Assembly: GCA_014360755.1 (NCBI GenBank)
Contig: JACIWX010000007.1
Span: 1 to 64,000, forward strand
Direction of reading: 5' to 3'
Length of the DNA stretch: 64,000 nt
DNA from: Chloroflexota bacterium
Lineage (GTDB): Bacteria > Chloroflexota > Anaerolineae > UBA2200
In this document: piece after piece, positions 1 to 64,000 of the stretch
How the letters are laid out: each line of letters begins with the position of its first letter
Position numbering within the stretch: the stretch's first letter is position 1
Notes under the pieces: generated by a model
Told to the model about the DNA's origin: nothing
Database searches by the model: none
The model's input: the letters and a program-made list of their open reading frames with translations, nothing else
Translations under genes and position numbers: made by a program

Positions 1-467
1 CAAGCCTCCCTCGCTCCAGGCGGACCACAGTCCGCCGCTCGCGCCAAGCGCGAGAGCACTTGCTCTCCCGTTGTCATTCTGAGCCGCGTAGCGGCGAAGA
101 ATCTCCCTCAGTTCCATGAGACCCCTCGGCTTCGCCTCAGGGTGACACAGGAGACCACCCCGCCTGGGCATGGGAGCCCGGCGCGGAGGTCGCCAGGGAA
201 TCAATTCCCTGGCTGAAACATGCAAGTCGGCTGAAGCCGCCTGGTCATTGGCTACAGCCCCTTCTGTAGGGGCGAATCTCGTGTTCGCCCATGCCCGTCT
301 CTCCCGTTGTCATTCTGAGCCGCGTAGCGGCGAAGAATCTCCCTCAGTTCCATTTTTGCTTTTTCTGTGTAAAATATAGCCAGTTCACCCCAAACAGGTA
401 TCAAAAAGCAAAGGAACACCATGTGCTGCGCTTGCGCCATAAGGCGCAAGACGTTAGAAGGTGCGAT
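1..467. repeat. Composite intergenic repeat block
   Basis: No convincing gene. The block is a mosaic of elements that recur elsewhere: a GGCGGACCACAGTCCGCC palindrome near 17-34, two copies of a segment containing CATTCTGAGCCGCGTAGCGG (about 75-120 and 309-352), an inverted repeat GGGAATCAATTCCC near 195-212, and an AGGGGCGAA...TTCGCCC hairpin near 269-290. The same modules reappear, partly in another order, at 57540-57960. The short open frames across it are repeat-derived. Confidence 0.8.
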
Positions 468-680
468 ATGAGCAATACGCGGATCAAGGAACTGGAAGAG
501 CGCATCGCTGAGCTGAAGCGCCGCTTGCCGGCTCACTCCGTGCCTCCGGCGATGCTCCAGCAGTTGGAGGAACTGGAGGAGGAGTTGGAGCGCGAGCGGA
601 GGAAAACAACAGGAGAGGAAAAAGTCGCCCATGCGCATTGGTTATCCCTGCATCAACCTGAGTCTGACCTGCCGGCCTAG
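468..680 (+). CDS. Small charged coiled-coil protein upstream of uvsE
   Basis: This 70-aa protein has an N-terminal two-thirds rich in Glu, Arg, Lys and Leu in heptad-like spacing (IKELEERIAELKRR, then LEELEEELERERRK), which predicts a helical hairpin or coiled coil. The open frame extends further upstream into repeat DNA, so the ATG at 468, preceded by AGAAGG, is the sensible start. Its 3' end overlaps the uvsE start by 50 bases in another frame, which suggests translational coupling. I recognise no characterised family and cannot assign a function. Confidence 0.6.
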   Translation: MSNTRIKELEERIAELKRRLPAHSVPPAMLQQLEELEEELERERRKTTGEEKVAHAHWLSLHQPESDLPA

Positions 681-1590
681 CCGCACCTTTCGTTTGGCGT
701 CCTATTCCGAGGAACGGCTGTGCGAAACGCTTGCCAACAACCTGGCCTGTCTGGAGGAAATCATCTACTGGAATGCCGTTCATGACCTCCTCTTCCTGCG
801 CATTACCTCCGACCTGGTCCCCTTTGGCTCCCACCCAGCCAACCAGTACCCATGGGATCAGGAATTTGCTCCCGACTTTGCGCGCATTGGTGAACAGATA
901 CAGGGTTATGGCTTGCGCATTTCCATGCATCCTGGCCAATACACGCTGCTCAACAGCCCGCGTAGCAAAGTGCTCGCTGCAAGCCTGGCAGACCTGCGCT
1001 ACCACGCTCGCGTGCTCGACTTGCTGGGACTGGATCAAACAGCCAAGATCCAGATCCATGTAGGTGGCTTGTACGGGGATAAGAAGGCAGCAATGGCACG
1101 CTTTGTCCAGCGTGTCAACAATCTCGAACAGACAGTGCGCGACCGCCTGGTCGTGGAGAACGATGAGCGTTTCTATACTCTGGAGGATGCCCTCTCCATC
1201 CATGCCCAATGCGGTATTCCCGTGCTGCTGGATACCTTCCACCACGAACTCAACCCCGATGGGCGCTCTCTGCGTGAAGCCTTGGCAGCGGCAGCCGCTA
1301 CTTGGAGTCAGAAGGACGGCTTGCCTATGGTGGACTATTCTTCGCCACTGCCCAAAGGGCGCACCGGAAGCCACGCCTACTCCCTGAACAAAGCCCATTT
1401 CAAACGCTTCCTGAAGGAGAGCCGCCCCTTTGACTTCGATTTGATGCTGGAAGTGAAGAACAAAGAGCGCAGTGCCCTCCTCGCCGCCAAGATTGCAGCC
1501 TCAGACCCCCGCTTTGTCAGCACGAGTTCACTGATTCGTTTAGCACTCATGGAAAGCAGGGAGAAGGAAACACCGCCCAATGAAGAATGA
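631..1590 (+). CDS. uvsE: UV DNA damage endonuclease (UvsE/UVDE)
   Basis: A 319-aa UvsE-type endonuclease. The family nicks DNA 5' to UV photoproducts and other distorting lesions, using a TIM barrel with a metal cluster. The protein opens with MRIGYPCINLSL, the usual family N-terminus, and carries the expected metal-binding segments: SMHPGQYTLLNSP near residue 100, IHVGG near 145, VVENDE near 175, LLDTFHHELN near 200 and LMLEVKNKERSAL near 272. Length is normal. The ATG at 631 follows GGAGAGGAAAAAG and lies inside the preceding small ORF. No other repair gene is adjacent. Confidence 0.95.
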   Translation: MRIGYPCINLSLTCRPSRTFRLASYSEERLCETLANNLACLEEIIYWNAVHDLLFLRITSDLVPFGSHPANQYPWDQEFAPDFARIGEQIQGYGLRISMHPGQYTLLNSPRSKVLAASLADLRYHARVLDLLGLDQTAKIQIHVGGLYGDKKAAMARFVQRVNNLEQTVRDRLVVENDERFYTLEDALSIHAQCGIPVLLDTFHHELNPDGRSLREALAAAAATWSQKDGLPMVDYSSPLPKGRTGSHAYSLNKAHFKRFLKESRPFDFDLMLEVKNKERSALLAAKIAASDPRFVSTSSLIRLALMESREKETPPNEE

Positions 1591-1646
1591 CCCATGACGA
1601 ATGGCGCCAGGAGCCGATTGAATAAGCAACGGATGAAGGAGGTACA

Positions 1647-3191
1647 ATGATATGCAAGCGTCTTTCCTTGCTGTGTCTCGCTCTTTTCCTGCCCCTGGCA
1701 TGTAGCCCACGTGCTATCGCTACTCCAGTCATCCCCATGCCCAGCGCATCTCCTAGTTTGGTCGGGCGTGCCACCCCATCCGAAGCGGCTGCAACGTTCA
1801 CGGGCGTCGCCGCCGGCCGCACCTTTTACGTCGCTCCGCATGGCGATAACAGCAACCCCGGCACGCGCGAGCAGCCTTGGGCAACCCCCGGCTATGGCTC
1901 CCGCCAACTCCAGCCCGGCGATACCCTCATCATCCTGGATGGCCGCTATGTCCTGCGCGAGTACAACGCCGACATCATCACCCCACCCTCCGGCACAGCC
2001 AATGCCTGGATCACCATCCAGGGCGAGGGAGGCCATCGTCCGATATTGGTTGGACGGGATAATTTGATCACTGCCATTGACTTGAGCGGCGTCCAGTACG
2101 TGCGCATCGCCAACCTGGAGATCACCCATGACAGCCAAGCGCAGGGAGAAGCACTGTGGTTCCGCGAAGGGGTGGAAATCCTCGCCACACCAGCCAGTCA
2201 CATTGTCCTGCAAGACCTCTACATTCATCACCTGGATGAATTTGGGATGGACATCCAGGATGTAGACGACCTGCAAATTCTCCACTGCCGTATCGAATAC
2301 TGCGGCTTCGGCGCCCTGGGTGGCCCCGCTGGCGAGCATGGTGGCTGGCGCAACGTCATTATCCGTGGCTGTTCCCTCTCTTGGAGTGGCCATTACTATC
2401 AGGGCGGCGATGGCTCTGACCGCCCCTACGATCGCCCCGATGGCTTTGGCATCGAACCCTCCCAGGGACCTATCCTCATCGAGGATGCCATCGCCGAGCA
2501 CAATTACGGCGATGGATTGGATTCCAAAGCAGCCAACACTACCATCCGGCGTTGCATCGTCGCCAACAACTCCTGCGATGGGGTAAAGTTGTGGGGTGGC
2601 GGCAGCCGCATTGAGAATACGCTCATCTACGGCCGGGGCGATGGCAACCCCGAACCTTCCCCTTGGGCGTCCATCGTCATTGACCAGGTGGAACAAGCCA
2701 ATGCTCGCTTCGAGATCGTCAACGTCACGGCAGATGACTATGTGGGCCAGAACTATCTGATGTACGTGCAGTATGACAATCCCGTGCCGGTGCAGGTTGT
2801 GATGCGCAATAACATCTTCAGCGGACAGGGGCCGGACTGTCCCCTTTACGTCGGCGCGACGAGCACCCTGCTCGCCGACCACAACCTCTTCTACCTGCCA
2901 CAGAACGAGACCATCCTGACCCATGGCGAGAGCAACTACCGCTGTGGGGACATCGCCTCCTTGGGTATGGGCAACCGCTGCGGCGATCCGCTCTTCGTCC
3001 GTCCGGCGTGGGGCACGACAGGAGATTACCATCTGCGCGAGGGCAGCCCAGCAGTGGATGCCGGCACATCTGAAGGTGCTCCGATTGTGGACCTGGAGCG
3101 CTATCCCCGTGACGCCCATCCCGACATCGGCGCCTATGAATATTGGCGGCCTACAGCGTGGCTGGCTCTGCCGATGGTCATGAAGCATTGA
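1647..3191 (+). CDS. Secreted right-handed beta-helix lipoprotein
   Basis: A 514-aa exported protein. It starts with a lipoprotein-type signal peptide ending in LPLAC at about residue 19, so it is probably anchored outside the membrane. The mature part opens with TFYVAPHGDNSNPGT and QPGDTLIILDGRY, the typical entry into right-handed parallel beta-helix (pectate-lyase-like) proteins, followed by many short Asn/Asp-rich rungs such as VRIANLEITHDS, LQDLYIHHLDEFGMDI and ENTLIYGRGDG. It ends with the DIGAYEY motif common to this class. The substrate, presumably a polysaccharide, cannot be read from sequence. AAGGAGG precedes the ATG. It is encoded just downstream of uvsE but is functionally unrelated. 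Confidence 0.85.
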   Translation: MICKRLSLLCLALFLPLACSPRAIATPVIPMPSASPSLVGRATPSEAAATFTGVAAGRTFYVAPHGDNSNPGTREQPWATPGYGSRQLQPGDTLIILDGRYVLREYNADIITPPSGTANAWITIQGEGGHRPILVGRDNLITAIDLSGVQYVRIANLEITHDSQAQGEALWFREGVEILATPASHIVLQDLYIHHLDEFGMDIQDVDDLQILHCRIEYCGFGALGGPAGEHGGWRNVIIRGCSLSWSGHYYQGGDGSDRPYDRPDGFGIEPSQGPILIEDAIAEHNYGDGLDSKAANTTIRRCIVANNSCDGVKLWGGGSRIENTLIYGRGDGNPEPSPWASIVIDQVEQANARFEIVNVTADDYVGQNYLMYVQYDNPVPVQVVMRNNIFSGQGPDCPLYVGATSTLLADHNLFYLPQNETILTHGESNYRCGDIASLGMGNRCGDPLFVRPAWGTTGDYHLREGSPAVDAGTSEGAPIVDLERYPRDAHPDIGAYEYWRPTAWLALPMVMKH

Positions 3192-3223
3192 AACTGTGCG
3201 ACAAGTACACTAACTAGCACGCC

Positions 3224-3251
3224 TTGTCGTGCTTGAGCAGTGCGGTATAAA
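3224..3251 (+). promoter_or_regulatory. Possible sigma-70 promoter of the sialidase-like gene
   Basis: TTGTCG at 3224-3229 and TATAAA at 3246-3251 are separated by 16 bases, just upstream of the GGAGGA ribosome binding site at 3259-3264. The -35 match is partial, so this is a candidate only. Confidence 0.4.
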
Positions 3252-3274
3252 TTGGCATGGAGGAGATTCAAAAA

Positions 3275-4909
3275 ATGAACACATCAATAACCCGAAGGCA
3301 ATGGAAATGGGATCTCATCGTCGCTTGCTTGCAACTCTTCTTCGCTCTTCTCCTGTGCATTATTTATCTCGTCTTTATTACTTCCTTCGGAGGGGAATTC
3401 CTGATTGTCATCAAAGGATTATGGGTACTTCCCATTTTCCTCGCCCTCCTTTTGGCTGGAACACTCACTGCGGTGATCCTTGCCGCGAGAGGCATGCGCG
3501 TACCAGCGCTGCAGAGTGCCCTACCCTCGTGGCTCGCTCATCTAACCACAAGAAACGCCTGGCTCATTGGTTGGTCTATCGTGAACCTCTTGCTCATCCC
3601 TCCCATTTTATTTGTAGGCAAGGTGCTTGCATTGGGGGCACTGGGCTCTGTCCCACTTTTCCTGATCGGTATCTTGCTCATTCCTTTCCTTGGATATTCG
3701 CTTTTGTTTCTGATAAGCAGTATACAAACCTTGCTTCGCTTTGTCCGCCGCCAAGGGAGTAACCGTTTGATATGGGGAGTGGAATTCAGTGGCTTTGCGT
3801 TTCTTTTTGCCTTTCTTGCTTTTGGTCTGATTGGCTTGTTCTGGAATCCGCAATGGACGGAAGGCGTAGAGTACAGGAGGCTCTTTGTGCCAGGTGAAGA
3901 GCCCGGGCGTGGATACCGCATTCCAGCAATGATTGTACTGCCTGGTGACGTGCTCATAGCATTTGCCGAGTCGCGCCTTGATCCCATGAGCGATTTGCTG
4001 GACATCAACTTGGTGATGAAGAGAAGCCTGGATGGGGGGCATACTTGGAGTGCATTACAGGTCGTGCAAGATATGGGAAACCATACCGTGCACAGCCCCT
4101 GTCCTGTTTTCGACCGTGATACGCAAACCGTCTGGCTGCCCTTCTGCGTTGATTACAAGAGACTGTTCATGATCACCAGCACTGACTATGGGGTGACCTG
4201 GTCCACACCGCGAGATCTCTCACAGGAATTGGGCTTGCCGGAAGGGACATGGTGTCACAATGGACCAGGGAATGGCATCCAAATGTCCACGGGTAGGTTG
4301 GTGATCCCCACTTGTTTGGGCCAGGCGCGGATCCTCTATAGCGATGACCATGGTGTGACCTGGAAAATCAGTGAGCCTATGACGCCCAAGAAAGTGGGTA
4401 CGCAGATTTTGGAGGTAGGCATTGGCACGGAACCGCAGGTCTTTGAGAGGGTTGACGGCGCATTATGCGCCAACTTGCGTTACAAGAGGGGCAAATACCG
4501 CATCGTCACCTGCAGCCATGACGGGGGCGAAACGTGGGAACCGTGGAGTTTCCAAGAGGACCTGCCAGATCCAGGCACCCAGGCTTCTATCATGCGCTTC
4601 ACGAGTGAAAAGGAAGGCATGAAGAACCGCCTTTTGTTCTCGGCGCCCGGTGCACCCTATCGTGGTGAATTCACCATCCGCTTAAGTTACGACGAAGGCA
4701 AAACATGGCCTGTGTCAAAACTGGTCTATGAAGGGGCAGCAGGTTATTCCCAATTGGCTGTCCTGTCGGATTACTCGATCCTAGCGCTATTCGAGACCGG
4801 AAAGTATGATCTCCGGGAATCCATCACCTTGATCAGGGTGGATTTGGACTGGCTCACTGACGGAAGGGACCACCTGGAAACTTCCCTCATCTCGCCTTTT
4901 AGCCGCTGA
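3275..4909 (+). CDS. Membrane-anchored sialidase-like (BNR/Asp-box) protein
   Basis: A 544-aa protein with two parts. Residues 1-200 hold five or six hydrophobic helices. Residues about 205-540 form a six-bladed sialidase-type propeller: the RIP motif of family GH33 (GYRIPAMIVL) and at least five Asp boxes (SLDGGHTW, STDYGVTW, SDDHGVTW, SHDGGETW, SYDEGKTW). Sialidases cleave terminal sialic acids from glycans; the catalytic Arg of the RIP segment is present, but I did not verify the Tyr/Glu pair. The ATG at 3275 is preferred over an earlier one at 3257 because GGAGGA sits 10 bases upstream of it. A polytopic N-terminal membrane domain is uncommon for sialidases, which usually carry a signal peptide. 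Confidence 0.85.
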   Translation: MNTSITRRQWKWDLIVACLQLFFALLLCIIYLVFITSFGGEFLIVIKGLWVLPIFLALLLAGTLTAVILAARGMRVPALQSALPSWLAHLTTRNAWLIGWSIVNLLLIPPILFVGKVLALGALGSVPLFLIGILLIPFLGYSLLFLISSIQTLLRFVRRQGSNRLIWGVEFSGFAFLFAFLAFGLIGLFWNPQWTEGVEYRRLFVPGEEPGRGYRIPAMIVLPGDVLIAFAESRLDPMSDLLDINLVMKRSLDGGHTWSALQVVQDMGNHTVHSPCPVFDRDTQTVWLPFCVDYKRLFMITSTDYGVTWSTPRDLSQELGLPEGTWCHNGPGNGIQMSTGRLVIPTCLGQARILYSDDHGVTWKISEPMTPKKVGTQILEVGIGTEPQVFERVDGALCANLRYKRGKYRIVTCSHDGGETWEPWSFQEDLPDPGTQASIMRFTSEKEGMKNRLLFSAPGAPYRGEFTIRLSYDEGKTWPVSKLVYEGAAGYSQLAVLSDYSILALFETGKYDLRESITLIRVDLDWLTDGRDHLETSLISPFSR

Positions 4910-4924
4910 TGCAAACGAAACTCT

Positions 4925-5182
4925 AACAGAATTCTATCCCTCCCATCGATGCCGCACCGCCCGCTACGAAGACGGCGACTTTTGCGTTGGGCTGATTTTG
5001 GGAGAGCGAATCCCAGTTTGGGATTCTCCCCGGGGTGGTACGTACACGTGTCGGATACGCCGGGGGCTCTACGGAGAACCCGACCTACTACTGCCCAGTT
5101 ACAGGCTGAGATTGACCAATTGGGGCTGTCCCCGGAAGCGCGAGAACAGTTGCTCGACATCGTCCGGAGACGCGCACGCTGA
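4925..5182 (+). pseudogene. Frameshifted small conserved gene remnant
   Basis: Two overlapping frames each hold half of what reads like one small protein. One frame gives [20 protein letters not shown] and continues to [10 protein letters not shown] near 5090. The other gives [20 protein letters not shown] and EQLLDIVRRRAR, ending at the TGA of 5180-5182. Joining them needs a single shift near 5085-5095. No good ribosome binding site or start codon is visible upstream. I recognise the style of a small Chloroflexota hypothetical protein but cannot name it. It may be a decayed gene or a sequencing indel. Confidence 0.45.
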
Positions 5183-5194
5183 GGTTGATCACGG

Positions 5195-5500
5195 ATTATT
5201 CCCTCTCTGCGCTCTCTGCGTGCTCGGCGGTAAAACTCCTCACCACTAAGACACGAAGACACAAAGGGGGAAGAAGAAACTCCAATGGGTAAAACCCAAT
5301 GACCAAAATCTTCGTGTCTTTGTGCCTTCGTGGTAAAAACCTCTGCGCTCTCTGCGTCCTCGGCGGTAAAACTCCTCACCACTAAGACACGAAGACACAA
5401 AGGGGGAAGAAGAAACTCCAATGGGTAAAACCCAATGACCAAAATCTTCGTGTCTTTGTGTCTTTGTGGTAAGCCCTTTCACCGCAGAGAGCGCGGAGTT
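5195..5500. repeat. 136-bp tandem duplication of a palindromic intergenic repeat
   Basis: The unit beginning GCGCTCTCTGCG at 5209 recurs at 5345, a period of 136 bases, with few differences. Each unit contains ACTAAGACACGAAGACACAAAG facing its near reverse complement TTCGTGTCTTTGTG across a short centre, so each can form a long hairpin. The same vocabulary (CGCAGAG, CACGAAGACAC) recurs at 26630-26730, 28080-28400, 37075-37360 and 44380-44620. Confidence 0.85.
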
Positions 5501-5504
5501 TGTA

Positions 5505-5531
5505 TTGACATGCAAAAATTCCTGGTATAAT
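5505..5531 (+). promoter_or_regulatory. Sigma-70 promoter of the antitoxin-like gene
   Basis: TTGACA at 5505-5510 and TATAAT at 5526-5531 are both exact consensus, though the 15-base spacer is short. Transcription would start near 5538, leaving a leader of about 68 bases before the ATG at 5606. Confidence 0.7.
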
Positions 5532-5605
5532 GCACATCACAAAAGCTGTTTAGAGATTCCTTAAGGATTGCCGTGAGGCACATGGCCGATAAGGAGAGGA
5601 GCAAG

Positions 5606-5821
5606 ATGGCAATCACAAATATCACTATTCCATTGGATAGTTATACAGCGCGTCTTTACGCAGAGGCATCTGACGAAGACAAAAAGAAGTTGCATCTGCT
5701 TCTGAGCTTGTGGCTAAGAGAATTTGCTATATCCCCAAGACCGCTCAAGGCGATCATGGACGAAATTAGCGAGAAAGCTCAGGCACGTGGTCTCACACCC
5801 GAGATATTGGAGTCTATTTAA
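5606..5821 (+). CDS. Antitoxin-like small protein, orphan
   Basis: A 71-aa protein with a short beta-strand start (AITNITIPLDSYTARLYAEA), then helices DEDKKKLHLLLSLWLREF and LKAIMDEISEKAQARGLTPEILE. This is the layout of small antitoxin-like proteins common in cyanobacteria and Chloroflexota that usually precede a PIN-type toxin gene. The start at 5606 follows GGAGAGG; earlier in-frame codons at 5573 and 5582 lack such a site. No toxin gene follows; the next gene is a cold-shock gene. The family assignment is from memory of sequence style, so it is tentative. Confidence 0.7.
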   Translation: MAITNITIPLDSYTARLYAEASDEDKKKLHLLLSLWLREFAISPRPLKAIMDEISEKAQARGLTPEILESI

Positions 5822-5834
5822 GGTAGTACGCGAT

Positions 5835-5863
5835 TTGACAAATTTCCCATTGTGTGGTATAGT
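5835..5863 (+). promoter_or_regulatory. Sigma-70 promoter of the cold-shock gene
   Basis: TTGACA at 5835-5840 and TATAGT at 5858-5863 are separated by exactly 17 bases. Transcription would start near 5870, giving an unusually long leader of about 138 bases before the GTG start at 6008, as is typical of cold-shock genes whose leaders act as temperature-responsive RNA. Confidence 0.8.
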
Positions 5864-6007
5864 GTGTGCGAATAGAATGTAGGAAGTACCCCACTGGCTT
5901 GCAAGTGCATCTGCCAAGGTTCACTAAGCCTTAGCTTTTTGTATGTACGAGCACGTCGGGTGCATTTCCACCTTCTATCCATCAACACAAGAAAGGAGCA
6001 TCCGACT

Positions 6008-6217
6008 GTGAGCGAACGTATTACTGGCACTGTCAAGTGGTTCAACAGCAGTAAAGGTTACGGCTTTATCTCCCGTGACCAGGGCAGCGACGTCTTCGTC
6101 CACCATTCCGCGATCCAAACCAATGGCTTCCGGAAACTGGAAGAAGGCCAGCGTGTCGAATTCAGCGTGGAAGACAGCCCCAAAGGGCCGCAAGCCACCA
6201 ACGTTGTCCCCCTCTAG
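6008..6217 (+). CDS. Cold-shock domain protein (CspA family)
   Basis: A 69-aa single cold-shock domain, a five-stranded OB fold that binds single-stranded RNA/DNA and melts RNA structure. It has the expected [15 protein letters not shown] with RNP1 (KGYGFIS) and RNP2 (VFVHHSAI), and ends in PQATNVVPL. The GTG start at 6008 is supported by AAAGGAG at 5992-5998; longer in-frame readings from 5939 add residues foreign to the family. It is followed by an RNA hairpin and an RRM gene, so the pair may form a small RNA-chaperone unit. Confidence 0.95.
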
Positions 6218-6233
6218 GTGAGATAATGGAATG

Positions 6234-6267
6234 CAAAGGCGCACCTGGGTCACCTGGTGCGCCTTTG
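6234..6267 (+). terminator. Hairpin between the csp and RRM genes
   Basis: A 12-bp perfect stem (CAAAGGCGCACC at 6234-6245 against GGTGCGCCTTTG at 6256-6267) with a 10-base loop. No T-run follows on the plus strand, so it is either a weak terminator or attenuator, or an mRNA-stabilising structure. The RRM gene starts 23 bases later. Confidence 0.6.
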
Positions 6268-6290
6268 TCTAGAATGATGAAAGGATACTT

Positions 6291-6599
6291 ATGGCGAAAA
6301 AATTGTACGTTGGGAATCTGAATTACAGTGTCACCGGGGACAGTTTGCGCGAACTATTCGCCACCATTGGCGAGGTTGTTTCTGCCACCGTCATCTCCGA
6401 CCGCATGACCAATGTCTCCAAAGGCTTTGGCTTTGTGGAGATGGCCACCGATGAAGCAGCGCAAGATGCCATCAACCGCCTGAACGGTCAGGAGTTTGAA
6501 GGGCGCCAAATCACGGTTGCCGAGGCACGGCCCCCACGCGAGAGGCAAGAACGCCGCTACGATGACCGCCGAGGCGGTCGCAGGCCCCGTCGTTATTAA
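6291..6599 (+). CDS. RRM-domain RNA-binding protein
   Basis: A 102-aa protein consisting of one RNA recognition motif plus a short basic tail. RNP2 is LYVGNL at residues 5-10 and RNP1 is KGFGFVEM near 45. The tail is Arg/Gly/Tyr-rich (RYDDRRGGRRPRRY), as in glycine-rich or cyanobacterial Rbp proteins that are often cold-induced. AAAGGA sits 6 bases before the ATG. Position right after a cold-shock gene supports a role in RNA handling at low temperature (inference). Confidence 0.95.
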   Translation: MAKKLYVGNLNYSVTGDSLRELFATIGEVVSATVISDRMTNVSKGFGFVEMATDEAAQDAINRLNGQEFEGRQITVAEARPPRERQERRYDDRRGGRRPRRY

Positions 6600-6619
6600 T
6601 TCAGCACCCCTCTAATTAC

Positions 6620-6871
6620 CACCTCAAGATGCTGTGCGCGCTTGGGCGCGAATACACGCGCTCAAGCGCTTATTACAAACCAAGTTTGTAGTGCGCACTT
6701 CAGTGCGCGATAAGCGCTGAAGCGCAAGTTTGTAGTGCGCACTTCAGTGCGCGATGAGCACTAAAGTGCTCACTACGAACCTATGAGCGCTAAAGCGCTC
6801 ACTACAAACCAAGGAGCGAACGGGCGCTTACTACGAACCCATGAGCGCTTCAGCGCTCACTACAAACCCCG
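6620..6871. repeat. Palindromic GCGCT/ACTACAAAC repeat array
   Basis: A run of short palindromes, such as GAGCGCTAAAGCGCTC and GTGCGCACTTCAGTGCGC, separated by ACTACAAACC or GTTTGTAGT. It belongs to the same family as the arrays at 10574-10965, 16110-16260 and 61890-62062. It fills the space between the convergent RRM and sfsA genes. Confidence 0.85.
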
Positions 6872-7579
6872 CTATAGATGCCAATCCACCGGCAAATCGC
6901 CCGCGGATAGCATCACAGTGCGATGCTGCGGGGCATAGAACATGCCCACCGCCCGCACCTCCACTCCGGCACGATGCGCCTGCGTGAGCAAGGCGGCGAG
7001 TTCCGCATCAGCAAGGCGGTTGGCGCGGAAAAACTCTACCCCCGGCAAGGCAGCAATGAATACGATGCACGCCTTCCCGCCCCGGCGCACATGCTCCGTC
7101 AGTTCCTGGATATGCCTTCGCCCCCTGGCGGAGGGGCAATCCGGGTACATGGCATAGCGCCCCTGCCTGAGCACGGCGCTTTTCACTTCCAGATACACCT
7201 GATTTGTCCCGCATTGCAAGAGGTAATCCACGACCGAACGGTTGAGGCGCACGTTGCGTTTCCACGTGCAGGCATCCCGCAGCCAGGGGAGCAGCCGCCG
7301 CTCCAAGCATTGCTCGAAGGCTCTCATTTGGAACTGCGTGTCAATCAGCGCGCCCAAGCCGCTTTCCTCAATGGCGAACAAGCGGTAGGATGTCCTTCCG
7401 GGGAATTGCCGCGGCAGGCAGAACGCTTTCCTGCCGGGGATCAGGAATTCGTGCAGCCTGCCCGTATTGTTGAGCCAGGCATAGTCCTTCTGTCCCTGCA
7501 CATCAACCGCGACGACAAAGCGGTTCAGGCGTTGGATAATATGGCATTCAGTCGCCTTGGCTAGGGAAAGCAGTGCCAC
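6872..7579 (-). CDS. sfsA: SfsA family DNA/RNA nuclease
   Basis: A 235-aa SfsA homologue. The E. coli protein was named for sugar fermentation stimulation; the family has a nuclease-like fold and nucleic-acid binding. The diagnostic block is complete: SVVDYLLQCG near 120, VYLEVKSAVLR near 133 and AMYPDCPSARGRRHI near 145, which holds the Asp/Glu/Lys nuclease-type residues. The frame opens with GTG at 7579 and has no clear ribosome binding site; a 24-bp tandem repeat lies immediately upstream. Length matches the family. Confidence 0.93.
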   Translation of the reverse strand: MALLSLAKATECHIIQRLNRFVVAVDVQGQKDYAWLNNTGRLHEFLIPGRKAFCLPRQFPGRTSYRLFAIEESGLGALIDTQFQMRAFEQCLERRLLPWLRDACTWKRNVRLNRSVVDYLLQCGTNQVYLEVKSAVLRQGRYAMYPDCPSARGRRHIQELTEHVRRGGKACIVFIAALPGVEFFRANRLADAELAALLTQAHRAGVEVRAVGMFYAPQHRTVMLSAGDLPVDWHL

Positions 7580-7593
7580 TGTTCGTATTTCGT

Positions 7594-7668
7594 ATTCCGT
7601 TTTACGTTTTACGTTTCCCGTTTTACGTTTTACGTTTCCCGTTTTACGTTTTACGTTTCCCTCTTCCC
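7594..7668. repeat. 24-bp tandem repeat CGTTTTACGTTTTACGTTTC
   Basis: About three tandem copies of a 24-base unit made of GTTTTACGTTTTACGTTTCC. The reverse-complement vocabulary (CGGAAAACG, CGTAAAACGG) occurs at 40820-40897 between pstA and pstB. Confidence 0.85.
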
Positions 7669-8651
7669 CCGCGCAGCATCCACAGGATACTGAGAAGCCC
7701 CATCGTTACCAGCCAGGGATGGGCGCTTGCCCACAGGGCGGCGCGCAGTGCCTGGCGCAAGCGCTGTACCTGTGCGGCGCTCTCCACCGGTGGCACGATG
7801 GGCGCCTCCCAATCAAAGTCGGGCAGGCGGGAGAGAAAGCCTTGTTGGACGCACCCCTCCAGGCTGAAGATATGGATGTCGTCCGTCCAGCAGTGCGCCA
7901 AGAGCAGGTCGCGGGAGAACTCGTCCCAATCCAGGGGCGGGGAAGGCGTGACTCCCTCGATTTCCACGCCACCGCCGGTCACACCCACCCCCACCGATTG
8001 CGCGTCTGGGGCATAACTCCAGAGCAAGGCAGCGCCATACGGCATGAGACTGCTGTACAGCATGAGCACCTCACGGTCCACGGCGATGTCCACCAAGCCC
8101 GCCAGGCGCTGCAAGAGGGTGGAGCCAGCCCGGCGTTCGTCCACAATGAGCGGCATCTGATAGCTGTCCACGCGGTAGCCATCGGCGCGGATTTGCGCCA
8201 CGAGGATCTGGTACTGCATCTGGGCGCGGCGCAAGCGCTCCGTGTCCAAGCCCCTTTGGAGCAGCACAGGGAGCAAGCTCCATCTGTCCACCGTCAGTTG
8301 GCGCATCTCACGGATATCCGGCTCGATGTCCAAGCCCACGCCATCCCAACGCAAGCCATGCTCTGCCGTCCACTCTTTGAACGCTTGATAGCGGGCGGCG
8401 GCTTGCGGCGCATTGTCCACATTGAACCAGTAGCCCTGTTCTTTGGGCAAGAGTTGCCAGGCGATGACCGGGATATGGTGCTGGTTCAGGAGGCGGACGA
8501 CGGCGGCGCGCTCTGGGCTCAGGTCTAGGATGCCCAGGCTGACGCTGCCTTGCACCGCGCGCAAGCCCTTGACCACTGCCTCATCAGCAAATAGTCGCTG
8601 CAGGCGGTCGGCTTCGAGTTCACAGAAGAAGGTCAATTGGGGTTGTGCCAT
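7644..8651 (-). CDS. Uncharacterised protein, TIM-barrel-like with C-terminal membrane helix
   Basis: A 335-aa protein that I do not recognise with certainty. The start at 8651 is fixed by a strong AAGGAGG; the longer reading upstream overlaps the next gene and lacks support. Successive strand-like pieces (LGILDLSP, IPVIAWQLLP, WDGVGLDIEPD, DIAVDREVLMLYSS, IHIFSLEG) resemble a TIM barrel of glycoside-hydrolase type, and GLDIEPD recalls the DxE region of GH18-like folds. A hydrophobic helix (HPWLVTMGLLSILWML) followed by a basic tail would anchor the C-terminus with the main domain facing one side. No signal peptide is visible. Function unknown. Confidence 0.75.
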   Translation of the reverse strand: MAQPQLTFFCELEADRLQRLFADEAVVKGLRAVQGSVSLGILDLSPERAAVVRLLNQHHIPVIAWQLLPKEQGYWFNVDNAPQAAARYQAFKEWTAEHGLRWDGVGLDIEPDIREMRQLTVDRWSLLPVLLQRGLDTERLRRAQMQYQILVAQIRADGYRVDSYQMPLIVDERRAGSTLLQRLAGLVDIAVDREVLMLYSSLMPYGAALLWSYAPDAQSVGVGVTGGGVEIEGVTPSPPLDWDEFSRDLLLAHCWTDDIHIFSLEGCVQQGFLSRLPDFDWEAPIVPPVESAAQVQRLRQALRAALWASAHPWLVTMGLLSILWMLRGGRGKRKT

Positions 8652-8709
8652 ACGCACCTCCTTGGGGCTAGACCTGCCTTGATTAGACCTGACAGGTCTG
8701 GATGCCCCA

Positions 8710-9216
8710 TTACAAAAACCGTTCGAAGCGGTCCTTCTTCGCTTTGCAAATAGGGCATACTTCCGGCGGCCCATCGCGGGCGCAGAGGTAGCCACACACT
8801 TTGCACCGCCACACTGGGTAAGGAAGGGCAGAGGGAATGCCCGCCCCAGGTTGGGCTTGGCGCTTCTTCCTCTCCTCTGGCGGTGGACGGCGCTCGGGAA
8901 TAGAACGCACGGGCTGCTCCCCCTTCAGGACTGCTTGGGAAACGTAGAGGGCACAGTAGCAGGCACCGTATTCGTCCAGGTCTGGGTCGCGGTAATCGCA
9001 AGGGCAGATGATGTCCAGGTCCTCTTCCTTGACCCCCGACGCGATGCGGCACGGGCAGGAGGGGTAGCCGTAGCGTGCCTCGTTGACGAGCAACCCCTCG
9101 ATCAGTTGCCGGGTGAACGCGACATCCGGGTTGAGGTGGTAGCCCCCCGCCTCCGCCTCGCGTTTCAGTTTTTCGTACAACGCCGTAACCTGCTCCGGGG
9201 TGGGCTGGCTGCTCAT
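8710..9216 (-). CDS. Ferredoxin:thioredoxin reductase catalytic-type protein with rubredoxin tail
   Basis: A 168-aa two-domain protein. Residues 1-105 match the ferredoxin:thioredoxin reductase catalytic chain, with CPC near 54, CPC near 71 and CYC near 86 binding a [4Fe-4S] cluster next to a redox-active disulfide. Residues about 135-168 are a rubredoxin-type iron site ([10 protein letters not shown] and [11 protein letters not shown]). Its ATG overlaps the glutaredoxin stop as ATGA, so the two are translationally coupled. It probably passes electrons to the glutaredoxin-like partner. The spacing between Cys pairs (14 and 12 residues) differs from the plant-type enzyme. Confidence 0.9.
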
Positions 9217-9494
9217 AGCCCCAAAACCTCCTTGATCTTGTCCGGCTGGAACCCGACCACGCAGGTGGTGTTGTTAATGACCAGGGTGGGGAAGGAAGTG
9301 TTTGGATTCCAGCGGCGCATTTCTGCTAATGCTTTTTCCCGCTCTGCGCCCTGCTCCAGGTCTACATCCACGTAACTGTATGCCACGCCTTGTTCAGCCA
9401 AGAAGGCTTTGGTCTTCTTGCACCATCCACAGGTGCTCAGGGCGTAGAGGAAGACCTCGCCTTTGTCTTTTCCGTCCACATATTGGATGTTCAT
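9213..9494 (-). CDS. Glutaredoxin-like protein with CGWC active site
   Basis: A 93-aa thioredoxin-fold protein with active site CGWC near residue 18, the cis-Pro segment SFPTLVINN near 68 and VVGFQ near 79. The start at 9494 follows AAAGGAG at 9504-9510; the upstream extension to 9698 is repeat-coded. It is coupled to the downstream FTR/rubredoxin gene, so it is the likely substrate of that reductase (inference). Proteins of this type are NrdH/glutaredoxin-like and may reduce peroxidases or ribonucleotide reductase. Confidence 0.9.
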
Positions 9495-9511
9495 GGTGTG
9501 AGACTCCTTTC

Positions 9512-9588
9512 GTGATGAGTGATGAGTGATGAGTGACGAGTGACGAGTGACGAGTGATGAGTGACGAGTGATGAGTGAGGAGTGATGG
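9512..9588. repeat. 7-bp GATGAGT/GACGAGT tandem repeat
   Basis: About eleven tandem copies of a heptanucleotide varying between GATGAGT and GACGAGT. It separates the glutaredoxin and aldo/keto reductase genes. Short related stretches occur at 59597-59620 and 60500-60540. Confidence 0.9.
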
Positions 9589-10473
9589 TCAGTGGGGCAA
9601 GCCCGCCGGCTCGACCCGTTTTCGCCACTCCACCGGGTTATCCCAATCCTCCGCTTTCCAACACATATTCTGCGGCTTGACCAGGGGAAGCACCTCACGG
9701 TACAGTTCCAGGCGCTCGGCGCCGCTGAGCGGTGTAAAGCGCTCCGCCACGGCGAGGTCTGCTTCCAGTTCAGCCATCTTCGAGCAGCCGACGATGACGG
9801 TGGTCAGCGGCAGTGCCAGGGAATAGCGCAAGGCACGTTCCGCCACATGCCCCAGCACTTTGTAGCCAAAGACTTTCATCCCGACCACGCCCACTCCCTG
9901 CTGCTGCGCCACGGGCAGGAACTCCTCGGCGAAACTGTAGATGAAGTGATCCAGCACCGACACCGCTACCAGCGCGGTATCGAAAGGAAAACGGCGCAGC
10001 GCCTCGATGAGCACCTGCGGATTGGCGTGTCCGGAGATGCTGATGAAACGTACCAAGCCCTCGTCCCGTGCTTGGATCGCTGCTTCCAACGCCCCGCCCT
10101 TGGCGGTCATGGCATCGAGCCGTTCGAAGCGCGACACGTTGTGCAGGCGCCACTCGTCCACATAGTCCGTCTGCAGGCGCTTCAGGCTCTCCTCCAGTTG
10201 GCGGCGCGCACCGTCGCGCGTGGTGTCCCAGGTCTTGGTCGCGATCCACATCTCCTTGCGCCGCTCTTTTGCCACCAAACCCACCCGCTCTTCGCTCTGG
10301 CCATCGGAGTAAATCCAAGCGGTGTCGAAGTAGCGGATGCCCCGTGCGAGTGCCGTGTTCAGGATAGCCACTGCTTCCTCTTCGCTGCAGCCCTCCTCGT
10401 CCACCAGGCGCTGGCAGCCCAGGCTCAAAATGGGCAAGTGGGCGCCGGTCTTGCCAAAGGGTCGTGTTTCCAT
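9589..10473 (-). CDS. Aldo/keto reductase
   Basis: A 294-aa NAD(P)H-dependent aldo/keto reductase of the TIM-barrel superfamily. The catalytic tetrad is visible: Asp in RYFDTAWIYS near 50, the Tyr that follows, Lys in ATKTW near 79, and His in EWRLHNV near 110. The cofactor-binding end has VIVGCSK near 230. The conserved N-terminal turn is FGKTGAHLPILSLG. GGGAGG precedes the ATG. The substrate is not predictable. The tail lacks the Cys-rich ferredoxin domain found in some relatives. Confidence 0.93.
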   Translation of the reverse strand: METRPFGKTGAHLPILSLGCQRLVDEEGCSEEEAVAILNTALARGIRYFDTAWIYSDGQSEERVGLVAKERRKEMWIATKTWDTTRDGARRQLEESLKRLQTDYVDEWRLHNVSRFERLDAMTAKGGALEAAIQARDEGLVRFISISGHANPQVLIEALRRFPFDTALVAVSVLDHFIYSFAEEFLPVAQQQGVGVVGMKVFGYKVLGHVAERALRYSLALPLTTVIVGCSKMAELEADLAVAERFTPLSGAERLELYREVLPLVKPQNMCWKAEDWDNPVEWRKRVEPAGLPH

Positions 10474-10573
10474 GCCTGCACCTCCCGGTTTTGCTTTTCC
10501 CTATGTAGGGCTTGATTATAGCACAGATTGTGCAAAGTATGTGAAACCTGACTAGACCTGACAGGTCTTTCCT

Positions 10574-10965
10574 GTTTGTAGTGGGCGCTTTAGTGCTCAT
10601 AGCGCGCTGAAGCGCGCACTACGAACTTGGTTTGCAGTGAGCGCTTTAGCGCTCATGGCGCGCTGAAGCGCGCACTACGAACTTGGTTTGCAGTGAGCGC
10701 TTTAGCGCTCATGGCGCGCTGAAGTGCCCACTACGAACTTGGTTTGTAGTGAGCGCTTTAGCGCCCATGGCGCACTGAAGTGCGCACTACGAACTTGGTT
10801 TGTAGTGAGCGCTTTAGCGCTCATGGCGCACTGAAGTGCGCACTACGAACTTGGTTTGTAGTGAGCACTTTGCTCATGGCGCATGAAAGGGTTTGTAGTG
10901 AGCGCTTTAGCGCTCATGGCGCGCTGAAGTGCGCACTACGAACTTGCGCACTACAAACAGCATGA
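10574..10965. repeat. 56-bp tandem palindromic repeat array
   Basis: About seven copies of a 56-bp unit: TTGGTTTGTAGT, a palindrome GAGCGCTTTAGCGCTC, ATGG, a second palindrome such as GCGCACTGAAGTGCGC, and ACTACGAAC. TTGGTTT starts at 10627, 10683, 10739, 10795 and 10851, so the period is exactly 56. Later units are shortened. There is no unique spacer, so it is not a CRISPR array. The rest of the gap between the aldo/keto reductase and FMN reductase genes holds one AGACCTGACAGGTCT palindrome (10554-10568). Confidence 0.93.
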
Positions 10966-10985
10966 CAAGGGGATGCCCGTGCTTT

Positions 10986-11014
10986 TTGACAGGCAGGACG
11001 GCTAGAGGTATGAT
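10986..11014 (+). promoter_or_regulatory. Sigma-70 promoter of the FMN reductase gene
   Basis: TTGACA at 10986-10991 and TATGAT at 11009-11014 are spaced 17 bases apart. Transcription would start about 20 bases before the ATG at 11042. Confidence 0.75.
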
Positions 11015-11041
11015 GAGCCAACTTCGCAGACAGGAGGACCC

Positions 11042-11614
11042 ATGTCAGAGCGCAAACAGGTATTGGGCATCGTTGGCAGCCCCAGGCGGGGCGGGAATAC
11101 GGAAACCCTGGTGGATGAGGTGCTGCGTGGGGCAGCAGAGGCTGGCGCAGCAACGGAAAAGATCATCCTCAGCGCTTTGGACATTGCACCGTGCGACGCT
11201 TGCGATGCTTGTAAGGACAGTGGGGAATGCATCCTCGCCGACGACATGGAAGAATTATTGGACAAGATGGCACGCAGCGAGGTATGGGTGCTTGGCACGC
11301 CTGTGTACTGGTGGGGACCAAGTGCGCAGTTCAAAGCCTTTGTTGACCGCTGGTATTCCAAAGCCCAGCGCGAGGAGGACAAGGCATTCTTCCAAGGGCG
11401 GCGGGTGATCTTGGTCGTTCCCTTCGGCGATAGCGAGGTCAAGACGGCACAGCATGTAGTGGGGATGATGACGGATGCCTTAGATTATGTCGAGGCGGAG
11501 TTCTTCGCCACGGTGCTGGCGCCGGGTGTGAACGACCCCGGCGAGGTGCGCGCGCAGTCAGAGGTGCTGGCGGCGGCTTACCGTGCAGGGAGGGAGGCGG
11601 TATCCAAACCATAG
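11042..11614 (+). CDS. NAD(P)H-dependent FMN reductase / iron-sulfur flavoprotein
   Basis: A 190-aa flavodoxin-fold protein. The FMN phosphate loop is GSPRRGGNTETLV near residue 12, and a Cys-rich stretch CDACDACKDSGEC near 51-63 matches the iron-sulfur flavoprotein (Isf) subgroup, which binds a [4Fe-4S] cluster; the following LGTPVYWWGPSAQFKAFVDR is the second FMN-contact region. Such proteins shuttle electrons from ferredoxin or NAD(P)H to small acceptors in anaerobes. AGGAGG lies 4 bases upstream of the ATG, and a good promoter precedes it. It appears monocistronic. Confidence 0.9.
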   Translation: MSERKQVLGIVGSPRRGGNTETLVDEVLRGAAEAGAATEKIILSALDIAPCDACDACKDSGECILADDMEELLDKMARSEVWVLGTPVYWWGPSAQFKAFVDRWYSKAQREEDKAFFQGRRVILVVPFGDSEVKTAQHVVGMMTDALDYVEAEFFATVLAPGVNDPGEVRAQSEVLAAAYRAGREAVSKP

Positions 11615-11850
11615 GGGCGAATCCCGTATTCGCCCTAGAGTGCCATCAACGAATAGGGAACGAATAAACGAATCCCCCCATACCCCCCTTAGTAAGGGGG
11701 GATGTGTAAGGAGCGAACCTGATGTGCGCCCCTTTTGCTTTTACCGCCGCGGGTGCAGAGGAATACAAGTCTTTCCCTGTGGGCTCTGGTGAAAATAGAG
11801 GCGAATCTTGTATTCGCCCCAGGAAGTTTACACAAATTCAAGCAAACAAA
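11608..11850. repeat. Intergenic repeat modules
   Basis: The gap contains a GGGGCGAATcCCGTATTCGCCC hairpin (11612-11634), a module with GAACGAATAAACGAATCCCC (11657-11680) also seen at 17411 and 24568, an inverted CCCCCCTTAGTAAGGGGGG (11684-11702), and another GGCGAATCTTGTATTCGCC (11801-11819). No gene seen. Confidence 0.8.
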
Positions 11851-11863
11851 AAGGAGACACATC

Positions 11864-12847
11864 ATGCCTAAGATGACCAAACGCGAGCGGTTGGAAGCCA
11901 CGATCGCCGGGCATCCGGTGGACCGGCCGGCGATCGCGCTGTGGCGGCACTGGCCCGGTGATGACCAGCGTGCGGCAACGCTGGCGCGCGCCACGGTTGA
12001 TTTCCAGCGTACGTACGATTTCGATTTCGTCAAATGCATGCCCGCCAGCAACTATTGCCTGGCGGATTGGGGCGCGGAATCACGCTGGATGGGCAACGAG
12101 GAAGGCACGCGCGAATGGGGCAAACGGGTCATCCAGCATCCGGACGACTGGGCGCGCCTGCCATTGCTCGATCCGGCGCGCGGCATGTTGCACGAGATGC
12201 ACCGCGCTATGCAACTCATCAGCCAGGGACTTGGCAGGGACGTGCCCTTCATCTGGACAATTTTCAACCCGCTCGCCCAAGCCAAAAACCTAGCGGGGGA
12301 TCTGCTGCTCTGTCACATGCGCCAATACCCCGACGCGCTCAAGGCAGGGCTGGAGACCATCACCGAGAGCACCATCCGCTTTGTGGAGGAAGTGCGCGAT
12401 ACCGGCGTCGCAGGCATCTTCCTGGCGCTGCAACACGCTACTTATGACCTGCTCAGCGAGGCGGAGTACCGCGAGTTTGGGCGCCCCTACGACCTGCGCA
12501 TCCTAGGGGCAACGGAAGGGATGTGGTTCAACGTGCTGCACCTGCACGGCGAGCACGTCATGTTCGACCTCGTCGCTGACTACCCGGTGCAAGCCATCAA
12601 CTGGCACGACCGCGAGACGTCGCCCTCGCTCGCCGAGGCGAAGCCGCGCTTCCGCCGCGCCCTCATTGGCGGATTGCACCGCATCCATACCATGCTGCGC
12701 GGCACGCCTGAGCAGGTGCGCGCCGAGATCCGCACCGCCATCGAAGAGACCGAGGGGCGCAGGTTGGTCATCGGCACCGGGTGCGTGATGTTCCTCACCA
12801 CACCGGTGGGCAATATCCGCGCCGCACGCGAGGCAGTGGGGAGTTGA
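11864..12847 (+). CDS. Uroporphyrinogen decarboxylase family (corrinoid methyltransferase-like) protein
   Basis: A 327-aa UroD-fold protein. It begins with MPKMTKRERLEATIAGHPVDRPAIALWRHW, the usual opening of UroD-like methyltransferases (MtaA/MtbA/CmuA group), and has the late barrel motifs VLHLHGEHVMF, INWHDRETSPSLAEAK, LIGGLHR and VIGTGCVMFLTTP. The last block, with a Gly-Cys in place of the heme-enzyme pattern, favours a zinc methyltransferase acting on methyl-corrinoid over true heme biosynthesis. A matching corrinoid protein lies at 62071-62703. The start at 11864 is set by AAGGAG at 11851. Substrate unknown. Confidence 0.88.
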   Translation: MPKMTKRERLEATIAGHPVDRPAIALWRHWPGDDQRAATLARATVDFQRTYDFDFVKCMPASNYCLADWGAESRWMGNEEGTREWGKRVIQHPDDWARLPLLDPARGMLHEMHRAMQLISQGLGRDVPFIWTIFNPLAQAKNLAGDLLLCHMRQYPDALKAGLETITESTIRFVEEVRDTGVAGIFLALQHATYDLLSEAEYREFGRPYDLRILGATEGMWFNVLHLHGEHVMFDLVADYPVQAINWHDRETSPSLAEAKPRFRRALIGGLHRIHTMLRGTPEQVRAEIRTAIEETEGRRLVIGTGCVMFLTTPVGNIRAAREAVGS

Positions 12848-12852
12848 GCCCC

Positions 12853-15800
12853 TCACCGCCCAGGCTGCGCGGTCGGGAATAGGCTGGGGGTGGGCGCCGG
12901 CGTGAGCGGCGGCAGTGGCGAAGCGGTGGGCGCCGCTGAAGGGACCGCTTCCCACGCCAGGCGAGTGGGATCCAGCGGCGCCACACGCCCATAAATATCA
13001 CCTGCCCACATCGTGCCATCAGGGGCAATGGCCAGGGTGCAGATACGCGCATCCAGGTCAATGGCTTGTTGCCAGGTTTGCCCGTTATCGTTGGAACGCA
13101 GCAGTGTTCTGGCTTCGCCTCCCCCGTAGAGCCCTTTCGTCAGCAAGACATACACCGTTTGCTGCCCCATAGCCTCTGGCGGGAAGAGGAAATGGCAGGA
13201 GAGGATAGTGCCGGTGAGTTCGGGACCCATTGGAGCCCAACTCCGCCCCCTATCCGTGGAGCGCCACAGCCCGTACTGTTCCGCCGCAATGAATGCGCTG
13301 CCGTCACGGGCAAAATGCGGAGAGAGGGCTAGCGCCTTGATGAGATAAGCAGGGATGGAGATCGTGCCAAGGCGCTGGATACTGCCTGTATGCTCGGATG
13401 GGGCATAGACAACTGTCTGGGCAGGGTTCCCCGTGTTCTGCGCTAGGGCAAGGAATGTCGGTGTCCCGGCGCTCGTCAGTGCCATAGCGATATGCGTGGC
13501 GACGAGAGGAGAGAGGCGTGTCCAACTGTCGCCGGCATCGCGGGTGCGGAAGATGCCGCTCTCGCCAGCCAGGACCACTGCCGTACCATCCTGCGCAAAG
13601 TTGGGGGACAGCGCCATGCTGCGCACGCGCAGGTCAGTCAAGCCGCGCATGGCGGGTTGCCAGCTTCTGCCGCCATCCTGGGAGCGGAACAGCCCCCAAG
13701 GCCGCCAGAACTCGTCGCAGAAGGCAAAGAAGGTACCCCGTGCGCCCGGTGCTGCCAGGACAACCGGCTTGCCCTGTGCGGGCACCCCTCCTTCCACGAG
13801 CAGCCAGCCCCTGCCATCGCGACGCAGTACACCCAGTACGCTGCCCGAGTCCACCTGGCTCACCGCGAGAACCGCCCCATCGGCGCTGATCGCCAGTTGC
13901 TGTACCGGATGCAAGGGCAATACATCTACCTCTTCCATGCTGGGGATAGGCATGGCTCCAGGGGTGATTGCCTGCACATCGGCGCTGTCCGCAGCACTGG
14001 TATACAGGCGATGCTGCGCCGTGCTCAAGAGCGCAAAGGGGGCATAGGCGAGGTTCAGCGGCTGGTAGCCCAGCACATTGCTTGTGGCGGCATCCACAGT
14101 AACCAAGCCGCCCCAGTCCGCCACATAGAGCCGCCCTTGTGCCGCATCAAAGAACAGAAGCCCGCCCAGCCCTTGCAGGCGTACTATCGGATCGCCCCGG
14201 GGTGTGAAGGCAGCCAAATCAGTAGAAGGAAAGGCGCTCGCTACCCAGATACGCGCGGGGCTGTCGCTCCATGCCAAGCCGCGCACGAACTGCTGGTACG
14301 CGCAGATGGGGAGATCCACCCGTTGCAGGGTTGCGCCATCGTAAATCTGCAGCCAGGTGCTGGCGCTGGAGCCTGGGGAGTTATTGCTCATAACCACGAA
14401 CAACAGGTCGTGTACAGGGTTGTAATGGGCTTCGATTGCTCCTGGCACCACGAGCAGCGGGTCACTGCGCACCGTTTCCTGGATTACGTCAATGACCTGG
14501 TAGGTGGCGCTGTCCACAACATAGACGCCTTGATCCGTGATGAAAATGCGGTTGCGCGCCAGGTCCGCCGTGATCTGCCCCGCTTTGGGAATGGACGCCA
14601 GGAGTTCGCCTGTGGCAGCGTCGAGCACTAGCGTGGCATCCTGGGCGAAATCTGCAATATAGAGATTGCCGTTGGCTACTGCCATAGGCGCGTGCTGGAG
14701 AGCATCGAAAACAGGGGACAGGACGCCTTGCCATGTGTGCTCCACATTCAAGGTAGAGGCGTCCAGCACGCGTACAGCGCCGCGCGAATCGAGCACGTAG
14801 AGGCGCCCGGCCGCCTCATCCAGCGCTGCGTTCACCAGGCGGATGCCCACGTGGAGGGGTTCAACTGCTTCGCCGCTTTCCATGCGGATGGCAACTAATG
14901 TCTCGCTAGCGACCTCGCCCTGGCGCCAGGCATACAGCACACCACGGTGGACAAATGCCACGCGCGGATACCCAGCATAGGTCCAATTCAGGTAAGGGGT
15001 TTCCACGGCTCTCACCACCTGTCCTGACTCGGGTTCTACCACGCGTATCCTGGAGCGCCGTTCCTCCCCTTGGCTGTCCTCCAGCAGGAGGAGGTTACCG
15101 CTTTCGCGATCCAGTGCGATGTGGCCAATAGCCCAGCCTGCCTCTGACTCCCAAAACTGCGCCGATAGCCGTGCGCCCTGGATCAGGACTAGACGCCGGG
15201 AGGAAACTGGTTGGAAATGCTCCACCAAAACATAGGTTTGATCGCGATGGGGAGCGGAGAGAATGGCTTGGATGCGTCCACCAGGAGCGATGCCGGCTTC
15301 TTGGCGCAGGTCCTCTAGGTGGTAGACTGCGATCGCCTCGCTATCCAGAGCGGTGGCATAGAGCAAGCCAGCCTGGTGGTTCACAACCAGCCAGGAAAGG
15401 GAGAAACCCGCGCCACTTGGCGGGAGGTCTGTGCGCGCTTCCACAGCCAGAGTGCGCGCATGGAGGCGGCGCAATCCCTCTGCGCCGGCAACATACAGCC
15501 GGCCTGCCACGGCATCGAGCGCCATTGTACTCACATCGTCCACCCTATCCAGCAACGTGCCCACCGCTTCAGCCCCCACACCAGTGCTCACGACGAGCAG
15601 CCTATTCCCTTCACTGCTGCCCCGATCTACGATGTAGAGGCGTGTGCCATCGCTCGATAGGGCAATCTGGGGCGTTTCGATGAAGGCAGCGGGCAGCGGC
15701 ACAGAGGTGCGCACCTCCCCGTCTGCCAGGTCTACTACGGTCAAGACGCCCTGGCCGCTGCTGGCATCCCCAGCCATGCCGAGCACATAGAGCAAGCCGC

Positions 15801-16089
15801 GATTGCCATCCACCGCTGTGGCGCGAATGCCGTAGGTATCCCCGGCTGGGATGCCTAGGTCAACCTGGCGTGTTGGTTCTGGCGTGGGAGAGGGCGAAGG
15901 TGAGGGAGATGGCGAAGGCGTGGCGGTGGGGCTAGGCGTCGCGGTGGGGGCGACGGGCGTGACGGTCATGGTGGAGATGCTCGTGGCGGTAGGCGTGGGG
16001 ATGGGCGTGGGCGTCTTGAAGAGGAGATCACAGCCGGTGGCTATCAGCAGAGCCAGGCACAAGCATGCAGTTATGTATATCCGACGCAT
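12853..16089 (-). CDS. Large secreted beta-propeller/Asp-box lipoprotein
   Basis: A 1078-aa exported protein. A lipoprotein signal peptide (ITACLCLALLIATGC) is followed by a Pro/Thr/Ser linker of about 60 residues. Residues about 75-760 hold many YncE-like propeller repeats (GLLYVLGMAGD, RLYVAGAEGL, LYIADFAQDATLVLDAATGE). Residues about 780-1040 carry sialidase-type Asp boxes (SQDGGRSW, TRDAGDSW, STDRGRSW, SNDNGQTW), followed by a second Pro-rich tail. No catalytic residues are evident, so a binding or scaffold role is likely. The start at 16089 follows GGAGGGGG; the upstream extension is repeat-coded. It converges on the UroD-family gene with a 5-base gap. Confidence 0.88.
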   Translation of the reverse strand: MRRIYITACLCLALLIATGCDLLFKTPTPIPTPTATSISTMTVTPVAPTATPSPTATPSPSPSPSPSPTPEPTRQVDLGIPAGDTYGIRATAVDGNRGLLYVLGMAGDASSGQGVLTVVDLADGEVRTSVPLPAAFIETPQIALSSDGTRLYIVDRGSSEGNRLLVVSTGVGAEAVGTLLDRVDDVSTMALDAVAGRLYVAGAEGLRRLHARTLAVEARTDLPPSGAGFSLSWLVVNHQAGLLYATALDSEAIAVYHLEDLRQEAGIAPGGRIQAILSAPHRDQTYVLVEHFQPVSSRRLVLIQGARLSAQFWESEAGWAIGHIALDRESGNLLLLEDSQGEERRSRIRVVEPESGQVVRAVETPYLNWTYAGYPRVAFVHRGVLYAWRQGEVASETLVAIRMESGEAVEPLHVGIRLVNAALDEAAGRLYVLDSRGAVRVLDASTLNVEHTWQGVLSPVFDALQHAPMAVANGNLYIADFAQDATLVLDAATGELLASIPKAGQITADLARNRIFITDQGVYVVDSATYQVIDVIQETVRSDPLLVVPGAIEAHYNPVHDLLFVVMSNNSPGSSASTWLQIYDGATLQRVDLPICAYQQFVRGLAWSDSPARIWVASAFPSTDLAAFTPRGDPIVRLQGLGGLLFFDAAQGRLYVADWGGLVTVDAATSNVLGYQPLNLAYAPFALLSTAQHRLYTSAADSADVQAITPGAMPIPSMEEVDVLPLHPVQQLAISADGAVLAVSQVDSGSVLGVLRRDGRGWLLVEGGVPAQGKPVVLAAPGARGTFFAFCDEFWRPWGLFRSQDGGRSWQPAMRGLTDLRVRSMALSPNFAQDGTAVVLAGESGIFRTRDAGDSWTRLSPLVATHIAMALTSAGTPTFLALAQNTGNPAQTVVYAPSEHTGSIQRLGTISIPAYLIKALALSPHFARDGSAFIAAEQYGLWRSTDRGRSWAPMGPELTGTILSCHFLFPPEAMGQQTVYVLLTKGLYGGGEARTLLRSNDNGQTWQQAIDLDARICTLAIAPDGTMWAGDIYGRVAPLDPTRLAWEAVPSAAPTASPLPPLTPAPTPSLFPTAQPGR

Positions 16090-16109
16090 GTTCCCCCTCC
16101 ATATCTCTC

Positions 16110-16260
16110 CAACTAGCGCACTGAAGTGCGCACTACGAACTTGCACTTTAGCGCTCATGAGTTCGTAGTGAGCGCCCGTTCGCTTGCCCCTTCGCTGCGC
16201 TCAGGGCAAGGCTCAGGGCAAGCTTTAGCGCTCCTTGCGCGCTGAAGCGCGCACTACGAA
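16110..16260. repeat. Palindromic GCGCT/ACTACGAAC repeats with an insert
   Basis: Two blocks of the GCGCACTGAAGTGCGC/ACTACGAAC family (16117-16170 and 16228-16260) flank a different 45-base piece reading CCCTTCGCTGCGCTCAGGGC, itself found again near 59935-59970. The last copy supplies the stop codon of the hydrolase gene that follows on the minus strand. Confidence 0.8.
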
Positions 16261-17096
16261 CGACTTTCGCTATGTTTCCCTAACCACTCTATGATGACGT
16301 CCAAGACCTGTTGCTGCTCCGGTTCATTGTGGGTCTCGTGGTACAAGCCATCCCACATCTTGAAAGTGCAATCGCCGGGGACACGTGCCGCGAATTCGCG
16401 GCTGGCTTGCGGCGAGCAGATGGGGTCCTCGGCACCGTGCATGAGCAGGAGCGGCAACGGGAATTCGGCGGCGTGCTCCAAAGCCCATGCGCCAGTCCAG
16501 ATCATGTCCATGCCCAGGCGTGCGGAAACGCGGTTGTGCACGAGCGGGTCATGGACATAGGCATCCACCACCTTGGGGTCGTGGGACAAGCCCCGCGGGT
16601 CTAATTCGTTGCTCAGAGAAAACGTAGGCACCAGGTTGTAGAGCGTCTTGCCCAGCCACATCTTCCACGCGGGCGGTTGGAAAGCCGTGCGCAACAAGGG
16701 GCTGGTAACAATGGCTCCAGCGATTTGTGGTTTGCGGCGCAGGGCATAGCTCAACACCTGGATACCGCCCAGGCTGTGGCCATACAGGAAGAGCGGACGG
16801 TCAGGGAAGCGTCGCGCCGCCTCCTGCAGCAGCAGCGTGATGTCATCCATTAGGGCGTCCCAGGAAGGGGCATGGCCGCGCTGGCCCTCGGATTGCCCGT
16901 GGCCACGCAGGTCATACGCGAGCAGCGCATAGCCGGCGCGGGTCAATGCGGCAGCGACGTGGGAGTAGCGTCCGCTGTGCTCGCCCAACCCATGTACCAG
17001 GCAGACCACAGCGCGGGGCATGCCCTCGGGAAGCCAGCCCTGGCCGTAGAGTTGCAAACCATCCGCCGTCCGCAGGTTGAAAGTAACGTGTTCCAT
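16254..17096 (-). CDS. Alpha/beta hydrolase, monoacylglycerol-lipase-like
   Basis: A 280-aa serine hydrolase. The oxyanion-hole segment is LVHGLGEHSGRYSHVA near 32, as in monoacylglycerol lipases and lysophospholipases; the nucleophile elbow is GHSLGG near 105; the acid is Asp in MHGAEDPI near 225, and the catalytic His is in GLYHETHNE near 255. It is expected to be cytoplasmic, because no signal peptide is seen. GGAGGTGG precedes the ATG at 17096. The last residues and the TAG stop fall inside an ACTACGAAC repeat, so the C-terminus may have been altered by repeat insertion. Confidence 0.93.
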   Translation of the reverse strand: MEHVTFNLRTADGLQLYGQGWLPEGMPRAVVCLVHGLGEHSGRYSHVAAALTRAGYALLAYDLRGHGQSEGQRGHAPSWDALMDDITLLLQEAARRFPDRPLFLYGHSLGGIQVLSYALRRKPQIAGAIVTSPLLRTAFQPPAWKMWLGKTLYNLVPTFSLSNELDPRGLSHDPKVVDAYVHDPLVHNRVSARLGMDMIWTGAWALEHAAEFPLPLLLMHGAEDPICSPQASREFAARVPGDCTFKMWDGLYHETHNEPEQQQVLDVIIEWLGKHSESRS

Positions 17097-17159
17097 GCTT
17101 CCACCTCCGTTGGTGTGGTGTGGTCAAGTGCGATGATACCACAGAACAAGAAAATAATA

Positions 17160-17600
17160 AAACTTTGTCCAACGGGTAATCTTGTGTCACCCTAAACCTT
17201 GCCCTGAGCAAAGTGAAAAGGATCTCGCGTAACTTGTTTCACTGTAACATAAATCCTTCGCTGCGCGAAGGATGATACAAAGGGGAAACGCGCTTCGGTC
17301 TTCAAGACCTGTCAGGTCTGAGCAGATGCCGGCGTGGGCGGCGGCCTGTGTGCCGCCGATGTAGGGGCGAGCACGAGGTTCGCCCTAAATGGCCAGCAAC
17401 GAATGGGGAACGAATAAACGAATCCCCTCACCCCAGCCCTCTCCCTGGAGGGAGAGATTTATCCCCCCATCCCCCCTTCGTAGGGGCGAATCCCCGTAGG
17501 GGCGAGTCCATGACTCGCCCTTTTGTTTCGCCCTCCAGGGGCAAAGGGGGATAAACGGGGGGCAACGTGGTGTAGGGGCGAACCTCGTGTTCGTCCCTTT
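17160..17600. repeat. Composite intergenic repeat block
   Basis: This block holds an AGACCTGTCAGGTCT palindrome (17305-17319), a 150-base module including GCCGGCGTGGGCGGCGG and GAACGAATAAACGAATCCCC that recurs at 24455-24600, and several AGGGGCGAA...TTCGCCC hairpins (17363-17385, 17481-17525, 17574-17600). No gene seen. Confidence 0.85.
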
Positions 17601-17604
17601 TGTT

Positions 17605-17847
17605 TCACCGCCGATGGCGCAGAGCTAGACCTGACAGGTCAAGATCTGTCAGGTCTGGGCCAGTTCTCCCTACATTGTGTGGCAGCCACATCATAGGCTC
17701 AGGGTTTATTCCTGCCCCAGTGAAGGCATCCGTCAAGGGTGTCCCTACCTGCGCTGATGTGCTTGGCATCCCCCCGTGGACGGGGAGAATAAGGAGAGGC
17801 AAGGCCAACAAGGTGAGAACAGCCACAGTCAGAATTTTCGCTTTCAT
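17605..17847 (-). pseudogene. Truncated secreted-protein gene
   Basis: The frame starts well: AAGGGGGAGAAACCC precedes ATG 17847, and the product opens with a standard signal peptide (MKAKILTVAVLTLLALPLLI). After about 50 residues it runs straight into the AGACCTGACAGGTC repeat at 17627-17656 (residues PDLTDLDLSG) and stops soon after. It looks like the 5' end of an exported-protein gene cut off by repeat DNA. It may still be translated as an 80-aa peptide. No family can be named. Confidence 0.5.
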
Positions 17848-17869
17848 GGGTTTCTCCCCCTTGGTGTGA

Positions 17870-18010
17870 TTTGGGCTGCACCCGACTATGTTTTCAACGA
17901 AATGGCCTAACTATCCGAAAAACGGCAGAAGGATAGGGCGAGTCATGGACTCGCCCCTACATGCCCCTACGCGCCCCGACATGCCTAGAAATGCTAATAA
18001 TTCCATTGTT
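17870..18010. repeat. Intergenic region upstream of the XPB operon
   Basis: Apart from one GGGCGAGTCATGGACTCGCCC hairpin (17937-17957), I see no coding content. It leads into the XPB promoter. Confidence 0.6.
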
Positions 18011-18013
18011 AAT

Positions 18014-18070
18014 TTGACTTGCGTGGTGCATTTCATTACAATATCCTGACCTATCCCGTATATGCGGGAT
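18014..18070 (+). promoter_or_regulatory. Promoter and palindrome upstream of the XPB operon
   Basis: TTGACT at 18014-18019 and TACAAT at 18037-18042 have a 17-base spacer. Just downstream, around the expected transcription start, an imperfect palindrome ATCCCG-TATATG-CGGGAT spans 18053-18070. It could be an operator or a 5' RNA stem. The same TTGACT-17-TACAAT arrangement precedes pstS. Confidence 0.7.
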
Positions 18071-18095
18071 GAGAGAAAGCAAAGGCAGGTTGGTT

Positions 18096-19865
18096 ATGGG
18101 TAATGCTGCGGGCAATCCGATGATCGTGCAAAGCGACAAGACGGTGCTCCTAGAGGTAGATAACCCCCTCTACGAAGAGGCACGCGATCAATTGGCGCGC
18201 TTTGCCGAACTGGAGAAAAGCCCTGAATACATCCATACGTACCGCATCACGCCATTGTCGCTGTGGAACGCCGCCGCGGCCGGCATGAGCGCAGAGGCGA
18301 TCCTTGAGGCACTGCAACGGTACAGCAAGTACCCCGTGCCCGACAATGTGCGCGTGGACATCGTGGAGTACATCTCGCGCTATGGCAGGGTCAGGCTCAC
18401 GCGTGAGGATAGCCACCTGTTTCTGGAGTCGGACGACGCCGCCTTGATGGCGGAACTGGCACGCCACAAGCGGCTCGCGCCCTACATCCTGGAGAAGGTG
18501 AGCCCATTGCGACTGCGCATGGATCCGCTCCGCCGTGGCCATATCAAGCAGGCGCTGGTCTGGATTGGCTACCCCGCCGAAGACCTGGCGGGCTATGTGC
18601 AGGGCGCGCCCTTGCACTTTTCCCTGCTGCCCGTCACGCGCAGCGGAGAGCCCTTTGCCCTCCGCCCCTACCAGTTGGATGCAGCCGCCGCCTTTTACGC
18701 CGGGGGAGGGCCACGGGGTGGCAGCGGAGTGGTGGTGCTGCCCTGCGGCGCGGGCAAGACGATGGTGGGCATGGCGGTGATGGAGATGCTGCAGTGCGCC
18801 ACGCTCATCCTGACCACCAACACGGTGGCAGCGCGGCAGTGGATCACAGAACTGCTGGACAAGACCGACCTGCCCGAGGAGTCCATCGGCGAGTACACGG
18901 GTCAGCGCAAGCAGATCCGCCCGGTGACCATCAGCACCTATCAGATCATGACCTATCACCCTCGGCGGCGTGGCAAGGGGACGAAGATAGAGGACGAGTT
19001 CCCGCACTTTGCCCTGTTCAACGAGGAGCAATGGGGGCTGATCATTTACGACGAAGTGCACCTGCTGCCGGCGCCGGTGTTCCGTATCACGGCGGAAATC
19101 CAGGCACGGCGGCGCCTGGGTTTGACGGCGACGCTGGTGCGTGAGGATGGCCGCGAGACGGATGTCTTTTCCCTGATCGGTCCGAAGAAATACGATGCGC
19201 CATGGAAAGACCTGGAGCGGCAAGGCTGGATCGCCACCGCCGAGTGCCATGAGATACGCATCCCGCTCCCGGACGACCAACGCCTCCTCTACGCACTGGC
19301 GGATGAGCGCGACAAGTACCGCGTGGCGGCGGAGAACCCGCGCAAGCTGCTCGTCCTCGATCAGTTGCTCGCCAAGCACCGCGACGACAGTGTGCTCATC
19401 ATCGGCATGTACTTGGATCAACTGCAAGTGGTGGCTGAGCGCTATGGCTTCCCGTTGATTACGGGCAAGACCACCGTGCGCGAACGGGAGAAGTTGTATG
19501 ATGCCTTCCGGCGCGGGGAAATCAAACGCCTGATTGTCTCCAAGGTGGGCAACTTTGCCATTGACCTGCCTGATGCCAACGTGGCGATTCAGTTGTCGGG
19601 CACCTTTGGCTCGCGGCAGGAAGAAGCGCAGCGCCTGGGGCGCATCCTGCGGCCCAAGCGCCATGGCTTGCTGGCACACTTTTACACCCTGGTCACGCGC
19701 GATACACGCGATCAGGACTATGCTGCCAAGCGGCAATTGTTCCTGACGGAGCAGGGCTACCGCTATGACATCATCTATGAGGACGAGGTGCCGCAATGGC
19801 AACCGGCGACGCTTGCCCTGCAGGCACGCCCAGCACGGCCCAAAGCCCTGGTAGCGGGGAAGTGA
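18096..19865 (+). CDS. XPB/Ssl2-type DNA repair helicase
   Basis: A 589-aa superfamily 2 helicase of the XPB class. An N-terminal domain (residues about 15-190, containing IVQSDKTVLLEVDNP and the FAELEKSP...YRITPLSLWNAAAAG region) precedes the motor: Walker A PCGAGKT near 215, DEVH box IIYDEVHLLPA near 317, motif III LTATLVREDG near 345, and motif VI QRLGRILRP near 520. XPB opens DNA in repair and transcription; bacterial homologues are 3'-5' helicases. The ATG at 18096 is chosen because the product then begins shortly before IVQSD, as in actinobacterial homologues; 18069 is also possible. It heads a three-gene operon; the next gene starts 10 bases after its stop. Confidence 0.93.
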   Translation: MGNAAGNPMIVQSDKTVLLEVDNPLYEEARDQLARFAELEKSPEYIHTYRITPLSLWNAAAAGMSAEAILEALQRYSKYPVPDNVRVDIVEYISRYGRVRLTREDSHLFLESDDAALMAELARHKRLAPYILEKVSPLRLRMDPLRRGHIKQALVWIGYPAEDLAGYVQGAPLHFSLLPVTRSGEPFALRPYQLDAAAAFYAGGGPRGGSGVVVLPCGAGKTMVGMAVMEMLQCATLILTTNTVAARQWITELLDKTDLPEESIGEYTGQRKQIRPVTISTYQIMTYHPRRRGKGTKIEDEFPHFALFNEEQWGLIIYDEVHLLPAPVFRITAEIQARRRLGLTATLVREDGRETDVFSLIGPKKYDAPWKDLERQGWIATAECHEIRIPLPDDQRLLYALADERDKYRVAAENPRKLLVLDQLLAKHRDDSVLIIGMYLDQLQVVAERYGFPLITGKTTVREREKLYDAFRRGEIKRLIVSKVGNFAIDLPDANVAIQLSGTFGSRQEEAQRLGRILRPKRHGLLAHFYTLVTRDTRDQDYAAKRQLFLTEQGYRYDIIYEDEVPQWQPATLALQARPARPKALVAGK

Positions 19866-19875
19866 GGAAAGAGTT

Positions 19876-22197
19876 TTGCAGCAGTCTGATTGGGATATCC
19901 TAAATACACTGGATGAATCCTATATCGCCAACAAGCTCGGCAGCAGGATCTACGACCGTGCCTACATGTACTACCGCCAACGCCGTGTGCGGAACCCACG
20001 GCGTATTGGCACCAAGTTGGAAGCAGAAGTACAGGGTACGGAGTTGTATCGCGTGCGCATCCAAGTAGATGAAGGCACGATTTTGTCTTCCTGCACCTGC
20101 CCTTTTGCCGAAACAGCCATCTGCAAGCACATTGGCGCCGTTTTGCTGCAATGGGTCCATGAACCCGATTCTTTCCAGGTGTTGGAGGAGGAAGAAGCCC
20201 TCACACCCACCACAGCAACTAAGGAAACTCGACCTCAAAAGGCAACCTCTCTACACAAGCCACCCTGGTGGCATGAGCAGCCCGAAGCCGTTGCTGCGCT
20301 CGTTGCTAAGGAGGGGGAGCCGTCCAGCCTAACCGCACTGCTGGAGAGGATCCCGCTCCATGAGTTGCGCGAGATAGCGCGCCTGCGCGGCTGGCGGATC
20401 AAGGGCGGCAACAAGGCGGATTACTGCGCCGCATTGGCTCCCCTGCTTACCGACCCCACGGAAATTGCCCGCGCTGTCACTTCCTTATCAGACCCTTTGC
20501 GGGAGGCATTGCGTGCAGCTTTCGTTGTTGAAGAGGGCAGCGGCATCACCTCGACGGCTCTGGCGCAGGTCATCACGGCGCTGCGCGGTGCCGCGGGACC
20601 CCCCCTCAAAGCCGTGGAAGCGGCCGGATTGCTGGCTGACCTGGCACATTGGGGATTGCTTTTCCGTTGGCATGACGCCCCCGATGGCAAGCAGCGTTAC
20701 CTCCTCCCCTGGGAAATACAGCGCCATGTACCACCCTTGCCCGGCTGGTGCCGACAATTGCCCCAAGCGCCAACAGCGCAGACGCACGCGCGGAAACGCC
20801 AGGATATCCTGGACCGCCTGTACGCCCTATGGAAACGCATTGCCGAGCATCCTCCTGCCCTGCGTCCTCGCCCGCAACAACCTCCCCCCAAGCGCACCCC
20901 GTTTGCCACGCAGGATTGGGAATCCGATTCCCAGGAAGAAGAGGAATGGCTCAACAGGCAAAAACGACTTGCATCCCTGCAGCAAATGATCCCTGTTGCC
21001 ACTCCCGATTACCTACTGCATGAGGCTGCTCGGGCAGAGTTGGCTCCTCTGACAGGAGGCGACCAGGAGGAGCTGGAATTCCTATGCCGTTTGCTGTGCG
21101 AACTGGAGTTAGCCAGCGCGGAAAGGGGCTACTTGCTCCCCCGCCCAGAATGGATGACCCAGTTCCTGGCGTATCCCAAAACGAAGCAATATGCTGCGGT
21201 GGTGTCGGCATATCTCGCCATGCAGGAGTGGAGCGAACTGGATATGCTGCTGCGCACTGACCAGCGCCTGGCGTTGTGGCGCAGGCCCATCTACCTGTTC
21301 ACCTACGATCAGTTTCGCCTCCATTTGCTCCGTCTGCGCCATGTGTTGCTGCATTTTTTGGCAACAGCAGGCGAAGAGGGCTGGTGTGCACTGACGGATC
21401 TAGAGGCATCGCTGCGCCTACTGTGGCCGCAAGTCTCTACCATCCTCGAATCTCATCCCATTCCCTTTGTCCCCATCTGGCCTTTTTCCCTGTGGGGCTT
21501 GGCATGGCGCAGCGATGGACGTGAGCTGAGCGGAGAAAACGAGCCGGATTGGCAAGCAGCCCAAGGCGGTTTTTTGCGCACCCTGTTGACAGGTCCCTTG
21601 TTCTGGCTGGGCTTTGTAGAACTGGGGTTGGACAATAGCAAACTTGTCGCGGTCCGTCTGAGCGGGCTGGCGGATCGCCTATGGGATCGCACCGCCCCTA
21701 CCCTCGAAGAGGCGCTGCCCAGCGAACCGGTCCAGATAGATGAAACGACCCACACCATCACGGTGCACCCAGGCGCTGTGCCGCCGCAGGCACACGCCCT
21801 ATTGGGACGCATCGCGCGTCTGGAGGAGGCAGCGCCGGACCGTTTCGTGTACCATCTGGACCTGCGCACCGCCTATGCCGCTTTTGAGCGTGGTGAGTCG
21901 CTCGATGAACTGCTGGCTGCCTGGGATAAAGCCCTGCCTGTGCCCATGCCCTCCTCCCTGCGCGAAGTGCTCGCCCAATGGTGGAGCCAGTACGGCCAGG
22001 TGCGCCTGTACGAAGGGTTTGCCCTGCTGGAAGTCAGCGATGACGTTGCCTTGATGGAGTTGGAAGCAAGCACTCCGTTACGTCAACACATTGTCGCCCG
22101 GTTGTCGCCGCGCTTGGTGCTGGTAGAGGATAAAGCGGTGGAGGCATTGCTGCAGGCGTTCATTGAGAAGGGGCACACGCCCAAAGAAGTGAGGTAA
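19876..22197 (+). CDS. SWIM zinc-finger protein of the XPB operon
   Basis: A 773-aa protein. A SWIM zinc-finger (CxC...CxH at C73, C75, C83, H85) lies in the N-terminal 90 residues. A Lys/Asp-rich linker and a SAP-like segment (LHELREIARLRGWRIKGGNKADYCAAL, near 155-180) suggest nucleic-acid binding. The C-terminal 130 residues resemble the XPB N-terminal domain (compare LEVSDDVALMELEAS with LESDDAALMAEL in XPB). The start is TTG at 19876 with GAGGAAAG upstream; no ATG is as well placed. It is sandwiched between XPB and another domain-sharing protein, so it is probably an XPB partner (inference). Confidence 0.8.
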   Translation: MQQSDWDILNTLDESYIANKLGSRIYDRAYMYYRQRRVRNPRRIGTKLEAEVQGTELYRVRIQVDEGTILSSCTCPFAETAICKHIGAVLLQWVHEPDSFQVLEEEEALTPTTATKETRPQKATSLHKPPWWHEQPEAVAALVAKEGEPSSLTALLERIPLHELREIARLRGWRIKGGNKADYCAALAPLLTDPTEIARAVTSLSDPLREALRAAFVVEEGSGITSTALAQVITALRGAAGPPLKAVEAAGLLADLAHWGLLFRWHDAPDGKQRYLLPWEIQRHVPPLPGWCRQLPQAPTAQTHARKRQDILDRLYALWKRIAEHPPALRPRPQQPPPKRTPFATQDWESDSQEEEEWLNRQKRLASLQQMIPVATPDYLLHEAARAELAPLTGGDQEELEFLCRLLCELELASAERGYLLPRPEWMTQFLAYPKTKQYAAVVSAYLAMQEWSELDMLLRTDQRLALWRRPIYLFTYDQFRLHLLRLRHVLLHFLATAGEEGWCALTDLEASLRLLWPQVSTILESHPIPFVPIWPFSLWGLAWRSDGRELSGENEPDWQAAQGGFLRTLLTGPLFWLGFVELGLDNSKLVAVRLSGLADRLWDRTAPTLEEALPSEPVQIDETTHTITVHPGAVPPQAHALLGRIARLEEAAPDRFVYHLDLRTAYAAFERGESLDELLAAWDKALPVPMPSSLREVLAQWWSQYGQVRLYEGFALLEVSDDVALMELEASTPLRQHIVARLSPRLVLVEDKAVEALLQAFIEKGHTPKEVR

Positions 22198-22201
22198 GGG
22201 G

Positions 22202-24454
22202 ATGCCCGAGGCGGATTCGCTTGCGGAATTGTTCAATGGCTATCAATACGATGTGCTGCGGTTTATCGCCGAGTGCAACGGCCTGGATATATACGATGCC
22301 CAGAGACAGAGGCTGCGCAAGCGCCAATTAATCGAGAGGATATGCCAAGAACTCTTTACTGCGGAGCGGCTCACACAAGCTTTGGCTTCCCTCGACCCGC
22401 TGCAGCGTGCTGTCCTAGACCACTTGATGCGGCATGGCGGCGAAGCGGACACGCTGCTCTTGCGCGCCGAACTGGAACAGGAAGGCTTGCTCACTCCCAC
22501 GTCCTTGCCGGTAGGAAAACGGGACCAACCCGAAGTGGTTCTCCGGCAGTACAAGGACAAACTTTTCCGGGAGGCGATAAGCAGCCTGACCATGCATGGC
22601 TTGGTGCTCAGCAGCAATAAATCCCTGCTCTGGCCGCCGGCAGGCAAACTGGACCTGTCACCAGGCGCGCGTCTGATCGTGCCACAGCCCGTGCGTCGCT
22701 ATTTGCCCCAACCCACCTTGCCCGAAGTGGAATGGGGCAGAGGCAGTTTGCCTGCGCCGGTAGAAGAAACCAGCACAGCCATGGCGCAACGAGAATTATT
22801 CCTCTACTGGAGCGCGGTGCGCGCTAAGCCATTGCCCCTCACCCAACTTGGCTTGGTCCAGAAACGGGCGCTGCGTCTCCTCAATGAGCAGTTGCTCTTT
22901 CCCGACCCGGCGCTGGAGAGTGCCACGAAAGAGAACGAGGTCCATCGCCTCTATTTCTTCCGCCTGTTGCTGCAAGAACTGGGCTTGTTGCTCGAAGAAG
23001 GAGACCAAGTGCGTGCCGCTGATGAGCCAAGCCATATTCCGCAATTCTGGGAAAAGCCTTTGGACGAACGTGTGGGCGCCTGTGTCCAAGCCTGGCAGCG
23101 CCTGAGCGGATGGAACGAACTGACCGATATGGGGGTAGTTGGCTTCAGCATTGACCTGCCACGGGCACGGGGTATTTTGCTGGAGCAACTGCGCCTCCTG
23201 CCTGCCGAGACCTGGATTTCGGCAGAACGCTTCCTGAACCGCCTCGCCATCACTGCCCCACGGATGCTGTTCAAATCCCGGGAGCGCTACACGGACAGCC
23301 TTTATTACACCAATGCCCAGCGTGTGTTGGAGCAGAACCGCTGGTTTGCCCAAGCCGAAGCAGCGTTTGTCGGCGGCGCACTGAGCGGGCCATTGCACTG
23401 GCTGGGCATCGTGGATGTCTCCATAGACGGGGATCGCCTGCTCGTTTTCCGCATCAACACCGGCGGAGCGCAAGCGCTGGGGATCAAGAAGCGCAAAGAG
23501 ACGCCGGAAGCAGAGGGCGCCAAGGTGATCGTGCAGCCCAATTTTGAGGTCTTAGCCCTAGGGCCCGTTTCGGAGGCGGTCCTGGCGAGGCTGGAGATGT
23601 TCGCTGACCGTGTAAAGGCAGACCGCAGTGCCCTCACCTATGCACTATCGCGCGACACGGTGTACCGCGGGCAAAGGCATGGCATGTCCGTGCCGCAGAT
23701 CATCGCCTTCCTCGAGGAACAATCACAAGCCCCGTTGCCGCAGAACGTCTTGCGCACGCTGCAAGAATGGGGCGAACAGCATGAGCGCATTGTCTTTCAC
23801 CGCGCGGTAGCGCTCTGCCAGACTGCTAGTGCAGAAATGCTCGATTCCTTGTGGGATGACTCCGCGGTGCGGACGCACCTGGAACGGAAACTAACGCCTA
23901 CGGTGGCGATGGTGAAAAAGGGGCGCGTGACCGCCTTGCGCGAGCTCCTCCTGCAGCGGAAGATGCTGCCCGCCTTGAGCACGAAGGATGACTCCTGCCA
24001 GGGACGCGTGCAGGTTACTCCAGATGGCGAGTTACGCCCCGTCCATGCGGGGCCCGATCTGCTCCTGGAAAGTTGCTTGCACGATCTAGCGCAACAACGG
24101 GATGGACATTTCTACCTCAGCGAGTTGGCAGTGAAACGCGCCTTGGCTTCTGGCATGAACGTGGGGGAATATCTGGAGCGGCTGGCGGCTTTGCACCGTG
24201 GGCCTTTGCCGGGGGAATGGCAGCGACGCATCAAAGCCTGGGGGCGTTACTACGGCAAGGCTTCACTGCAAAAGACGGTGCTGCTGGAGGTGAAGGATGC
24301 CACCACAGCCGAAGAACTGCTGGCCGATAACGAGTTGGCGCCGCTCCTAGCGCGCTTTACCGCCGACCCCAGTGGCCGTTTGCTGCAGGTGCGCACCGAC
24401 GACCTGGAACACCTGCGCCGCTTGCTGGGCGAGCGCGGAATAGAACTGGCTTAG
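22202..24454 (+). CDS. Helicase-associated (Helicase_C_3-type) protein of the XPB operon
   Basis: A 750-aa protein with no helicase motor. It is largely helical, with a block near 430-560 (VIVQPNFEVLALGPVSEAVL, LTYALSRDTVYRGQRHGMS, VPQIIAFLEEQ) that matches the helicase-associated module annotated Helicase_C_3. Actinobacteria encode a comparable protein next to XPB (M. tuberculosis Rv0862c beside Rv0861c). The C-terminal 60 residues again look like the XPB N-terminal strand-helix unit (VLLEVKDATTAEELL). It starts 4 bases after the preceding stop with GAGGTAAGGGG. Probable accessory subunit of XPB. Confidence 0.82.
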   Translation: MPEADSLAELFNGYQYDVLRFIAECNGLDIYDAQRQRLRKRQLIERICQELFTAERLTQALASLDPLQRAVLDHLMRHGGEADTLLLRAELEQEGLLTPTSLPVGKRDQPEVVLRQYKDKLFREAISSLTMHGLVLSSNKSLLWPPAGKLDLSPGARLIVPQPVRRYLPQPTLPEVEWGRGSLPAPVEETSTAMAQRELFLYWSAVRAKPLPLTQLGLVQKRALRLLNEQLLFPDPALESATKENEVHRLYFFRLLLQELGLLLEEGDQVRAADEPSHIPQFWEKPLDERVGACVQAWQRLSGWNELTDMGVVGFSIDLPRARGILLEQLRLLPAETWISAERFLNRLAITAPRMLFKSRERYTDSLYYTNAQRVLEQNRWFAQAEAAFVGGALSGPLHWLGIVDVSIDGDRLLVFRINTGGAQALGIKKRKETPEAEGAKVIVQPNFEVLALGPVSEAVLARLEMFADRVKADRSALTYALSRDTVYRGQRHGMSVPQIIAFLEEQSQAPLPQNVLRTLQEWGEQHERIVFHRAVALCQTASAEMLDSLWDDSAVRTHLERKLTPTVAMVKKGRVTALRELLLQRKMLPALSTKDDSCQGRVQVTPDGELRPVHAGPDLLLESCLHDLAQQRDGHFYLSELAVKRALASGMNVGEYLERLAALHRGPLPGEWQRRIKAWGRYYGKASLQKTVLLEVKDATTAEELLADNELAPLLARFTADPSGRLLQVRTDDLEHLRRLLGERGIELA

Positions 24455-25210
24455 TGGGCTAGACCTGTCAGGTCTGAGCAGAATTTGCCGGCGTGGGCGG
24501 CGGACTGTGTGCCGCCGATGTAAAGGCGAACCTTGTATTCGCCCTAGAGTGCCATCAACGAATGGGGAACGAATAAACGAATCCCCTCACCCTTGCCCTC
24601 TCCCTCAGGAGAGGGAGACCTCTATCCCCCTTGGGGCACACCCTTTTCTCTTGTGGGCTAGACACGACTGTCGGGTCTGTCTTGTGGAGTCGGCTTCAGC
24701 CGATTCCTCGTTTCAGCCAGGGAATTTCATTCCCTGGCGACATCTGCGCACTGCCACGCCAGGGATTAAAATCCCGACCCCGCTCAGCGCGGACCACAGT
24801 CCGTGCCAAACCCGGCTGGACTGTGGTCCAGCCGGAGCAAGTCAATGGCGATTAGTGCAGACCTGACAGGTCTCCAAGACCTGTCAGGTCTGTCTTCAAG
24901 AAGGGGCCTCATGGAACCGGGGGAGATTCTTCGCCGCTACGCGGCTCAGAATGACAATGGGAGAGGAGATGCTCTCACGCTTGGTGCGGGCGGCGGACTG
25001 TGGTCCGCCGCAAGCAGAGAATTTGCCCTCACCCTAGCCCTCTCCCTCGGGGAGAGGGTGATTCATCCCCCCATCCCCCCTTCGTAGGGGCAAATCCACG
25101 TAGGGGCGAGTCATGGACTCGCCCCTTTGTTTCGCCCTTCAGAGGGCCAAGGGGGGATACGTAGGGGCGAACCTCGTGTTCGTCCCTCTCTGACCACAAG
25201 GACGCATTCC
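24455..25210. repeat. Composite intergenic repeat block
   Basis: There is no supported gene in 755 bases. It holds AGACCTGTCAGGTCT palindromes at 24461-24475, 24859-24873 and 24877-24891; the 150-base module shared with 17300-17450; GGAATTTCATTCC and GGACTGTGGTCC palindromes (24720-24840, 24996-25010); a copy of the TTCTTCGCCGCTACGCGGCTCAGAATG element (24928-24954); and two GGGGCGAA hairpins (25085-25185). Confidence 0.85.
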
Positions 25211-25216
25211 AGCGGG

Positions 25217-26134
25217 TCAGGTTCCCACGTCTGCTGCGAGGCCGTACACCTGCCGTGGGGCGAGGAATTGGGGAAAGCGCCCCAAGAGCGCTAGGCGCAG
25301 GGAATAACAGCAGTGGCAGGCATCCACGTATTCTTCCTCATGCGGGATATGATATTCTCTGATGAGGGATGCTGGCCCACCGCGCAGCAGTGGCCCGACA
25401 ATGGGATGAGAGTCCGGGTCATATTCCCTGACCAGCCGGGACAGGGGAGTCTGCCACATATTGCCCATGCTCAACCCCTGACAGAGATGGACATGCCCGT
25501 AAGCGTCTACATGAACCCGTTCGGGGTCGCGCAGGTCTTCGTAGGGGCAGGTGGTAAATTGTTCCCAATGCCTCCTGGGAAGCCCTGCGGTCAGCGTTTC
25601 CACCGCCCGGCCCCGGAACATGGCGCCGCCACCGATGACCGGCGCCCCGGGCTCTTACTCCTTGTCCACCCCGGTTTCGACCGTGGGCCGCTCAATGCAA
25701 ATCGAGTCGCCGGGCAAGCCCAGGCGCCTTGCCGCTGCCAGCGCTCGCTTGGCGGGGTTGTCCTGTACCTCCTCGTGATGGAACAAATCGTCGCTGACCA
25801 CAAAATCGGCAAGCAGCAATTCCGCCAAAGGACGTAGCCAAAGCTCTGCGTCTTCCACGGTTGTAGCCCAATAGGCATTGGTCACCACGCCGGTCTGAAA
25901 GCCGCGTTCGCGTGCGAGGCGGATGCCTTCCAGCATCAACGGGTAGAAGAGGAAAGGCTCGCCGCCCTCGAAATAAATCCATCTGACGCTGCCCAGTCGG
26001 CGCGCCTCATCCAGGACATCCGTCACCTGCGCCAGGGTAAAAGTGCCCTTGGCTTGCGGGCTGCTGTACACAAAGCAGTGCTCGCATTCCAAGTTGCAAC
26101 GATAAGTCAATAGGAAATGGATTCCGGGGAGCAT
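25217..26134 (-). pseudogene. Radical SAM protein gene interrupted by an in-frame TAA
   Basis: Both halves lie in one frame. Residues 1-159 are a radical SAM domain (CNLECEHC near residue 13, FEGGEPFLF near 55, TNAYWA near 85) ending in VDKE, then TAA at 25657-25655. Reading on without a shift gives EPGAPVIGGGAMFRGRAVE and a SPASM-like tail (TTCPYEDL, HVDAYGHVHLCQGLS, CHCCYSLRL) to 25217. A single codon therefore separates it from a normal protein of about 305 residues. The start has a strong AGGAGGGG. It may be a recent nonsense mutation or a sequencing error. Radical SAM/SPASM enzymes modify peptides or enzymes; the target here is unknown. Confidence 0.8.
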
Positions 26135-26208
26135 CGCCCTTCCCCTCCTCGCATATCAGGGCAAGGTAACACTTCTGTCATACTCCCCATCGCGGCTAAG
26201 CCCTTCTC

Positions 26209-26553
26209 TCAAGGCTGGCGCACGAAATGGGGCATTTGGGCAGGGATCTCAAAAGCCATTTCCACAAAGCCGCCGTACTGCCCATTTTCGTACCATGGCG
26301 CCTGGTAGATGAGTTTGTGCACCCCGCCCTTCTCGATGGTGTAGACATTCGTGGATTGCGTTTCCATCAGGTGCTGGAGCTTTGTACGCGCTGGCTCAGG
26401 GTGGCAATCGAGCACATTGCTGCCAATGAGTTTCCTGCCGCCTTCTTTGTGAAAAGCCTGCGCCGCGCGCTCGTTCATCTCGATAATGATGCCCTGCGCA
26501 TCGCAAACAGTAATGGCGGCAGGGAATTCGTCAACCCAGCGATGATCTGCCAT
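26209..26553 (-). CDS. Single PAS-domain protein
   Basis: A 114-aa protein that is essentially one PAS domain: FPAAITVCDAQGIIIEMNERAAQAF, then a loop with LIGSNVLDCHPEPA and the C-terminal strands YTIEKGGVHKLIYQAPWYENG. PAS domains sense small molecules, redox state or light and mediate interactions. There is no output domain, so it may bind a partner; the radical SAM gene lies 74 bases downstream on the same strand. The ATG at 26553 is placed 5 bases from AGGAGG; a GTG at 26559 is the alternative. Confidence 0.85.
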   Translation of the reverse strand: MADHRWVDEFPAAITVCDAQGIIIEMNERAAQAFHKEGGRKLIGSNVLDCHPEPARTKLQHLMETQSTNVYTIEKGGVHKLIYQAPWYENGQYGGFVEMAFEIPAQMPHFVRQP

Positions 26554-26570
26554 GTGCACCTCCTGGACGG

Positions 26571-26600
26571 ATTATATCCCCTTTTGCTCAAAACAGACAA
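26571..26600 (-). promoter_or_regulatory. Probable promoter of the PAS gene
   Basis: On the minus strand TTGTCT (26600-26595) and TATAAT (26576-26571) are 18 bases apart, directly upstream of the AGGAGG of the PAS gene. Confidence 0.55.
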
Positions 26601-26743
26601 AGCGGTCAAGGGCGAGGCAGAGTCTCACCGCAGAGCACGCGGAGAGCGCAGAGAAGATCATTCACCCCGTAGATCACAGAGGGCACAGTGTTTTTGATTT
26701 CCCTCTGTGATCCCTGCGCCCTCTGCGGTGAAAAAACGCCGCT

Positions 26744-26772
26744 TTGGAGATAACGCCATTCTGTTCTACAAT
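26744..26772 (+). promoter_or_regulatory. Probable promoter of the MFS gene
   Basis: TTGGAG at 26744-26749 and TACAAT at 26767-26772 have a 17-base spacer, 33 bases before the ATG. The preceding 26610-26740 is CGCAGAG-type repeat DNA. Confidence 0.55.
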
Positions 26773-26805
26773 AGCCTCGTTACCCAAATGGTATAGGGAC
26801 GAAGC

Positions 26806-28038
26806 ATGGCAGACGAATCCACGCACTCCAATTGGCGGCGTAACCTCTACACTGTGTGGCTGGCCGAAGTGTTAGCCATCATGGGCTTTGATGCTGCGAT
26901 GCCCTTCTTGCCTTACTATGTACAAGAGTTGGGCATCACCGGACCTGGGCAAGTAGAACTGTGGACGGGCTTGCTCTATTCGGCAAACGCGGTAGCAATG
27001 GGCACCATGGGACCCATCTGGGGATCCCTGTCCGACCGTATGGGGCGCAAACTAATGCTGGAACGGGCGATGTTCGGCGGGGCTTTGCTCCTCGGCGCGA
27101 TGGGTTTTGTACACAATGTCCAGCAACTGCTGGTGTTGCGCGTCCTGCAGGGAGCAGTAACGGGCACGGTGGCTGCCTCTTTCACACTGGTGTCAGCCAG
27201 CACACCAGCCGCGGCACGCGCCTTCGCCTTGGGCATGTTGCAGATGGGCGTGTACTTGGGAGGGTCCCTGGGCCCAAGCGTGGGCGGATTTGTGGCTGAC
27301 CTGTGGGGCTACCGGGCGTGTTTCCTCATCACAGGCATCCTGCTCGCTGCAGGTGGCTTGTTGGTGGCACTGCTGGTGCGCGAGGCACGCGCTGACCTGA
27401 GGAAAGAGGAAGATGGTTCTTTCCTGGAGGGCTTGCGCTTGGTATTGCGCTCTCCCGGCGTGTTGTCTGTGTTCGGAATACGCTTGCTCACGTCAGCCGC
27501 CATACGCACGGTGAACCCCATGCTGCCATTGTTTGTGCAGACGTTGGTCCCAGCGGAGGCAAGGGTGGCTTCGCTGGTGGGCGTGATCAACAGCGCGAAC
27601 ATGGCTGCGACAGCGATCGGTTCCGTGGCTATCGGACGCTATGGGGCACGGGTGGGGACGCGGCGGGTGCTGTTGGCTTGCCTTGCCACGGCTGCTGGAT
27701 GCCACGCCCTGCAGGGCTTGGCTAGCAGCCCCATGCAGTTGCTGCTGCTGCGCGCTCTGGCCGGATTTGCCATTGGGGGCATCCTGGTGGCACTGAGCAC
27801 GGCATTGGCGGATGCCGCACCGGACGGGCGCCAGGGCACGGTGTTTGGGTTGCAATCCAGCGTGGTGTCCGCAGCCAATGCCATTGGGCCCTCGTTGGGA
27901 GCAACCGTTGCTGCTTCCTGGGGGTTGCGCATGCCCTTTGGGGTGGCAACGGCAGGCTTCTTGCTAGCCATGGGCATGTTGACTTTGGTGGGCAAGCGGT
28001 CTTCGTCACCACAGAGGATGCAGGGAAGGAAATCCTAA
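26806..28038 (+). CDS. Major facilitator superfamily transporter, drug:H+ antiporter type
   Basis: A 410-aa membrane protein with about 12 hydrophobic helices. The loop 2-3 signature GSLSDRMGRKLML near residue 75 and the antiporter-type motif C in helix 5 (LGGSLGPSVGGFVAD near 148) place it in the DHA1-like exporters. A second GRYGARVGTRRVL near 273 marks the corresponding loop of the C-terminal half. It probably exports small hydrophobic compounds using the proton gradient. The ribosome site is weak. It is expressed alone; the gene downstream is convergent. Confidence 0.92.
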   Translation: MADESTHSNWRRNLYTVWLAEVLAIMGFDAAMPFLPYYVQELGITGPGQVELWTGLLYSANAVAMGTMGPIWGSLSDRMGRKLMLERAMFGGALLLGAMGFVHNVQQLLVLRVLQGAVTGTVAASFTLVSASTPAAARAFALGMLQMGVYLGGSLGPSVGGFVADLWGYRACFLITGILLAAGGLLVALLVREARADLRKEEDGSFLEGLRLVLRSPGVLSVFGIRLLTSAAIRTVNPMLPLFVQTLVPAEARVASLVGVINSANMAATAIGSVAIGRYGARVGTRRVLLACLATAAGCHALQGLASSPMQLLLLRALAGFAIGGILVALSTALADAAPDGRQGTVFGLQSSVVSAANAIGPSLGATVAASWGLRMPFGVATAGFLLAMGMLTLVGKRSSSPQRMQGRKS

Positions 28039-28044
28039 TAAGGT

Positions 28045-28445
28045 AACGTGGTGTAGGGGCGAACACGAGGTTCGCCCTTTTGGTTTCACCGCAGGAGTTC
28101 TTTTACCGCAGAGGACGCGGAGAGCGCAGAAGGGTTTACCACGAAGACACAAAGACACCAAGAGAATAGGAAATCCCAATGGGCGAATGACCAATGGCCA
28201 AATTCCCTCTGCGCCCTCTGCAGTGAAGGGGGTACCGCCGAGGTCACAGAGAACACAGAGGTTTTTAACCACAAAGACACGAAGATTTTGGTCATTATTC
28301 ATTGGGATTTGTCTCTGTGGCCTCTGTGCTCTCTGTGGTAAAAAATTTTGCTCGGCGCGTGCTGCGCTCTCGGCGGCGAGAGGAGTTGTTTTACCGCGGA
28401 GCACGCAGAGAGCGCAGAGGGATTTCTGTTTTTCTCGGCATTGAG
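28045..28445. repeat. Long intergenic repeat, second copy at 37098-37336
   Basis: The gap begins with a GGGGCGAACACGAGGTTCGCCC hairpin. A 98-base stretch at 28116-28213 is identical to 37098-37195, and two further stretches (28262-28300 and 28330-28397) match 37205-37240 and 37270-37336. Internal inverted repeats (CACGAAGACAC with GTGTCTTCGTG-like arms) are obvious. An imperfect inverted repeat AACCAGGTTTCTGGGGAAAACCTGGTT spans 28463-28489. No gene seen. Confidence 0.9.
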
Positions 28446-28526
28446 GGGCGTCCAACATAAGAAACCAGGTTTCTGGGGAAAACCTGGTTTCTCGGCTCGG
28501 ATATCGGCGGTATGATGAAAAGATTG

Positions 28527-29315
28527 TCAATCCACGGGGGGCTCCCAAGCATAGTACTCACGCACCAGCGCCACAAATTTCTCCACAGTGCCTTGAATGA
28601 CCTTTTCCCCGGTTTCCGCTGTTGCCACTGTGGGATCGCCGTACACGCCGGTCCGGCTCTTCTGCAGCTTCCAAGTAGACCAAGTGACAAGATTTTTTCC
28701 CACAAAATTGTCCTGAGCACGAAACTCGGACTCAAAACGCAGCGATTCGCCCGAAGGTGCTTTGGACATATCCACAGGATAACCCATCGCCAGCATAAGC
28801 GAGGTCTCATACTCACAAGCATGGACTGCACCCCCAGGTGCAGAACGCCTCACCTGGTTGAAAGTTTCTGCGCTAAAGTTCCAGACATTAGCCAGGATGG
28901 GCGTAGCCTCAAATTCATCGGCGAGCTCCCGCAAAGCCACTTGTAACAACTCTGGATTGTTGCCATGGCCGTTCATGAGAATCACTTTGCGAAACCCCAT
29001 CCGCAGGAGAGACGCAACGATATCGTGCACCAAATCAATCACAGTACGAGTGCGCACTTTGATCAGCCCAGGCCACTTGCCCACCGCATCTACAGAAAAA
29101 GTAGACCACACCGCTGGCATAACCAAAACGGGTATTTCTCCCTCTAATGCAGCCGCTACCCTTTTGGCTATTCCTTCCGCAATAAATGTATCGGTGCCAA
29201 CGGGCAAATGAGGCCCATGCTCTTCCACTTGACCTATTGGCAATAACACGACTGCATTCTTCTGAACTGCTTCTTCGATCTCTAGACTACTATTGAGCAA
29301 GAAATCCGAATGCAT
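28527..29315 (-). CDS. Creatininase-family amidohydrolase/lactonase-like protein
   Basis: A 262-aa creatininase-fold protein and the last gene of the sugar operon. The metal-binding residues are in place: Glu and His of VEEHGPHLPVGTDT near 30-43, Asp of the same segment, His of NGHGNNPE near 116, and Glu of HACEYETSL near 166. The family hydrolyses amide or ester-like bonds (creatinine, formylamides, mycofactocin precursor). In a sugar operon it may open a lactone or amide intermediate (inference). It follows the kinase by 50 bases. Length is typical. Confidence 0.9.
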   Translation of the reverse strand: MHSDFLLNSSLEIEEAVQKNAVVLLPIGQVEEHGPHLPVGTDTFIAEGIAKRVAAALEGEIPVLVMPAVWSTFSVDAVGKWPGLIKVRTRTVIDLVHDIVASLLRMGFRKVILMNGHGNNPELLQVALRELADEFEATPILANVWNFSAETFNQVRRSAPGGAVHACEYETSLMLAMGYPVDMSKAPSGESLRFESEFRAQDNFVGKNLVTWSTWKLQKSRTGVYGDPTVATAETGEKVIQGTVEKFVALVREYYAWEPPVD

Positions 29316-29365
29316 GATGAATAGCTCCTCCTCTCAATCTCTATAAAATAGTATTTTAACCCAAT

Positions 29366-30838
29366 TCAGGCTTGGTTCACAAGAACTGACTCGATACGTC
29401 GGTACTCTTCATACCGTTGGGCATAGATCTCTACATTCTTTGGAACAGGATCACGATGAGCTAGTTCGCCCACCATCACTTCTCTAGCTTGGGCTAGAGT
29501 AGAGAAAAGCCCACTTCCCACCCCTGCCAGCATGGCAGCTCCGATGTTGGCCGTCTCCACTGTCTGTGTCCAAGCCAGTGGGCGATTGATCACATCACCA
29601 ATGATCTCCCGCCACAGGGCGCTTTTCGCTCCGCCACCAAAGACAATCGCTTCTTCGACAGGGCCAGCTAGTTCCTCGGTTACGGCCAGGTTCTCGCGCA
29701 TCTGATACGCTATCCCTTCGAGGATAGCGCGGGTGAGATGGGCACGGGTTGTAGCCAGGCTCAAGCCATGGAACGTCCCCCGTGATTGGCTCTTCCAATG
29801 TGGGCTCCCGGCGCCACTGAGATGGGGATAGAAGAATACGCCATCAGCCCCTGGAGGGATTTGTGCTGCTTCCTCATCCAGTGCGGAATATGGTGTGCCC
29901 GGACAGATGGTATCACGGTACCAACGGAGACTCCCCGCCCCTGTACTGACCACACCTTCTAAAACCCAGCGATTTGGCACAACAAAAGTGAAAGTGGGCA
30001 CGCGCATCTGTACATCTACATGCGGACGATCCATGACCTGACTAATCGCCGACGCTGTCCCAAGTGAGAGCGTGGCCTTGCCATCTTGGATACCTGCGCC
30101 AAGTGCAGCACACTTTTGGTCCTGCCCTCCCACGGAAACCACGACATTGGATGGCAGCCCCAGTTCTCGCGCTACGTCGGACCGCAACGTCCCTACCGGT
30201 GTCCCCGACCAGCAGATAGCAGGCAATATCTCGCGCGGTATGCCAAACACATCCAGTAACTCGGTGCTCCACTCCAAAGCGCGAAGGTCATAGAGCATCG
30301 TGCCGCCAGCCATAGAGTGATCAGTAACGGTCTCACCGCAGAAACGGTAGACCAGGTAATCATGTCCCATGAGTACCTTATGCACTCTGCGCCATACATC
30401 AGGGCGATGTTTCTGCAACCAGAGCAACTTGGGCAATACATAGAACGGCGAAGCCCGCTTGCCAGTGACCGTAAACAGTTCCTCTTGGGAATAGCGTTCG
30501 AGGATCATCTCGCTTTCCTCAAGGGCGCGGTGATCCAGCCAATTGATGGCATTACCCAGAGCATTGCCGCCCTTGTCCAACAGGACAAAGGAGATGCCCT
30601 GGGAACTGACCGCCAAGCCACGTACGGCACTGCGCAGCGCATCTGCCCCCTCTAATGCTTGCTCTATAGCCTGGCAGGTGAGTTGCCACCAGGCATGGGC
30701 ATCCTGCTCTATCATAGTGGGGGACAGCGTAATCAGACCGTACTCCAGATAGCTCTCGCCTAACAAATGCCCATCTTGGTCATACACCCCAGCCTTGCAG
30801 CCGGTAGTGCCTAGGTCAATGCCGAGCAACAGTCCCAT
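29366..30838 (-). CDS. FGGY-family carbohydrate kinase, xylulokinase-like
   Basis: A 490-aa sugar kinase with the ASKHA fold. Phosphate-binding loops are LLGIDLGTTGCKAGVYD at the N-terminus and VVSVGGQDQKCAALGAG near 255; the FGGY signature regions are present as MAGGTMLYDL near 178 and FGGGAKSALWREIIGDV near 403. It resembles xylulokinases, which phosphorylate ketoses made by the isomerase encoded upstream. 32 bases separate it from the isomerase gene. The exact sugar cannot be assigned. Confidence 0.93.
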   Translation of the reverse strand: MGLLLGIDLGTTGCKAGVYDQDGHLLGESYLEYGLITLSPTMIEQDAHAWWQLTCQAIEQALEGADALRSAVRGLAVSSQGISFVLLDKGGNALGNAINWLDHRALEESEMILERYSQEELFTVTGKRASPFYVLPKLLWLQKHRPDVWRRVHKVLMGHDYLVYRFCGETVTDHSMAGGTMLYDLRALEWSTELLDVFGIPREILPAICWSGTPVGTLRSDVARELGLPSNVVVSVGGQDQKCAALGAGIQDGKATLSLGTASAISQVMDRPHVDVQMRVPTFTFVVPNRWVLEGVVSTGAGSLRWYRDTICPGTPYSALDEEAAQIPPGADGVFFYPHLSGAGSPHWKSQSRGTFHGLSLATTRAHLTRAILEGIAYQMRENLAVTEELAGPVEEAIVFGGGAKSALWREIIGDVINRPLAWTQTVETANIGAAMLAGVGSGLFSTLAQAREVMVGELAHRDPVPKNVEIYAQRYEEYRRIESVLVNQA

Positions 30839-30870
30839 GGGTACCTTTCATCGAGTGATTAAAGATAAAT

Positions 30871-32196
30871 TTAAATGCGTTCCGCAGGTATGCATAAAAT
30901 GCGGGCCAAATCTCCAATCTCCTCTGCGAGATCACCGTAGCAAACCGCATAGTGTTGCGAAGTCAAATTGGCAATGAACTCGCGCACATCGCCTTCCAAT
31001 TCCAGGTTAATGGCTGGAGCCCAGCCTTGTCGTCGCTCGGTGGCATGTCCTGTGCCTGTACCATAGTGCATAAAATGCCCGCCCACCGTCTCGGAAAACC
31101 GGAGCCAGGTCATCCGTCCTGGCTTTAGAGTAAAACTATTGCACAACCCTTTGAAACCAGGGTGGGGAAAGTTCCTGATTTCAATGTCTTCTGCAGAAGA
31201 GGCTACGGCATAAGGGACAAAACCGCAGGATGACAGATAGATGCATTGACCTACCCAATCGAGGACATCCCCGTAGTAAATTTCCTGTCCGGTAAGGTAA
31301 TGCAAGGTCAACATACTCAAAGCAAGCATGACATCACCTTCGCAGGAGGTTACAATGCCATCCTGTGTCAGCAATGCCAAGGGCACACAGCCAACCATGC
31401 CATATTCCTGAGAGAACTCGTACTGACATTTAAAAGCGATGGCATCAAGATGGCGCTCTTCCACCCAAGATTTCAAAGCCAGGTAGACCCGCGCGGCTTT
31501 CTCTAATTGCTCTTCCCGTACTCCTGGCGCGATGCGGTATTCTCTAAGGCGAGAGAGCGTGTGAGCCAATTCTGCATGGGTGATTGCTTCTGCTCGTCGG
31601 ATCACACTGTAGGCATCAGCATGCTCCACCTCTGGCCCAATACGGAAGCGCAGCAAAAGGTGATCAAAGGTGGCTGAGTACATGCCCATGGAAGCATAGC
31701 CAACCAAGCCAATACGTGACTGACGCAACTTAGTAGCCGCCAGTGCAGCGCGGCAGAAACTGAGGGCATGTGACACTGTAGCCGTGTCATCTACTGGCCC
31801 TACAATGCACTTACAAGGAAAACCCACGCGGTCGAGCGCTGCTTTGACCACCGCCCAACCCACAGAAGAACCAGTGGAGTCACGCATCCCCTTGTTATCA
31901 AACATTGGATAGCCCCAGATAGCTAGGGGGAAATGTTCCCATGCCCGTATCGCTGCCATAGCAACTGGGGCTTCGATCCAAGTGCCTATAAAGATAATCC
32001 CGCCACCCCAATCGCCTACCCGCAGTAATTGACGCGCTGTTTCATCCGCTTCCCAGGGGGTGGTCAGGGGCTGGCGATGATAGAGCAGTTCTATACCCTG
32101 ACCCTGCAATTCCTGCGCTGCGCGGTCCGCAAAACGCAGTGCAACGTCATTAGGGTAATCCGGATGTCCAACTACCAAGAAGCCAATTTTGCTCAT
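30871..32196 (-). CDS. L-fucose/L-arabinose isomerase-like protein
   Basis: A 441-aa protein of the FucI/AraA-like isomerase group, which interconverts aldoses and ketoses with Mn2+. Recognisable features are the N-terminal Rossmann-like start (KIGFLVVGHPDYPND), IWGYPMFDNKGMRDSTGSS near 93, IAFKCQYEFSQEYGMVGCVPLALL near 253 with metal-ligand-type Glu residues, and a C-terminal GGHFMHYGTGTGHATERRQGW near 370 supplying a His ligand. Its ATG overlaps the permease stop (ATGA), indicating coupled translation. The family is broad, so the substrate is open. Confidence 0.88.
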   Translation of the reverse strand: MSKIGFLVVGHPDYPNDVALRFADRAAQELQGQGIELLYHRQPLTTPWEADETARQLLRVGDWGGGIIFIGTWIEAPVAMAAIRAWEHFPLAIWGYPMFDNKGMRDSTGSSVGWAVVKAALDRVGFPCKCIVGPVDDTATVSHALSFCRAALAATKLRQSRIGLVGYASMGMYSATFDHLLLRFRIGPEVEHADAYSVIRRAEAITHAELAHTLSRLREYRIAPGVREEQLEKAARVYLALKSWVEERHLDAIAFKCQYEFSQEYGMVGCVPLALLTQDGIVTSCEGDVMLALSMLTLHYLTGQEIYYGDVLDWVGQCIYLSSCGFVPYAVASSAEDIEIRNFPHPGFKGLCNSFTLKPGRMTWLRFSETVGGHFMHYGTGTGHATERRQGWAPAINLELEGDVREFIANLTSQHYAVCYGDLAEEIGDLARILCIPAERI

Positions 32197-33206
32197 TTCT
32201 TTTCTCGCCGCGCTTTTAGTTTCAGATCCACGAATACTGCCAGCATGATTACTAAGCCTTTGACCATCATTTGATAAAAAGACGACACATTGAGCAGTGT
32301 CATCCCATTGGCTAAAACGCCGATGATAAAAGCGCCAATAATGGTGCCAACTAGGTTGCCCTCGCCACCCATGAGGCTAATCCCACCCAGAGCACAGGAA
32401 GCAATAGCGTCCAGCTCATAGCCAGTTCCAGCCGCCCCCTGGCCTGACATGAGCCGTGAGGCGAGGATAATCCCGCTCAAGCCCGAGAAAAACCCTGAGA
32501 GCCCATAGACAGCCAGCAACGTGCGGTCTACATGGACGCCGGACAGCTTTGCTGCCTGGATGTTGCCACCAACGGCATATACATAACGGCCAAAGGCAGT
32601 ATGGTTGAGGACATAGTACCCTATAGCAAAGACCACAAACATGATGACAACCGGGGTGGGGACAGGACCCATGTAACTGCGCCCAATGAAGCCAAAACCC
32701 TTGGGTAAACCAAATATGGCATAGCCTTGGGTATAAGTCAGCGCTAATCCCCTCCATACGCTCATGCTAGCCAGCGTGGCAATAAACGGGGGCAAACCAC
32801 CCTTCGTTACCAAAAACCCATTGGCTATTCCTGAGATTAAGCCAAAAGAAAGACCAGTTAGAATAGCTACAGGCATCGGAATGCCATCGCGCAGTAAGCC
32901 AGCAGTAATACATCCTGCCAGTCCCACCACGGAGCCAACGCTGAGGTCAATTCCAGCCGCAATGATGACAAACGTCATACCCACAGCAATGATCCCGATC
33001 ATGGAAATCTGGCGTGCGACATTCATCATGTTATCGAAACTTAGGAAATAAGGGGATGTCAGTGTGAAGAACACACACAGCGCAAGAAAGCCAACCAACA
33101 CGCCCATCTGAAAGATTTGGCGGCCTATCCAGTCAAGGAACCTGGCATAGAATCCTACGCGCGCTGGTTTTGCAACGCAGGTTATGGGCTCAGCATGCTC
33201 TTTCAT
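32193..33206 (-). CDS. Sugar ABC transporter permease (RbsC-like)
   Basis: A 337-aa integral membrane protein with about 9-10 helices. It has the ribose-type permease hallmark AAGIDLSVGSVVGLAGC near 85, FLVTKGGLPPFIATLASMSVWRGLALTYTQG near 150, YAVGGNIQAAKLSGVHV near 235, and the EAA-like GVINSA-equivalent ISLMGGEGNLVGTIIGA near 290. The ATG at 33206 overlaps the ATPase stop, so an upstream extension to 33221 is rejected. It works with the adjacent ATPase and binding protein. Confidence 0.95.
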   Translation of the reverse strand: MKEHAEPITCVAKPARVGFYARFLDWIGRQIFQMGVLVGFLALCVFFTLTSPYFLSFDNMMNVARQISMIGIIAVGMTFVIIAAGIDLSVGSVVGLAGCITAGLLRDGIPMPVAILTGLSFGLISGIANGFLVTKGGLPPFIATLASMSVWRGLALTYTQGYAIFGLPKGFGFIGRSYMGPVPTPVVIMFVVFAIGYYVLNHTAFGRYVYAVGGNIQAAKLSGVHVDRTLLAVYGLSGFFSGLSGIILASRLMSGQGAAGTGYELDAIASCALGGISLMGGEGNLVGTIIGAFIIGVLANGMTLLNVSSFYQMMVKGLVIMLAVFVDLKLKARREKK

Positions 33207-34738
33207 TGACCCTCTCCACACTCCTCTCTACCAGTTGCTGCTTGCATAATCAATTCTTGCGTAGCTTCGCTACGGTCAAACTCTCGCGTAATCCTACCCT
33301 CATGCATGACCACGATGCGATCGCTCACTCCGAGGATTTCAGGCAGTTCGGAAGAAATCATTAAGATGCCCACGCCCTCTTGGGCTAACTTGCCCATCAG
33401 GGCATGGATTTCCGCTTTGGCTCCTACATCAATTCCGCGGGTAGGCTCATCCATAATCAGGACTTTCGGCGTGGCTGCTAGCCAGCGGGCAATGACTGTC
33501 TTTTGCTGATTCCCTCCGCTCAAGTTCCGTACTAGTTGCATCGCACTAGGTGTTCTTATATTTAACTGTCGAATGTAACGAGCTACCAGATCATCTTCCT
33601 GTCTATGCCGGATCGCAAATCCCAGCCATGATAAAAGGCGTATCACGGCCATGCTTATGTTATCGCGGACAGGGCGGGCGAGGAAGAGCGCCTGCTCCTT
33701 GCGATCTTCCGGAACGAGCCCCAAACCACACTCAATTGCTTGCCACGGCGAACGAATCGGACGAGGCAAGCCATCAATGAGAATCTCACCGCTATCCGCG
33801 GAGTCAATGCCAAATATCACCTTGGCTAAATCCGTGCGTCCTGCTCCAACTAACCCTGCCAGCCCGACGATTTCCCCTTTACGCACCTTCAGATTGATAT
33901 TGCGAAGCGCGCCTTCCTTGTTCACGTTTCTCACTTCTAATACGGTATCGCCAATCTTAGTTTCCACCTTGGGGAAGAGCGTGGTCAGTTCCCGACCTAC
34001 CATCATACTGACAATAGTGGGCTGATCGATCTCGCAGATGTCACGGGTTGCAATATAATGGCCATCGCGCAGGACCGTAACACGATCAGCGATGGCGAAC
34101 ACTTCCTCTAGGCGGTGTGTGATAAAAATTACAGCGACTCCTTGGTCTTTCAGATGACATATCATTTCAAAGAGAGTCTCCGTCTCTGCCAGAGTCAGAG
34201 CCGAGGTTGGCTCATCCATCACGATGATCTTAGCCTGAAGCGATAGTGCCTTGGCGATCTCTACCATTTGCTTTTTGGCCACGCTGAGATACTTTACCTT
34301 CTCCCCGGGATCTACACTTAAATGCAATCGATCCAGCAATTCGCGGGCGCTTGCGAAAAGCGCATTGCGGTTCAGATGCGCCCACCCCCATGCTGCTGGC
34401 AACCTACCAAGGAAAATATTTTCTGCCACACTGAGTGAAGGGACGAGATTGAATTCCTGGTAAATCATGCTAATGCCAAGGCGCTGTGCGGTAATGGGGT
34501 CTGATATCTCTACAGGTTTGCCATCTATCAAGATTTCGCCCGCATCACAAGGATGGGCTCCAGCGAGGATTTTCATCAAAGTGGACTTGCCTGCCCCATT
34601 TTCGCCTACTAAGGCATGCACTTCACCCCGGCGCACGCGGAGGCTCACCTTGTCCAGAGCTTGGACACCAGGGAATGCTTTGCAGATATCACGCATCTCG
34701 AGCACATACTCATTTTTGATAGGGGAATGCACGTCCAT
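33203..34738 (-). CDS. Sugar ABC transporter ATP-binding protein (RbsA/MglA-like)
   Basis: A 511-aa protein with two fused ABC ATPase domains. The N-terminal copy has Walker A GENGAGKST near 40, signature YLSVAKKQMVEIAK near 145 and Walker B IIVMDEPTSAL near 163. The C-terminal copy starts at about 260 (LEVRNVNKEGAL), has a degenerate P-loop GLVGAGRTDL near 290, and ends with LSGGNQQKTVIARW and VLIMDEPTRGIDVG. This matches the carbohydrate-uptake CUT2 class, which has a single fused ATPase subunit. Confidence 0.95.
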   Translation of the reverse strand: MDVHSPIKNEYVLEMRDICKAFPGVQALDKVSLRVRRGEVHALVGENGAGKSTLMKILAGAHPCDAGEILIDGKPVEISDPITAQRLGISMIYQEFNLVPSLSVAENIFLGRLPAAWGWAHLNRNALFASARELLDRLHLSVDPGEKVKYLSVAKKQMVEIAKALSLQAKIIVMDEPTSALTLAETETLFEMICHLKDQGVAVIFITHRLEEVFAIADRVTVLRDGHYIATRDICEIDQPTIVSMMVGRELTTLFPKVETKIGDTVLEVRNVNKEGALRNINLKVRKGEIVGLAGLVGAGRTDLAKVIFGIDSADSGEILIDGLPRPIRSPWQAIECGLGLVPEDRKEQALFLARPVRDNISMAVIRLLSWLGFAIRHRQEDDLVARYIRQLNIRTPSAMQLVRNLSGGNQQKTVIARWLAATPKVLIMDEPTRGIDVGAKAEIHALMGKLAQEGVGILMISSELPEILGVSDRIVVMHEGRITREFDRSEATQELIMQAATGREECGEGQ

Positions 34739-34802
34739 ATCGCCTCAACCGAATTTGCGAAGATAGATAATATTGAGGATATTATACTTTGACGACCTAT
34801 CC

Positions 34803-34838
34803 GCAGGCAAGGGATGGGGAGGACCATCCCTTGCCTGC
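34803..34838 (-). terminator. 15-bp perfect hairpin between binding-protein and transporter genes
   Basis: GCAGGCAAGGGATGG at 34803-34817 pairs perfectly with CCATCCCTTGCCTGC at 34824-34838. It lies 7 bases beyond the binding-protein stop. With no T-run it is more likely an attenuator or an mRNA-protecting stem that lets the binding protein be made in excess. Confidence 0.7.
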
Positions 34839-34845
34839 CTTTACC

Positions 34846-35850
34846 CTATTGCAGGAAATTCTTGGCATTCTCCTCAGTGATGAGGATAGGAGGTACAGGG
34901 GTATTCTTGTCATACTGCTTGCCTTCGAAAACACCCTTCAGCACTTCCAATGCCTTCTTAGCGATCTCTACCGGCTGCTGCGCTACATCTGCCTTCAGCT
35001 GGCTCTGCCCAGACGCCATCAACTGCACCGCCTCCGGCGTCCCATCATAGCCAATGAAGATCATCTCCTTCACTCGACCCGCACCCTCCGCAGCCGCCAT
35101 CGCACCCAATATCGTGTCATCATTGATCCCAAACACTACGTCAATCTTGGGATTGGCACTTAACACGTTCTCAAAAACCGCCATGGCCTTGTCGCGCATC
35201 GCCCCTCCATCTTGCTGCGCCACAATCTTCACATCCGGCATGCCCTCCAAAGCCTTCTTGAAACCATTCACCCGCGCAACACAGACCACCGCCGACTGCG
35301 GAAAGTCTAAAATCGCTACATTGGCTTTGCCACCCAACTTCTCTGTAATGTACTTCCGCGCAAACTCACCAGCCAGCCGACCACCCTCAAAATTGTCCGT
35401 GCCAATGAATGTCACTACCAGTTCGCTGTCTACCGGCCCATCCACTGTCACCACCGGTATCCCCGCCTTATGCGCCGCCTCCACCGCAGGTATCATCCCC
35501 TTCGGATCCACAGCACATAGGATGATCGCATCCACCTTCTGCTGGATAAAGTCCTCCATCTGCGCCGTCTGAGCAGCAACATCCGTCTCAGCATTCTGGA
35601 TCAACAACTCAAAACCATACTTGGCTGCATTCTCCTTCCATGTCCTTTCCATGTCCATGTAGAACTGATGCCGCCGCGTGAATAACGTGATGCCAATCTT
35701 TTTAGGCCCAGTAGGCGGAACTGGGGTAGGTTTTACCTCCGTGGGTTGTGGTTTTGGTACAGGTGTAGGCGTTGCCTGTGGTGCACATGAAATGACCACA
35801 AGTACCACAAGCAGCAACACAGAAACGATACTAACGATTGTCTTACGCAT
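34846..35850 (-). CDS. Sugar ABC transporter substrate-binding lipoprotein (ribose type)
   Basis: A 334-aa periplasmic-binding-protein type I (Peripla_BP_4). A lipoprotein signal (SVLLLVVLVVISC) is followed by a Pro/Thr linker and then the mature domain KIGITLFTRRHQFYMDME. Ligand-contact segments such as DAIILCAVDPKGMIPAV, IGTDNFEGGRLAGEF and VFGINDDTILGAMAA are typical of sugar binders. The ATG at 35850 fits AAGGAGG 10 bases upstream; GTG 35859 is too close to that site. It forms an importer with the two genes downstream. Confidence 0.94.
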   Translation of the reverse strand: MRKTIVSIVSVLLLVVLVVISCAPQATPTPVPKPQPTEVKPTPVPPTGPKKIGITLFTRRHQFYMDMERTWKENAAKYGFELLIQNAETDVAAQTAQMEDFIQQKVDAIILCAVDPKGMIPAVEAAHKAGIPVVTVDGPVDSELVVTFIGTDNFEGGRLAGEFARKYITEKLGGKANVAILDFPQSAVVCVARVNGFKKALEGMPDVKIVAQQDGGAMRDKAMAVFENVLSANPKIDVVFGINDDTILGAMAAAEGAGRVKEMIFIGYDGTPEAVQLMASGQSQLKADVAQQPVEIAKKALEVLKGVFEGKQYDKNTPVPPILITEENAKNFLQ

Positions 35851-35882
35851 GGTTCTCACTCCTCCTTGCTTTCACTTGATGA

Positions 35883-35894
35883 TTTGAATTCAAA
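35883..35894. promoter_or_regulatory. TTTGAATTCAAA palindrome, candidate operator
   Basis: A perfect 12-bp palindrome 33 bases upstream of the binding-protein start, between it and the deoR gene. It may be a regulator site for the transport operon. No good -35/-10 pair was located here, so the operon could also read through from deoR. Confidence 0.45.
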
Positions 35895-36020
35895 CTTGTA
35901 AAACATTTTGGTATCTTTTTATCCTTTCGCGCCTTGACCACCCCCTTTTCTCCACAAACGCTTATCTGCTCGGCAAACATTGATCCCTCACCATCACGGT
36001 GTGTCCTCTATCCCAGAAAC

Positions 36021-36875
36021 TCACACACTTGGAAGAACGGGCACACGCAGTGGCATCACTTCTTCTGCTGGTTCAACGAGGATAACTTCGATCCCCAGTT
36101 TGCGCAGCTTTTCTACCTCTTCCTGGGGTGCTGCAATATCCGTAACCACTTTATGCACACGCTCTATGGGGGCAAAAATGAAATTGGAAAGCCGTCCAAA
36201 TTTGGTATGGTCAGCGATGAGAATGATTTCGTCAGCAATCTCGATAAGCATGCGTTTGACTTCTGCCTGGGGCAAACTGGCATTGGAGATGCCATCAGGG
36301 ATACTGAAACCAGAGGTGGAGATGAAAGCTTTACGGGGGCGGAAACTGCGTAGGGTAGAGATAGTTATCGGGCCAACAAAAGCCAGGTCACCACTACCCG
36401 GACTTATGCCCGCGCCCACTCCTTCAGTAGAGAGCGTACCCCCAGGGGAGATGACGGTGATGTTAAGCACATCATAGAGCTGCTCCATTACCCGCAGCGA
36501 ATTGGTCAGCACAGTTACAGGAGCATGATCGCGCAGTGCATAAGCCATATGCGCGGCTGTGGTACCAGAGTCAATGGCAATCAACTCGCCACGTTGCACC
36601 ATAGCTGCGGCAGCACGGCCAATGGCAGATTTTTCTCTTACCTGAAATTGCTCACGGGCTGGAAACGGGGGGTACAGGTTCTGGTATTCCAAAATACGCA
36701 GACTCATTGCCCCACCATGGATGCGCTGGCATATGCCGCGTGCCTCCAGTTCATCCAGATCACGCCGTATGGTCATTTCTGATGTCCCAAACTGCTCTGC
36801 CAGCTCAGCAATCACCACGGTGGGTTTCTGTGTGAGCAATTCTTGAATTTTGGCCCGACGTTCTTCAGCGAGCAT
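36021..36875 (-). CDS. DeoR-family transcriptional regulator
   Basis: A 284-aa repressor. The N-terminal winged helix is textbook DeoR: LAEERRAKIQELLTQKPTVV, ELAEQFGTSEMTIRRDLDELE and RIHGGAM. The C-terminal DeoR sensor domain has IAIDSGTTAAHMA near 95, VTVLTNSL near 120 and a FISTSGFS/ILIADHTKFG pair near 195-225. This class senses phosphorylated sugars from the pathway it controls. The gene precedes the sugar operon on the same strand and probably represses both. A strong promoter with operator-like repeats lies upstream. Confidence 0.95.
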   Translation of the reverse strand: MLAEERRAKIQELLTQKPTVVIAELAEQFGTSEMTIRRDLDELEARGICQRIHGGAMSLRILEYQNLYPPFPAREQFQVREKSAIGRAAAAMVQRGELIAIDSGTTAAHMAYALRDHAPVTVLTNSLRVMEQLYDVLNITVISPGGTLSTEGVGAGISPGSGDLAFVGPITISTLRSFRPRKAFISTSGFSIPDGISNASLPQAEVKRMLIEIADEIILIADHTKFGRLSNFIFAPIERVHKVVTDIAAPQEEVEKLRKLGIEVILVEPAEEVMPLRVPVLPSV

Positions 36876-36947
36876 AAAAGACTCCTTTGCTTGTACACTA
36901 CGCCGTGCTCATATGAAACTACGCATAGAACTCTTGAGGTCACAGAT

Positions 36948-36998
36948 ATTATACCACAATTGTGAGATTTTGTCAAGATATATTGTGAAAAATCGTGA
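36948..36998 (-). promoter_or_regulatory. deoR promoter with overlapping operator-like repeats
   Basis: On the minus strand, TTGACA (36976-36971) and TATAAT (36953-36948) are perfect consensus with a 17-base spacer. A CACAATTGTG palindrome (36955-36964) fills the spacer, and further TCACAA/TCACGA half-sites lie at 36982-36988 and 36992-36998, ten bases apart. This suggests autoregulation by the DeoR-type protein. Confidence 0.8.
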
Positions 36999-37072
36999 GA
37001 ATATGTTAGAAAGCGTAAAAGCGCGCCATGAGACGCAAAGGGTCATCAACAAATAGGGAGTGAACTGCGGTG

Positions 37073-37366
37073 AGAGGAGTTGTTTCACCGCAGAGCACGC
37101 GGAGAGCGCAGAAGGGTTTACCACGAAGACACAAAGACACCAAGAGAATAGGAAATCCCAATGGGCGAATGACCAATGGCCAAATTCCCTCTGCGGTGAA
37201 AAGGGTTTACCACAAAGACACGAAGATTTTGGTCATTGGTCATTATTCATTGGGATTTGTATCTGTGCTCTCTGTGGTAAAAAATTTTGCTCGGCGTGTG
37301 CTGCGCTCTCGGCGGCGAGAGGAGTTGTTTTACCGCAGGGGACGCAGAGGGAATTCCCCTCGGCAG
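37073..37366. repeat. Long intergenic repeat, copy of 28087-28400
   Basis: 37098-37195 is identical to 28116-28213. The rest is a shortened version of the same element, with hairpin-forming CACGAAGACAC pieces. No gene seen between deoR and the MgtC-like gene. Confidence 0.9.
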
Positions 37367-37375
37367 TGAAATAGT

Positions 37376-37801
37376 CTATTTACTGTCTGAGTGCGGAGTG
37401 ATGTAATGCAAGCCGCGCAGGACGAGGAGGATAGTGAACGCGCCCAATACAGCAGTGGTGTACATGCCAAAGCCGACGGCTACACCCACGGCTGTAACTG
37501 CCCACAGCGCGGCGGCGGTGGTCAAGCCTCTGACCGTTTCCCCGCGCTGCAGTACGGTACCTGCACCGAGGAAGCCAATGCCTTGGATGATGGCCGCCAC
37601 GATGCGCAGTGGGTCCCACGCCAATTCTCCCTGGGCGTGAATCAGGTCGAGGCTGAGCAGGACGAACAGCGTAGAGCCGACGCAAACCAAGGTCAATGTG
37701 CGCAAGCCGGCAGGTTTATCCACCGTCTCGCGCTCCCAACCGATGATTCCACCCAACACTACCGCCAACAACAGGCGTAGGACAAGGGTCTGGATGGGCA
37801 T
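37376..37801 (-). CDS. MgtC/SapB-family membrane protein
   Basis: A 141-aa protein with four hydrophobic helices. It has the family core: LLLAVVLGGIIGWERE near the start, AGLRTLTLVCVGSTLF near 31, and the strongly conserved RIVAAIIQGIGFLGAGTVLQ near 66. It lacks the cytoplasmic C-terminal domain of Salmonella MgtC. Family members affect Mg2+ adaptation or F-type ATPase activity. It stands alone between repeat elements and diverges from pstS. Confidence 0.93.
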   Translation of the reverse strand: MPIQTLVLRLLLAVVLGGIIGWERETVDKPAGLRTLTLVCVGSTLFVLLSLDLIHAQGELAWDPLRIVAAIIQGIGFLGAGTVLQRGETVRGLTTAAALWAVTAVGVAVGFGMYTTAVLGAFTILLVLRGLHYITPHSDSK

Positions 37802-37834
37802 GGCATGGCTCCTTTCTCGTCACTAGACTTGACT

Positions 37835-37868
37835 AGACCTGACAGGTCTTGAAAGACCTGTCAGGTCT
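37835..37868. repeat. Paired AGACCTG palindromes
   Basis: AGACCTGACAGGTCT, TGAA, AGACCTGTCAGGTCT. Each half is a palindrome, and together they form a 15-bp stem. Near-identical pairs lie at 39011-39044 and 54035-54068, and single or paired copies at 8685, 10554, 17305, 17627, 24461, 24859-24891 and 52533. The remaining gap to the pstS promoter has no visible gene. Confidence 0.9.
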
Positions 37869-38020
37869 GACTGAGGTGAGATGGACGAAGACCCAGCCGG
37901 TGTGATGACCTTTTTGATATTTTATCGTAGGAACTCTGCACTGTCAACCAGGGTAAAACAGGCTAGGGTCGAATGGGAGAACGGCGGTGTAAGATACCAG
38001 GTTCACCCCTGCTACCTCTT

Positions 38021-38049
38021 TTGACTAGCAATGGGCTATCCTGTACAAT
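38021..38049 (+). promoter_or_regulatory. Sigma-70-type promoter of the pst operon
   Basis: TTGACT at 38021-38026 and TACAAT at 38044-38049, spacer 17. I see no convincing PhoB box upstream. Confidence 0.7.
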
Positions 38050-38112
38050 ACCCGTGTGATGGCATACACGACGGGCATCAAGGAGCATGAATCGGCTCAC
38101 AAGCGTGGCGCA

Positions 38113-39003
38113 ATGGCGCGGCGTAGACTGTTTTTGGGCATCTTGTTACTAATCCTCTCCGTATGGCTGCTGAGTTGCCGTCCAAAGCCACTGCCTGGGC
38201 AAGGGAGCACAGATACAGCAGTAGAAACCATTGAGAATAAAGGCTCGGACACGATGGTCAACCTGGCGCTGGCGTGGGCTGAGGCATACATGCAATTGCA
38301 CCCCGAAGTGCGCATCTCCGTCACGGGCGGCGGGTCGGGCACAGGCATTGCCGCCATGATTAACGGCACGGTGGACATTGCCAATGCCTCGCGCGAGATG
38401 AAGCCCGAGGAGATTGCCGCAGCGAAAGCCAATGGCATCACGCCTGTGGAGTTCGTCGTGGCGCGCGATGCTATCGCGGTGGTCGTCCACCCCTCCAATC
38501 CCGTGCAGCAGCTCACCTTGCAGCAGATTTCCGACATCTACACGGGGAAAATCACCAACTGGCGCGAGGTCGGTGGGGAAAACCGCCCCATCGTGTTGCT
38601 CTCGCGCGAATCGAATTCAGGGACGTATGTCTATTTCCTCGAGCATGTCGTCCGCTTAGGAAAGGCGGATAGCGATTTGCTCTTCTCCCCCGATACCCTG
38701 TTGATGCCTTCTTCGGAGGGTATCAGTTGTGAGGTGCGCCAGAACCCCAATGCCATTGGCTACGATGGCTTGGGTTATGTCACGCCAGATCAGAAAGTGA
38801 TTGCCGTCGCCAAAGACGCCAGCAGCCCCTATGTGCTCCCTTCTGTAGCGACGGTCAACGACGGCACATACCCCATCGCACGCCCCCTGTATATGTACAC
38901 GGCGGGGGAGCCACACGGGCAGATTAAAGCGTATTTGGACTGGATCCTGAGCGAGGGGCAGACGCAGGTCACGGAATTGGGATTCGTGCCGCTGCTGCGA
39001 TAG
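38113..39003 (+). CDS. pstS: Phosphate ABC transporter substrate-binding lipoprotein
   Basis: A 296-aa PstS. The lipoprotein signal is LFLGILLLILSVWLLSC. Phosphate contacts are seen in NKGSDTMVNLALAW, VTGGGSGTGIAAMINGTVDIANASR and SRESNSGTYVYFLE. The start is uncertain: ATG 38113 gives the cleanest signal peptide but has no strong ribosome site, and ATG 38059 would sit only about 2 bases past the predicted transcription start. An out-of-frame ATG at 38087 has a good AAGGAG. First gene of pstSCAB1B2-phoU. Confidence 0.93.
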   Translation: MARRRLFLGILLLILSVWLLSCRPKPLPGQGSTDTAVETIENKGSDTMVNLALAWAEAYMQLHPEVRISVTGGGSGTGIAAMINGTVDIANASREMKPEEIAAAKANGITPVEFVVARDAIAVVVHPSNPVQQLTLQQISDIYTGKITNWREVGGENRPIVLLSRESNSGTYVYFLEHVVRLGKADSDLLFSPDTLLMPSSEGISCEVRQNPNAIGYDGLGYVTPDQKVIAVAKDASSPYVLPSVATVNDGTYPIARPLYMYTAGEPHGQIKAYLDWILSEGQTQVTELGFVPLLR

Positions 39004-39077
39004 AGTGACTAGACCTGACAGGTCTTGAAAGACCTGTCAGGTCTATCAAGTCTGGTAGATTTGAGGTTGGAGATGCG

Positions 39078-39971
39078 ATGCACGACACACGCGGACGTTG
39101 GATGGAATTCGCCATAGAAGCGCTGATCCGGGTGCTGGGCATTTCGACGATCGGCATTGTATTGCTCATCTTCGCCTTCTTGCTGCGCGAGGGATTGCCC
39201 GTCTTTTTCCAAGTGCCGCTGACGAATTTCCTCGATGTGCGCTGGTACCCCACCTTTGGCATGTTCGGCGCGCTGCCGTTGCTGCTGGGTTCTGCCTTCG
39301 TCACGTTCACAGCCATTGCCATTGCCCTGCCATTGGGCGTAGCAACAGCGGTGTTTGTGCGCGAGGTAGCACCAAACTGGGCACGCGAGATCCTGAAGCC
39401 GTTGATTGAGGTACTTGCCGGCATCCCTTCGGTTGTACTGGGGTTCTTCGGCATGACTTTTATCGCGCCACGCGTGCGCGAAATCCTGGGAGCGCCGACG
39501 GGCTTGACCGCCTTCACCGGCGCCCTCGTCCTGGCTTACATGTCATTGCCCACGATCATCAGCGTGGCTGAGGATGCGCTGGATGCTGTCCCCAAGAGCT
39601 ACCGCGATGCCGGCTTAGCCATAGGCGCGACGCAATGGCAGACCATCTGGCGTGTGGTGGTGCCAGCCGCTCGTTCGGGCATTGTTACGGCAGTGATGCT
39701 GGGCATGGGGCGAGCCATCGGCGAGACAATGGCAGTGATGATGGTCACGGGCAATGCGGCGCGCATGCCGCTGACCCTCGATTCCTTCTTCCGCCCTGTG
39801 CGCACAATGACAGCGACGATCGCAGCGGAAATGGGCGAGGTGGCAAAGGGGAGTGTGCACTACCGCGCGCTCTTTGCCATTGGCATCCTCCTCTTCGTGG
39901 TAACGTTTTTCATCAATCTGACAGCGGCACGAGCGATCTTTACCAAGCGGCGACGAGGAGGGCTGCGATGA
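39078..39971 (+). CDS. pstC: Phosphate ABC transporter permease PstC
   Basis: A 297-aa permease with six helices. It contains LLGSAFVTFTAIAIALPLGVATAVFV near 70, the IEVLAGIPSVVLGFFG loop near 112, and the EAA-type segment DVAEDALDAVPKSYRDAGLAIGATQWQTI near 165. It forms the channel with PstA. A pair of AGACCTG palindromes separates it from pstS. Its TGA overlaps the pstA ATG. Confidence 0.95.
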   Translation: MHDTRGRWMEFAIEALIRVLGISTIGIVLLIFAFLLREGLPVFFQVPLTNFLDVRWYPTFGMFGALPLLLGSAFVTFTAIAIALPLGVATAVFVREVAPNWAREILKPLIEVLAGIPSVVLGFFGMTFIAPRVREILGAPTGLTAFTGALVLAYMSLPTIISVAEDALDAVPKSYRDAGLAIGATQWQTIWRVVVPAARSGIVTAVMLGMGRAIGETMAVMMVTGNAARMPLTLDSFFRPVRTMTATIAAEMGEVAKGSVHYRALFAIGILLFVVTFFINLTAARAIFTKRRRGGLR

Positions 39972-40813
39972 GCCGCCAACAGGTACAGCGCATCGGCTTT
40001 GCTCTGCTTGCCCTGGCCGCAATCACCGTGGTGCTGCCCATTCTGCTGGTCATCGGCAACATTGTCGTGCGTGGCTTGGCAGCCATCAACTGGGAATTCC
40101 TCACCGCTATGCCCAAAAATGGGATGAAAGCGGGAGGCATTTTCCCCGCCCTGGTCGGCACCTTGTTGCTGACGCTGGGCACAGCGGTGGTGTGCATTCC
40201 CATGGGCGTCGGCGGGGCTATCTACCTGTCCGAATACGCACGGGATACCTGGCTCACGCGCGCCATCCGCCTGGCAATTGTCAACCTGGCAGGCATACCT
40301 TCCATTGTGTATGGCCTTTTCGGGCTGGGGCTCTTTGTGCTCTTCTTGCAGTTTGGCACGTCCATCCTAGCTGGTTCGCTGACGCTAGCCATCATGACGC
40401 TGCCGGTCATTATCAGCACATCGGAGGAAGCGTTGCGCGCCGTGCCGATGGAATTCCGCACGGTGAGTTTCAGCCTGGGCGGAACGCGCTGGCAAGGCAT
40501 CCGCAACATTGTCCTGCCCCAGGCGCTGCCGGGCATCATCACGGGCATCATTCTGGGCTTGCTACGCGCAGCAGGTGAGACGGCACCCATCCTTTTCACG
40601 GTGGCAGCCTTCTATCTGCCCCGCCTGCCGCGCTCGCCCTTTGACCAAACCATGGCGTTGCCCTATCACTTGTATGTCATCAGCACCCAGGTGCCCGGTA
40701 TGCCGGAACACATCCAGTACGGCACAGCCTTGGTTTTGCTTGCTGTGGTGCTTTCGATGAACCTCGTGGCTACGCTCATCCGCAGTTACTTCCGGCGACG
40801 GAGGCAGTGGTGA
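39968..40813 (+). CDS. pstA: Phosphate ABC transporter permease PstA
   Basis: A 281-aa permease. It has PALVGTLLLTLGTAVVCIPMGVGGAIYLSEYA near 57, NLAGIPSIVYGLFGLGLFV near 98 and the EAA segment TSEEALRAVPMEFRTVSFSLGGTRWQGI near 155. The start at 39968 is coupled to pstC as ATGA; longer upstream readings are shadows. The C-terminus (RSYFRRRRQW) is basic. Confidence 0.95.
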   Translation: MSRQQVQRIGFALLALAAITVVLPILLVIGNIVVRGLAAINWEFLTAMPKNGMKAGGIFPALVGTLLLTLGTAVVCIPMGVGGAIYLSEYARDTWLTRAIRLAIVNLAGIPSIVYGLFGLGLFVLFLQFGTSILAGSLTLAIMTLPVIISTSEEALRAVPMEFRTVSFSLGGTRWQGIRNIVLPQALPGIITGIILGLLRAAGETAPILFTVAAFYLPRLPRSPFDQTMALPYHLYVISTQVPGMPEHIQYGTALVLLAVVLSMNLVATLIRSYFRRRRQW

Positions 40814-40819
40814 GAGGGG

Positions 40820-40896
40820 ATACGAAAAGCGGAAAACGGAACACGGAACTCGGAATACGGAATACGGAATCCGAAGAACGTAAAACGGAAAACGTA
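40820..40896. repeat. CGGAA-type short repeat between pstA and pstB1
   Basis: Degenerate tandem units such as CGGAATACGGAATACGGAA and CGTAAAACGGAAAACG, the reverse-complement vocabulary of 7594-7668. They keep an open frame and produce an apparent N-terminal extension of PstB1. Confidence 0.75.
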
Positions 40897-41673
40897 ATGA
40901 TGTCGGGGGAAATGGTTTTGAATCCGAAGATTCGTATCGAGAACGTGAGTTATGCCTATAACGGTGTGCTCGCGTTGAAGGATATCACGCTGGATGTGCC
41001 AGCCTGCGCCATTACAGTGTTCTTGGGACCAGCGGGTGGTGGCAAGACGACGCTGCTCCGCCTGATTAACCGCCTGAATGACCTGGTGGAAAACACGCAA
41101 ATGAGGGGCAGGATCCTGCTCGATGGGCAGGACATCTATGCTCCAGAGGTGGATGTCCCCTCCTTGCGGCGACGCGTGGGAATGGTCTTTGCCCTGCCGC
41201 TTCCCTTGCCTGGCACCATTCGCGAAAACGTGCTCTACGGCCCAAAATTGGCGGGCATCAAGGAGCGCACGCGCCTGGAAGAGATATTGGTGCGCAGCCT
41301 CCAGCAAGCCGCACTGTGGGATGAGGTGAAAGACCGCCTGGACGACCCTGCTAACCGGCTATCGGGTGGACAACAGCAGCGTTTGTGCATTGCGCGCAGC
41401 CTGGCACTGGAGCCAGAGGTTCTGCTCCTGGATGAACCGACTTCGGGACTAGACCCTATCTCCACTGCTAAGGTGGAAGAATCGCTCTACCAATTGAAGC
41501 GGTCTTATACGATTGTCCTGGTCCCGCACAGTGTGCAGCAGGCAGCACGGGTGGCAGACTATGCTGCCTTCTTCCTGATGGGCGAGTTGGTGGAACATCA
41601 GCCGGGGAAGGCGCTGTTCACCGCACCGCGGGACAAGAGGACTGAAGATTACGTTACGGGGCGGTTTGGATAG
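40897..41673 (+). CDS. PstB-like ATPase 1, Q-loop glutamine replaced
   Basis: A 258-aa PstB paralogue. Walker A is GPAGGGKTT near 45, signature [15 protein letters not shown] near 155, Walker [13 protein letters not shown] near 176, and the switch His is in [10 protein letters not shown] near 211. The Q-loop reads VFALPLPLP where PstB proteins have VFQKPNPFP, so the catalytic-site Gln is Ala. The frame is open further upstream through repeat DNA; the start is set at ATG 40897, but 40912 is possible. It is followed 2 bases later by a second PstB, suggesting a heterodimer. Confidence 0.9.
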
Positions 41674-41675
41674 GC

Positions 41676-42443
41676 ATGAGCAAAATTTCTGTGAAGGGGC
41701 TACATTTTTACTACGGCAATTTCCTCGCCCTGTCGAATGTGAACGTCGAGATACAGGAACGGCATATCACGGCGCTGATTGGGCCATCGGGCTGCGGCAA
41801 ATCCACCTTCCTGCGTTGCCTCAACCGCATGAACGACACCATCCCCGGCACGCGGCTCACGGGCCAAGTGCTGCTCGATGGCAAGGATATTTATGCGCCG
41901 GGCACGGACGTGGTAGCGCTGCGGCAGCGGGTGGGGATGGTGTTTCAGCGCCCAAACCCATTCCCACAGTCTGTCTTTGACAACGTCGCCTTTGGCCCGC
42001 GCGTGTTGGGATTGGACAAGGGCAACAATTTGCACGACATAGTGGAGGAGAGCCTACGCGGAGCAGACCTATGGGACGAAGTGAAAGACAACCTAGCCCA
42101 GGACGCCCTGTCGCTATCCTTAGGGCAACAGCAACGTCTGTGCATCGCGCGTGTGATTGCCGTCAAACCCGAGGTCATTTTGATGGACGAACCTTGCTCC
42201 GCGCTCGATCCCATCGCTACCTTGCGCATTGAGGAACTGATGCGGCGCTTGAAGGAGCAGTACACCATCGTCATCGTTACGCACAATATGCAGCAAGCAG
42301 CACGGGTGTCAGACTACACGGGATTTTTCTGGGTGGATGAGCGCCGCTCTGGAATGCTGGTGGAGTATGGGTTGACGACGCAGATATTCACCAATCCGCG
42401 CGACAAGCGTACCGAGGACTATATCACTGGACGTTTTGGATGA
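41676..42443 (+). CDS. pstB: Phosphate ABC transporter ATPase PstB (second copy, altered signature)
   Basis: A 255-aa PstB. Walker [10 protein letters not shown] near 37, Q-loop [19 protein letters not shown] near 90, Walker [13 protein letters not shown] near 168, and the switch His in [18 protein letters not shown] are all canonical. The ABC signature is [13 protein letters not shown], with Leu in place of the third-position Gly of LSGGQ. It starts 2 bases after PstB1 stops. With PstB1 it would make one intact and one degenerate ATP site. Confidence 0.93.
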
Positions 42444-42474
42444 GAGAAGGCGAAATAGAAAGTGAGGCAATAGC

Positions 42475-43167
42475 ATGGTAAGAGAAAGCTTTGAACGCAG
42501 CCTGCAACGAGTACAGGATGACCTGCTGGTCATGGGCAGCATGGTGGAAGAAGCGCTGGTCAAAGCAGTGGATATCCTGAAGCGGCAGGATCTGGAAGCA
42601 GCAAAGCAATTGATTCAACAGGATCGCATCATCAACGAAAAACGCTTTGCCATTGAATCCGAGGCGCTCACCTTGATTGCCACGCAACAGCCCATGGCAG
42701 GCGATTTGCGCGTCTTGGCGGCGGTGCTGGAGATCATCACCGAATTGGAACGCATTGGGGATTATGCCAAGGGCGTTGCTAAGATCACATTATTGATCGG
42801 GAAAGAGCCACTAATCAAGCCATTGATTGACCTGCCACGCATGGCAGAGAAGGCGAGTTCCATGCTCCACCGCGCATTGCAAGCCTTTGTGCAGCGCGAC
42901 GTAGAACTGGCACGCGCTATCCCTTCGGAAGATGCCGAGGTGGACGCACTGTACAACCAGGTCTACCGCGAGTTGATCACATTCATTATGAGTGATCCCC
43001 ACACCCTGGATCAAGCCACGCACTTGCTGTGGGTTGGGCACAACCTGGAGCGTGCGGCAGACCGGGTAACCAATATCTGCGAGCGCGTGGTCTTTACCGT
43101 TACAGGCAAGATGGAGGAGATGGACGGGGAAGGTCGCGAGAATTTGGGAGTTGAGGGGATAGCATAA
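42475..43167 (+). CDS. phoU: Phosphate signalling protein PhoU
   Basis: A 230-aa PhoU with two three-helix-bundle repeats. The metal-binding ExxxD-type motifs are present in LEIITELERIGDYAKGVAK near 85 and LLWVGHNLERAADRVTNICE near 185. PhoU links the Pst transporter to the PhoR kinase and limits phosphate uptake; no phoR/phoB pair is in this window. It is the last gene of the operon. Confidence 0.95.
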   Translation: MVRESFERSLQRVQDDLLVMGSMVEEALVKAVDILKRQDLEAAKQLIQQDRIINEKRFAIESEALTLIATQQPMAGDLRVLAAVLEIITELERIGDYAKGVAKITLLIGKEPLIKPLIDLPRMAEKASSMLHRALQAFVQRDVELARAIPSEDAEVDALYNQVYRELITFIMSDPHTLDQATHLLWVGHNLERAADRVTNICERVVFTVTGKMEEMDGEGRENLGVEGIA

Positions 43168-43199
43168 ATGCACCTTGCGGCAAAATAGACCTGCCCGCA

Positions 43200-43335
43200 T
43201 TTAGCCAGGGAATAAATTCCCTGGCTGAACACTGTCTAGTTGGCTTCAGCCAACTAGGCGCTAGAGCGCGTTTTCAGCCCCCTTCAGGGGGCTTTTGCGT
43301 TTGAGCCAGGGATTTCAATCCCTGGCGTGGCTGCG
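43200..43335. repeat. CAGGGAAT/CAGCCCCCTTCAGGGGGC composite repeat
   Basis: Palindromes CCAGGGAATAAATTCCCTGG (43206-43225), AGTTGGCTTCAGCCAACT (43238-43255) and AGCCCCCTTCAGGGGGCT (43276-43293), then CCAGGGATTTCAATCCCTGG (43306-43325). The same ordered set is at 57828-57950 and 62943-63037. Confidence 0.9.
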
Positions 43336-43336
43336 C

Positions 43337-43550
43337 CGTAGAATGGAACGGCAAGGTGCCCGGCGGAAGCGGAGAAACCTGGCACTACAAGATCATCTGG
43401 GTAGGGCCAGAGCTCGAGAATAGCCCATATTGGCGAGAGGGAGGATATGCCATCTGGGGCCAGTTTGAAGTGATCTTCTCCCACGGTACAGTGGCAAACG
43501 AGCACTTCTGGGATGCTCACGCCAATCCCGCCGGCTTTGGCGTTCACTAG
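43337..43550 (+). pseudogene. 3' fragment of a secreted-protein-like gene
   Basis: Starting at the border of the preceding repeat, an open frame reads GGSGETWHYKIIWVGPELEN, then YWREGGYAIWGQFEVIFSHG and ANPAGFGVH before a stop at 43550. It lacks a start codon with ribosome site, and its upstream part is replaced by repeat DNA, so it is the orphaned C-terminus of a longer gene. The aromatic-rich style suggests an extracellular protein; I cannot name the family. Confidence 0.55.
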
Positions 43551-43581
43551 ACATTGTAGGGGGCGAACACGAGGTTCGCCC

Positions 43582-44343
43582 CTACGTGCGGGCAATGATC
43601 CACTCGTATACCTTCTGGAAGACGAGTTGGCATTCGCTGTCCACGACCAGTCCATGCCCTGAATGGTGCAACACGAGCAATTCCTTGTCTTCAGAGCCAA
43701 GTCGTTTGTACACCGTCGGCCCACTTTGCGGCGCAATGGCCATATCCCGCGTGGAATAGATGACCAATGCGGGTGTGCGGATGCGCCCCAACTCCGCGCG
43801 CACCACTCGCTGCAAGCGGTATAGCTGGTAGATAGCAGGCACAGGAACGATGTCGTAGGACCAGAAGCGCTTGTAGGCTTCGGGGTCGGTCAAGTCTGAA
43901 TGTTGGGGATCGGTGTCTTTCACCGTCTCCTTGAGGAAATAGCGCAGGACAGGTATCAACCGCATCCGCCAGTCGCGCAGTTGCAACGCCGGGGCAAGCA
44001 GGACGATGCCATCTAGTTCGTGTTGCGTTGCCAAGTGCAATGCCAGCAGCGAGCCCAATGAAAATCCGGCGACAAAGACCTCCGTACACTGCTTCTGCAG
44101 TTCCACAAAGGCAGCCTCCACGGAAGCGTACCAGTCCTGCCAGGTGGTGCGTGCCAGGTCTTCATGGGTTGTGCCATGCCCTGCCAGGAGCGGGCAAGAG
44201 ACAGTCACGCCTCGCTGCGCCAGGTACTCGCCCATCGGGCGCATCTCCGGCGGAGCACCGGTGAAGCCATGGATGAGCAGGCAACCCACCTGCCCGCCAG
44301 GAAAGGAGAAGGGACTGGGGTCGAGCCAGGGGAATTGGGGCAT
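43582..44343 (-). CDS. Carboxylesterase-like alpha/beta hydrolase (Est30 type)
   Basis: A 253-aa hydrolase. The oxyanion region is LLIHGFTGAPPEMRPMGEYLA near 22, the nucleophile Ser is in AGFSLGS near 93, the acid Asp in IYSTRDMAI near 196, and the His in HHSGHGLVVDSE near 226. These match thermostable Est30-like carboxylesterases. The 3' end lies next to a GGGGCGAA hairpin. The 44344-44627 gap upstream is CGCAGAG-type repeat DNA. Confidence 0.92.
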   Translation of the reverse strand: MPQFPWLDPSPFSFPGGQVGCLLIHGFTGAPPEMRPMGEYLAQRGVTVSCPLLAGHGTTHEDLARTTWQDWYASVEAAFVELQKQCTEVFVAGFSLGSLLALHLATQHELDGIVLLAPALQLRDWRMRLIPVLRYFLKETVKDTDPQHSDLTDPEAYKRFWSYDIVPVPAIYQLYRLQRVVRAELGRIRTPALVIYSTRDMAIAPQSGPTVYKRLGSEDKELLVLHHSGHGLVVDSECQLVFQKVYEWIIART

Positions 44344-44369
44344 AATGTATCTCCTCCATGCACGAATGA

Positions 44370-44625
44370 CATTTTACCGCAGAAAACACGGAGAAATCTT
44401 TTACCCTCTGCGTGCTCCGCGCCCTCGGCGGTGAAAGGACCTGACCGCCGAGAACACAGAGGACACGGAGAAATCTTTTACCCTCTGCGTTCTCCGCGCC
44501 CTCTGCGGTGAAAGGACCTGACCACCGAGAACACAGAGGGGACTGCTTGCCACGAAGACACGAAGATTTTGCTCATTAGGCATTGTTCATTGGGATTTCT
44601 CTCCGCGCCCTCTGCGGTGAACCAC
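44370..44625. repeat. CGCAGAG/CACGAAGACAC repeat cluster
   Basis: Three closely spaced units of TTTACC(C/G)TCTGCG...CGCCCTC(G/T)GCGGTGAA, two of them separated by GGACCTGACC(G/A)CCGAGAACACAGAGG. No coding content. Confidence 0.8.
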
Positions 44626-44627
44626 CC

Positions 44628-45509
44628 TCACGAATGGCTGAATGCTTCTATCAAGTGCTGCAATAGATCGCGCAGTTGCCGCACTTCTACCGGCAACAGC
44701 GCAGTCCAGGGAAACATGTAGTAACGGTCTGTGGTGGCGGCGATTTCCTCGCACAGGGCACGTCCGTCAGGGGTAACAATGAGCGTGGGTCCTGATGCAT
44801 CTACCCAATCGCGCGCCTGCAGGCGTGCCACGAAACGGGCATAATCCTGGTGGGAATAGCCGCGCTGCGCGCTGAGCATTGCACTGATCCCATCCACATC
44901 GGAAGCCTCACCACGCCACAAGAGCATCAGCACCTCGATGACGGGGCCATCGAAGCCGTGCCGGCGCCAGGCAGCAACGTGGGCGTCATCGCGAAAGTAG
45001 AGCAGGTCTGTCAGGTACTGGTCAATAAGCGCCATGGGTGCAGCATCGGCAGGAGGAGCCAGGCGCCGACTGCCCTGCAAGCGCGTCTTGTCCGGCGGAG
45101 GGGGTGCTGCCAGTGCTGTCTGCACGATGCGCGATAGCAGGTGGGCAAGCCGCTGCAGATCCCGGGCGGGAAGCGGGGAGTGCGCGGCAAGAAATGCACG
45201 CTCTTGTTCGACACGCGCTTCGATAAAATCCACCGCTCTATCAGTCAAAAAGTACTCTTGCTCGTTCAGGGCTTGCAGCAAGCCCTTCTCCAGCAAGATG
45301 TCTAGTTGTGCCCGGATCAGCGTGGGAGAGGTATAAGGCAGCCACTCCGCCAGCGAATCAACGCTGGGTGGAGGTTCGCACAGGTAGGCAGCCTGCAATA
45401 CATCCCATTCGGCTGGCTGTAGCCCGGCGTGATAGAGCCATTCCGCCCGGTCATTCAGGCGGGGCAAAGCGGCAAAGGCATCCTGCACCAGTGCAAACCA
45501 ATCTTCCAT
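44628..45509 (-). CDS. SCO6745/SalK-like helix-turn-helix protein
   Basis: A 293-aa largely helical protein. Two winged-helix-like regions are suggested: residues about 30-95 (EWDVLQAAYLCEPPPSVDSLAEWLP, LDILLEKGLLQ) and about 185-260 (IEVLMLLWRGEASDV, ARLQARDWVDA, VTPDGRALCEEIAATTDRY). The second resembles the SCO6745/SalK family seen in actinobacteria, whose function is unclear. It is encoded 26 bases downstream of the tatB-like gene on the same strand. Treat the family label as tentative. Confidence 0.7.
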   Translation of the reverse strand: MEDWFALVQDAFAALPRLNDRAEWLYHAGLQPAEWDVLQAAYLCEPPPSVDSLAEWLPYTSPTLIRAQLDILLEKGLLQALNEQEYFLTDRAVDFIEARVEQERAFLAAHSPLPARDLQRLAHLLSRIVQTALAAPPPPDKTRLQGSRRLAPPADAAPMALIDQYLTDLLYFRDDAHVAAWRRHGFDGPVIEVLMLLWRGEASDVDGISAMLSAQRGYSHQDYARFVARLQARDWVDASGPTLIVTPDGRALCEEIAATTDRYYMFPWTALLPVEVRQLRDLLQHLIEAFSHS

Positions 45510-45535
45510 GCCGACTCCACCGCGTCACCTGGTAA

Positions 45536-45961
45536 TTACCCCGCAGGCGTTTCTTCGTGCGGAAGACCTTCCGGCGCAGGCACCTGGGGGGCGGATGCAG
45601 TCTCTTCGCTCGCTTCGCTGGCAGTACCTCCTGTTTCATCTGCCACAGGAGATGGCGTGGTGGCCTCTGCGGGTTCCTGGGCTTCTTCTGGCGCCGCTGC
45701 AGGCGCTTTCTCTGGAGCGCTTTCTGCGACCGCTTCCTCTGCGGCTGCCACGGCTTCTTTCTTCACTTCTTCCAGCGCGGTCTGGGTGCTCTCCATCTCC
45801 TTGCGCAGTTCTGTCGTCAGATCCTCAGAAGCGCGCCGGAACTCGGTGATGGCTCTGCCAAGGTCTCTGGCGATCTCCGGCAAACGCCGTGGGCCAAAGA
45901 TGAGCAAAGCCAAGATGAGGATGAAGAGCAACTCCATGGGACCGATATTGAACAGGTTCAC
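45536..45961 (-). CDS. tatB: Twin-arginine translocase subunit TatB-like
   Basis: A 141-aa protein with one N-terminal membrane helix ([18 protein letters not shown]), the amphipathic hinge [20 protein letters not shown] and a long acidic/Ala/Pro tail, which is the TatB plan. The start is GTG at 45961, overlapping the tatA stop as GTGA. No tatC is in the window. It likely serves the Tat-signal proteins encoded upstream at 51-57 kb. Confidence 0.9.
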
Positions 45962-46122
45962 TGCTTCTTTTCCTTCGCTTCCTCTTCTGGTCTCGTCGCT
46001 TCGCGGAACTCGCGAATGGCTCTGCCCAAGGCAGCGCCAACTTCAGGCAATTTTCCTACACCAAAAATGAGCACCACAATCACGAGAATGATCAGCAATT
46101 CTGGTACACCAATACGAGGCAC
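45958..46122 (-). CDS. tatA: Twin-arginine translocase subunit TatA
   Basis: A 54-aa TatA: membrane helix [38 protein letters not shown] with the conserved FG before the amphipathic helix, then a charged tail. The GTG at 46122 follows AGGAGG by 4 bases, which decides the start over the longer reading to 46143. Confidence 0.92.
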
Positions 46123-46219
46123 TGTTCCTCCTTTCCTCAGCAATTAGCCCCTGTTCACACAAGGGGAATTTGGCTGCGCATTGCTTGTTCCCATTATACT
46201 GCTGAATCCTCAGAAGTCA

Positions 46220-46250
46220 ACCTCCCGCGGGTTGGGAACTCGCGGGAGGT
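46220..46250. terminator. Hairpin downstream of the coiled-coil gene
   Basis: ACCTCCCGCGGGTT (46220-46233) pairs with AACTCGCGGGAGGT (46237-46250) with one mismatch and a 3-base loop. On the plus strand it is followed by CGCTTTTTCT. It is a sister of 46601-46633 and 58553-58589. Confidence 0.65.
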
Positions 46251-46286
46251 CGCTTTTTCTCAAACACAAGAATGGCAAGCGGTTGT

Positions 46287-46577
46287 TCAGCTTCTCTTCT
46301 CGCTCTGTGCCTGTAAATACCGATCTAACGCTTCGAGATAGCTGTCCAATTGCGCCGTGTGTTCCTCCATCGTAAGCAGATGCTGATCCATCGCTGCGAC
46401 ATGGCGGTCCAGTTTCTCCATGTGTTCCTGCAACTTGAGCAGATGCTGATCCAGCGCTGCCACATGATTCTCCAGTTTCCCTTCGTGCCGTTCCATAACG
46501 GTACAATGGTAGAGCAACACCACCAGTTCAAAAAAAACCACCGCCAAAACCAGTGTTTCCATTATATCCCTCACCAT
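46287..46577 (-). CDS. Small membrane-anchored coiled-coil protein
   Basis: A 96-aa protein: one N-terminal membrane helix (METLVLAVVFFELVVLLYHC) and then about 60 residues of regular 14-residue repeats (ALDQHLLKLQEHMEKLDRHV, AMDQHLLTMEEHTAQLDSYL) with His at fixed positions, predicting a coiled coil. The start is set at 46577 by GGGAG. Function unknown. It is bracketed on both sides by related GC-rich hairpins. Confidence 0.75.
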   Translation of the reverse strand: MVRDIMETLVLAVVFFELVVLLYHCTVMERHEGKLENHVAALDQHLLKLQEHMEKLDRHVAAMDQHLLTMEEHTAQLDSYLEALDRYLQAQSEKRS

Positions 46578-46600
46578 ATTGGTCTCCCAAATTATTAATG

Positions 46601-46633
46601 AACCTCCCGCAGGTTGGGAACCTGCGGGAGGTT
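46601..46633 (-). terminator. 15-bp hairpin ending the redox operon
   Basis: AACCTCCCGCAGGTT (46601-46615) pairs perfectly with AACCTGCGGGAGGTT (46619-46633). It lies 11 bases after the stop of the fusion gene on the minus strand and is followed by an AT-rich stretch without a clean T-run. Confidence 0.65.
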
Positions 46634-46644
46634 GAGCAGATGTG

Positions 46645-48642
46645 TTATGTACGGGGGACAGCGCCTGGGGCATGCACGCGGATCGCTGCCTCGTCCTTCA
46701 CCGGGCAGACAAACTCGCACGTGCCGCAGCCGATGCAAACGTCCGGATTGACAATGGGATACTTGCCCTTCCTGCCTGGCACATTACCCTGTACCAATGC
46801 CCCTTTTACCGGGCATTTTTGCACGCAGAGCAAACAGCGGATGCATTTGTCGAAATCCACTACGGCGGTGCCAATCTTGGCTTTGCGTTTCTCTTCCAGC
46901 GATAGTTTGGGAATGGCTTGTGTCGGACAGACCTGCCCACAGGCATTGCAGTCATAGTCACAGTTGCCGATGCGTGGGATGAGCAAGGGCGACCAGATGG
47001 ATTCCAAGCCAGCCTCAAACAGTGCCAGATGCAGGGCATTGTTCGGGCAGACCTTGACGCACTGGCCGCAGCGGATGCAGCGGCTGAGGAACTCGTCCTC
47101 TTTCGCCCCAGGTGGACGGAGTTGGTAGGGGTACTTGCTCTTGAGCATATCTGATTTGAGCAGGGCTGCACCGCCCACGCCGACCACCAACGAAGCCAAC
47201 ATCTGCCGCCGCGAGGGGTCGTAACGGTAGCCAAAACCGGGCTTGGGCTGCGGGCCGAACTTGGTGGCATCTGCCGGACAGACACCCAAGCAATCCAGGC
47301 ACATGAGGCACTCGCCCGGGTCGCTGCTCAAATCTGCATAGGAGATGGTATCCATGGGACAGCTCGGGACGCAGCGTCCCCATTCCAGGCAGATCTTCTT
47401 ATCCACATAGCGTTTGATCCAAGAGAACTTGGATAGGAAAGCCACCCATGCCCCCAAGGGGCAGAGATAGCGGCACCAGAAGCGCTTGGCGAACAGGTTC
47501 AGCACGAGCACAATGACCAGGGGTATCACCAACACCGGATGCACTAAGGGCCGCAAGGGGACCGCTGCCGCCCGTTCCTTGGTCGTCAGCCCCTGGGGTA
47601 TGACCACTGGCGCCTGTTTCTGCAGGATCGCCGGGTAGATCGTCCCCGCCAGCGGACGGACAAAGATCGTGATGGGGTCTAGCCACATCAGAGCCAGGCT
47701 TCCCAGCAATGCCGCTGCGATGAAGGCAAAGAGCAAGAAATACTTGACCTGGCGCAATTTGTCCGGGATGCGTGGGTTCCTATTGGGGCCATACAGGTTC
47801 AGCACGGTTCCCAGAGGACAGATCCAACCACACCAGACCCTGCCGAGCAAGAGCGTGACGACAATGGTGACCAAGCCCGGGATCATGTTGGCGATCAGTT
47901 TCTTCGAACCAAGCATGGAAACGAACGCCATAAGTGGATCAAAGCGGCTGAAAAGGTTGATCGGCAGTGCTTCCACTCCCTGACGCGTGGTGTTCCAGAC
48001 CAGGTACAGGAACAGCGCCAGCAATCCCAATTGCACCACTTGCCGCAGCCGTACCCACAATCCCCCCACGCCCTTGACTTGGATGCCAGGCACATGAGCA
48101 ATGGCGCCAGTCGGGCAATAGGGAATGCACTTGCCACAGGTGGCGCACTCTGGAGATGGCTGGTCAAACGGTGTGCTCACTTTGCGCGCCTGACTGCGGT
48201 CCACCAAACCAATGACGTTTTTGTGGGCGACCTCATCACAAGCGCGCACACAGAGCCCACAGAGGATGCAATCTTCTTCCGGATGGTCCGTAGGGAAGCT
48301 AGGCTTCTCGATGCCGTATTGTTTCGCCAAAAGTTGCAAGGGCCGCACATTGGGACACCGCGACAGCAAGAGGTCAATCATCATCTTGCGCGTATTTGTC
48401 GCCGCGGGAGAATCAGTCTTGACCTCCATACCCTCTTCCACTGGGTAATCACAGGAAGTACTCACCACGGAGCGCCCTTTGCGGTTGACCTCTACCACGC
48501 AGACGCGGCAAGCGCCATACGGCTTGAGGTCTGGATGGCTGCACAGGGTAGGGATTTCGATGCCTACCTTTCGGGCTGCCTCCAGGATAGTTGTTCCTTC
48601 CTCAACCTGTACTTTTTGCCCATTAATCGTGAGTTCTACCAT
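46645..48642 (-). CDS. NuoG-head / NapH / NapG triple-fusion iron-sulfur membrane protein
   Basis: A 665-aa protein of three modules. Residues 1-215: a NuoG/HndD-type head with a [2Fe-2S] loop (CSHPDLKPYGACRVC) and two [4Fe-4S] motifs (CILCGLCVRAC, CATCGKCIPYC). Residues about 220-470: four membrane helices with the NapH-type CGWICP (near 272) and CRYLCP (near 390), then CVPSC and CLMCLDCLGVC. Residues about 475-665: an internal SRRQMLASLVVGVGGAALL segment resembling a Tat signal, then four ferredoxin motifs as in NapG/MauM (CIRCGQC, CNACGQVC, CIRCLLC, CIGCGTC). No catalytic NuoG domain. The ATG at 48642 follows AGGAGA. It lies 11 bases after the nuoF-like stop; predicted to wire NADH electrons across the membrane. 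Confidence 0.88.
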   Translation of the reverse strand: MVELTINGQKVQVEEGTTILEAARKVGIEIPTLCSHPDLKPYGACRVCVVEVNRKGRSVVSTSCDYPVEEGMEVKTDSPAATNTRKMMIDLLLSRCPNVRPLQLLAKQYGIEKPSFPTDHPEEDCILCGLCVRACDEVAHKNVIGLVDRSQARKVSTPFDQPSPECATCGKCIPYCPTGAIAHVPGIQVKGVGGLWVRLRQVVQLGLLALFLYLVWNTTRQGVEALPINLFSRFDPLMAFVSMLGSKKLIANMIPGLVTIVVTLLLGRVWCGWICPLGTVLNLYGPNRNPRIPDKLRQVKYFLLFAFIAAALLGSLALMWLDPITIFVRPLAGTIYPAILQKQAPVVIPQGLTTKERAAAVPLRPLVHPVLVIPLVIVLVLNLFAKRFWCRYLCPLGAWVAFLSKFSWIKRYVDKKICLEWGRCVPSCPMDTISYADLSSDPGECLMCLDCLGVCPADATKFGPQPKPGFGYRYDPSRRQMLASLVVGVGGAALLKSDMLKSKYPYQLRPPGAKEDEFLSRCIRCGQCVKVCPNNALHLALFEAGLESIWSPLLIPRIGNCDYDCNACGQVCPTQAIPKLSLEEKRKAKIGTAVVDFDKCIRCLLCVQKCPVKGALVQGNVPGRKGKYPIVNPDVCIGCGTCEFVCPVKDEAAIRVHAPGAVPRT

Positions 48643-48653
48643 GTTGCTGTCTC

Positions 48654-50507
48654 CTATTCTACCTTGATGGCGTTGAATCTGCAGACTTCGCGACAGATTC
48701 CGCAGCGGATGCACTTGTTAGGATCAATGTGGTGGACCTGCTTCTTCTCGCCGGTGATGGCTCCCTGCGGGCAATTGCGCAGGCAGACGCCACAGCCCGT
48801 GCAATTCTCAGCGATGACGGAGAAGGTAATCAGGTCCTTGCAAACCGCTGCCGGACAACGCTTATCGCGGATATGCGCTTCATACTCATCCCGGAAGTAG
48901 CGGATGGTGCTCAGCACGGGATTGGGTGCCATGCGGCCCAGGGCACAGAGCGACCCAGCGATCATCGCTTCACCTATTTCCTGCAGCCGCTCGACATCCC
49001 CTTCCTGGCCCTTCCCATGCACGATGCGTTCCAGGATTTCGTACATGCGTCGGCTTCCCTCGCGGCATGCCGTGCACTTGCCGCAGGATTCCTCCATGGT
49101 AAAGTGCAGGAAGTAGCGTGCCACGTCCACCATGCAGGTATCCTCATCCATGACGATGAGGCCTCCTGAACCCATGATGGAGCCGGCTTCTGTCAGGGCT
49201 TCGTAATCCACAGGCAGGTCGAGCAAACGCTCCGGGATGCAACCGCCGGACGGCCCGCCAGTCTGCACTGCCTTGCACTTCTTACCGCTGGAGATGCCGC
49301 CGCCAATGTCGAACACGAGGTGGCGCAACGTAGCACCCATCGGCACTTCCACTAAGCCGGTATTGTTGACCTTGCCCACCAGGGAAAAGACCATCGTCCC
49401 TTTGCTTGTCGCCGTACCCATCTGAGCGAACCAATCCGCACCGTTGTTGATGATATAGGGCACAGACGCCCAGGTTTTGACGTTGTTCAGGACTGTGGGG
49501 CGATCCCACAGCCCTTTTTCAGTGGCGTGGATGCGTTTCGCCCGTGGTTCGCCGGCATAGCCCTCGATGGAGCGCATCAGGGCACTGGATTCGCCACAGA
49601 CGAAAGCGCCTGCTCCGCGATGCACCTTGAAGGTGAAGTCAAAACCGGACCCGAGGATATTTTTCCCCAGCAAGCCATATGCTTCCGCCTGCTCGATGGC
49701 GCGGGTGATGTTTTCTACCGCCAGGGGGTATTCATGGCGGATGTAGATAAAGCCCTCGTGCGCACCTACGGCGTAGGCGCCGATGATGATGCCTTCGAGG
49801 ATGCTGTGCGGGTTTCCTTCGACCAGGCTGCGGTCTTGGTAGGCACCTGGGTCGCCCTCGTCAGCATTGCAGATAACATACTTGACATCCCCGTCAGCCC
49901 GACGGCATTCTTCCCACTTGCGTCCTGTAGGGAATCCTGCTCCGCCCCGGCCACGCAAGCCAGAGCGCTTGATCTCCTCGATGACCTGTTCCGGGGTCAT
50001 TTCGAAGAGGGCTTTGCACAGTGCCTGATACCCGCCAATGGCGATATAATCTTCGATTTTGGTGGGGATAATCAAGCCATTGTACTTCATCAAGACGCGT
50101 TTTTGCTCGCGATAGAAGGGGACATCTGGTTCATGGACAACCGGTTGTCCGGTCACTGGGTCTACATACAGTTTTCGCTCCACGGGATTCCCCTTCACGA
50201 GCGTCTCGGAGACGATGTCCGGGACGTCCTCTGCCGTCACCCCCTGGTAAAAGATCTGCTGGGGGTAGACAACGACCAAAGGACCTCGTTCGCAGAAGCC
50301 GTGGCAACCGGTCATCTTGAGGTCCACCTTATCCTGCAAGCCCTGCTTCTTCAGCTCACGTCCCAAGGCGGCAGTGACCTCTTTTGCGCCCAAAGCCCGG
50401 CAACCTGTTCCCCCGCACACGGTAATGCAAGGCTTGGACGGCTCCCAGCTCGCAAGCACAGACTGGCGCCACTCCTCAAACTCGGCGCGCGATGTTAGCC
50501 TAGGCAT
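48654..50507 (-). CDS. NuoF-like NADH-binding flavoprotein (HndC type)
   Basis: A 617-aa subunit. It has an N-terminal thioredoxin-like [2Fe-2S] domain (CGGTGCRALG, TGCHGFC), the FMN/NADH domain (GRGGAGFPTGRKWEECR near 182, GAGAFVCGESSALMRSIEG near 300), an SLBB region, the cluster motif ESCGKCTACREGS near 472, and a C-terminal 2x[4Fe-4S] ferredoxin (CTGCGVC, CIRCGIC). This layout is that of NADP/NAD-reducing hydrogenase and HndC-type subunits. It oxidises NADH and feeds iron-sulfur clusters. Its ATG overlaps the nuoE-like stop by 8 bases. No hydrogenase catalytic subunit is present nearby. Confidence 0.95.
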   Translation of the reverse strand: MPRLTSRAEFEEWRQSVLASWEPSKPCITVCGGTGCRALGAKEVTAALGRELKKQGLQDKVDLKMTGCHGFCERGPLVVVYPQQIFYQGVTAEDVPDIVSETLVKGNPVERKLYVDPVTGQPVVHEPDVPFYREQKRVLMKYNGLIIPTKIEDYIAIGGYQALCKALFEMTPEQVIEEIKRSGLRGRGGAGFPTGRKWEECRRADGDVKYVICNADEGDPGAYQDRSLVEGNPHSILEGIIIGAYAVGAHEGFIYIRHEYPLAVENITRAIEQAEAYGLLGKNILGSGFDFTFKVHRGAGAFVCGESSALMRSIEGYAGEPRAKRIHATEKGLWDRPTVLNNVKTWASVPYIINNGADWFAQMGTATSKGTMVFSLVGKVNNTGLVEVPMGATLRHLVFDIGGGISSGKKCKAVQTGGPSGGCIPERLLDLPVDYEALTEAGSIMGSGGLIVMDEDTCMVDVARYFLHFTMEESCGKCTACREGSRRMYEILERIVHGKGQEGDVERLQEIGEAMIAGSLCALGRMAPNPVLSTIRYFRDEYEAHIRDKRCPAAVCKDLITFSVIAENCTGCGVCLRNCPQGAITGEKKQVHHIDPNKCIRCGICREVCRFNAIKVE

Positions 50508-50979
50508 TGGCAGCAACCTCCTCTTCCATGTATTTCTGGAGCACGCGCTCCACTTTGCTAGCAGCCATCTTGCCGTAGTACTGGCCATCCACCACCATCA
50601 CGGGACCCAGGGCGCAGCAGCCCAGGCAGTTGACAGTATCAAAACTGAAGCGCCTGTCCTTGGTCGTCTCACCGGGCTTGACGCCGAGCAAACGTCCCAC
50701 CTGATCGGCGATGGCGACGCCGCCGCGCACGTGACATGCGGTTCCCAAACAGACGGTGATAGAATGCTTGCCGCGAGGCTCCAGGCTGAAAGCCTTGTAG
50801 AACTTGGCCACCTGGTAAACCTGTATCAGGGGTAAGTTCATTTTCTGTGCAATGCGCTCCAAGGCTTCTCGTGGCAAGTAGTTGTACTCGCTCTGGATAT
50901 CCTGCAGCATCGCAGTGAGAGCACGCTGTTCTGCTCCATGCTTCTCGATGACGGCATCCACCTTGTTCACATCGAACAT
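50500..50979 (-). CDS. NuoE-like [2Fe-2S] subunit
   Basis: A 159-aa thioredoxin-like ferredoxin with the four-Cys pattern CLGTACHV near 78 and CLGCCALGP near 118, and the helical N-terminus (LTAMLQDIQSEYNYLPREALERIAQ) of NuoE/HndA proteins. It pairs with the NuoF-like subunit. AGGAGGAAAAAAGAGC precedes ATG 50979. Confidence 0.95.
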   Translation of the reverse strand: MFDVNKVDAVIEKHGAEQRALTAMLQDIQSEYNYLPREALERIAQKMNLPLIQVYQVAKFYKAFSLEPRGKHSITVCLGTACHVRGGVAIADQVGRLLGVKPGETTKDRRFSFDTVNCLGCCALGPVMVVDGQYYGKMAASKVERVLQKYMEEEVAANA

Positions 50980-51055
50980 GCTCTTTTTTCCTCCTTGTCA
51001 ATGTAAATAGTCGCGTTCAAGATATGCGGCTTGTTGAAAAGCAATTGGGATAGTA

Positions 51056-52504
51056 TTATAGCCAGGGGCGGTTCTGTTGTGCCCAGGGGCAGGCGGCGAT
51101 ACAGTTCGAGCAATCCGTGCCGCCGTTTGAGCGCCAGAACAGGTAGCAGTTGCCCACATTCACCGTCCAGCGCAAGATGCCCGGACGGTTGGAGATGGAG
51201 GTCTGTTCCAGCGAGCGCTCGCCGAAGGGGATGGCTTTGGCGGGGCAGGCATGGGCACAGAACAAACACGTTTCACAGAACCGTTGCATGCCAAAATCAA
51301 TCGGTTTGTCTGTCGCCAGCGGCAAGTTCGTGAGCACCTTGCACAAACGCTGCCGTGGTCCAAATTCCGGCGTGAGCAACAAGCCCAGCCGCCCGATCTC
51401 CCCCAAGCCAGCATCAATGGCGAGGGGGATATTTTGCGTCGTGTCATTTCCCGAGGGCACGGCTTCATAACCCAAAGCGCGGATGTACTTGGCGAGCTTG
51501 GAACTCACTTCCGCCATCTTGGAATAAATCAGCGCCGTAGCTGCGCTTGCCGGAAAACCGGGCGATTTGCGGATGCTGGCAAAGTCCATCTCCAGCCCCA
51601 TCACAATGGCATATTTGTAGGGGATTTCCAGTTCCCCATACGCGCCAGTCTCGCGGTCATAGTAATGCGAGTATACCCAGAGCGGGTTAATGGCGCAAAT
51701 CCCCACCAGGTCGGCACCATAGAAACGTGCGACGGCTTTGATGTGCTCCGCCATTGCGGACGTATCCTCAACCGGCAGCCTCTCTGGGCTGACTGCATCA
51801 TCCCAATCGTACAGCCCGCCATAGCCGCGCACATGGCCAGAGTAGCCACGGTAATTGGGGACAAGGCTGCCGACAGCATCATCCACGTAGATGGCGCCAG
51901 CGACCAGTGCCCTGCCCTTGATCATCTCTTCTGGCGTCTCGCGCCTTTGCCGCAGTGTAACTTTGCTAATCTGCTCCTGGTAGTCTTTGTCCCACATCAC
52001 ACGCGAGAACACGGTGTTGCGCTGGTCAAACCGTGCGACCTTATCCGTCAGGTAGGGGGCATAGGTAGGTTTGTCCACGCGCCTAGCCCCGGGGATCTTG
52101 CGTGCATGCTGCGCGAGGATATGCTTGACCAGTTCCTCCTGCGTGGAGAAGCGCTCTGCGCAGGAGGGGCAAGCCCACATGGCTGGCTCCCACATCACAG
52201 GCGTGGGAGTTGCCTTGAGACGGGTTGCGGTAGGCGTGGGCGTCATGGGGGGTAAGGGTGTTGGTTCCCATTCGGGAGTAGGCACCTCCGCGTCTTCCCC
52301 GGCAATGTAACTGGGGATCAATGTGGCTGTCTCTGTAGGACCCGCGATAGCAGTTGTCTTAGGCGTTGGCGAAGGCGCACAAGCAGCCAGCGCCTCAGCC
52401 GCTCCCAGCGATAACCCCAAAAGCGTGGCGTAACGGATAAAGCCACGCCGGCTGATACGGCCCTGTTGTAATTCTTTTAACAACCTGTTGATTTCACCGA
52501 ACAT
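51056..52504 (-). CDS. Reductive-dehalogenase-like Tat lipoprotein
   Basis: A 482-aa protein of the reductive dehalogenase (RdhA) superfamily. It opens with a Tat signal (SRRGFIRYATLLGLSLG) that also carries a lipobox (LAAC), then a Pro/Thr linker. Residues about 113-136 form an unexpected C2H2-type site (CPSCAERF...HILAQH). The catalytic domain has GADLVGICAINPLWVYSH near 265 and NIPLAIDAGLGEIGRLGLLLTPEFG near 370, and ends with CETCLFCAHACP and CSNCIAACP [4Fe-4S] motifs. RdhA enzymes use a corrinoid to remove halogens. No RdhB anchor gene is present. The start at 52504 follows GAGGTGAG. Electrons presumably come from the adjacent NADH-linked proteins. Confidence 0.88.
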   Translation of the reverse strand: MFGEINRLLKELQQGRISRRGFIRYATLLGLSLGAAEALAACAPSPTPKTTAIAGPTETATLIPSYIAGEDAEVPTPEWEPTPLPPMTPTPTATRLKATPTPVMWEPAMWACPSCAERFSTQEELVKHILAQHARKIPGARRVDKPTYAPYLTDKVARFDQRNTVFSRVMWDKDYQEQISKVTLRQRRETPEEMIKGRALVAGAIYVDDAVGSLVPNYRGYSGHVRGYGGLYDWDDAVSPERLPVEDTSAMAEHIKAVARFYGADLVGICAINPLWVYSHYYDRETGAYGELEIPYKYAIVMGLEMDFASIRKSPGFPASAATALIYSKMAEVSSKLAKYIRALGYEAVPSGNDTTQNIPLAIDAGLGEIGRLGLLLTPEFGPRQRLCKVLTNLPLATDKPIDFGMQRFCETCLFCAHACPAKAIPFGERSLEQTSISNRPGILRWTVNVGNCYLFWRSNGGTDCSNCIAACPWAQQNRPWL

Positions 52505-52532
52505 GATTTCTCTCACCTCTTGCAGAGACTTG

Positions 52533-52547
52533 AGACCTGTCAGGTCT
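52533..52547. repeat. AGACCTGTCAGGTCT palindrome
   Basis: A single copy of the dispersed palindrome lying between the membrane-protein gene and the dehalogenase-like gene, 29 bases upstream of the latter's start. Confidence 0.85.
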
Positions 52548-52565
52548 CCTCCATGCAGTTGCGTC

Positions 52566-53069
52566 TTATTTCGCACGCGGCTGTACGATATTATGCAGCA
52601 GACTAGCCAGCAAAGCGACTATCCCCCCTGCTCTGGTCAGGTACAGCCCCGTGCGCAACCTGGTACTCACTTCCACTTTGGCAAACCCGCCGTAGTCGCC
52701 AATACCGTGGCCCTGGATGGGCACATTAAACCCCTCCGCGACCTCAGCAATCCTGCCCAAGAAACGGGACACGCCCAGCAGGATAATAATCCCTCCGAGA
52801 GCAATCAAGATTCGTCCGGGCCAGCCACGCAACACACTGCCCAGTGCGATCAGCACCACGGCACCAATCAGTACCCTGGTCAGGAGGAGCATCTGCGGGC
52901 TGCGCTTGTAGCCCAAAAGCTCGCGGAGGGGACCGACAATCTGATAAGGATAGATGTCGCTTTCGTTGCCAAACAAGGTCAGGCTCCACCACGGGCGCAT
53001 GAGGCCAAGGACAATCAAAGCCACCGCTACCAGAGCCAAAAAGTTAGGGAAGGAGAAGAGGCGTTTCAT
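52566..53069 (-). CDS. Four-helix membrane protein, unknown
   Basis: A 167-aa protein with four hydrophobic segments (FLALVAVALIVLGLM, LIGAVVLIALGSVL, ILIALGGIIILLGVSRFLG, AGGIVALLASLLHNIV) and a polar loop rich in Gly/Tyr near 35-55. It is encoded between a ThiF-like gene and the dehalogenase-like gene. It is larger than RdhB anchors and lacks their motifs, but could dock the exported enzyme. Function unknown. Confidence 0.75.
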   Translation of the reverse strand: MKRLFSFPNFLALVAVALIVLGLMRPWWSLTLFGNESDIYPYQIVGPLRELLGYKRSPQMLLLTRVLIGAVVLIALGSVLRGWPGRILIALGGIIILLGVSRFLGRIAEVAEGFNVPIQGHGIGDYGGFAKVEVSTRLRTGLYLTRAGGIVALLASLLHNIVQPRAK

Positions 53070-53088
53070 TTCTCACTCCTCGCACATG

Positions 53089-54006
53089 CTAATCAATTAT
53101 CCGTGTAAACCAGCGCACTACCGTCTTGGAACGCGACAGCCGGATCATCCGTTCCCACAACCAGGGATACCGCGACAGGCGCGAAGCCAGTTTGCGCCCT
53201 AGTCCGAATTTGCGGATGCGCGCGTTCGACGGCGTAATGTACCAGTAGTAAGGGGCGATAATGGGCTTCCACTTGCCACTCACCAGTTTGATCACTTCCA
53301 ATGCCGCCAATGTCCCTGTAACCCAGACAATGGGACAAATTTGGGCGTGGGGCAGTTTGCCTTCCACCCATTGCTCAAACCAGTCTTCCCGCCACTGGCC
53401 CTCGGTAACATAGTAGAGCAACAGCCGCCGGGCATCCGGTCGTACAGTATACTCCTGCAGTTCATGATAGCCAAATCCGTAAGGCATCACCAGGCACTCG
53501 GCGACGGTGGGGCTGTCCTTAGTGAAGACCGAAACCCTCCCCAACGCCCCCACCGGGTAAGCCATCACCGCTGGTTTGGACTTGCGGATGATCTCCAGCG
53601 CCGCCAGGCTCAAGGGCCACTCGTCCATCACAGGGAGGATCACATCGCCCAGTTTGGCGATCTCTTCGATTTCCTCGTAGACCAGGGCACGCTCATAGGC
53701 AGTCACCTCAGCCTCTGGGTTGATGCGCTGGATTTCTTCTCTGAGGCACACAGCTTTGTTCTTGCCAATGGTGTCACAATAACAGGCAATTTGCCGGTTC
53801 ATGTTCGAGGGTTCGTAGGACTCTGGGTCCATAAGCACCAAGTGGCCGACGCCCGTGCGTGCCAAAGCGACTGCGATAACTCCGCCTATGCCACCGCAGC
53901 CAATAACGACAACTCTGGCATCCTTAATGCGGCGCTGCTCTTCTTCGGTGAAAATGCCATAATTACGGTAGAAGTATGTTTCATAATCCCACTCACTTGC
54001 TGCCAT
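53089..54006 (-). CDS. ThiF/MoeB-family adenylyltransferase (E1-like)
   Basis: A 305-aa E1-like enzyme. ATP-binding loop VVVIGCGGIGGVIAVALARTGV near 35, the Asp of LVLMDPESYEPSNMNRQ near 60 and the Arg that follows are canonical. MoeB and ThiF adenylate a sulfur-carrier C-terminus for molybdopterin or thiamine synthesis. The paired CxxC zinc motifs common in MoeB are not seen. Lying next to an aldehyde oxidoreductase, it may help make or sulfurate the pterin cofactor (inference). Start 54006 with AGGAGGATAGG upstream. Confidence 0.88.
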   Translation of the reverse strand: MAASEWDYETYFYRNYGIFTEEEQRRIKDARVVVIGCGGIGGVIAVALARTGVGHLVLMDPESYEPSNMNRQIACYCDTIGKNKAVCLREEIQRINPEAEVTAYERALVYEEIEEIAKLGDVILPVMDEWPLSLAALEIIRKSKPAVMAYPVGALGRVSVFTKDSPTVAECLVMPYGFGYHELQEYTVRPDARRLLLYYVTEGQWREDWFEQWVEGKLPHAQICPIVWVTGTLAALEVIKLVSGKWKPIIAPYYWYITPSNARIRKFGLGRKLASRLSRYPWLWERMIRLSRSKTVVRWFTRIID

Positions 54007-54034
54007 TTTCTAGCCTATCCTCCTACACTTCTTT

Positions 54035-54068
54035 AGACCTGACAGGTCTTTGGAGACCTGTCAGGTCT
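54035..54068. repeat. Paired AGACCTG palindromes
   Basis: AGACCTGACAGGTCT, TTGG, AGACCTGTCAGGTCT, between the AOR terminator and the ThiF-like gene. Confidence 0.9.
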
Positions 54069-54101
54069 AGCAAGTCAGATCTAGCACACCCAAATACGCA
54101 A

Positions 54102-54139
54102 AAGGCCCCAACCCGATGGAGGACACAGGTTGGGGCCTT
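54102..54139 (-). terminator. Intrinsic terminator after the aldehyde oxidoreductase gene
   Basis: On the minus strand a 12-bp GC-rich stem (AAGGCCCCAACC/GGTTGGGGCCTT) with a 14-base loop is followed by TTTTGCGTATTT. It lies 27 bases past the AOR stop, so the ferredoxin-AOR pair is probably a unit of its own. Confidence 0.8.
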
Positions 54140-54165
54140 GCGTTCTTCCTCGGGATTAGCCAAAT

Positions 54166-56199
54166 CTAGCGCAATTTGGCAGCGTAGGGTTCAGCGATGT
54201 CGTCAATCCCAAGGTCTTTGAGCGTGTCGGCGAGGGGCACGCCCTTGTCCTCGCTCCAGCCTCTGGTCTTCCAGTACGCGGGCAAGGCTTCGTCGTACAG
54301 CACCTCCGGCTTGCCATCGTACGCCACTCTGCCCTTGCCTGAACCGGTGGGCAATGGATCGTAGAACCAACGATGCGGGAAGAGCGTATCCCATTCCTTC
54401 TTCGGGTCTTTGATCCCCTGCGTGGTGAGGTTAAAGATCCTGCCCAGGGCATAGGCGCGGGCACCGACTTTGACCACGTCATCCTCGGTAAAGTCGGTCC
54501 AACCGGTGGCTGCCTGCACCATAGCGGCGATCTTGCCCGCCCAGTTGCCGGCGGCGAAGGAGCAGATGACCAGGGAGTTATGCGTTGCCTGGGTGTTCTG
54601 CCCGGCGATGGCTGCGGGATAGTCCTTCTTCAGGAATCCAGCGCCGCCGCCACCGGTGTGCTCGCATGGCCGCACCACCGTAACGTATTCCAGGGCGTCC
54701 TTGTCAAAGCCCCGCACGTCGTGCGCTGGCTGGCCATAGCGGTGTCCAGTGCTGGGATAGTTCATGATCTCCGGCTTGCCCTTCTTCTCGGCAAAGTACT
54801 TGGCGGTCTCCCAGGTGCCCTTGGCAAGCACGGCGCCGATGCCTTCCTTGCGCACGATCTTCTTGACGATGGCATCCACGGCATGGACATCGCCCCACTT
54901 GAGGTTGATGCCATCCAGGTCCGCCGGGGTGATGAGGTTGCGCTGGATGAGCTCCATAAGCAGCGCCAGCAGAGCACCGCCTTCGATGTAGTCAAGGCCA
55001 TTGCTGTCATGGAGGAAAGTGGTGTACTGCGTCTTTGCCAGCGCTTCCATCAAGTCCCAATGGTCGCCGGTGAAGGGATCGCTGGGCGTCATGCCTTCCA
55101 GTTCGCAATACCCCAGGTTGCCACCGACTTGGCCCATGGCTTCCCAGTCGGGCATGTCGGTAACGACCCCATCCATAAGCGGGTCCTTGCTGGTGATTTC
55201 GGTGAGATACATGCAGTGCAAGGTGCAGCCGGGGCAAGCCATCTGCTTGACAAAGCTGGCGGCGTCCATCCACGGTCCTTCCAGCGCTTTGACAACCGTA
55301 GGATCTGCCCAAGCACCCCACTGCCAGTTGCGGATGGGGAAGGCGTCCTCGGAGTTGGCGCAGCGCGCGCCGATGCCGGCGGTGCCGAAGGAGCGCCAGA
55401 AGTAGTTCGTGGCTTCGGAAGCCTGGATCTCACGGGCCAGTTGCAGGAACTTGCCTTTGTCAGCAAGCACGTGGCCCTTGGTGCCGCGGATGACGATGCC
55501 CTTCAGGTTCTTGGAACCGACGATGGCTCCAGCGCCATAGCGGCCGTGAGCGCGAGCGCCTTCGGTGATGACGTTGGCGTACCAGACCCCATTTTCGCCG
55601 CCGGGACCGATGACCCATGCCGCCGCCAATCGCTTGGCGCCGATGCCCTTGCCCTTGGGCGGGCGCAGCGCAGCCCATTCCGGGGTCATGTCCGCTTCGG
55701 TGAGGATGCTCTCGCGGTATTCGTTGGGCGCCAGCACCGACTTGAGCAGCTCCAACTCGGCTTCTTCCGTGCTCATGCCCCAGATATGGCTGGCATCGCG
55801 GATCTCGATGTTGTCATCCACCACCGCGATGTAGACGGGCTTGTCGGACTTGCCCACGACCTGGATGCCATCCCAGCCGGCGAACTTGAGTTCTGACGCA
55901 GCGCGGCCACCGGAGGTGGTGACGGTCATAAAGTTGTACGCGCTCTTGGTGACGATCACCGACCGAGCGTTAGGCGCCACTCCAGTCACCGGCCCGATCA
56001 TGAACTGCACCATGTTCTGTGGGCTGAACGGCTCTACTTTGGGGTCAATGAGGCCCTCTGCGACCATGAAATAGAGCCCTAGCGCCTCACCGCCGAGGAA
56101 TTTCTTGTACACCTCCTCTGGCGGCTCGACAACCGTTACCTTCTTTGTGGTCAGATCAACACGCGCGATCTTCCCTGTAGCACCTTTTAACTCGGCCAT
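54166..56199 (-). CDS. Aldehyde:ferredoxin oxidoreductase family protein
   Basis: A 677-aa AOR-family enzyme, which uses a bis-pterin tungsten or molybdenum site and a [4Fe-4S] cluster to oxidise aldehydes or reduce acids. The N-terminal domain has GKIARVDLTTKKVTV and FLGGEALGLYF; the cluster motif CPGCTLHC is near 320, with the last Cys in VICSFAAGNW near 546. RGTKGHV and GARCANSEDAFPIRNW are also family-typical. It has no signal peptide. Its ATG overlaps the stop of the Tat-exported ferredoxin (TAATG), so it may be exported as a hitchhiker or work on the inside. E. coli YdhV is a related neighbour-of-ferredoxin case. Confidence 0.93.
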   Translation of the reverse strand: MAELKGATGKIARVDLTTKKVTVVEPPEEVYKKFLGGEALGLYFMVAEGLIDPKVEPFSPQNMVQFMIGPVTGVAPNARSVIVTKSAYNFMTVTTSGGRAASELKFAGWDGIQVVGKSDKPVYIAVVDDNIEIRDASHIWGMSTEEAELELLKSVLAPNEYRESILTEADMTPEWAALRPPKGKGIGAKRLAAAWVIGPGGENGVWYANVITEGARAHGRYGAGAIVGSKNLKGIVIRGTKGHVLADKGKFLQLAREIQASEATNYFWRSFGTAGIGARCANSEDAFPIRNWQWGAWADPTVVKALEGPWMDAASFVKQMACPGCTLHCMYLTEITSKDPLMDGVVTDMPDWEAMGQVGGNLGYCELEGMTPSDPFTGDHWDLMEALAKTQYTTFLHDSNGLDYIEGGALLALLMELIQRNLITPADLDGINLKWGDVHAVDAIVKKIVRKEGIGAVLAKGTWETAKYFAEKKGKPEIMNYPSTGHRYGQPAHDVRGFDKDALEYVTVVRPCEHTGGGGAGFLKKDYPAAIAGQNTQATHNSLVICSFAAGNWAGKIAAMVQAATGWTDFTEDDVVKVGARAYALGRIFNLTTQGIKDPKKEWDTLFPHRWFYDPLPTGSGKGRVAYDGKPEVLYDEALPAYWKTRGWSEDKGVPLADTLKDLGIDDIAEPYAAKLR

Positions 56200-57074
56200 T
56201 ATACGTCCCTCCTCTCCGCATACAACTTGGCATAGGTCAGCTCAAAGAACTCTTCTGGTTGGTGCGCCCAGTAGCGGCCGTTGGTCTGCAGCGGCACGAA
56301 CAGCAGCGCGCCTGGCTCGGGGCAGACCTCGACGCAGGTGGGCAAGCCACCGCAGCGGGTGCAGATTTGCGCCTTCTTCTCGATGGGGTCGAAGGAGATG
56401 CCACTGCCGAACTGGTCTTCGCAGACCTCCAGACAGCGCCCACAGAGGTCAAGCCCAAGGCACAAATCGCGGTCGATGTTCAGGTAGCCCATACCGGTGT
56501 AACCCGGCTTGCCTTGCCCCTCGGGCACGACGGAAATCGCTCCCTGCGGGCAGACCTGCTCACACGGCGCCTTGGTGGAACCCTCCGCCCACTCGATCAA
56601 GCGGCAGTCCTGGCAGACGTTGATGATGTCCACATACTGCGAGCGCATGGGGCGGATACGGGAGAACTCCAGGTTGACGCCTTTGGCGGCTTCCTCCGGG
56701 AAGTACTCCGTCGCCCACTTGTCGGCGCAGGCTACCGCGCAGATGAGGCAGCCGGTGCAGATAGCGGGGTTAAAGCGCAGCATGTACCCAGCCAGGGCTT
56801 GCTTCTCGGCTGCGGGCGGGGGAGCTGTCGGGGCAACGGTGGGCGGCGGTGCGGCCGTCGGCGGAACTGCTGTGGGCGGTGCAGCCGTCGGCGGCGCAGC
56901 GGTAGGCGCTACCGCGGTTGGCGTGGGCTTGGGCGCGCAGGCGGCCAAAGCCTCAGCCGCTCCCAGCGATACACCCAGCAACGTCACATAGCGCAAGAAT
57001 TCGCGCCGACTGATCACGCCCTGTCGCAATTGCTCCTGCAGCTCCGAAATCCTTTCTTGCAAGTTTTGTGACAT
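56199..57074 (-). CDS. Tat-exported four-cluster ferredoxin subunit
   Basis: A 291-aa iron-sulfur protein. The N-terminus has a Tat signal (SRREFLRYVTLLGVSLG) with a lipobox (LAAC), followed by about 35 residues of Ala/Pro/Thr repeats. The rest has four [4Fe-4S] motif groups: CTGCLICAVAC near 113, CQDC with CEQVCPQG, CLGLDLCGRCLEVC, and CTRCGGLPTCVEVCP near 250. It is the likely electron partner of the AOR gene it overlaps. The signal peptide is almost the same as that of the dehalogenase-like protein. Confidence 0.92.
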   Translation of the reverse strand: MSQNLQERISELQEQLRQGVISRREFLRYVTLLGVSLGAAEALAACAPKPTPTAVAPTAAPPTAAPPTAVPPTAAPPPTVAPTAPPPAAEKQALAGYMLRFNPAICTGCLICAVACADKWATEYFPEEAAKGVNLEFSRIRPMRSQYVDIINVCQDCRLIEWAEGSTKAPCEQVCPQGAISVVPEGQGKPGYTGMGYLNIDRDLCLGLDLCGRCLEVCEDQFGSGISFDPIEKKAQICTRCGGLPTCVEVCPEPGALLFVPLQTNGRYWAHQPEEFFELTYAKLYAERRDV

Positions 57075-57453
57075 TTCTTTCCTCTCCTCCTAAAAATTGA
57101 TCAAGAAATGTAACTTCTACGGACGTCCAAGGGTTTGTACTGCCTGCACACCACCTCCTCTCTGAGTGAATGAACCTGCTCTCATGACACGATCACAACA
57201 CAATGCAAAAGGGAGCAAACACTTGACGCTTTGCGATCAAGCGATTTGCCCCCTTTGCAAACACGGCAGGCACAGGAATTGCTCCCTGTACCCTAACGCC
57301 CGTTTCCTCCCAGGGGGAGGAGACAGGTCGGAGGCTGTGACACCTACGACACAGCGTTTGAACTCGAAAGACCCTACATTCACATAGCCAGGAGCACTGC
57401 GTGCATCTCTTCAGGCGCGAACTCAATTGCGGCTATGTATGCTTGTGAAACAC
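57075..57453 (-). ncRNA. Structured leader, candidate Moco/Tuco-type riboswitch
   Basis: The transcript from the promoter at 57460-57488 would have about 380 untranslated bases. Between 57355 and 57262 (minus strand) it contains stem GCTGTG/CACAGC, then CCTCCGACC, a TCCTCCC/GGGAGGA hairpin, GGGCG, and AGGGTACAGG...CCTGTGCCTGC. These blocks recall the molybdenum/tungsten cofactor riboswitch, and the gene served uses such a cofactor. A long hairpin at 57204-57259 (arms of about 20 bases) follows and could be the switching element. The match is from memory, without a covariance search. A 77-aa open frame here is not credible. Confidence 0.55.
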
Positions 57454-57459
57454 AGCACC

Positions 57460-57488
57460 ATTATAGCACATTTCGTTTGAATTGTCAA
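57460..57488 (-). promoter_or_regulatory. Consensus promoter of the ferredoxin-AOR unit
   Basis: On the minus strand, TTGACA (57488-57483) and TATAAT (57465-57460) are both perfect, with a 17-base spacer. Confidence 0.85.
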
Positions 57489-57539
57489 GAGCGCAGGACT
57501 AATTTTTGTGCGCATTTGCGGTCATTCTTACCACGCAGG

Positions 57540-58000
57540 GCAGTCTACGCTCCAAGGCGCAGAAGCCGCCAGGGAATCAATTCCCTGGCTGAAACGCGCA
57601 AGTCGGCTGAAGCCGACTGGTCATTGGTAGCAGCCCCCTTCTGCAGGGGCGAACCTTGTGTTCGCCCCTACACGTCTCTCCCATTGTCATTCTGAGCCGC
57701 GTAGCGGCGAAGAATCTCCCTCAGTTCCATGAGACCCCTTCGTTGTACTCAGGGCAGGCCCTTCGGCTTCGCCTCAGGGTGACACAGGAGACCACCTCAC
57801 CTGGGCATGGGAGCCCAGGCGCAGATGCCGCCAGGGAATCAATTCCCTGGCTGAAATCTGATAAGTCGGCTGAAGCCGACTGCTGATTGGCAGCAGCCCC
57901 CTTCAGGGGGCTTTTCCGTATTCAGCCAGGGATTTCAATCCCTGGCAGGCGCAAGGGCAAACGACGCTGTCTACGCCCCGCTCCAGGCGGAGCACAGTCC
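57540..58000. repeat. Composite repeat block shared with window start
   Basis: Two copies of CCAGGGAATCAATTCCCTGG, GTCGGCTGAAGCCGAC palindromes, AGCCCCCTTCAGGGGGCT, a GGGGCGAACCTTGTGTTCGCCCC hairpin and the CATTCTGAGCCGCGTAGCGG element. About 180 bases match 172-353, and another part matches 80-180, in different order. No gene seen. Confidence 0.9.
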
Positions 58001-58002
58001 GC

Positions 58003-58521
58003 CTAGTTATCCTGCACGGCTGCCTTCAACGCATCGGCGATGGTATCCGCCCAGACCGCAATGACGTCCCAATCGCGGTAGTCGCCCCAATGCGCCTTGA
58101 TGCCGCTGACGACCATTCTCTCAGGCAGGCTGAGTTTGGCCATATCGAGCGCCCCGTGAAAGACAATGATGTCGCGTGGTCGGACGCGCTCGGCAATGGG
58201 TAACAACGACTTGGGGAACCGCCACGTTTTCAACAACCGGCCCACAGGGGCAGGTCCTGTGGGCCCACTGGAAAAGAGCCATACCATGCGCTTCGCCAAC
58301 TCATCTTGATTGTTCCGCAAAAAATCTGCTGCCTCTTTGAGCCATTGGCCCATGTACACGGCGCTGCCCAAGACAACCGCCTGGTATGGGCTCAGGTCGG
58401 TTACTTGGCTAGCAGGCAGCACGGTAGCAGCAATACCGTTTTCCGAAAGCACCTCTCCGATCTTTGCCGCAATTTCCGCCGTTGCTCCTTGTCGGGAGGC
58501 ATACGCCACCAGAACTTGCAT
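58003..58521 (-). CDS. Flavodoxin-domain protein (HemG-like)
   Basis: A 172-aa flavodoxin-fold protein. The FMN loop is VAYASRQGATAEIA at residues 5-18, followed by VVLGSAVYMGQWLKEAADFL near 50 and LFSSGPTG near 84, as in HemG-type protoporphyrinogen oxidases and related oxidoreductases. AAAGGA precedes the ATG. There are no heme genes next to it, so the true substrate is open. Confidence 0.9.
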   Translation of the reverse strand: MQVLVAYASRQGATAEIAAKIGEVLSENGIAATVLPASQVTDLSPYQAVVLGSAVYMGQWLKEAADFLRNNQDELAKRMVWLFSSGPTGPAPVGRLLKTWRFPKSLLPIAERVRPRDIIVFHGALDMAKLSLPERMVVSGIKAHWGDYRDWDVIAVWADTIADALKAAVQDN

Positions 58522-58552
58522 TGATTATCCTTTCTATGATGATTGTCAACCG

Positions 58553-58589
58553 CTACCCTCCCGCGGATCAGTAATCCGCGGGAAGGTAG
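58553..58589 (-). terminator. GC-rich hairpin after the HAD-like gene
   Basis: CTACCCTCCCGCGGAT (58553-58568) pairs with ATCCGCGGGAAGGTAG (58574-58589) with one mismatch and a 5-base loop. It lies 4 bases past the stop of the HAD-like gene and 31 bases before the flavodoxin start. Confidence 0.65.
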
Positions 58590-58593
58590 GCAT

Positions 58594-59529
58594 CTATCTC
58601 CGCTGCCCGTTGCCAGGGAAAAGGCGCAGGAACGCGCGCAGCGAAATCCATACGACGGCCGCTCCGGTGGTGATGAACAACAAGCCACGCACCGGTCGAG
58701 GGATAAATTGCAAAGTCAGATACCAGACGAATGCTGGGAAGGGCTGCACACGGTAAAGATGGGTAAGGAGATAGGCAATGCCCAGGCTGAGCCACACGCC
58801 CCCCAGGACAAAGAACAGCAGCCATCGCCGCGCACTGCGGCTGAGCTGAGGAAGGTTCAACAACACCGCCTTGAAGCCTGGCACCGGCGAGAACAGTTTC
58901 AGCGTCGGGGTAAAGGCGGGATTTTCATCCATTAGCGGTAGTTCTTCCAATTTCAAGAGGGGTGCAGGCTGGCGCGGATGGCCCCATTCCTCGTTCGCCT
59001 CTTCCTCACACAGCACATACTGCACCGCCATGCTCAAGTTGCGCGCAATGGGAAAGTCGCGTGGTTCTGGCTGATGGCCATCGTACAAGTCGCCGATGGC
59101 GCGGCCATTCAGGACGAGCACAGGACGACAGCCCACTTTATAAGCCAGGAGCACGTCATTGGCTTCATCGCAGAGTAGATAACACTCCTCCAGCCGCAGG
59201 TCGAGTTGCGATGCGGCGGCATAGAGAAATCCCGGGTACGTGCCCCAGCAGCCACAATGATCCTCCGGGCGGTGCGGACATTCCAGCAGGGCATCCACTC
59301 TCCCGCCACCGGCACGGATGGCATCCAGCATGGGCTGGGTTACGGCGGCATTCGCGGCAGGCAATGCCTCTGGCGCGAGCGCACAGGAGGCAGCGTCTAG
59401 GACAATCACGAACAGCCCCTTTGCCGCCAATGATCCCAGACATTCAGCCACGCCAGGGCGGAGTTTTACCTGCTCCCCTGTGGGAGTGGGTTCCAGCAAC
59501 AGATCCCGTTTGATGAACACTGCTTTCAC
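58594..59529 (-). CDS. Degenerate HAD phosphatase (GmhB-like) fused to a membrane domain
   Basis: A 311-aa protein. Residues 1-180 follow the histidinol-phosphatase/GmhB HAD subfamily, including the zinc loop ECPHRPEDHCGCW near 83. Catalysis should be lost: the usual F-L-D-R-D-G motif reads FIKRDLL (nucleophile Asp is Lys), and the late acidic motif GDSxxD reads CDEANDVL. Residues about 230-305 hold two long hydrophobic helices. The start is GTG 59529 with GGAGG. It may be a regulatory or binding pseudo-enzyme at the membrane. No signal peptide. Confidence 0.8.
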   Translation of the reverse strand: MKAVFIKRDLLLEPTPTGEQVKLRPGVAECLGSLAAKGLFVIVLDAASCALAPEALPAANAAVTQPMLDAIRAGGGRVDALLECPHRPEDHCGCWGTYPGFLYAAASQLDLRLEECYLLCDEANDVLLAYKVGCRPVLVLNGRAIGDLYDGHQPEPRDFPIARNLSMAVQYVLCEEEANEEWGHPRQPAPLLKLEELPLMDENPAFTPTLKLFSPVPGFKAVLLNLPQLSRSARRWLLFFVLGGVWLSLGIAYLLTHLYRVQPFPAFVWYLTLQFIPRPVRGLLFITTGAAVVWISLRAFLRLFPGNGQRR

Positions 59530-59560
59530 AGCGAGATTCCTCCATCAGGATACACGGTAG

Positions 59561-59589
59561 ATGATAGCACAGGAGGGCAAGTTGGGCAA
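59561..59589 (-). promoter_or_regulatory. Possible promoter of the HAD-like gene
   Basis: Minus strand TTGCCC (59589-59584), 17 bases, TATCAT (59566-59561). Confidence 0.5.
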
Positions 59590-60100
59590 AATGGAGAATG
59601 ATGAGTGATGAGTAACGAGTGCCTTCCCCAGTGTCATTCTGAGCCGCACAGCGGCAAAGAATCTCCATGGCGGGGCGAATACAAGATTCGCCCCTACACG
59701 GTGGCGATCGTAGCCGAGTGGTAGGGGCGAACCCCGTGTTCGCCTGATTCCTTCTGTAGCCTCAGTGTGCTCTGTGGTAAGACAAAAGTAAGCAAATGCT
59801 GTCAACGGATTCGGGGAATGGATGACACGGATTCTGGCAGCATTTGTTCGTTTTGCACAGGGGATAAGTTGGAGTAAAATATAATATAGATAGAGAGTGT
59901 TGAAAAAGTCCTTCCAATGTCATGCTGAACCTTCGCCCTGAGCCTTGCTCTGAGCGAAGCGAAGGGGAAGCGAAGGGGAAGTGAAGCATCTCGCAGTACT
60001 TGGGAAAATACGGCTAAAGTTACGAGAGACCCCTTCGTTGCACTCAGGGCAGGCTCTTCGCTTGCTCAGGGTGACAAGATTTTCAAAACTCTCTAGATAG
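59590..60100. repeat. Composite intergenic repeats
   Basis: Contains a GATGAGT stretch, CATTCTGAGCCGC element, GGGGCGAATACAAGATTCGCCCC (59674-59696) and GTAGGGGCGAACCCCGTGTTCGCC (59720-59743) hairpins, a CTCAGTGTGCTCTGTGGTAA piece, and direct CCCTGAGC/GAGCGAAGCGAAGGGG repeats near 59935-59985. No gene seen. Confidence 0.75.
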
Positions 60101-60162
60101 GCATGAAATTGCGGACATCTGGGCAATCTGCGGGTTCGATGCGGCTGAGGAAAGGAGTCACG

Positions 60163-60474
60163 ATGTCGGAAAGGGCGGAAAAGGCGCGGCGCAGACGCCC
60201 TCGCACCGTGGAGTCTGTTGCCCCGGCTTTGGTGCTGCTGGCACAGGGCCATTATGCTTCACAAGTTGCCAAGGCGGTAGGCGTGTCTGCCGCGACCGTG
60301 CTGAACTGGATGGATTGGGCTTGGAAACATCGCCAGGAGCTCGATGTTTACCTGCGCGAGCATTATCCCGACCTGAGCGAGGGGCAAATTGCATCGCTAT
60401 GGCAACGCATTGCACGACGCCGCTTCAAGCGCCAGCGCCGCCTTGACTTCCAAAGTCTGCTCTCACCCGACTAA
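60163..60474 (+). CDS. Small homeodomain-like helix-turn-helix protein
   Basis: A 103-aa basic protein. A helix-turn-helix of the homeodomain-like type is visible as LVLLAQGHYASQVAKAVGVSAATVLNWM (residues about 23-50), followed by a helical, Arg-rich C-terminus (LWQRIARRRFKRQRR). It resembles the DNA-binding half of transposase-like or phage small-terminase-like proteins, but is complete by itself. The start at 60163 follows AAAGGAG; the earlier in-frame ATG at 60103 is less likely. It could be a regulator; the target is unknown. Confidence 0.78.
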   Translation: MSERAEKARRRRPRTVESVAPALVLLAQGHYASQVAKAVGVSAATVLNWMDWAWKHRQELDVYLREHYPDLSEGQIASLWQRIARRRFKRQRRLDFQSLLSPD

Positions 60475-60557
60475 CCCAAGCGAGGAAAGAACCCCATGCT
60501 CCACACTCCTCACTCATCACTCGTTACTCATCACTCATCCCATGAAAGGAGACTCCC

Positions 60558-61886
60558 ATGACCAGCCCCATTGCTGACCTAGCCATACAATTCCTGCGCG
60601 ACCTGATCCGTTTTGATACGAGCAATCCACCCGGGAATGAGCTCCCTGCCGCCCAGTATATCGCGGAGGTGCTGCGGCAGGAGGGTTTGGAACCGGTAGT
60701 GTTGGAATCATCCCCAGGGCGAGGCAATGTCGTAGCCCGCCTGCGCGGGAGTGGTTCTGACGGCGCACTGCTACTCATGTCGCATCTGGATGTGGTACCA
60801 GCCGATCCCAAGGAATGGGAGCACCCACCCTTCGCGGCAGAAGTGGCGGACGGCTACATCTGGGGCCGCGGTGCGGTGGATACCAAACAACTCACTGCCA
60901 TGCAACTGGCGGTATTGGTACACCTCAAACGGGAACAAGTAGCCCTGCGACGTGACATCGTCCTGGCTGCCACTGCGGATGAGGAGATGGGCGGCACGCA
61001 GGGCATGGGATGGCTGGTGCAGAACCATCCGGAACTTGTGGAGTGCCAATATGCCATCAACGAAGGCGGTGGCTTTGGCGTGCAAGTTGGGGGACGCAGT
61101 TTTTACGTCTGCCAGACAGGGGAGAAAGGCGTGTGCTGGATGAAATTGACCGCACGGGGCACGCCAGGCCATGGCTCCCTTCCCCGTGCCAACAATGCCG
61201 TGGCGAAACTCTGCGCCGCAGTGGCGCGGCTAGCCCGGGCGCGCTTGCCCATGCACCGCACGAAAACGGTGGAGCGCCTAGTGCATCACCTGGCTGCTAC
61301 CCAGAAATTCCCTGCCTCTTTCCTCCTACCCCTGGTGTTGAATCCCCTTTTCGAAGGGGTTATCCTACAACGGGCAGAAAAACAGAGCGAAATCGCAGCG
61401 GTATTGCGTGCTACGCTGCACAACACGGTTTCCCCCACTATGCTGCAAGCGGGGCAAAAAGCCAACGTCATCCCCAGCGAAGCCTCTGCCACAGTGGATG
61501 GACGGTTGATACCAGGGCAAAAACCGGAGGACCTGCTGCGTGAGATACGCCCCTATATCGGGGCTGAAATCGAGGTAGAAATCCTGGGACGTTCCCAGCC
61601 CTATGAGAGCGACCCAGCCAGCCCACTCTTCGACCTCTTTCAGCAGGTATTGAACGAGCACGACCCCGGTTGTACCCTCGCACCTTTCCTGGTGCCAGGA
61701 GCGACCGATGGGCGTTTCTTGGCGGAGAAGGGCGTCAAAGTCTATGGCTTCTCGCCCACGAAACAGGAACCAGGCTGGGCTGTCCTAGAAATGGCGCACG
61801 CACGCAACGAGCGCATTTCGCTAGCGAATATGGAGTTCGGCACCAAGGTGCTGTACGATGTCGTGCGGCGCTTCTGCGCCCAATAG
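60558..61886 (+). CDS. M20-family metallopeptidase
   Basis: A 442-aa dizinc peptidase/deacylase of the M20 (ArgE/DapE/CPG2) group. Metal and catalytic residues: His and Asp of LLMSHLDVVP near 78, Asp of GRGAVDTK near 113, Glu-Glu of ATADEEMGGTQG near 143, and the C-terminal His of EMAHARNERIS near 415. The dimerisation lid region contains TARGTPGHGSLP near 205. It hydrolyses small peptides or N-acyl amino acids. GAAAGGAG precedes the ATG. Length fits the family. Confidence 0.94.
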   Translation: MTSPIADLAIQFLRDLIRFDTSNPPGNELPAAQYIAEVLRQEGLEPVVLESSPGRGNVVARLRGSGSDGALLLMSHLDVVPADPKEWEHPPFAAEVADGYIWGRGAVDTKQLTAMQLAVLVHLKREQVALRRDIVLAATADEEMGGTQGMGWLVQNHPELVECQYAINEGGGFGVQVGGRSFYVCQTGEKGVCWMKLTARGTPGHGSLPRANNAVAKLCAAVARLARARLPMHRTKTVERLVHHLAATQKFPASFLLPLVLNPLFEGVILQRAEKQSEIAAVLRATLHNTVSPTMLQAGQKANVIPSEASATVDGRLIPGQKPEDLLREIRPYIGAEIEVEILGRSQPYESDPASPLFDLFQQVLNEHDPGCTLAPFLVPGATDGRFLAEKGVKVYGFSPTKQEPGWAVLEMAHARNERISLANMEFGTKVLYDVVRRFCAQ

Positions 61887-61889
61887 GAC

Positions 61890-62062
61890 AAGAGAGCGCT
61901 AAAGCGCTCACTACAAACTGGGTTGGTAGTGCGCACTTCAGTGCGCATTGAGCGCTAAAGCGCTCACTACAAACTGGGTTCGTAGTGCGCTCTTCAGTGC
62001 GCAATGAGCGCTGAAGCGCTCACTACAAACCGCATTGAGCGCTAAAGCGCTCACTACAAACT
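61890..62062. repeat. Palindromic GCGCT/ACTACAAAC repeat array
   Basis: Four GAGCGCTAAAGCGCTC-type palindromes alternating with GCGCACTTCAGTGCGC, each joined by ACTACAAACTGGGTT, filling the gap between the convergent M20 and corrinoid genes. Same family as 10574-10965. Confidence 0.9.
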
Positions 62063-62070
62063 GAGTCCCT

Positions 62071-62703
62071 TTAGGAGACCGCTTCTTTCGCCGTGCGTGC
62101 TGCCGAGCTGGCATCGGGCGCATAGAGGTCAGCGCCGATTTCGTCGGCGAAACGCTGCGTTACCGGCGCACCGCCAACCATCACTTTTACCCGTTCCCGC
62201 AAGCCAGCCTTGCTCAGCGCTTCGATGGTCGCCTTCATCGCCATCATGGTCGTGGTCAGCAAGGCGGACATGCCCACAATCTGCGGATTGTTCTCACGCA
62301 CTGCCTGGACAAACTTGTCCGCCGGTACATCCACGCCCAGATCAATCACGCGGAAACCGGTCCCTTCCAGCATCATGCTGACCAGGTTTTTGCCAATGTC
62401 ATGCAGGTCGCCCGCCACCGTTCCGATGACGATCGTGCCAATGGGCTTGACCCCGGCTTCGACCAAATAGGGGCGCAAGATTTCTACTCCTGCTTTCATG
62501 GCACGGGCGGCAATGAGCATTTCCGGCACGAAGTACTCCTGCCTCTCGAAACGCTGGCCAACCTCGGTCATGGCAGGAATCAAGGCTTCATTGAGCAACT
62601 CAGCGGCAGTGAAACCCTCCTGAACGGCGCGGGCAGTCAATGCCTTGACCCCCTCCGCATCACCCACGATGACTTTGTTGTAGATGTCTTCCTTCAATGA
62701 CAT
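62071..62703 (-). CDS. Corrinoid (B12-binding) methyltransferase carrier protein
   Basis: A 210-aa MtbC/MtaC-type corrinoid protein. Residues 1-85 are the helical cap domain (TARAVQEGFTAAELLNEALIPAMTEVG); residues about 90-205 are the Rossmann B12 domain with the cobalt-ligand motif GDLHDIGKNL near 98 (DxHxxG), the SALLTT segment near 145 and the GGAPVT segment near 175. It carries methyl groups between a substrate methyltransferase and a UroD-type partner such as the 11864-12847 product. ATG 62703 follows GGAG. No mttB-like partner is next to it. Confidence 0.94.
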   Translation of the reverse strand: MSLKEDIYNKVIVGDAEGVKALTARAVQEGFTAAELLNEALIPAMTEVGQRFERQEYFVPEMLIAARAMKAGVEILRPYLVEAGVKPIGTIVIGTVAGDLHDIGKNLVSMMLEGTGFRVIDLGVDVPADKFVQAVRENNPQIVGMSALLTTTMMAMKATIEALSKAGLRERVKVMVGGAPVTQRFADEIGADLYAPDASSAARTAKEAVS

Positions 62704-62759
62704 GCACGGTCTCCTTTCACATAAGCGAATGTGTTGATGTCGTGAAGCAGCCACAAGGG

Positions 62760-63070
62760 CAAAAACACAAAACCCATTCTACTGCATACCCTGTTTCCTG
62801 GCAAATTGATCTATGTACCGGACGTGGGGCGTGGACTGTGGTCCACACCAAGCGTGAGAACGCTCCGGGCGAAGCACAGTCCGCCGTCCACGCTAAGCGC
62901 GGGGCTACCTCGCCTGGGCTTGGGAGCCAAGCGCAGCTGCCGCCAGGGAATCAATTCCCTGGCTGAAGCCGACTGCTGATTGGTAGCAGCCCCCTTCAGG
63001 GGGCTGCTCTGTTTCAGCCAGGGATCTCAATCCCTGGCTGGCTCCAGGACAAACGCCGTCCATGCCAAGC
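62760..63070. repeat. Composite repeat block
   Basis: Contains GTGGACTGTGGTCCAC (62830-62845), CCAGGGAATCAATTCCCTGG (62943-62962), AGCCCCCTTCAGGGGGCT (62988-63005) and CCAGGGATCTCAATCCCTGG (63018-63037), the same set as 43200-43335 and 57828-57950. No gene seen. Confidence 0.85.
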
Positions 63071-63075
63071 GCAGC

Positions 63076-64000
63076 CTAGAACAAATGGATCGCTGCAATA
63101 ACCGGGGCAAAAAGGGAAGAGACGAGCGACATCACGGTGATCAGCGTATTCATGGAAGGGCCTGCCGTGTCCTTGAACGGGTCACCGACGGTGTCGCCAA
63201 CGACGCTGGCTTTGTGCGCATCAGAGCCGGGGCCACCGAATTCGCCAGATTCGATGAACTTTTTGGCATTATCCCACAATCCGCCAGCATTCGCCATGAG
63301 CAGAGCGAAAATGACACCGGTGAAGATGCTCCCGCCCAGGAAGCCTCCCAACGCCTCTGGGCCAAGGACAAAGCCCACTAGCACGGGCAGGACTACTGCC
63401 AGAAAAGCGGGCAACACGAGGGAGCTCAAGGCTCCCTGCGCCGCCAGGCTGACGCAGGAGGTATAGTCCGGCTTCTCCGTTCCTGCTAAGATGCCCGGGC
63501 GTTGGCGGAACTGGCGGCGGATCTCCTCAATCATCTTGAAAGCATTGTTGGTCACTGCGAGCATGGTCAAAGCGCTGAAGAGCGGTGGCGTCATCGCCCC
63601 CAACAGGGTCCCCGCGACAACCACCGGGTCGCGCAGGCTGAGGGACAATTGCACCCCTCTCATGCCCACCACTTGTGCATAGGCAGCAAAAAGAGCCAAG
63701 ACGGTAAGTGCGGCTGCGCTGATAGAAAAGCCCTTGGTGATGGCTTTGGCGGTGTTGCCGGCGGCATCGAGCACATCGGCGGTATCAATTACCTGGTGCG
63801 GCATTCCGGACATCTGGGCAATGCCCCGCGCATTGTCCACGATAGGACCGTAGGCATCTGCCGAGACGATCATCCCCGTGATAGTCAACATGCCCACGGC
63901 ACTCACACCCACGCCATAGATGCCATCCATGCCTGCACGTGCAGTCAGGAAGTAGGCAACCAGAGTAGCCACGGCGATGCCGACGATAGAAGGGACAATG
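63076..64000 (-). CDS. hppA: Membrane-bound proton-pumping pyrophosphatase (partial)
   Basis: The C-terminal 307 residues of a V-type H+-translocating pyrophosphatase; the N-terminus lies beyond the window edge. It pumps H+ using PPi hydrolysis. Visible signatures: DAYGPIVDNARGIAQMSG, DVLDAAGNTAKAITKGFSI, PDYTSCVSLAAQ, and the end DNAKKFIESG, GDTVGDPFKDTAGPSMNTLI. Lys in GNTAKAITKG indicates the K+-independent class. About seven membrane helices are seen here. The frame is open to the window border. Confidence 0.96.
   Translation of the reverse strand, partial: IVPSIVGIAVATLVAYFLTARAGMDGIYGVGVSAVGMLTITGMIVSADAYGPIVDNARGIAQMSGMPHQVIDTADVLDAAGNTAKAITKGFSISAAALTVLALFAAYAQVVGMRGVQLSLSLRDPVVVAGTLLGAMTPPLFSALTMLAVTNNAFKMIEEIRRQFRQRPGILAGTEKPDYTSCVSLAAQGALSSLVLPAFLAVVLPVLVGFVLGPEALGGFLGGSIFTGVIFALLMANAGGLWDNAKKFIESGEFGGPGSDAHKASVVGDTVGDPFKDTAGPSMNTLITVMSLVSSLFAPVIAAIHLF

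Follow-up and report, generated by a model that had tools for sequence, protein, structure and literature searches.

A Chloroflexota operon predicted to join a Bfu bifurcating core, a NapH-NapG-like membrane relay and exported redox enzymes

Results

The window, by which we mean the whole 64,000-nucleotide stretch analysed, carries eight genes on the minus strand in the order that an earlier note on this DNA had given, and seven of them find support in protein families. From worS to the gene of the fusion protein the intergenic gaps are -1, 159, 19, -11, 76, -8 and 11 nt. The features are:

57460..57488, minus: sigma-70-type promoter match, TTGACA-17-TATAAT with TG before the second hexamer, 12/12 consensus positions
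57234..57345, minus: Moco/Tuco riboswitch aptamer (RF01055) preceding the operon, P3 stem columns empty
56199..57074, minus: worS, ferredoxin with a Tat lipoprotein signal followed by 16 Cys (four [4Fe-4S])
54166..56199, minus: worL, AOR-family tungstopterin subunit, AFOR_N and AFOR_C
53089..54006, minus: ThiF/MoeB-like adenylyltransferase, PF00899
52566..53069, minus: small membrane protein with a predicted four-helix, claudin/TARP-like fold flanked on one side by a beta sheet
51056..52576, minus: RdhA-like Tat lipoprotein, TIGR02486 at 202 bits (cut-off 160)
50500..50979, minus: BfuC, HydC/HoxE/NuoE-like, [2Fe-2S]
48654..50507, minus: BfuB (HydB-type), N-terminal [2Fe-2S], FMN/NAD domain, B1 cluster, B2 ligands including His572, two C-terminal [4Fe-4S]
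46645..48642, minus: fusion BfuA - NapH-like - NapG-like, [2Fe-2S] and two [4Fe-4S], membrane part with two CX3CP, tail ferredoxin, RR helix, four [4Fe-4S]
45536..45961, minus: tatA, downstream of the operon, TIGR01411 at 57.8 bits (cut-off 53.9)

At 51.3 bits, with an E of 2.4e-9 over the whole window, the aptamer exceeds the gathering score of 36 and is the only Rfam match at the gathering threshold at the operon head; an empty P3 is described for Tuco-type members of the Moco/Tuco riboswitch in an excerpt of PMC2408646. The same riboswitch precedes worS in G001, G004, G005 and G460 (such handles designate the relatives compared), and overall it is present at 5 of 9 exported WorS genes and absent at the other 4. 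The promoter scan returned 6 sites against a mean of 5.1 in shuffles, hence no excess, so that only the perfect match and its position speak for this promoter. TatA-like genes lie downstream in G001 and G004 as well. Riboswitch, promoter match and tatA were all absent from the earlier description, and a PHROGs comparison gave nothing useful.

The two genes that the earlier note had read as NuoE and NuoF are better described as bfuC and bfuB than as a complex I module. The would-be NuoF has an N-terminal Trx-like [2Fe-2S] domain and two C-terminal ferredoxin motifs and is therefore of the HydB/BfuB type; its four top PDB relatives are all bifurcating enzymes (7t2r, 796 bits; 8a6t, 786; 7q4v, 776; 9mqx, a WOR-Bfu, 773), compared with 391 bits for Thermus Nqo1. 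Its segment EAHIRDKRCPAAVC (residue numbers count from the ORF start at 50588) aligns with the H525/C531/C536 ligands of NiFe-HydB, in keeping with the B2 ligand rule given in the available part of PMC9304861, where the His is missing in only 8 of 1558 BfuB. His572, Cys578, Cys583, Cys485 and the C-terminal clusters are kept in 7/8 fusion-linked BfuBs, the exception being L058, where the ligands are lost, and they are absent from E. coli NuoF, used as a control. The position of C476 in NiFe-HydB is Val in the window and Thr in G005, G516, G667 and G603. For BfuC the best-scoring model is HoxE, at a score below its cut-off. With a BfuA homologue in the same operon, BfuBC is by its sequence the core of an electron-bifurcating family that would couple NAD(H) and ferredoxin. 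Complex I NuoEF is rejected, both for the extra Bfu clusters and ligands of BfuB and because no antiporter-type subunit was found in the genome.

In the fusion, the earlier count of eight ferredoxin-type motifs and one [2Fe-2S] stands, with the exception that the first motif of the NapH tail is one Cys short (C420-x2-W-x2-C426-x3-C430), a loss seen in the fusions of the window's clade. The BfuA part is closest by sequence to HydA of 8a6t (144 bits, in two stretches) and to WorA of the WOR-Bfu complex 9mqx (136 bits, in a single nearly gapless stretch); a structure search, informative for residues 1-130 only, places WorA closest (Z 15.3, 124 residues, rmsd 2.6). None of the 8 fusions has a His-Cys3 motif, which the E. 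coli NuoG control does have. By its motifs, BfuA fits Bfu Type 2, with [2Fe-2S] and two [4Fe-4S] and without A3/A5, and its clusters may be named A2 or A4 by analogy. The remainder has the NapH/NapG architecture, namely helices with two CX3CP motifs, the tail ferredoxin, an RR motif and then four clusters. We call these parts NapH-like and NapG-like since their NCBIfam scores lie under the curated cut-offs (napH_, TIGR02163, 101.6 against 213.05 bits; mauM_napG, TIGR00397, 103 against 178.85). Homology to NapH and the RR motif before the last helix suggest that the NapG clusters lie outside; the charges flanking the helices are asymmetric only in part, and the RR pattern used finds no match in the fusions of G603 and L058.

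Turning to the exported side, the RR signal motif and 16 Cys recur in 9/9 WorS compared. WorL keeps four cluster Cys together with, in alignments with 1aor and relatives, Glu and His at the E313/H448 active-site positions of P. furiosus AOR. By eye, the WorL ORFs of the window and its relatives have no evident signal of their own at the start. Together worS and worL look like an exported, "Class V"-like tungsten oxidoreductase, WorSL. Membership of WorL in clade 41 is doubtful because it is only 30% identical to E. coli YdhV over 302 residues (105 bits); against PRK09849 it scores 163 bits, the cut-off being 868. The ThiF/MoeB-like protein, whose gene is also found in G001, G004, G034 and G460, probably acts in cofactor maturation. 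The small membrane protein, unmatched in both Pfam and NCBIfam at E 0.001, is a probable anchor; its model (pLDDT 86) finds claudins in Foldseek at E 2e-4 with 16-18% identity.

The exported reductive-dehalogenase-like lipoprotein of the earlier note is borne out by TIGR02486. It has a Tat signal, both [4Fe-4S] motifs and the Tyr, Asn and Arg of the S. multivorans PceA active site, and all of these residues and clusters are kept in 10/10 RdhAs of the module. The protein ends 9 residues past its last motif, and the ten end 9-13 residues past it, compared with 8q4h, which continues 62 residues beyond the aligned end. None of the 10 thus has a quinone-binding C-terminus as in PceA2B2, so that a quinol-linked RdhA of the PceAB type is not favoured. 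According to an excerpt of PMC10624902, the C-terminal region of PceA binds menaquinone. A phylum-wide RdhA search gave matches in 21/400 genomes at E <= 1e-30, and apart from the copy in the window none exceeded 47% identity; this sample missed carriers of the module, since G001, G004, G005 and G034 gave no row despite their known RdhAs.

Eight full fusions were found. BfuB is adjacent in 8/8 (one of them degenerate) and BfuC in 7/8, whereas an exported WOR accompanies 5/8 and an RdhA lies in the retrieved stretch of 4/8; RdhA is not the constant partner. The full operon is conserved in G001, a second species of the window's genus. G005 has WorSL-smTM-BfuC-BfuB-fusion with RdhA in a separate cluster; G667 and G603 have WorS-WorL-BfuC-BfuB-fusion, with a WorL only 27% identical and no RdhA in the retrieved stretches. 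No WOR was found in the retrieved stretches of G516 (7.5 kb), L056 (10.5 kb) and L058 (19.8 kb), nor was any exported redox partner recognised in those of L056 and L058. Given these three, together with the lost BfuB ligands of L058 and the lack of a BfuC in its 19.8 kb, the fusion may have other functions or be decaying. Conversely, G004 and G460 have a NapH-NapG lacking BfuA next to the same genes for WOR and RdhA, so a bifurcating input is dispensable. The earlier note had named fusions occurring regularly without NuoEF or without exported partners as evidence against it; a fusion without BfuB was never seen, and the lack of exported partners in some stretches and the BfuA-less NapH-NapG of G004 and G460 count in part against the proposal.

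In L074 and L076 the NapH-like protein, again encoded next to the same WOR and RdhA genes, has a GltD-type NAD(P)H flavoprotein inserted in it, which suggests convergence, an unrelated NAD(P)H module having entered the same relay. The earlier proposal that a pyridine-nucleotide module in the cytosol connects to a transmembrane iron-sulfur relay and exported enzymes gains from both this and the constant BfuB. The relay looks modular: next to these exported enzymes, NapH-NapG-like proteins come with a bifurcating input, a GltD-type input or neither, and natural variants can therefore be compared. NapH-NapG alone was rejected as a marker of the complex: 58/396 genomes of the class match at E <= 1e-100, and in only 6 does the match run the full length of the fusion, a count that would miss fusions cut by contig ends. 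Three stand-alone copies examined adjoin DUF362 proteins (L041 and L057 by Pfam, L040 by eye). A quick tree of 57 rows (97 matching ORFs, 59 after removal of copies and short matches, less the truncated L026 and L069) gives no support to a single origin of the fusion: it needs 5 label changes, at least 4 of them forced by starred branches.

In G000 and G001, which represent the window's genus, no MqnA/D was found and no MenD or Nuo/Mrp antiporter subunit over cut-off. MenD (TIGR00173) alone is a weak test, since G016, G032 and G034, with complex I-type subunits, also have none over cut-off; UbiA-family proteins were for that reason classified, the one of G000 and 20/30 of the others listed, including all of G001, G004, G005 and G516. 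The only such protein found in G000 and G001 is a decaprenyl-phosphate phosphoribosyltransferase. A quinone-free setting, as the earlier note had it, is thus supported by gene content for this genus, in which quinone uptake may nevertheless occur, and does not extend to other carriers: MenA exceeds the TIGR00751 cut-off in G516, G460 and G034, and MqnP-like proteins scoring above the TIGR01475 cut-off are present in G667 and G603. Its statement that no hydrogenase is present applies to this locus and not to the genome, where NiFe-hydrogenase-like genes with BfuABC-like subunits lie on another contig.

Discussion

Gene content, motifs, their conservation and the riboswitch are observed. We put at about 0.6 the probability that the operon encodes one membrane-spanning Bfu redox system, for which we infer a single complex with the following topology and electron path. 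Inside, BfuB and BfuC would provide an FMN bifurcation site exchanging electrons with NAD(H) and ferredoxin together, and the fusion would carry mid-potential electrons between this core and the outside, in one direction or the other, using only iron-sulfur centres. On the outer side, the NapG part with its four clusters would meet the four-cluster WorS. WorS in turn would serve WorL, having carried it across the membrane with its own Tat signal; in the window operon the WorS/NapG side would also serve the RdhA-like lipoprotein. The NADH-driven, outward wire of the earlier note is thus modified, since with BfuBC coupling NAD(H) and ferredoxin, NADH alone is too narrow an input, and outward is one of two possible directions.

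Since of the two exported partners WOR is the more constant, we lean, weakly and at a shade under even odds, towards inward flow, in which WorL would oxidise a substrate outside and electrons would pass to NAD+ and ferredoxin inside, RdhA being an added outside sink. Such flow must overcome the membrane potential, which counts against it. More tentatively still, the system may be a third kind of membrane-bound bifurcating enzyme: substrate oxidation by the exported tungsten enzyme would feed a purely iron-sulfur relay across the membrane, from which the core in the cytosol would distribute electrons to both NAD+ and ferredoxin, giving a quinone-less energy-conserving half-loop that could share electrons with an exported corrinoid reductase.

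The main rival concerns direction. Confurcation of NADH and reduced ferredoxin, to about -400 mV, could power the exported RdhA, for organohalide respiration or detoxification without quinol, a possibility that we hold to be real if clearly short of even. The conserved active site and clusters of the module RdhAs, their missing quinone-binding C-terminus and the quinone genes not found in G000 and G001 all speak for it, and confurcation would supply the low-potential electrons whose passage from quinol to RdhA is an open question in the accessible text of PMC5928378. However, the G667 and G603 stretches contain no RdhA, that of G005 lies in a separate cluster, RdhA stands as often beside Bfu-less NapH-NapG (G004, G460, G034, L076), and spending ferredoxin on a downhill transfer is wasteful. 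Alternatively, NapH might exchange electrons with quinone as in nitrate respiration, BfuABC being merely a second input; NapH homologues are regarded as quinol-oxidising in excerpts of PMC5928378 and PMC8238504, and some carriers have the MenA or MqnP-like proteins noted above, but the gene content of G000 and G001 makes this unlikely. That the operon holds two separate enzymes, a soluble cytosolic WOR-Bfu and an unrelated exported RdhA/NapHG pair, agrees with the known WorLSABC bifurcating enzymes (PMC13328260, in part) and with a WorL that has no evident signal, but is improbable in view of BfuA and NapH-NapG forming a single polypeptide in 8 loci, the Tat motif in 9/9 WorS, which the same paper gives as the mark of exported Class V WORs, and the downstream tatA.

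If the membrane-spanning system is real, it would join three open problems: the purpose of Class V WORs, the supply of low-potential electrons to exported RdhA without quinol and outside chemistry in quinone-less anaerobes. The Tuco-type riboswitch adds a testable regulatory prediction.

Several known systems share parts of this design. In the literature, as far as the available texts go, we found no description of BfuABC fused or linked to NapH, nor of an exported WOR with BfuABC. The OHR complex of Dehalococcoides (PMC5736913, PMC10772276, PMC6005880, all in part) is likewise a quinone-free supply to RdhA in Chloroflexota, but uses Hup hydrogenase and a formate-dehydrogenase-like protein (PMC5736913), neither of which is in the window operon. 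NapGH, NosR and RdhC/PceC have the same four-helix membrane module with two CX3CP and pass electrons to an exported enzyme; in the accounts available they are tied to quinol or an outside FMN domain, and none has BfuA. Mbh-Bfu and Nuo-Bfu, as predicted in PMC9304861, also set BfuABC on a membrane module, there with predicted proton pumping and H2 or quinone, whereas here a NapH-NapG relay is combined with exported enzymes; neither NapH nor dehalogenase occurs as a word in the main text of that paper. Class IV WOR-Bfu of Acetomicrobium mobile (9mqx; PMC9304861, PMC13328260) shares WorL, WorS, BfuABC, a Type 2 BfuA and a close BfuB; WorLSABC of this class (clades 62, 63 and 87) form one complex, and WorSL feed straight into a WorABC plug, with no membrane part mentioned in the excerpts. 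The window operon holds all five of these gene types and differs in its Tat-exported WorS and in the fusion of BfuA to NapH-NapG. Class V WORs (E. coli YdhVYWXUT, Cetobacterium WOR41; PMC13328260), defined by a Tat signal or membrane helix on WorS, share the Tat signal and a WorL taken as co-exported, and Tat genes lie near both the WOR41 locus and ours; BfuABC, present in the window operon, is not mentioned for that class in the part available. With exported WorSL and a Bfu core proposed as one system, the operon would join the traits of both classes, export from Class V and BfuABC coupling from Class IV.

Operon layout and riboswitch

Eight closely spaced genes, running from 57074 down to 46645, make up the operon. 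WorS and WorL are a predicted exported ferredoxin and an AOR-family, probably tungsten-type oxidoreductase (WOR), RdhA is a reductive-dehalogenase-like lipoprotein, and the fusion joins BfuA of the predicted electron-bifurcating NAD(H)/ferredoxin core BfuABC to NapH-like and NapG-like parts.

Genes of the operon, 57074-46645, in order
First, minus strand: worS, Tat lipoprotein with 16 Cys
Second, minus strand: worL, AOR family
Third, minus strand: ThiF-like
Fourth, minus strand, 52566-53069: small membrane protein
Fifth, minus strand, 51056-52576: RdhA-like, Tat lipoprotein
Sixth, minus strand: bfuC
Seventh, minus strand: bfuB
Eighth, minus strand: fusion

The upstream region contains a promoter match at 12/12 consensus positions and a Moco/Tuco riboswitch, the sole Rfam match at gathering threshold within 64 kb, whose P3 columns are empty in the alignment; PMC2408646 links the lack of P3 to tungsten-cofactor genes. 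A riboswitch of this family precedes five of the nine worS genes compared (window, G001 as a second species of its genus, and genomes G004, G005 and G460), with P3 empty in four and the G460 alignment deviating and ambiguous, and was not found before worS of G034, G667 and G603 or the second worS of G005. The contig stretch with the G004 WOR-RdhA cluster (L037) carries a second, stronger P3-less Moco/Tuco riboswitch (18000-18133, 66 bits), and a tandem pair occurs at 7286-7703 of L198 (genome G472), with NapH-NapG nearby and an ABC transporter-like and a moaA-like gene, assigned by eye, downstream. Downstream of the fusion gene, after 683 nt, lies tatA; a short ORF between them (46287-46673) has a single hydrophobic segment and ends in a repetitive tail resembling a coiled coil, and in G001 only about 310 nt separate the two genes. 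Elsewhere in the window (18069-24454) an XPB-type helicase and the two large proteins encoded after it each match Helicase_C_3.

A bifurcating-type NADH module

The NADH module, which the earlier note had assigned to NuoE/NuoF, is by sequence of the bifurcating kind, its "NuoF" being a BfuB: the four top-scoring relatives of solved structure are all bifurcating enzymes, and the B2 His (His572) is kept together with three of four B2 Cys positions, the fourth being Val. Schut et al. (PMC9304861) use a core of this type to define the Bfu family and report the B2 His as absent from only 8 of 1558 BfuB and missing in non-bifurcating homologues. In the control, E. coli NuoF, neither the B2 His nor any of the three kept Cys positions nor the C-terminal clusters are present, and the B2/C-terminal cluster pattern is kept in 7/8 fusion-linked BfuBs, being lost in L058. 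On these sequence features the operon belongs to the Bfu family, with NAD(H)/ferredoxin turnover predicted.

Enlarged BfuB-like proteins adjoin the fusion on contig stretches L056 (3996-7013, 1005 aa) and L058 (4893-7844, 983 aa), with long N-terminal additions that in part resemble the BfuB thioredoxin-like domain and with Ig/fn3-type matches in proteins encoded upstream; the L058 copy has lost its cluster ligands. Another contig of the window's genome (C17; L163, 5410-12470) holds NiFe-hydrogenase-like genes, VhuA/VhuG-like below cut-offs, adjoining BfuC-, BfuA- and BfuB-like proteins, the last (1016 aa) itself an unusual fusion in which a GltD-type NAD(P)H oxidoreductase makes up the second half.

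The fusion protein

Residues 1-215 match BfuA, with HydA of 8a6t (144 bits) and the WorA subunit of A. mobile WOR-Bfu (136 bits) ranking first by sequence and WorA first by structure, while residues 216-667 match NapH and then NapG, both under model cut-offs. Two CX3CP motifs are flanked by hydrophobic stretches and an RR motif (DPSRRQML) lies upstream of the last helix. NapH homology and the RR motif together predict a cytosolic position for the CX3CP motifs and the tail ferredoxin and an outer one for the last four clusters; flank charge counts show only partial asymmetry. The RR pattern is matched in 6/8 fusions (as KR in L056) and unmatched in G603 and L058, the latter having RR by eye. 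The AlphaFold model has a mean pLDDT of 82.5, with low confidence within 127-192.

Within the window clade the four fused proteins carry Trp at one Cys position of the ferredoxin in the NapH tail, and the two unfused ones (G004, G460) keep this Cys; it is also kept in the fusions outside this clade (G667, G603, L056, L058). The tree places G004 with fused G005 and has G460 diverging directly below fused G516. Across these six related sequences, Cys loss tracking the fused state is no more than a hint.

Gene neighborhoods

Eight full fusions were found (window, G001, G005, G516, G667, G603, L056, L058), with BfuB adjacent in all, BfuC in seven, Tat-WorS and WorL in five and RdhA within the stretch in only four. 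Operons of G667 and G603, from another family, read worS-worL-bfuC-bfuB-fusion with no RdhA within the stretch and with WorL only 27% identical; because operons this distant retain WOR without RdhA, WOR is the more constant partner.

A NapH-NapG protein without BfuA adjoins WOR-ThiF-small membrane protein-RdhA in G004 and G460, and in contig stretches L074 and L076 a Fer4_20 plus Pyr_redox_2 unit, predicted to be cytosolic, is inserted in a NapH-like protein, after the second CX3CP and before the tail ferredoxin. L074 and L076 are not independent cases: their genes look very similar by eye, and L076, labeled Peptococcaceae and missing most of the NapG part from its frame, possibly reflects transfer or misbinning. 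The strongest case for cytosolic electrons entering the relay is its occurrence with two different pyridine-nucleotide modules. Three stand-alone NapH-NapG proteins (L041, 9479-10444; L057, 7785-8870; L040, 10545-11567) adjoin DUF362 proteins with Tat-like starts, assigned by Pfam for the first two and by eye for L040.

Exported enzymes and the small membrane protein

In WorL the four cluster Cys are conserved, as are a Glu and a His equivalent to E313 and H448 of P. furiosus AOR; the first cluster Cys has no match in the more divergent WorL from G667 and G603. The RdhA Tyr, Asn and Arg and both clusters are kept in 10/10 proteins, all of which end 9-13 residues past the last motif and therefore lack the C-terminal region through which D. 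hafniense PceA, together with PceB, binds menaquinone (PMC10624902). An N-terminal C-x2-C-x(10-14)-H-x(3-5)-H motif occurs in 9/10 exported RdhAs of the module, the window copy included, and twice in G034 and L076. The genome's second RdhA-family protein (contig C12; L162, 10030-11256; 408 aa) is over the TIGR02486 cut-off and has no evident Tat signal.

Structure prediction gives the small membrane protein, of bacterial origin, a four-helix, claudin/TARP-like fold. Its invariant positions (P26, W27, W28, G46, G53, M60, L73, L80, R106, G120, G141) include no Cys or His, and the ten copies compared all lie near exported WOR or RdhA genes.

Quinones

In the window's genus the quinone-free reading holds, but it does not extend to all carriers, some of which have MenA- or MqnP-like proteins. 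In the window's genome and G001 (94% and 96% complete) the only UbiA-family protein found was decaprenyl-phosphate phosphoribosyltransferase. MenA over the TIGR00751 cut-off occurs in G516, G460 and G034, MenA-like proteins below cut-offs in G004 and G005, and MqnP-like proteins over the TIGR01475 cut-off in G667 and G603. MqnA/D were found in 0/10 genomes, as was MenD over cut-off, a weak test since class genomes with complex I-type subunits lack it too. Antiporter-type subunits were not found in the window's genome, G004 or G005 and only below cut-off in G001. A membrane-bound H+-pyrophosphatase, encoded in part at 63076-63972, could supply membrane potential; the window's genome yielded no complex I-type antiporter subunit.

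Direction of electron flow and relation to known systems

The outward, NADH-driven flow of the earlier note remains one of two directions. Outward flow would supply RdhA with electrons low enough for its corrinoid; with inward flow, an exported oxidation would deliver electrons to NADH and ferredoxin, and the resulting half-loop would store energy. We lean, if only weakly, to inward flow because WOR, not RdhA, more constantly accompanies the bifurcating core. The words NapH, dehalogenase and Chloroflexota do not appear in the main text of PMC13328260 (2026). The tungsten oxidoreductase classes that it sets out include Class IV (WorLSABC, bifurcating) and Class V, exported enzymes with a Tat WorS and without a known function, and the operon bears marks of both.
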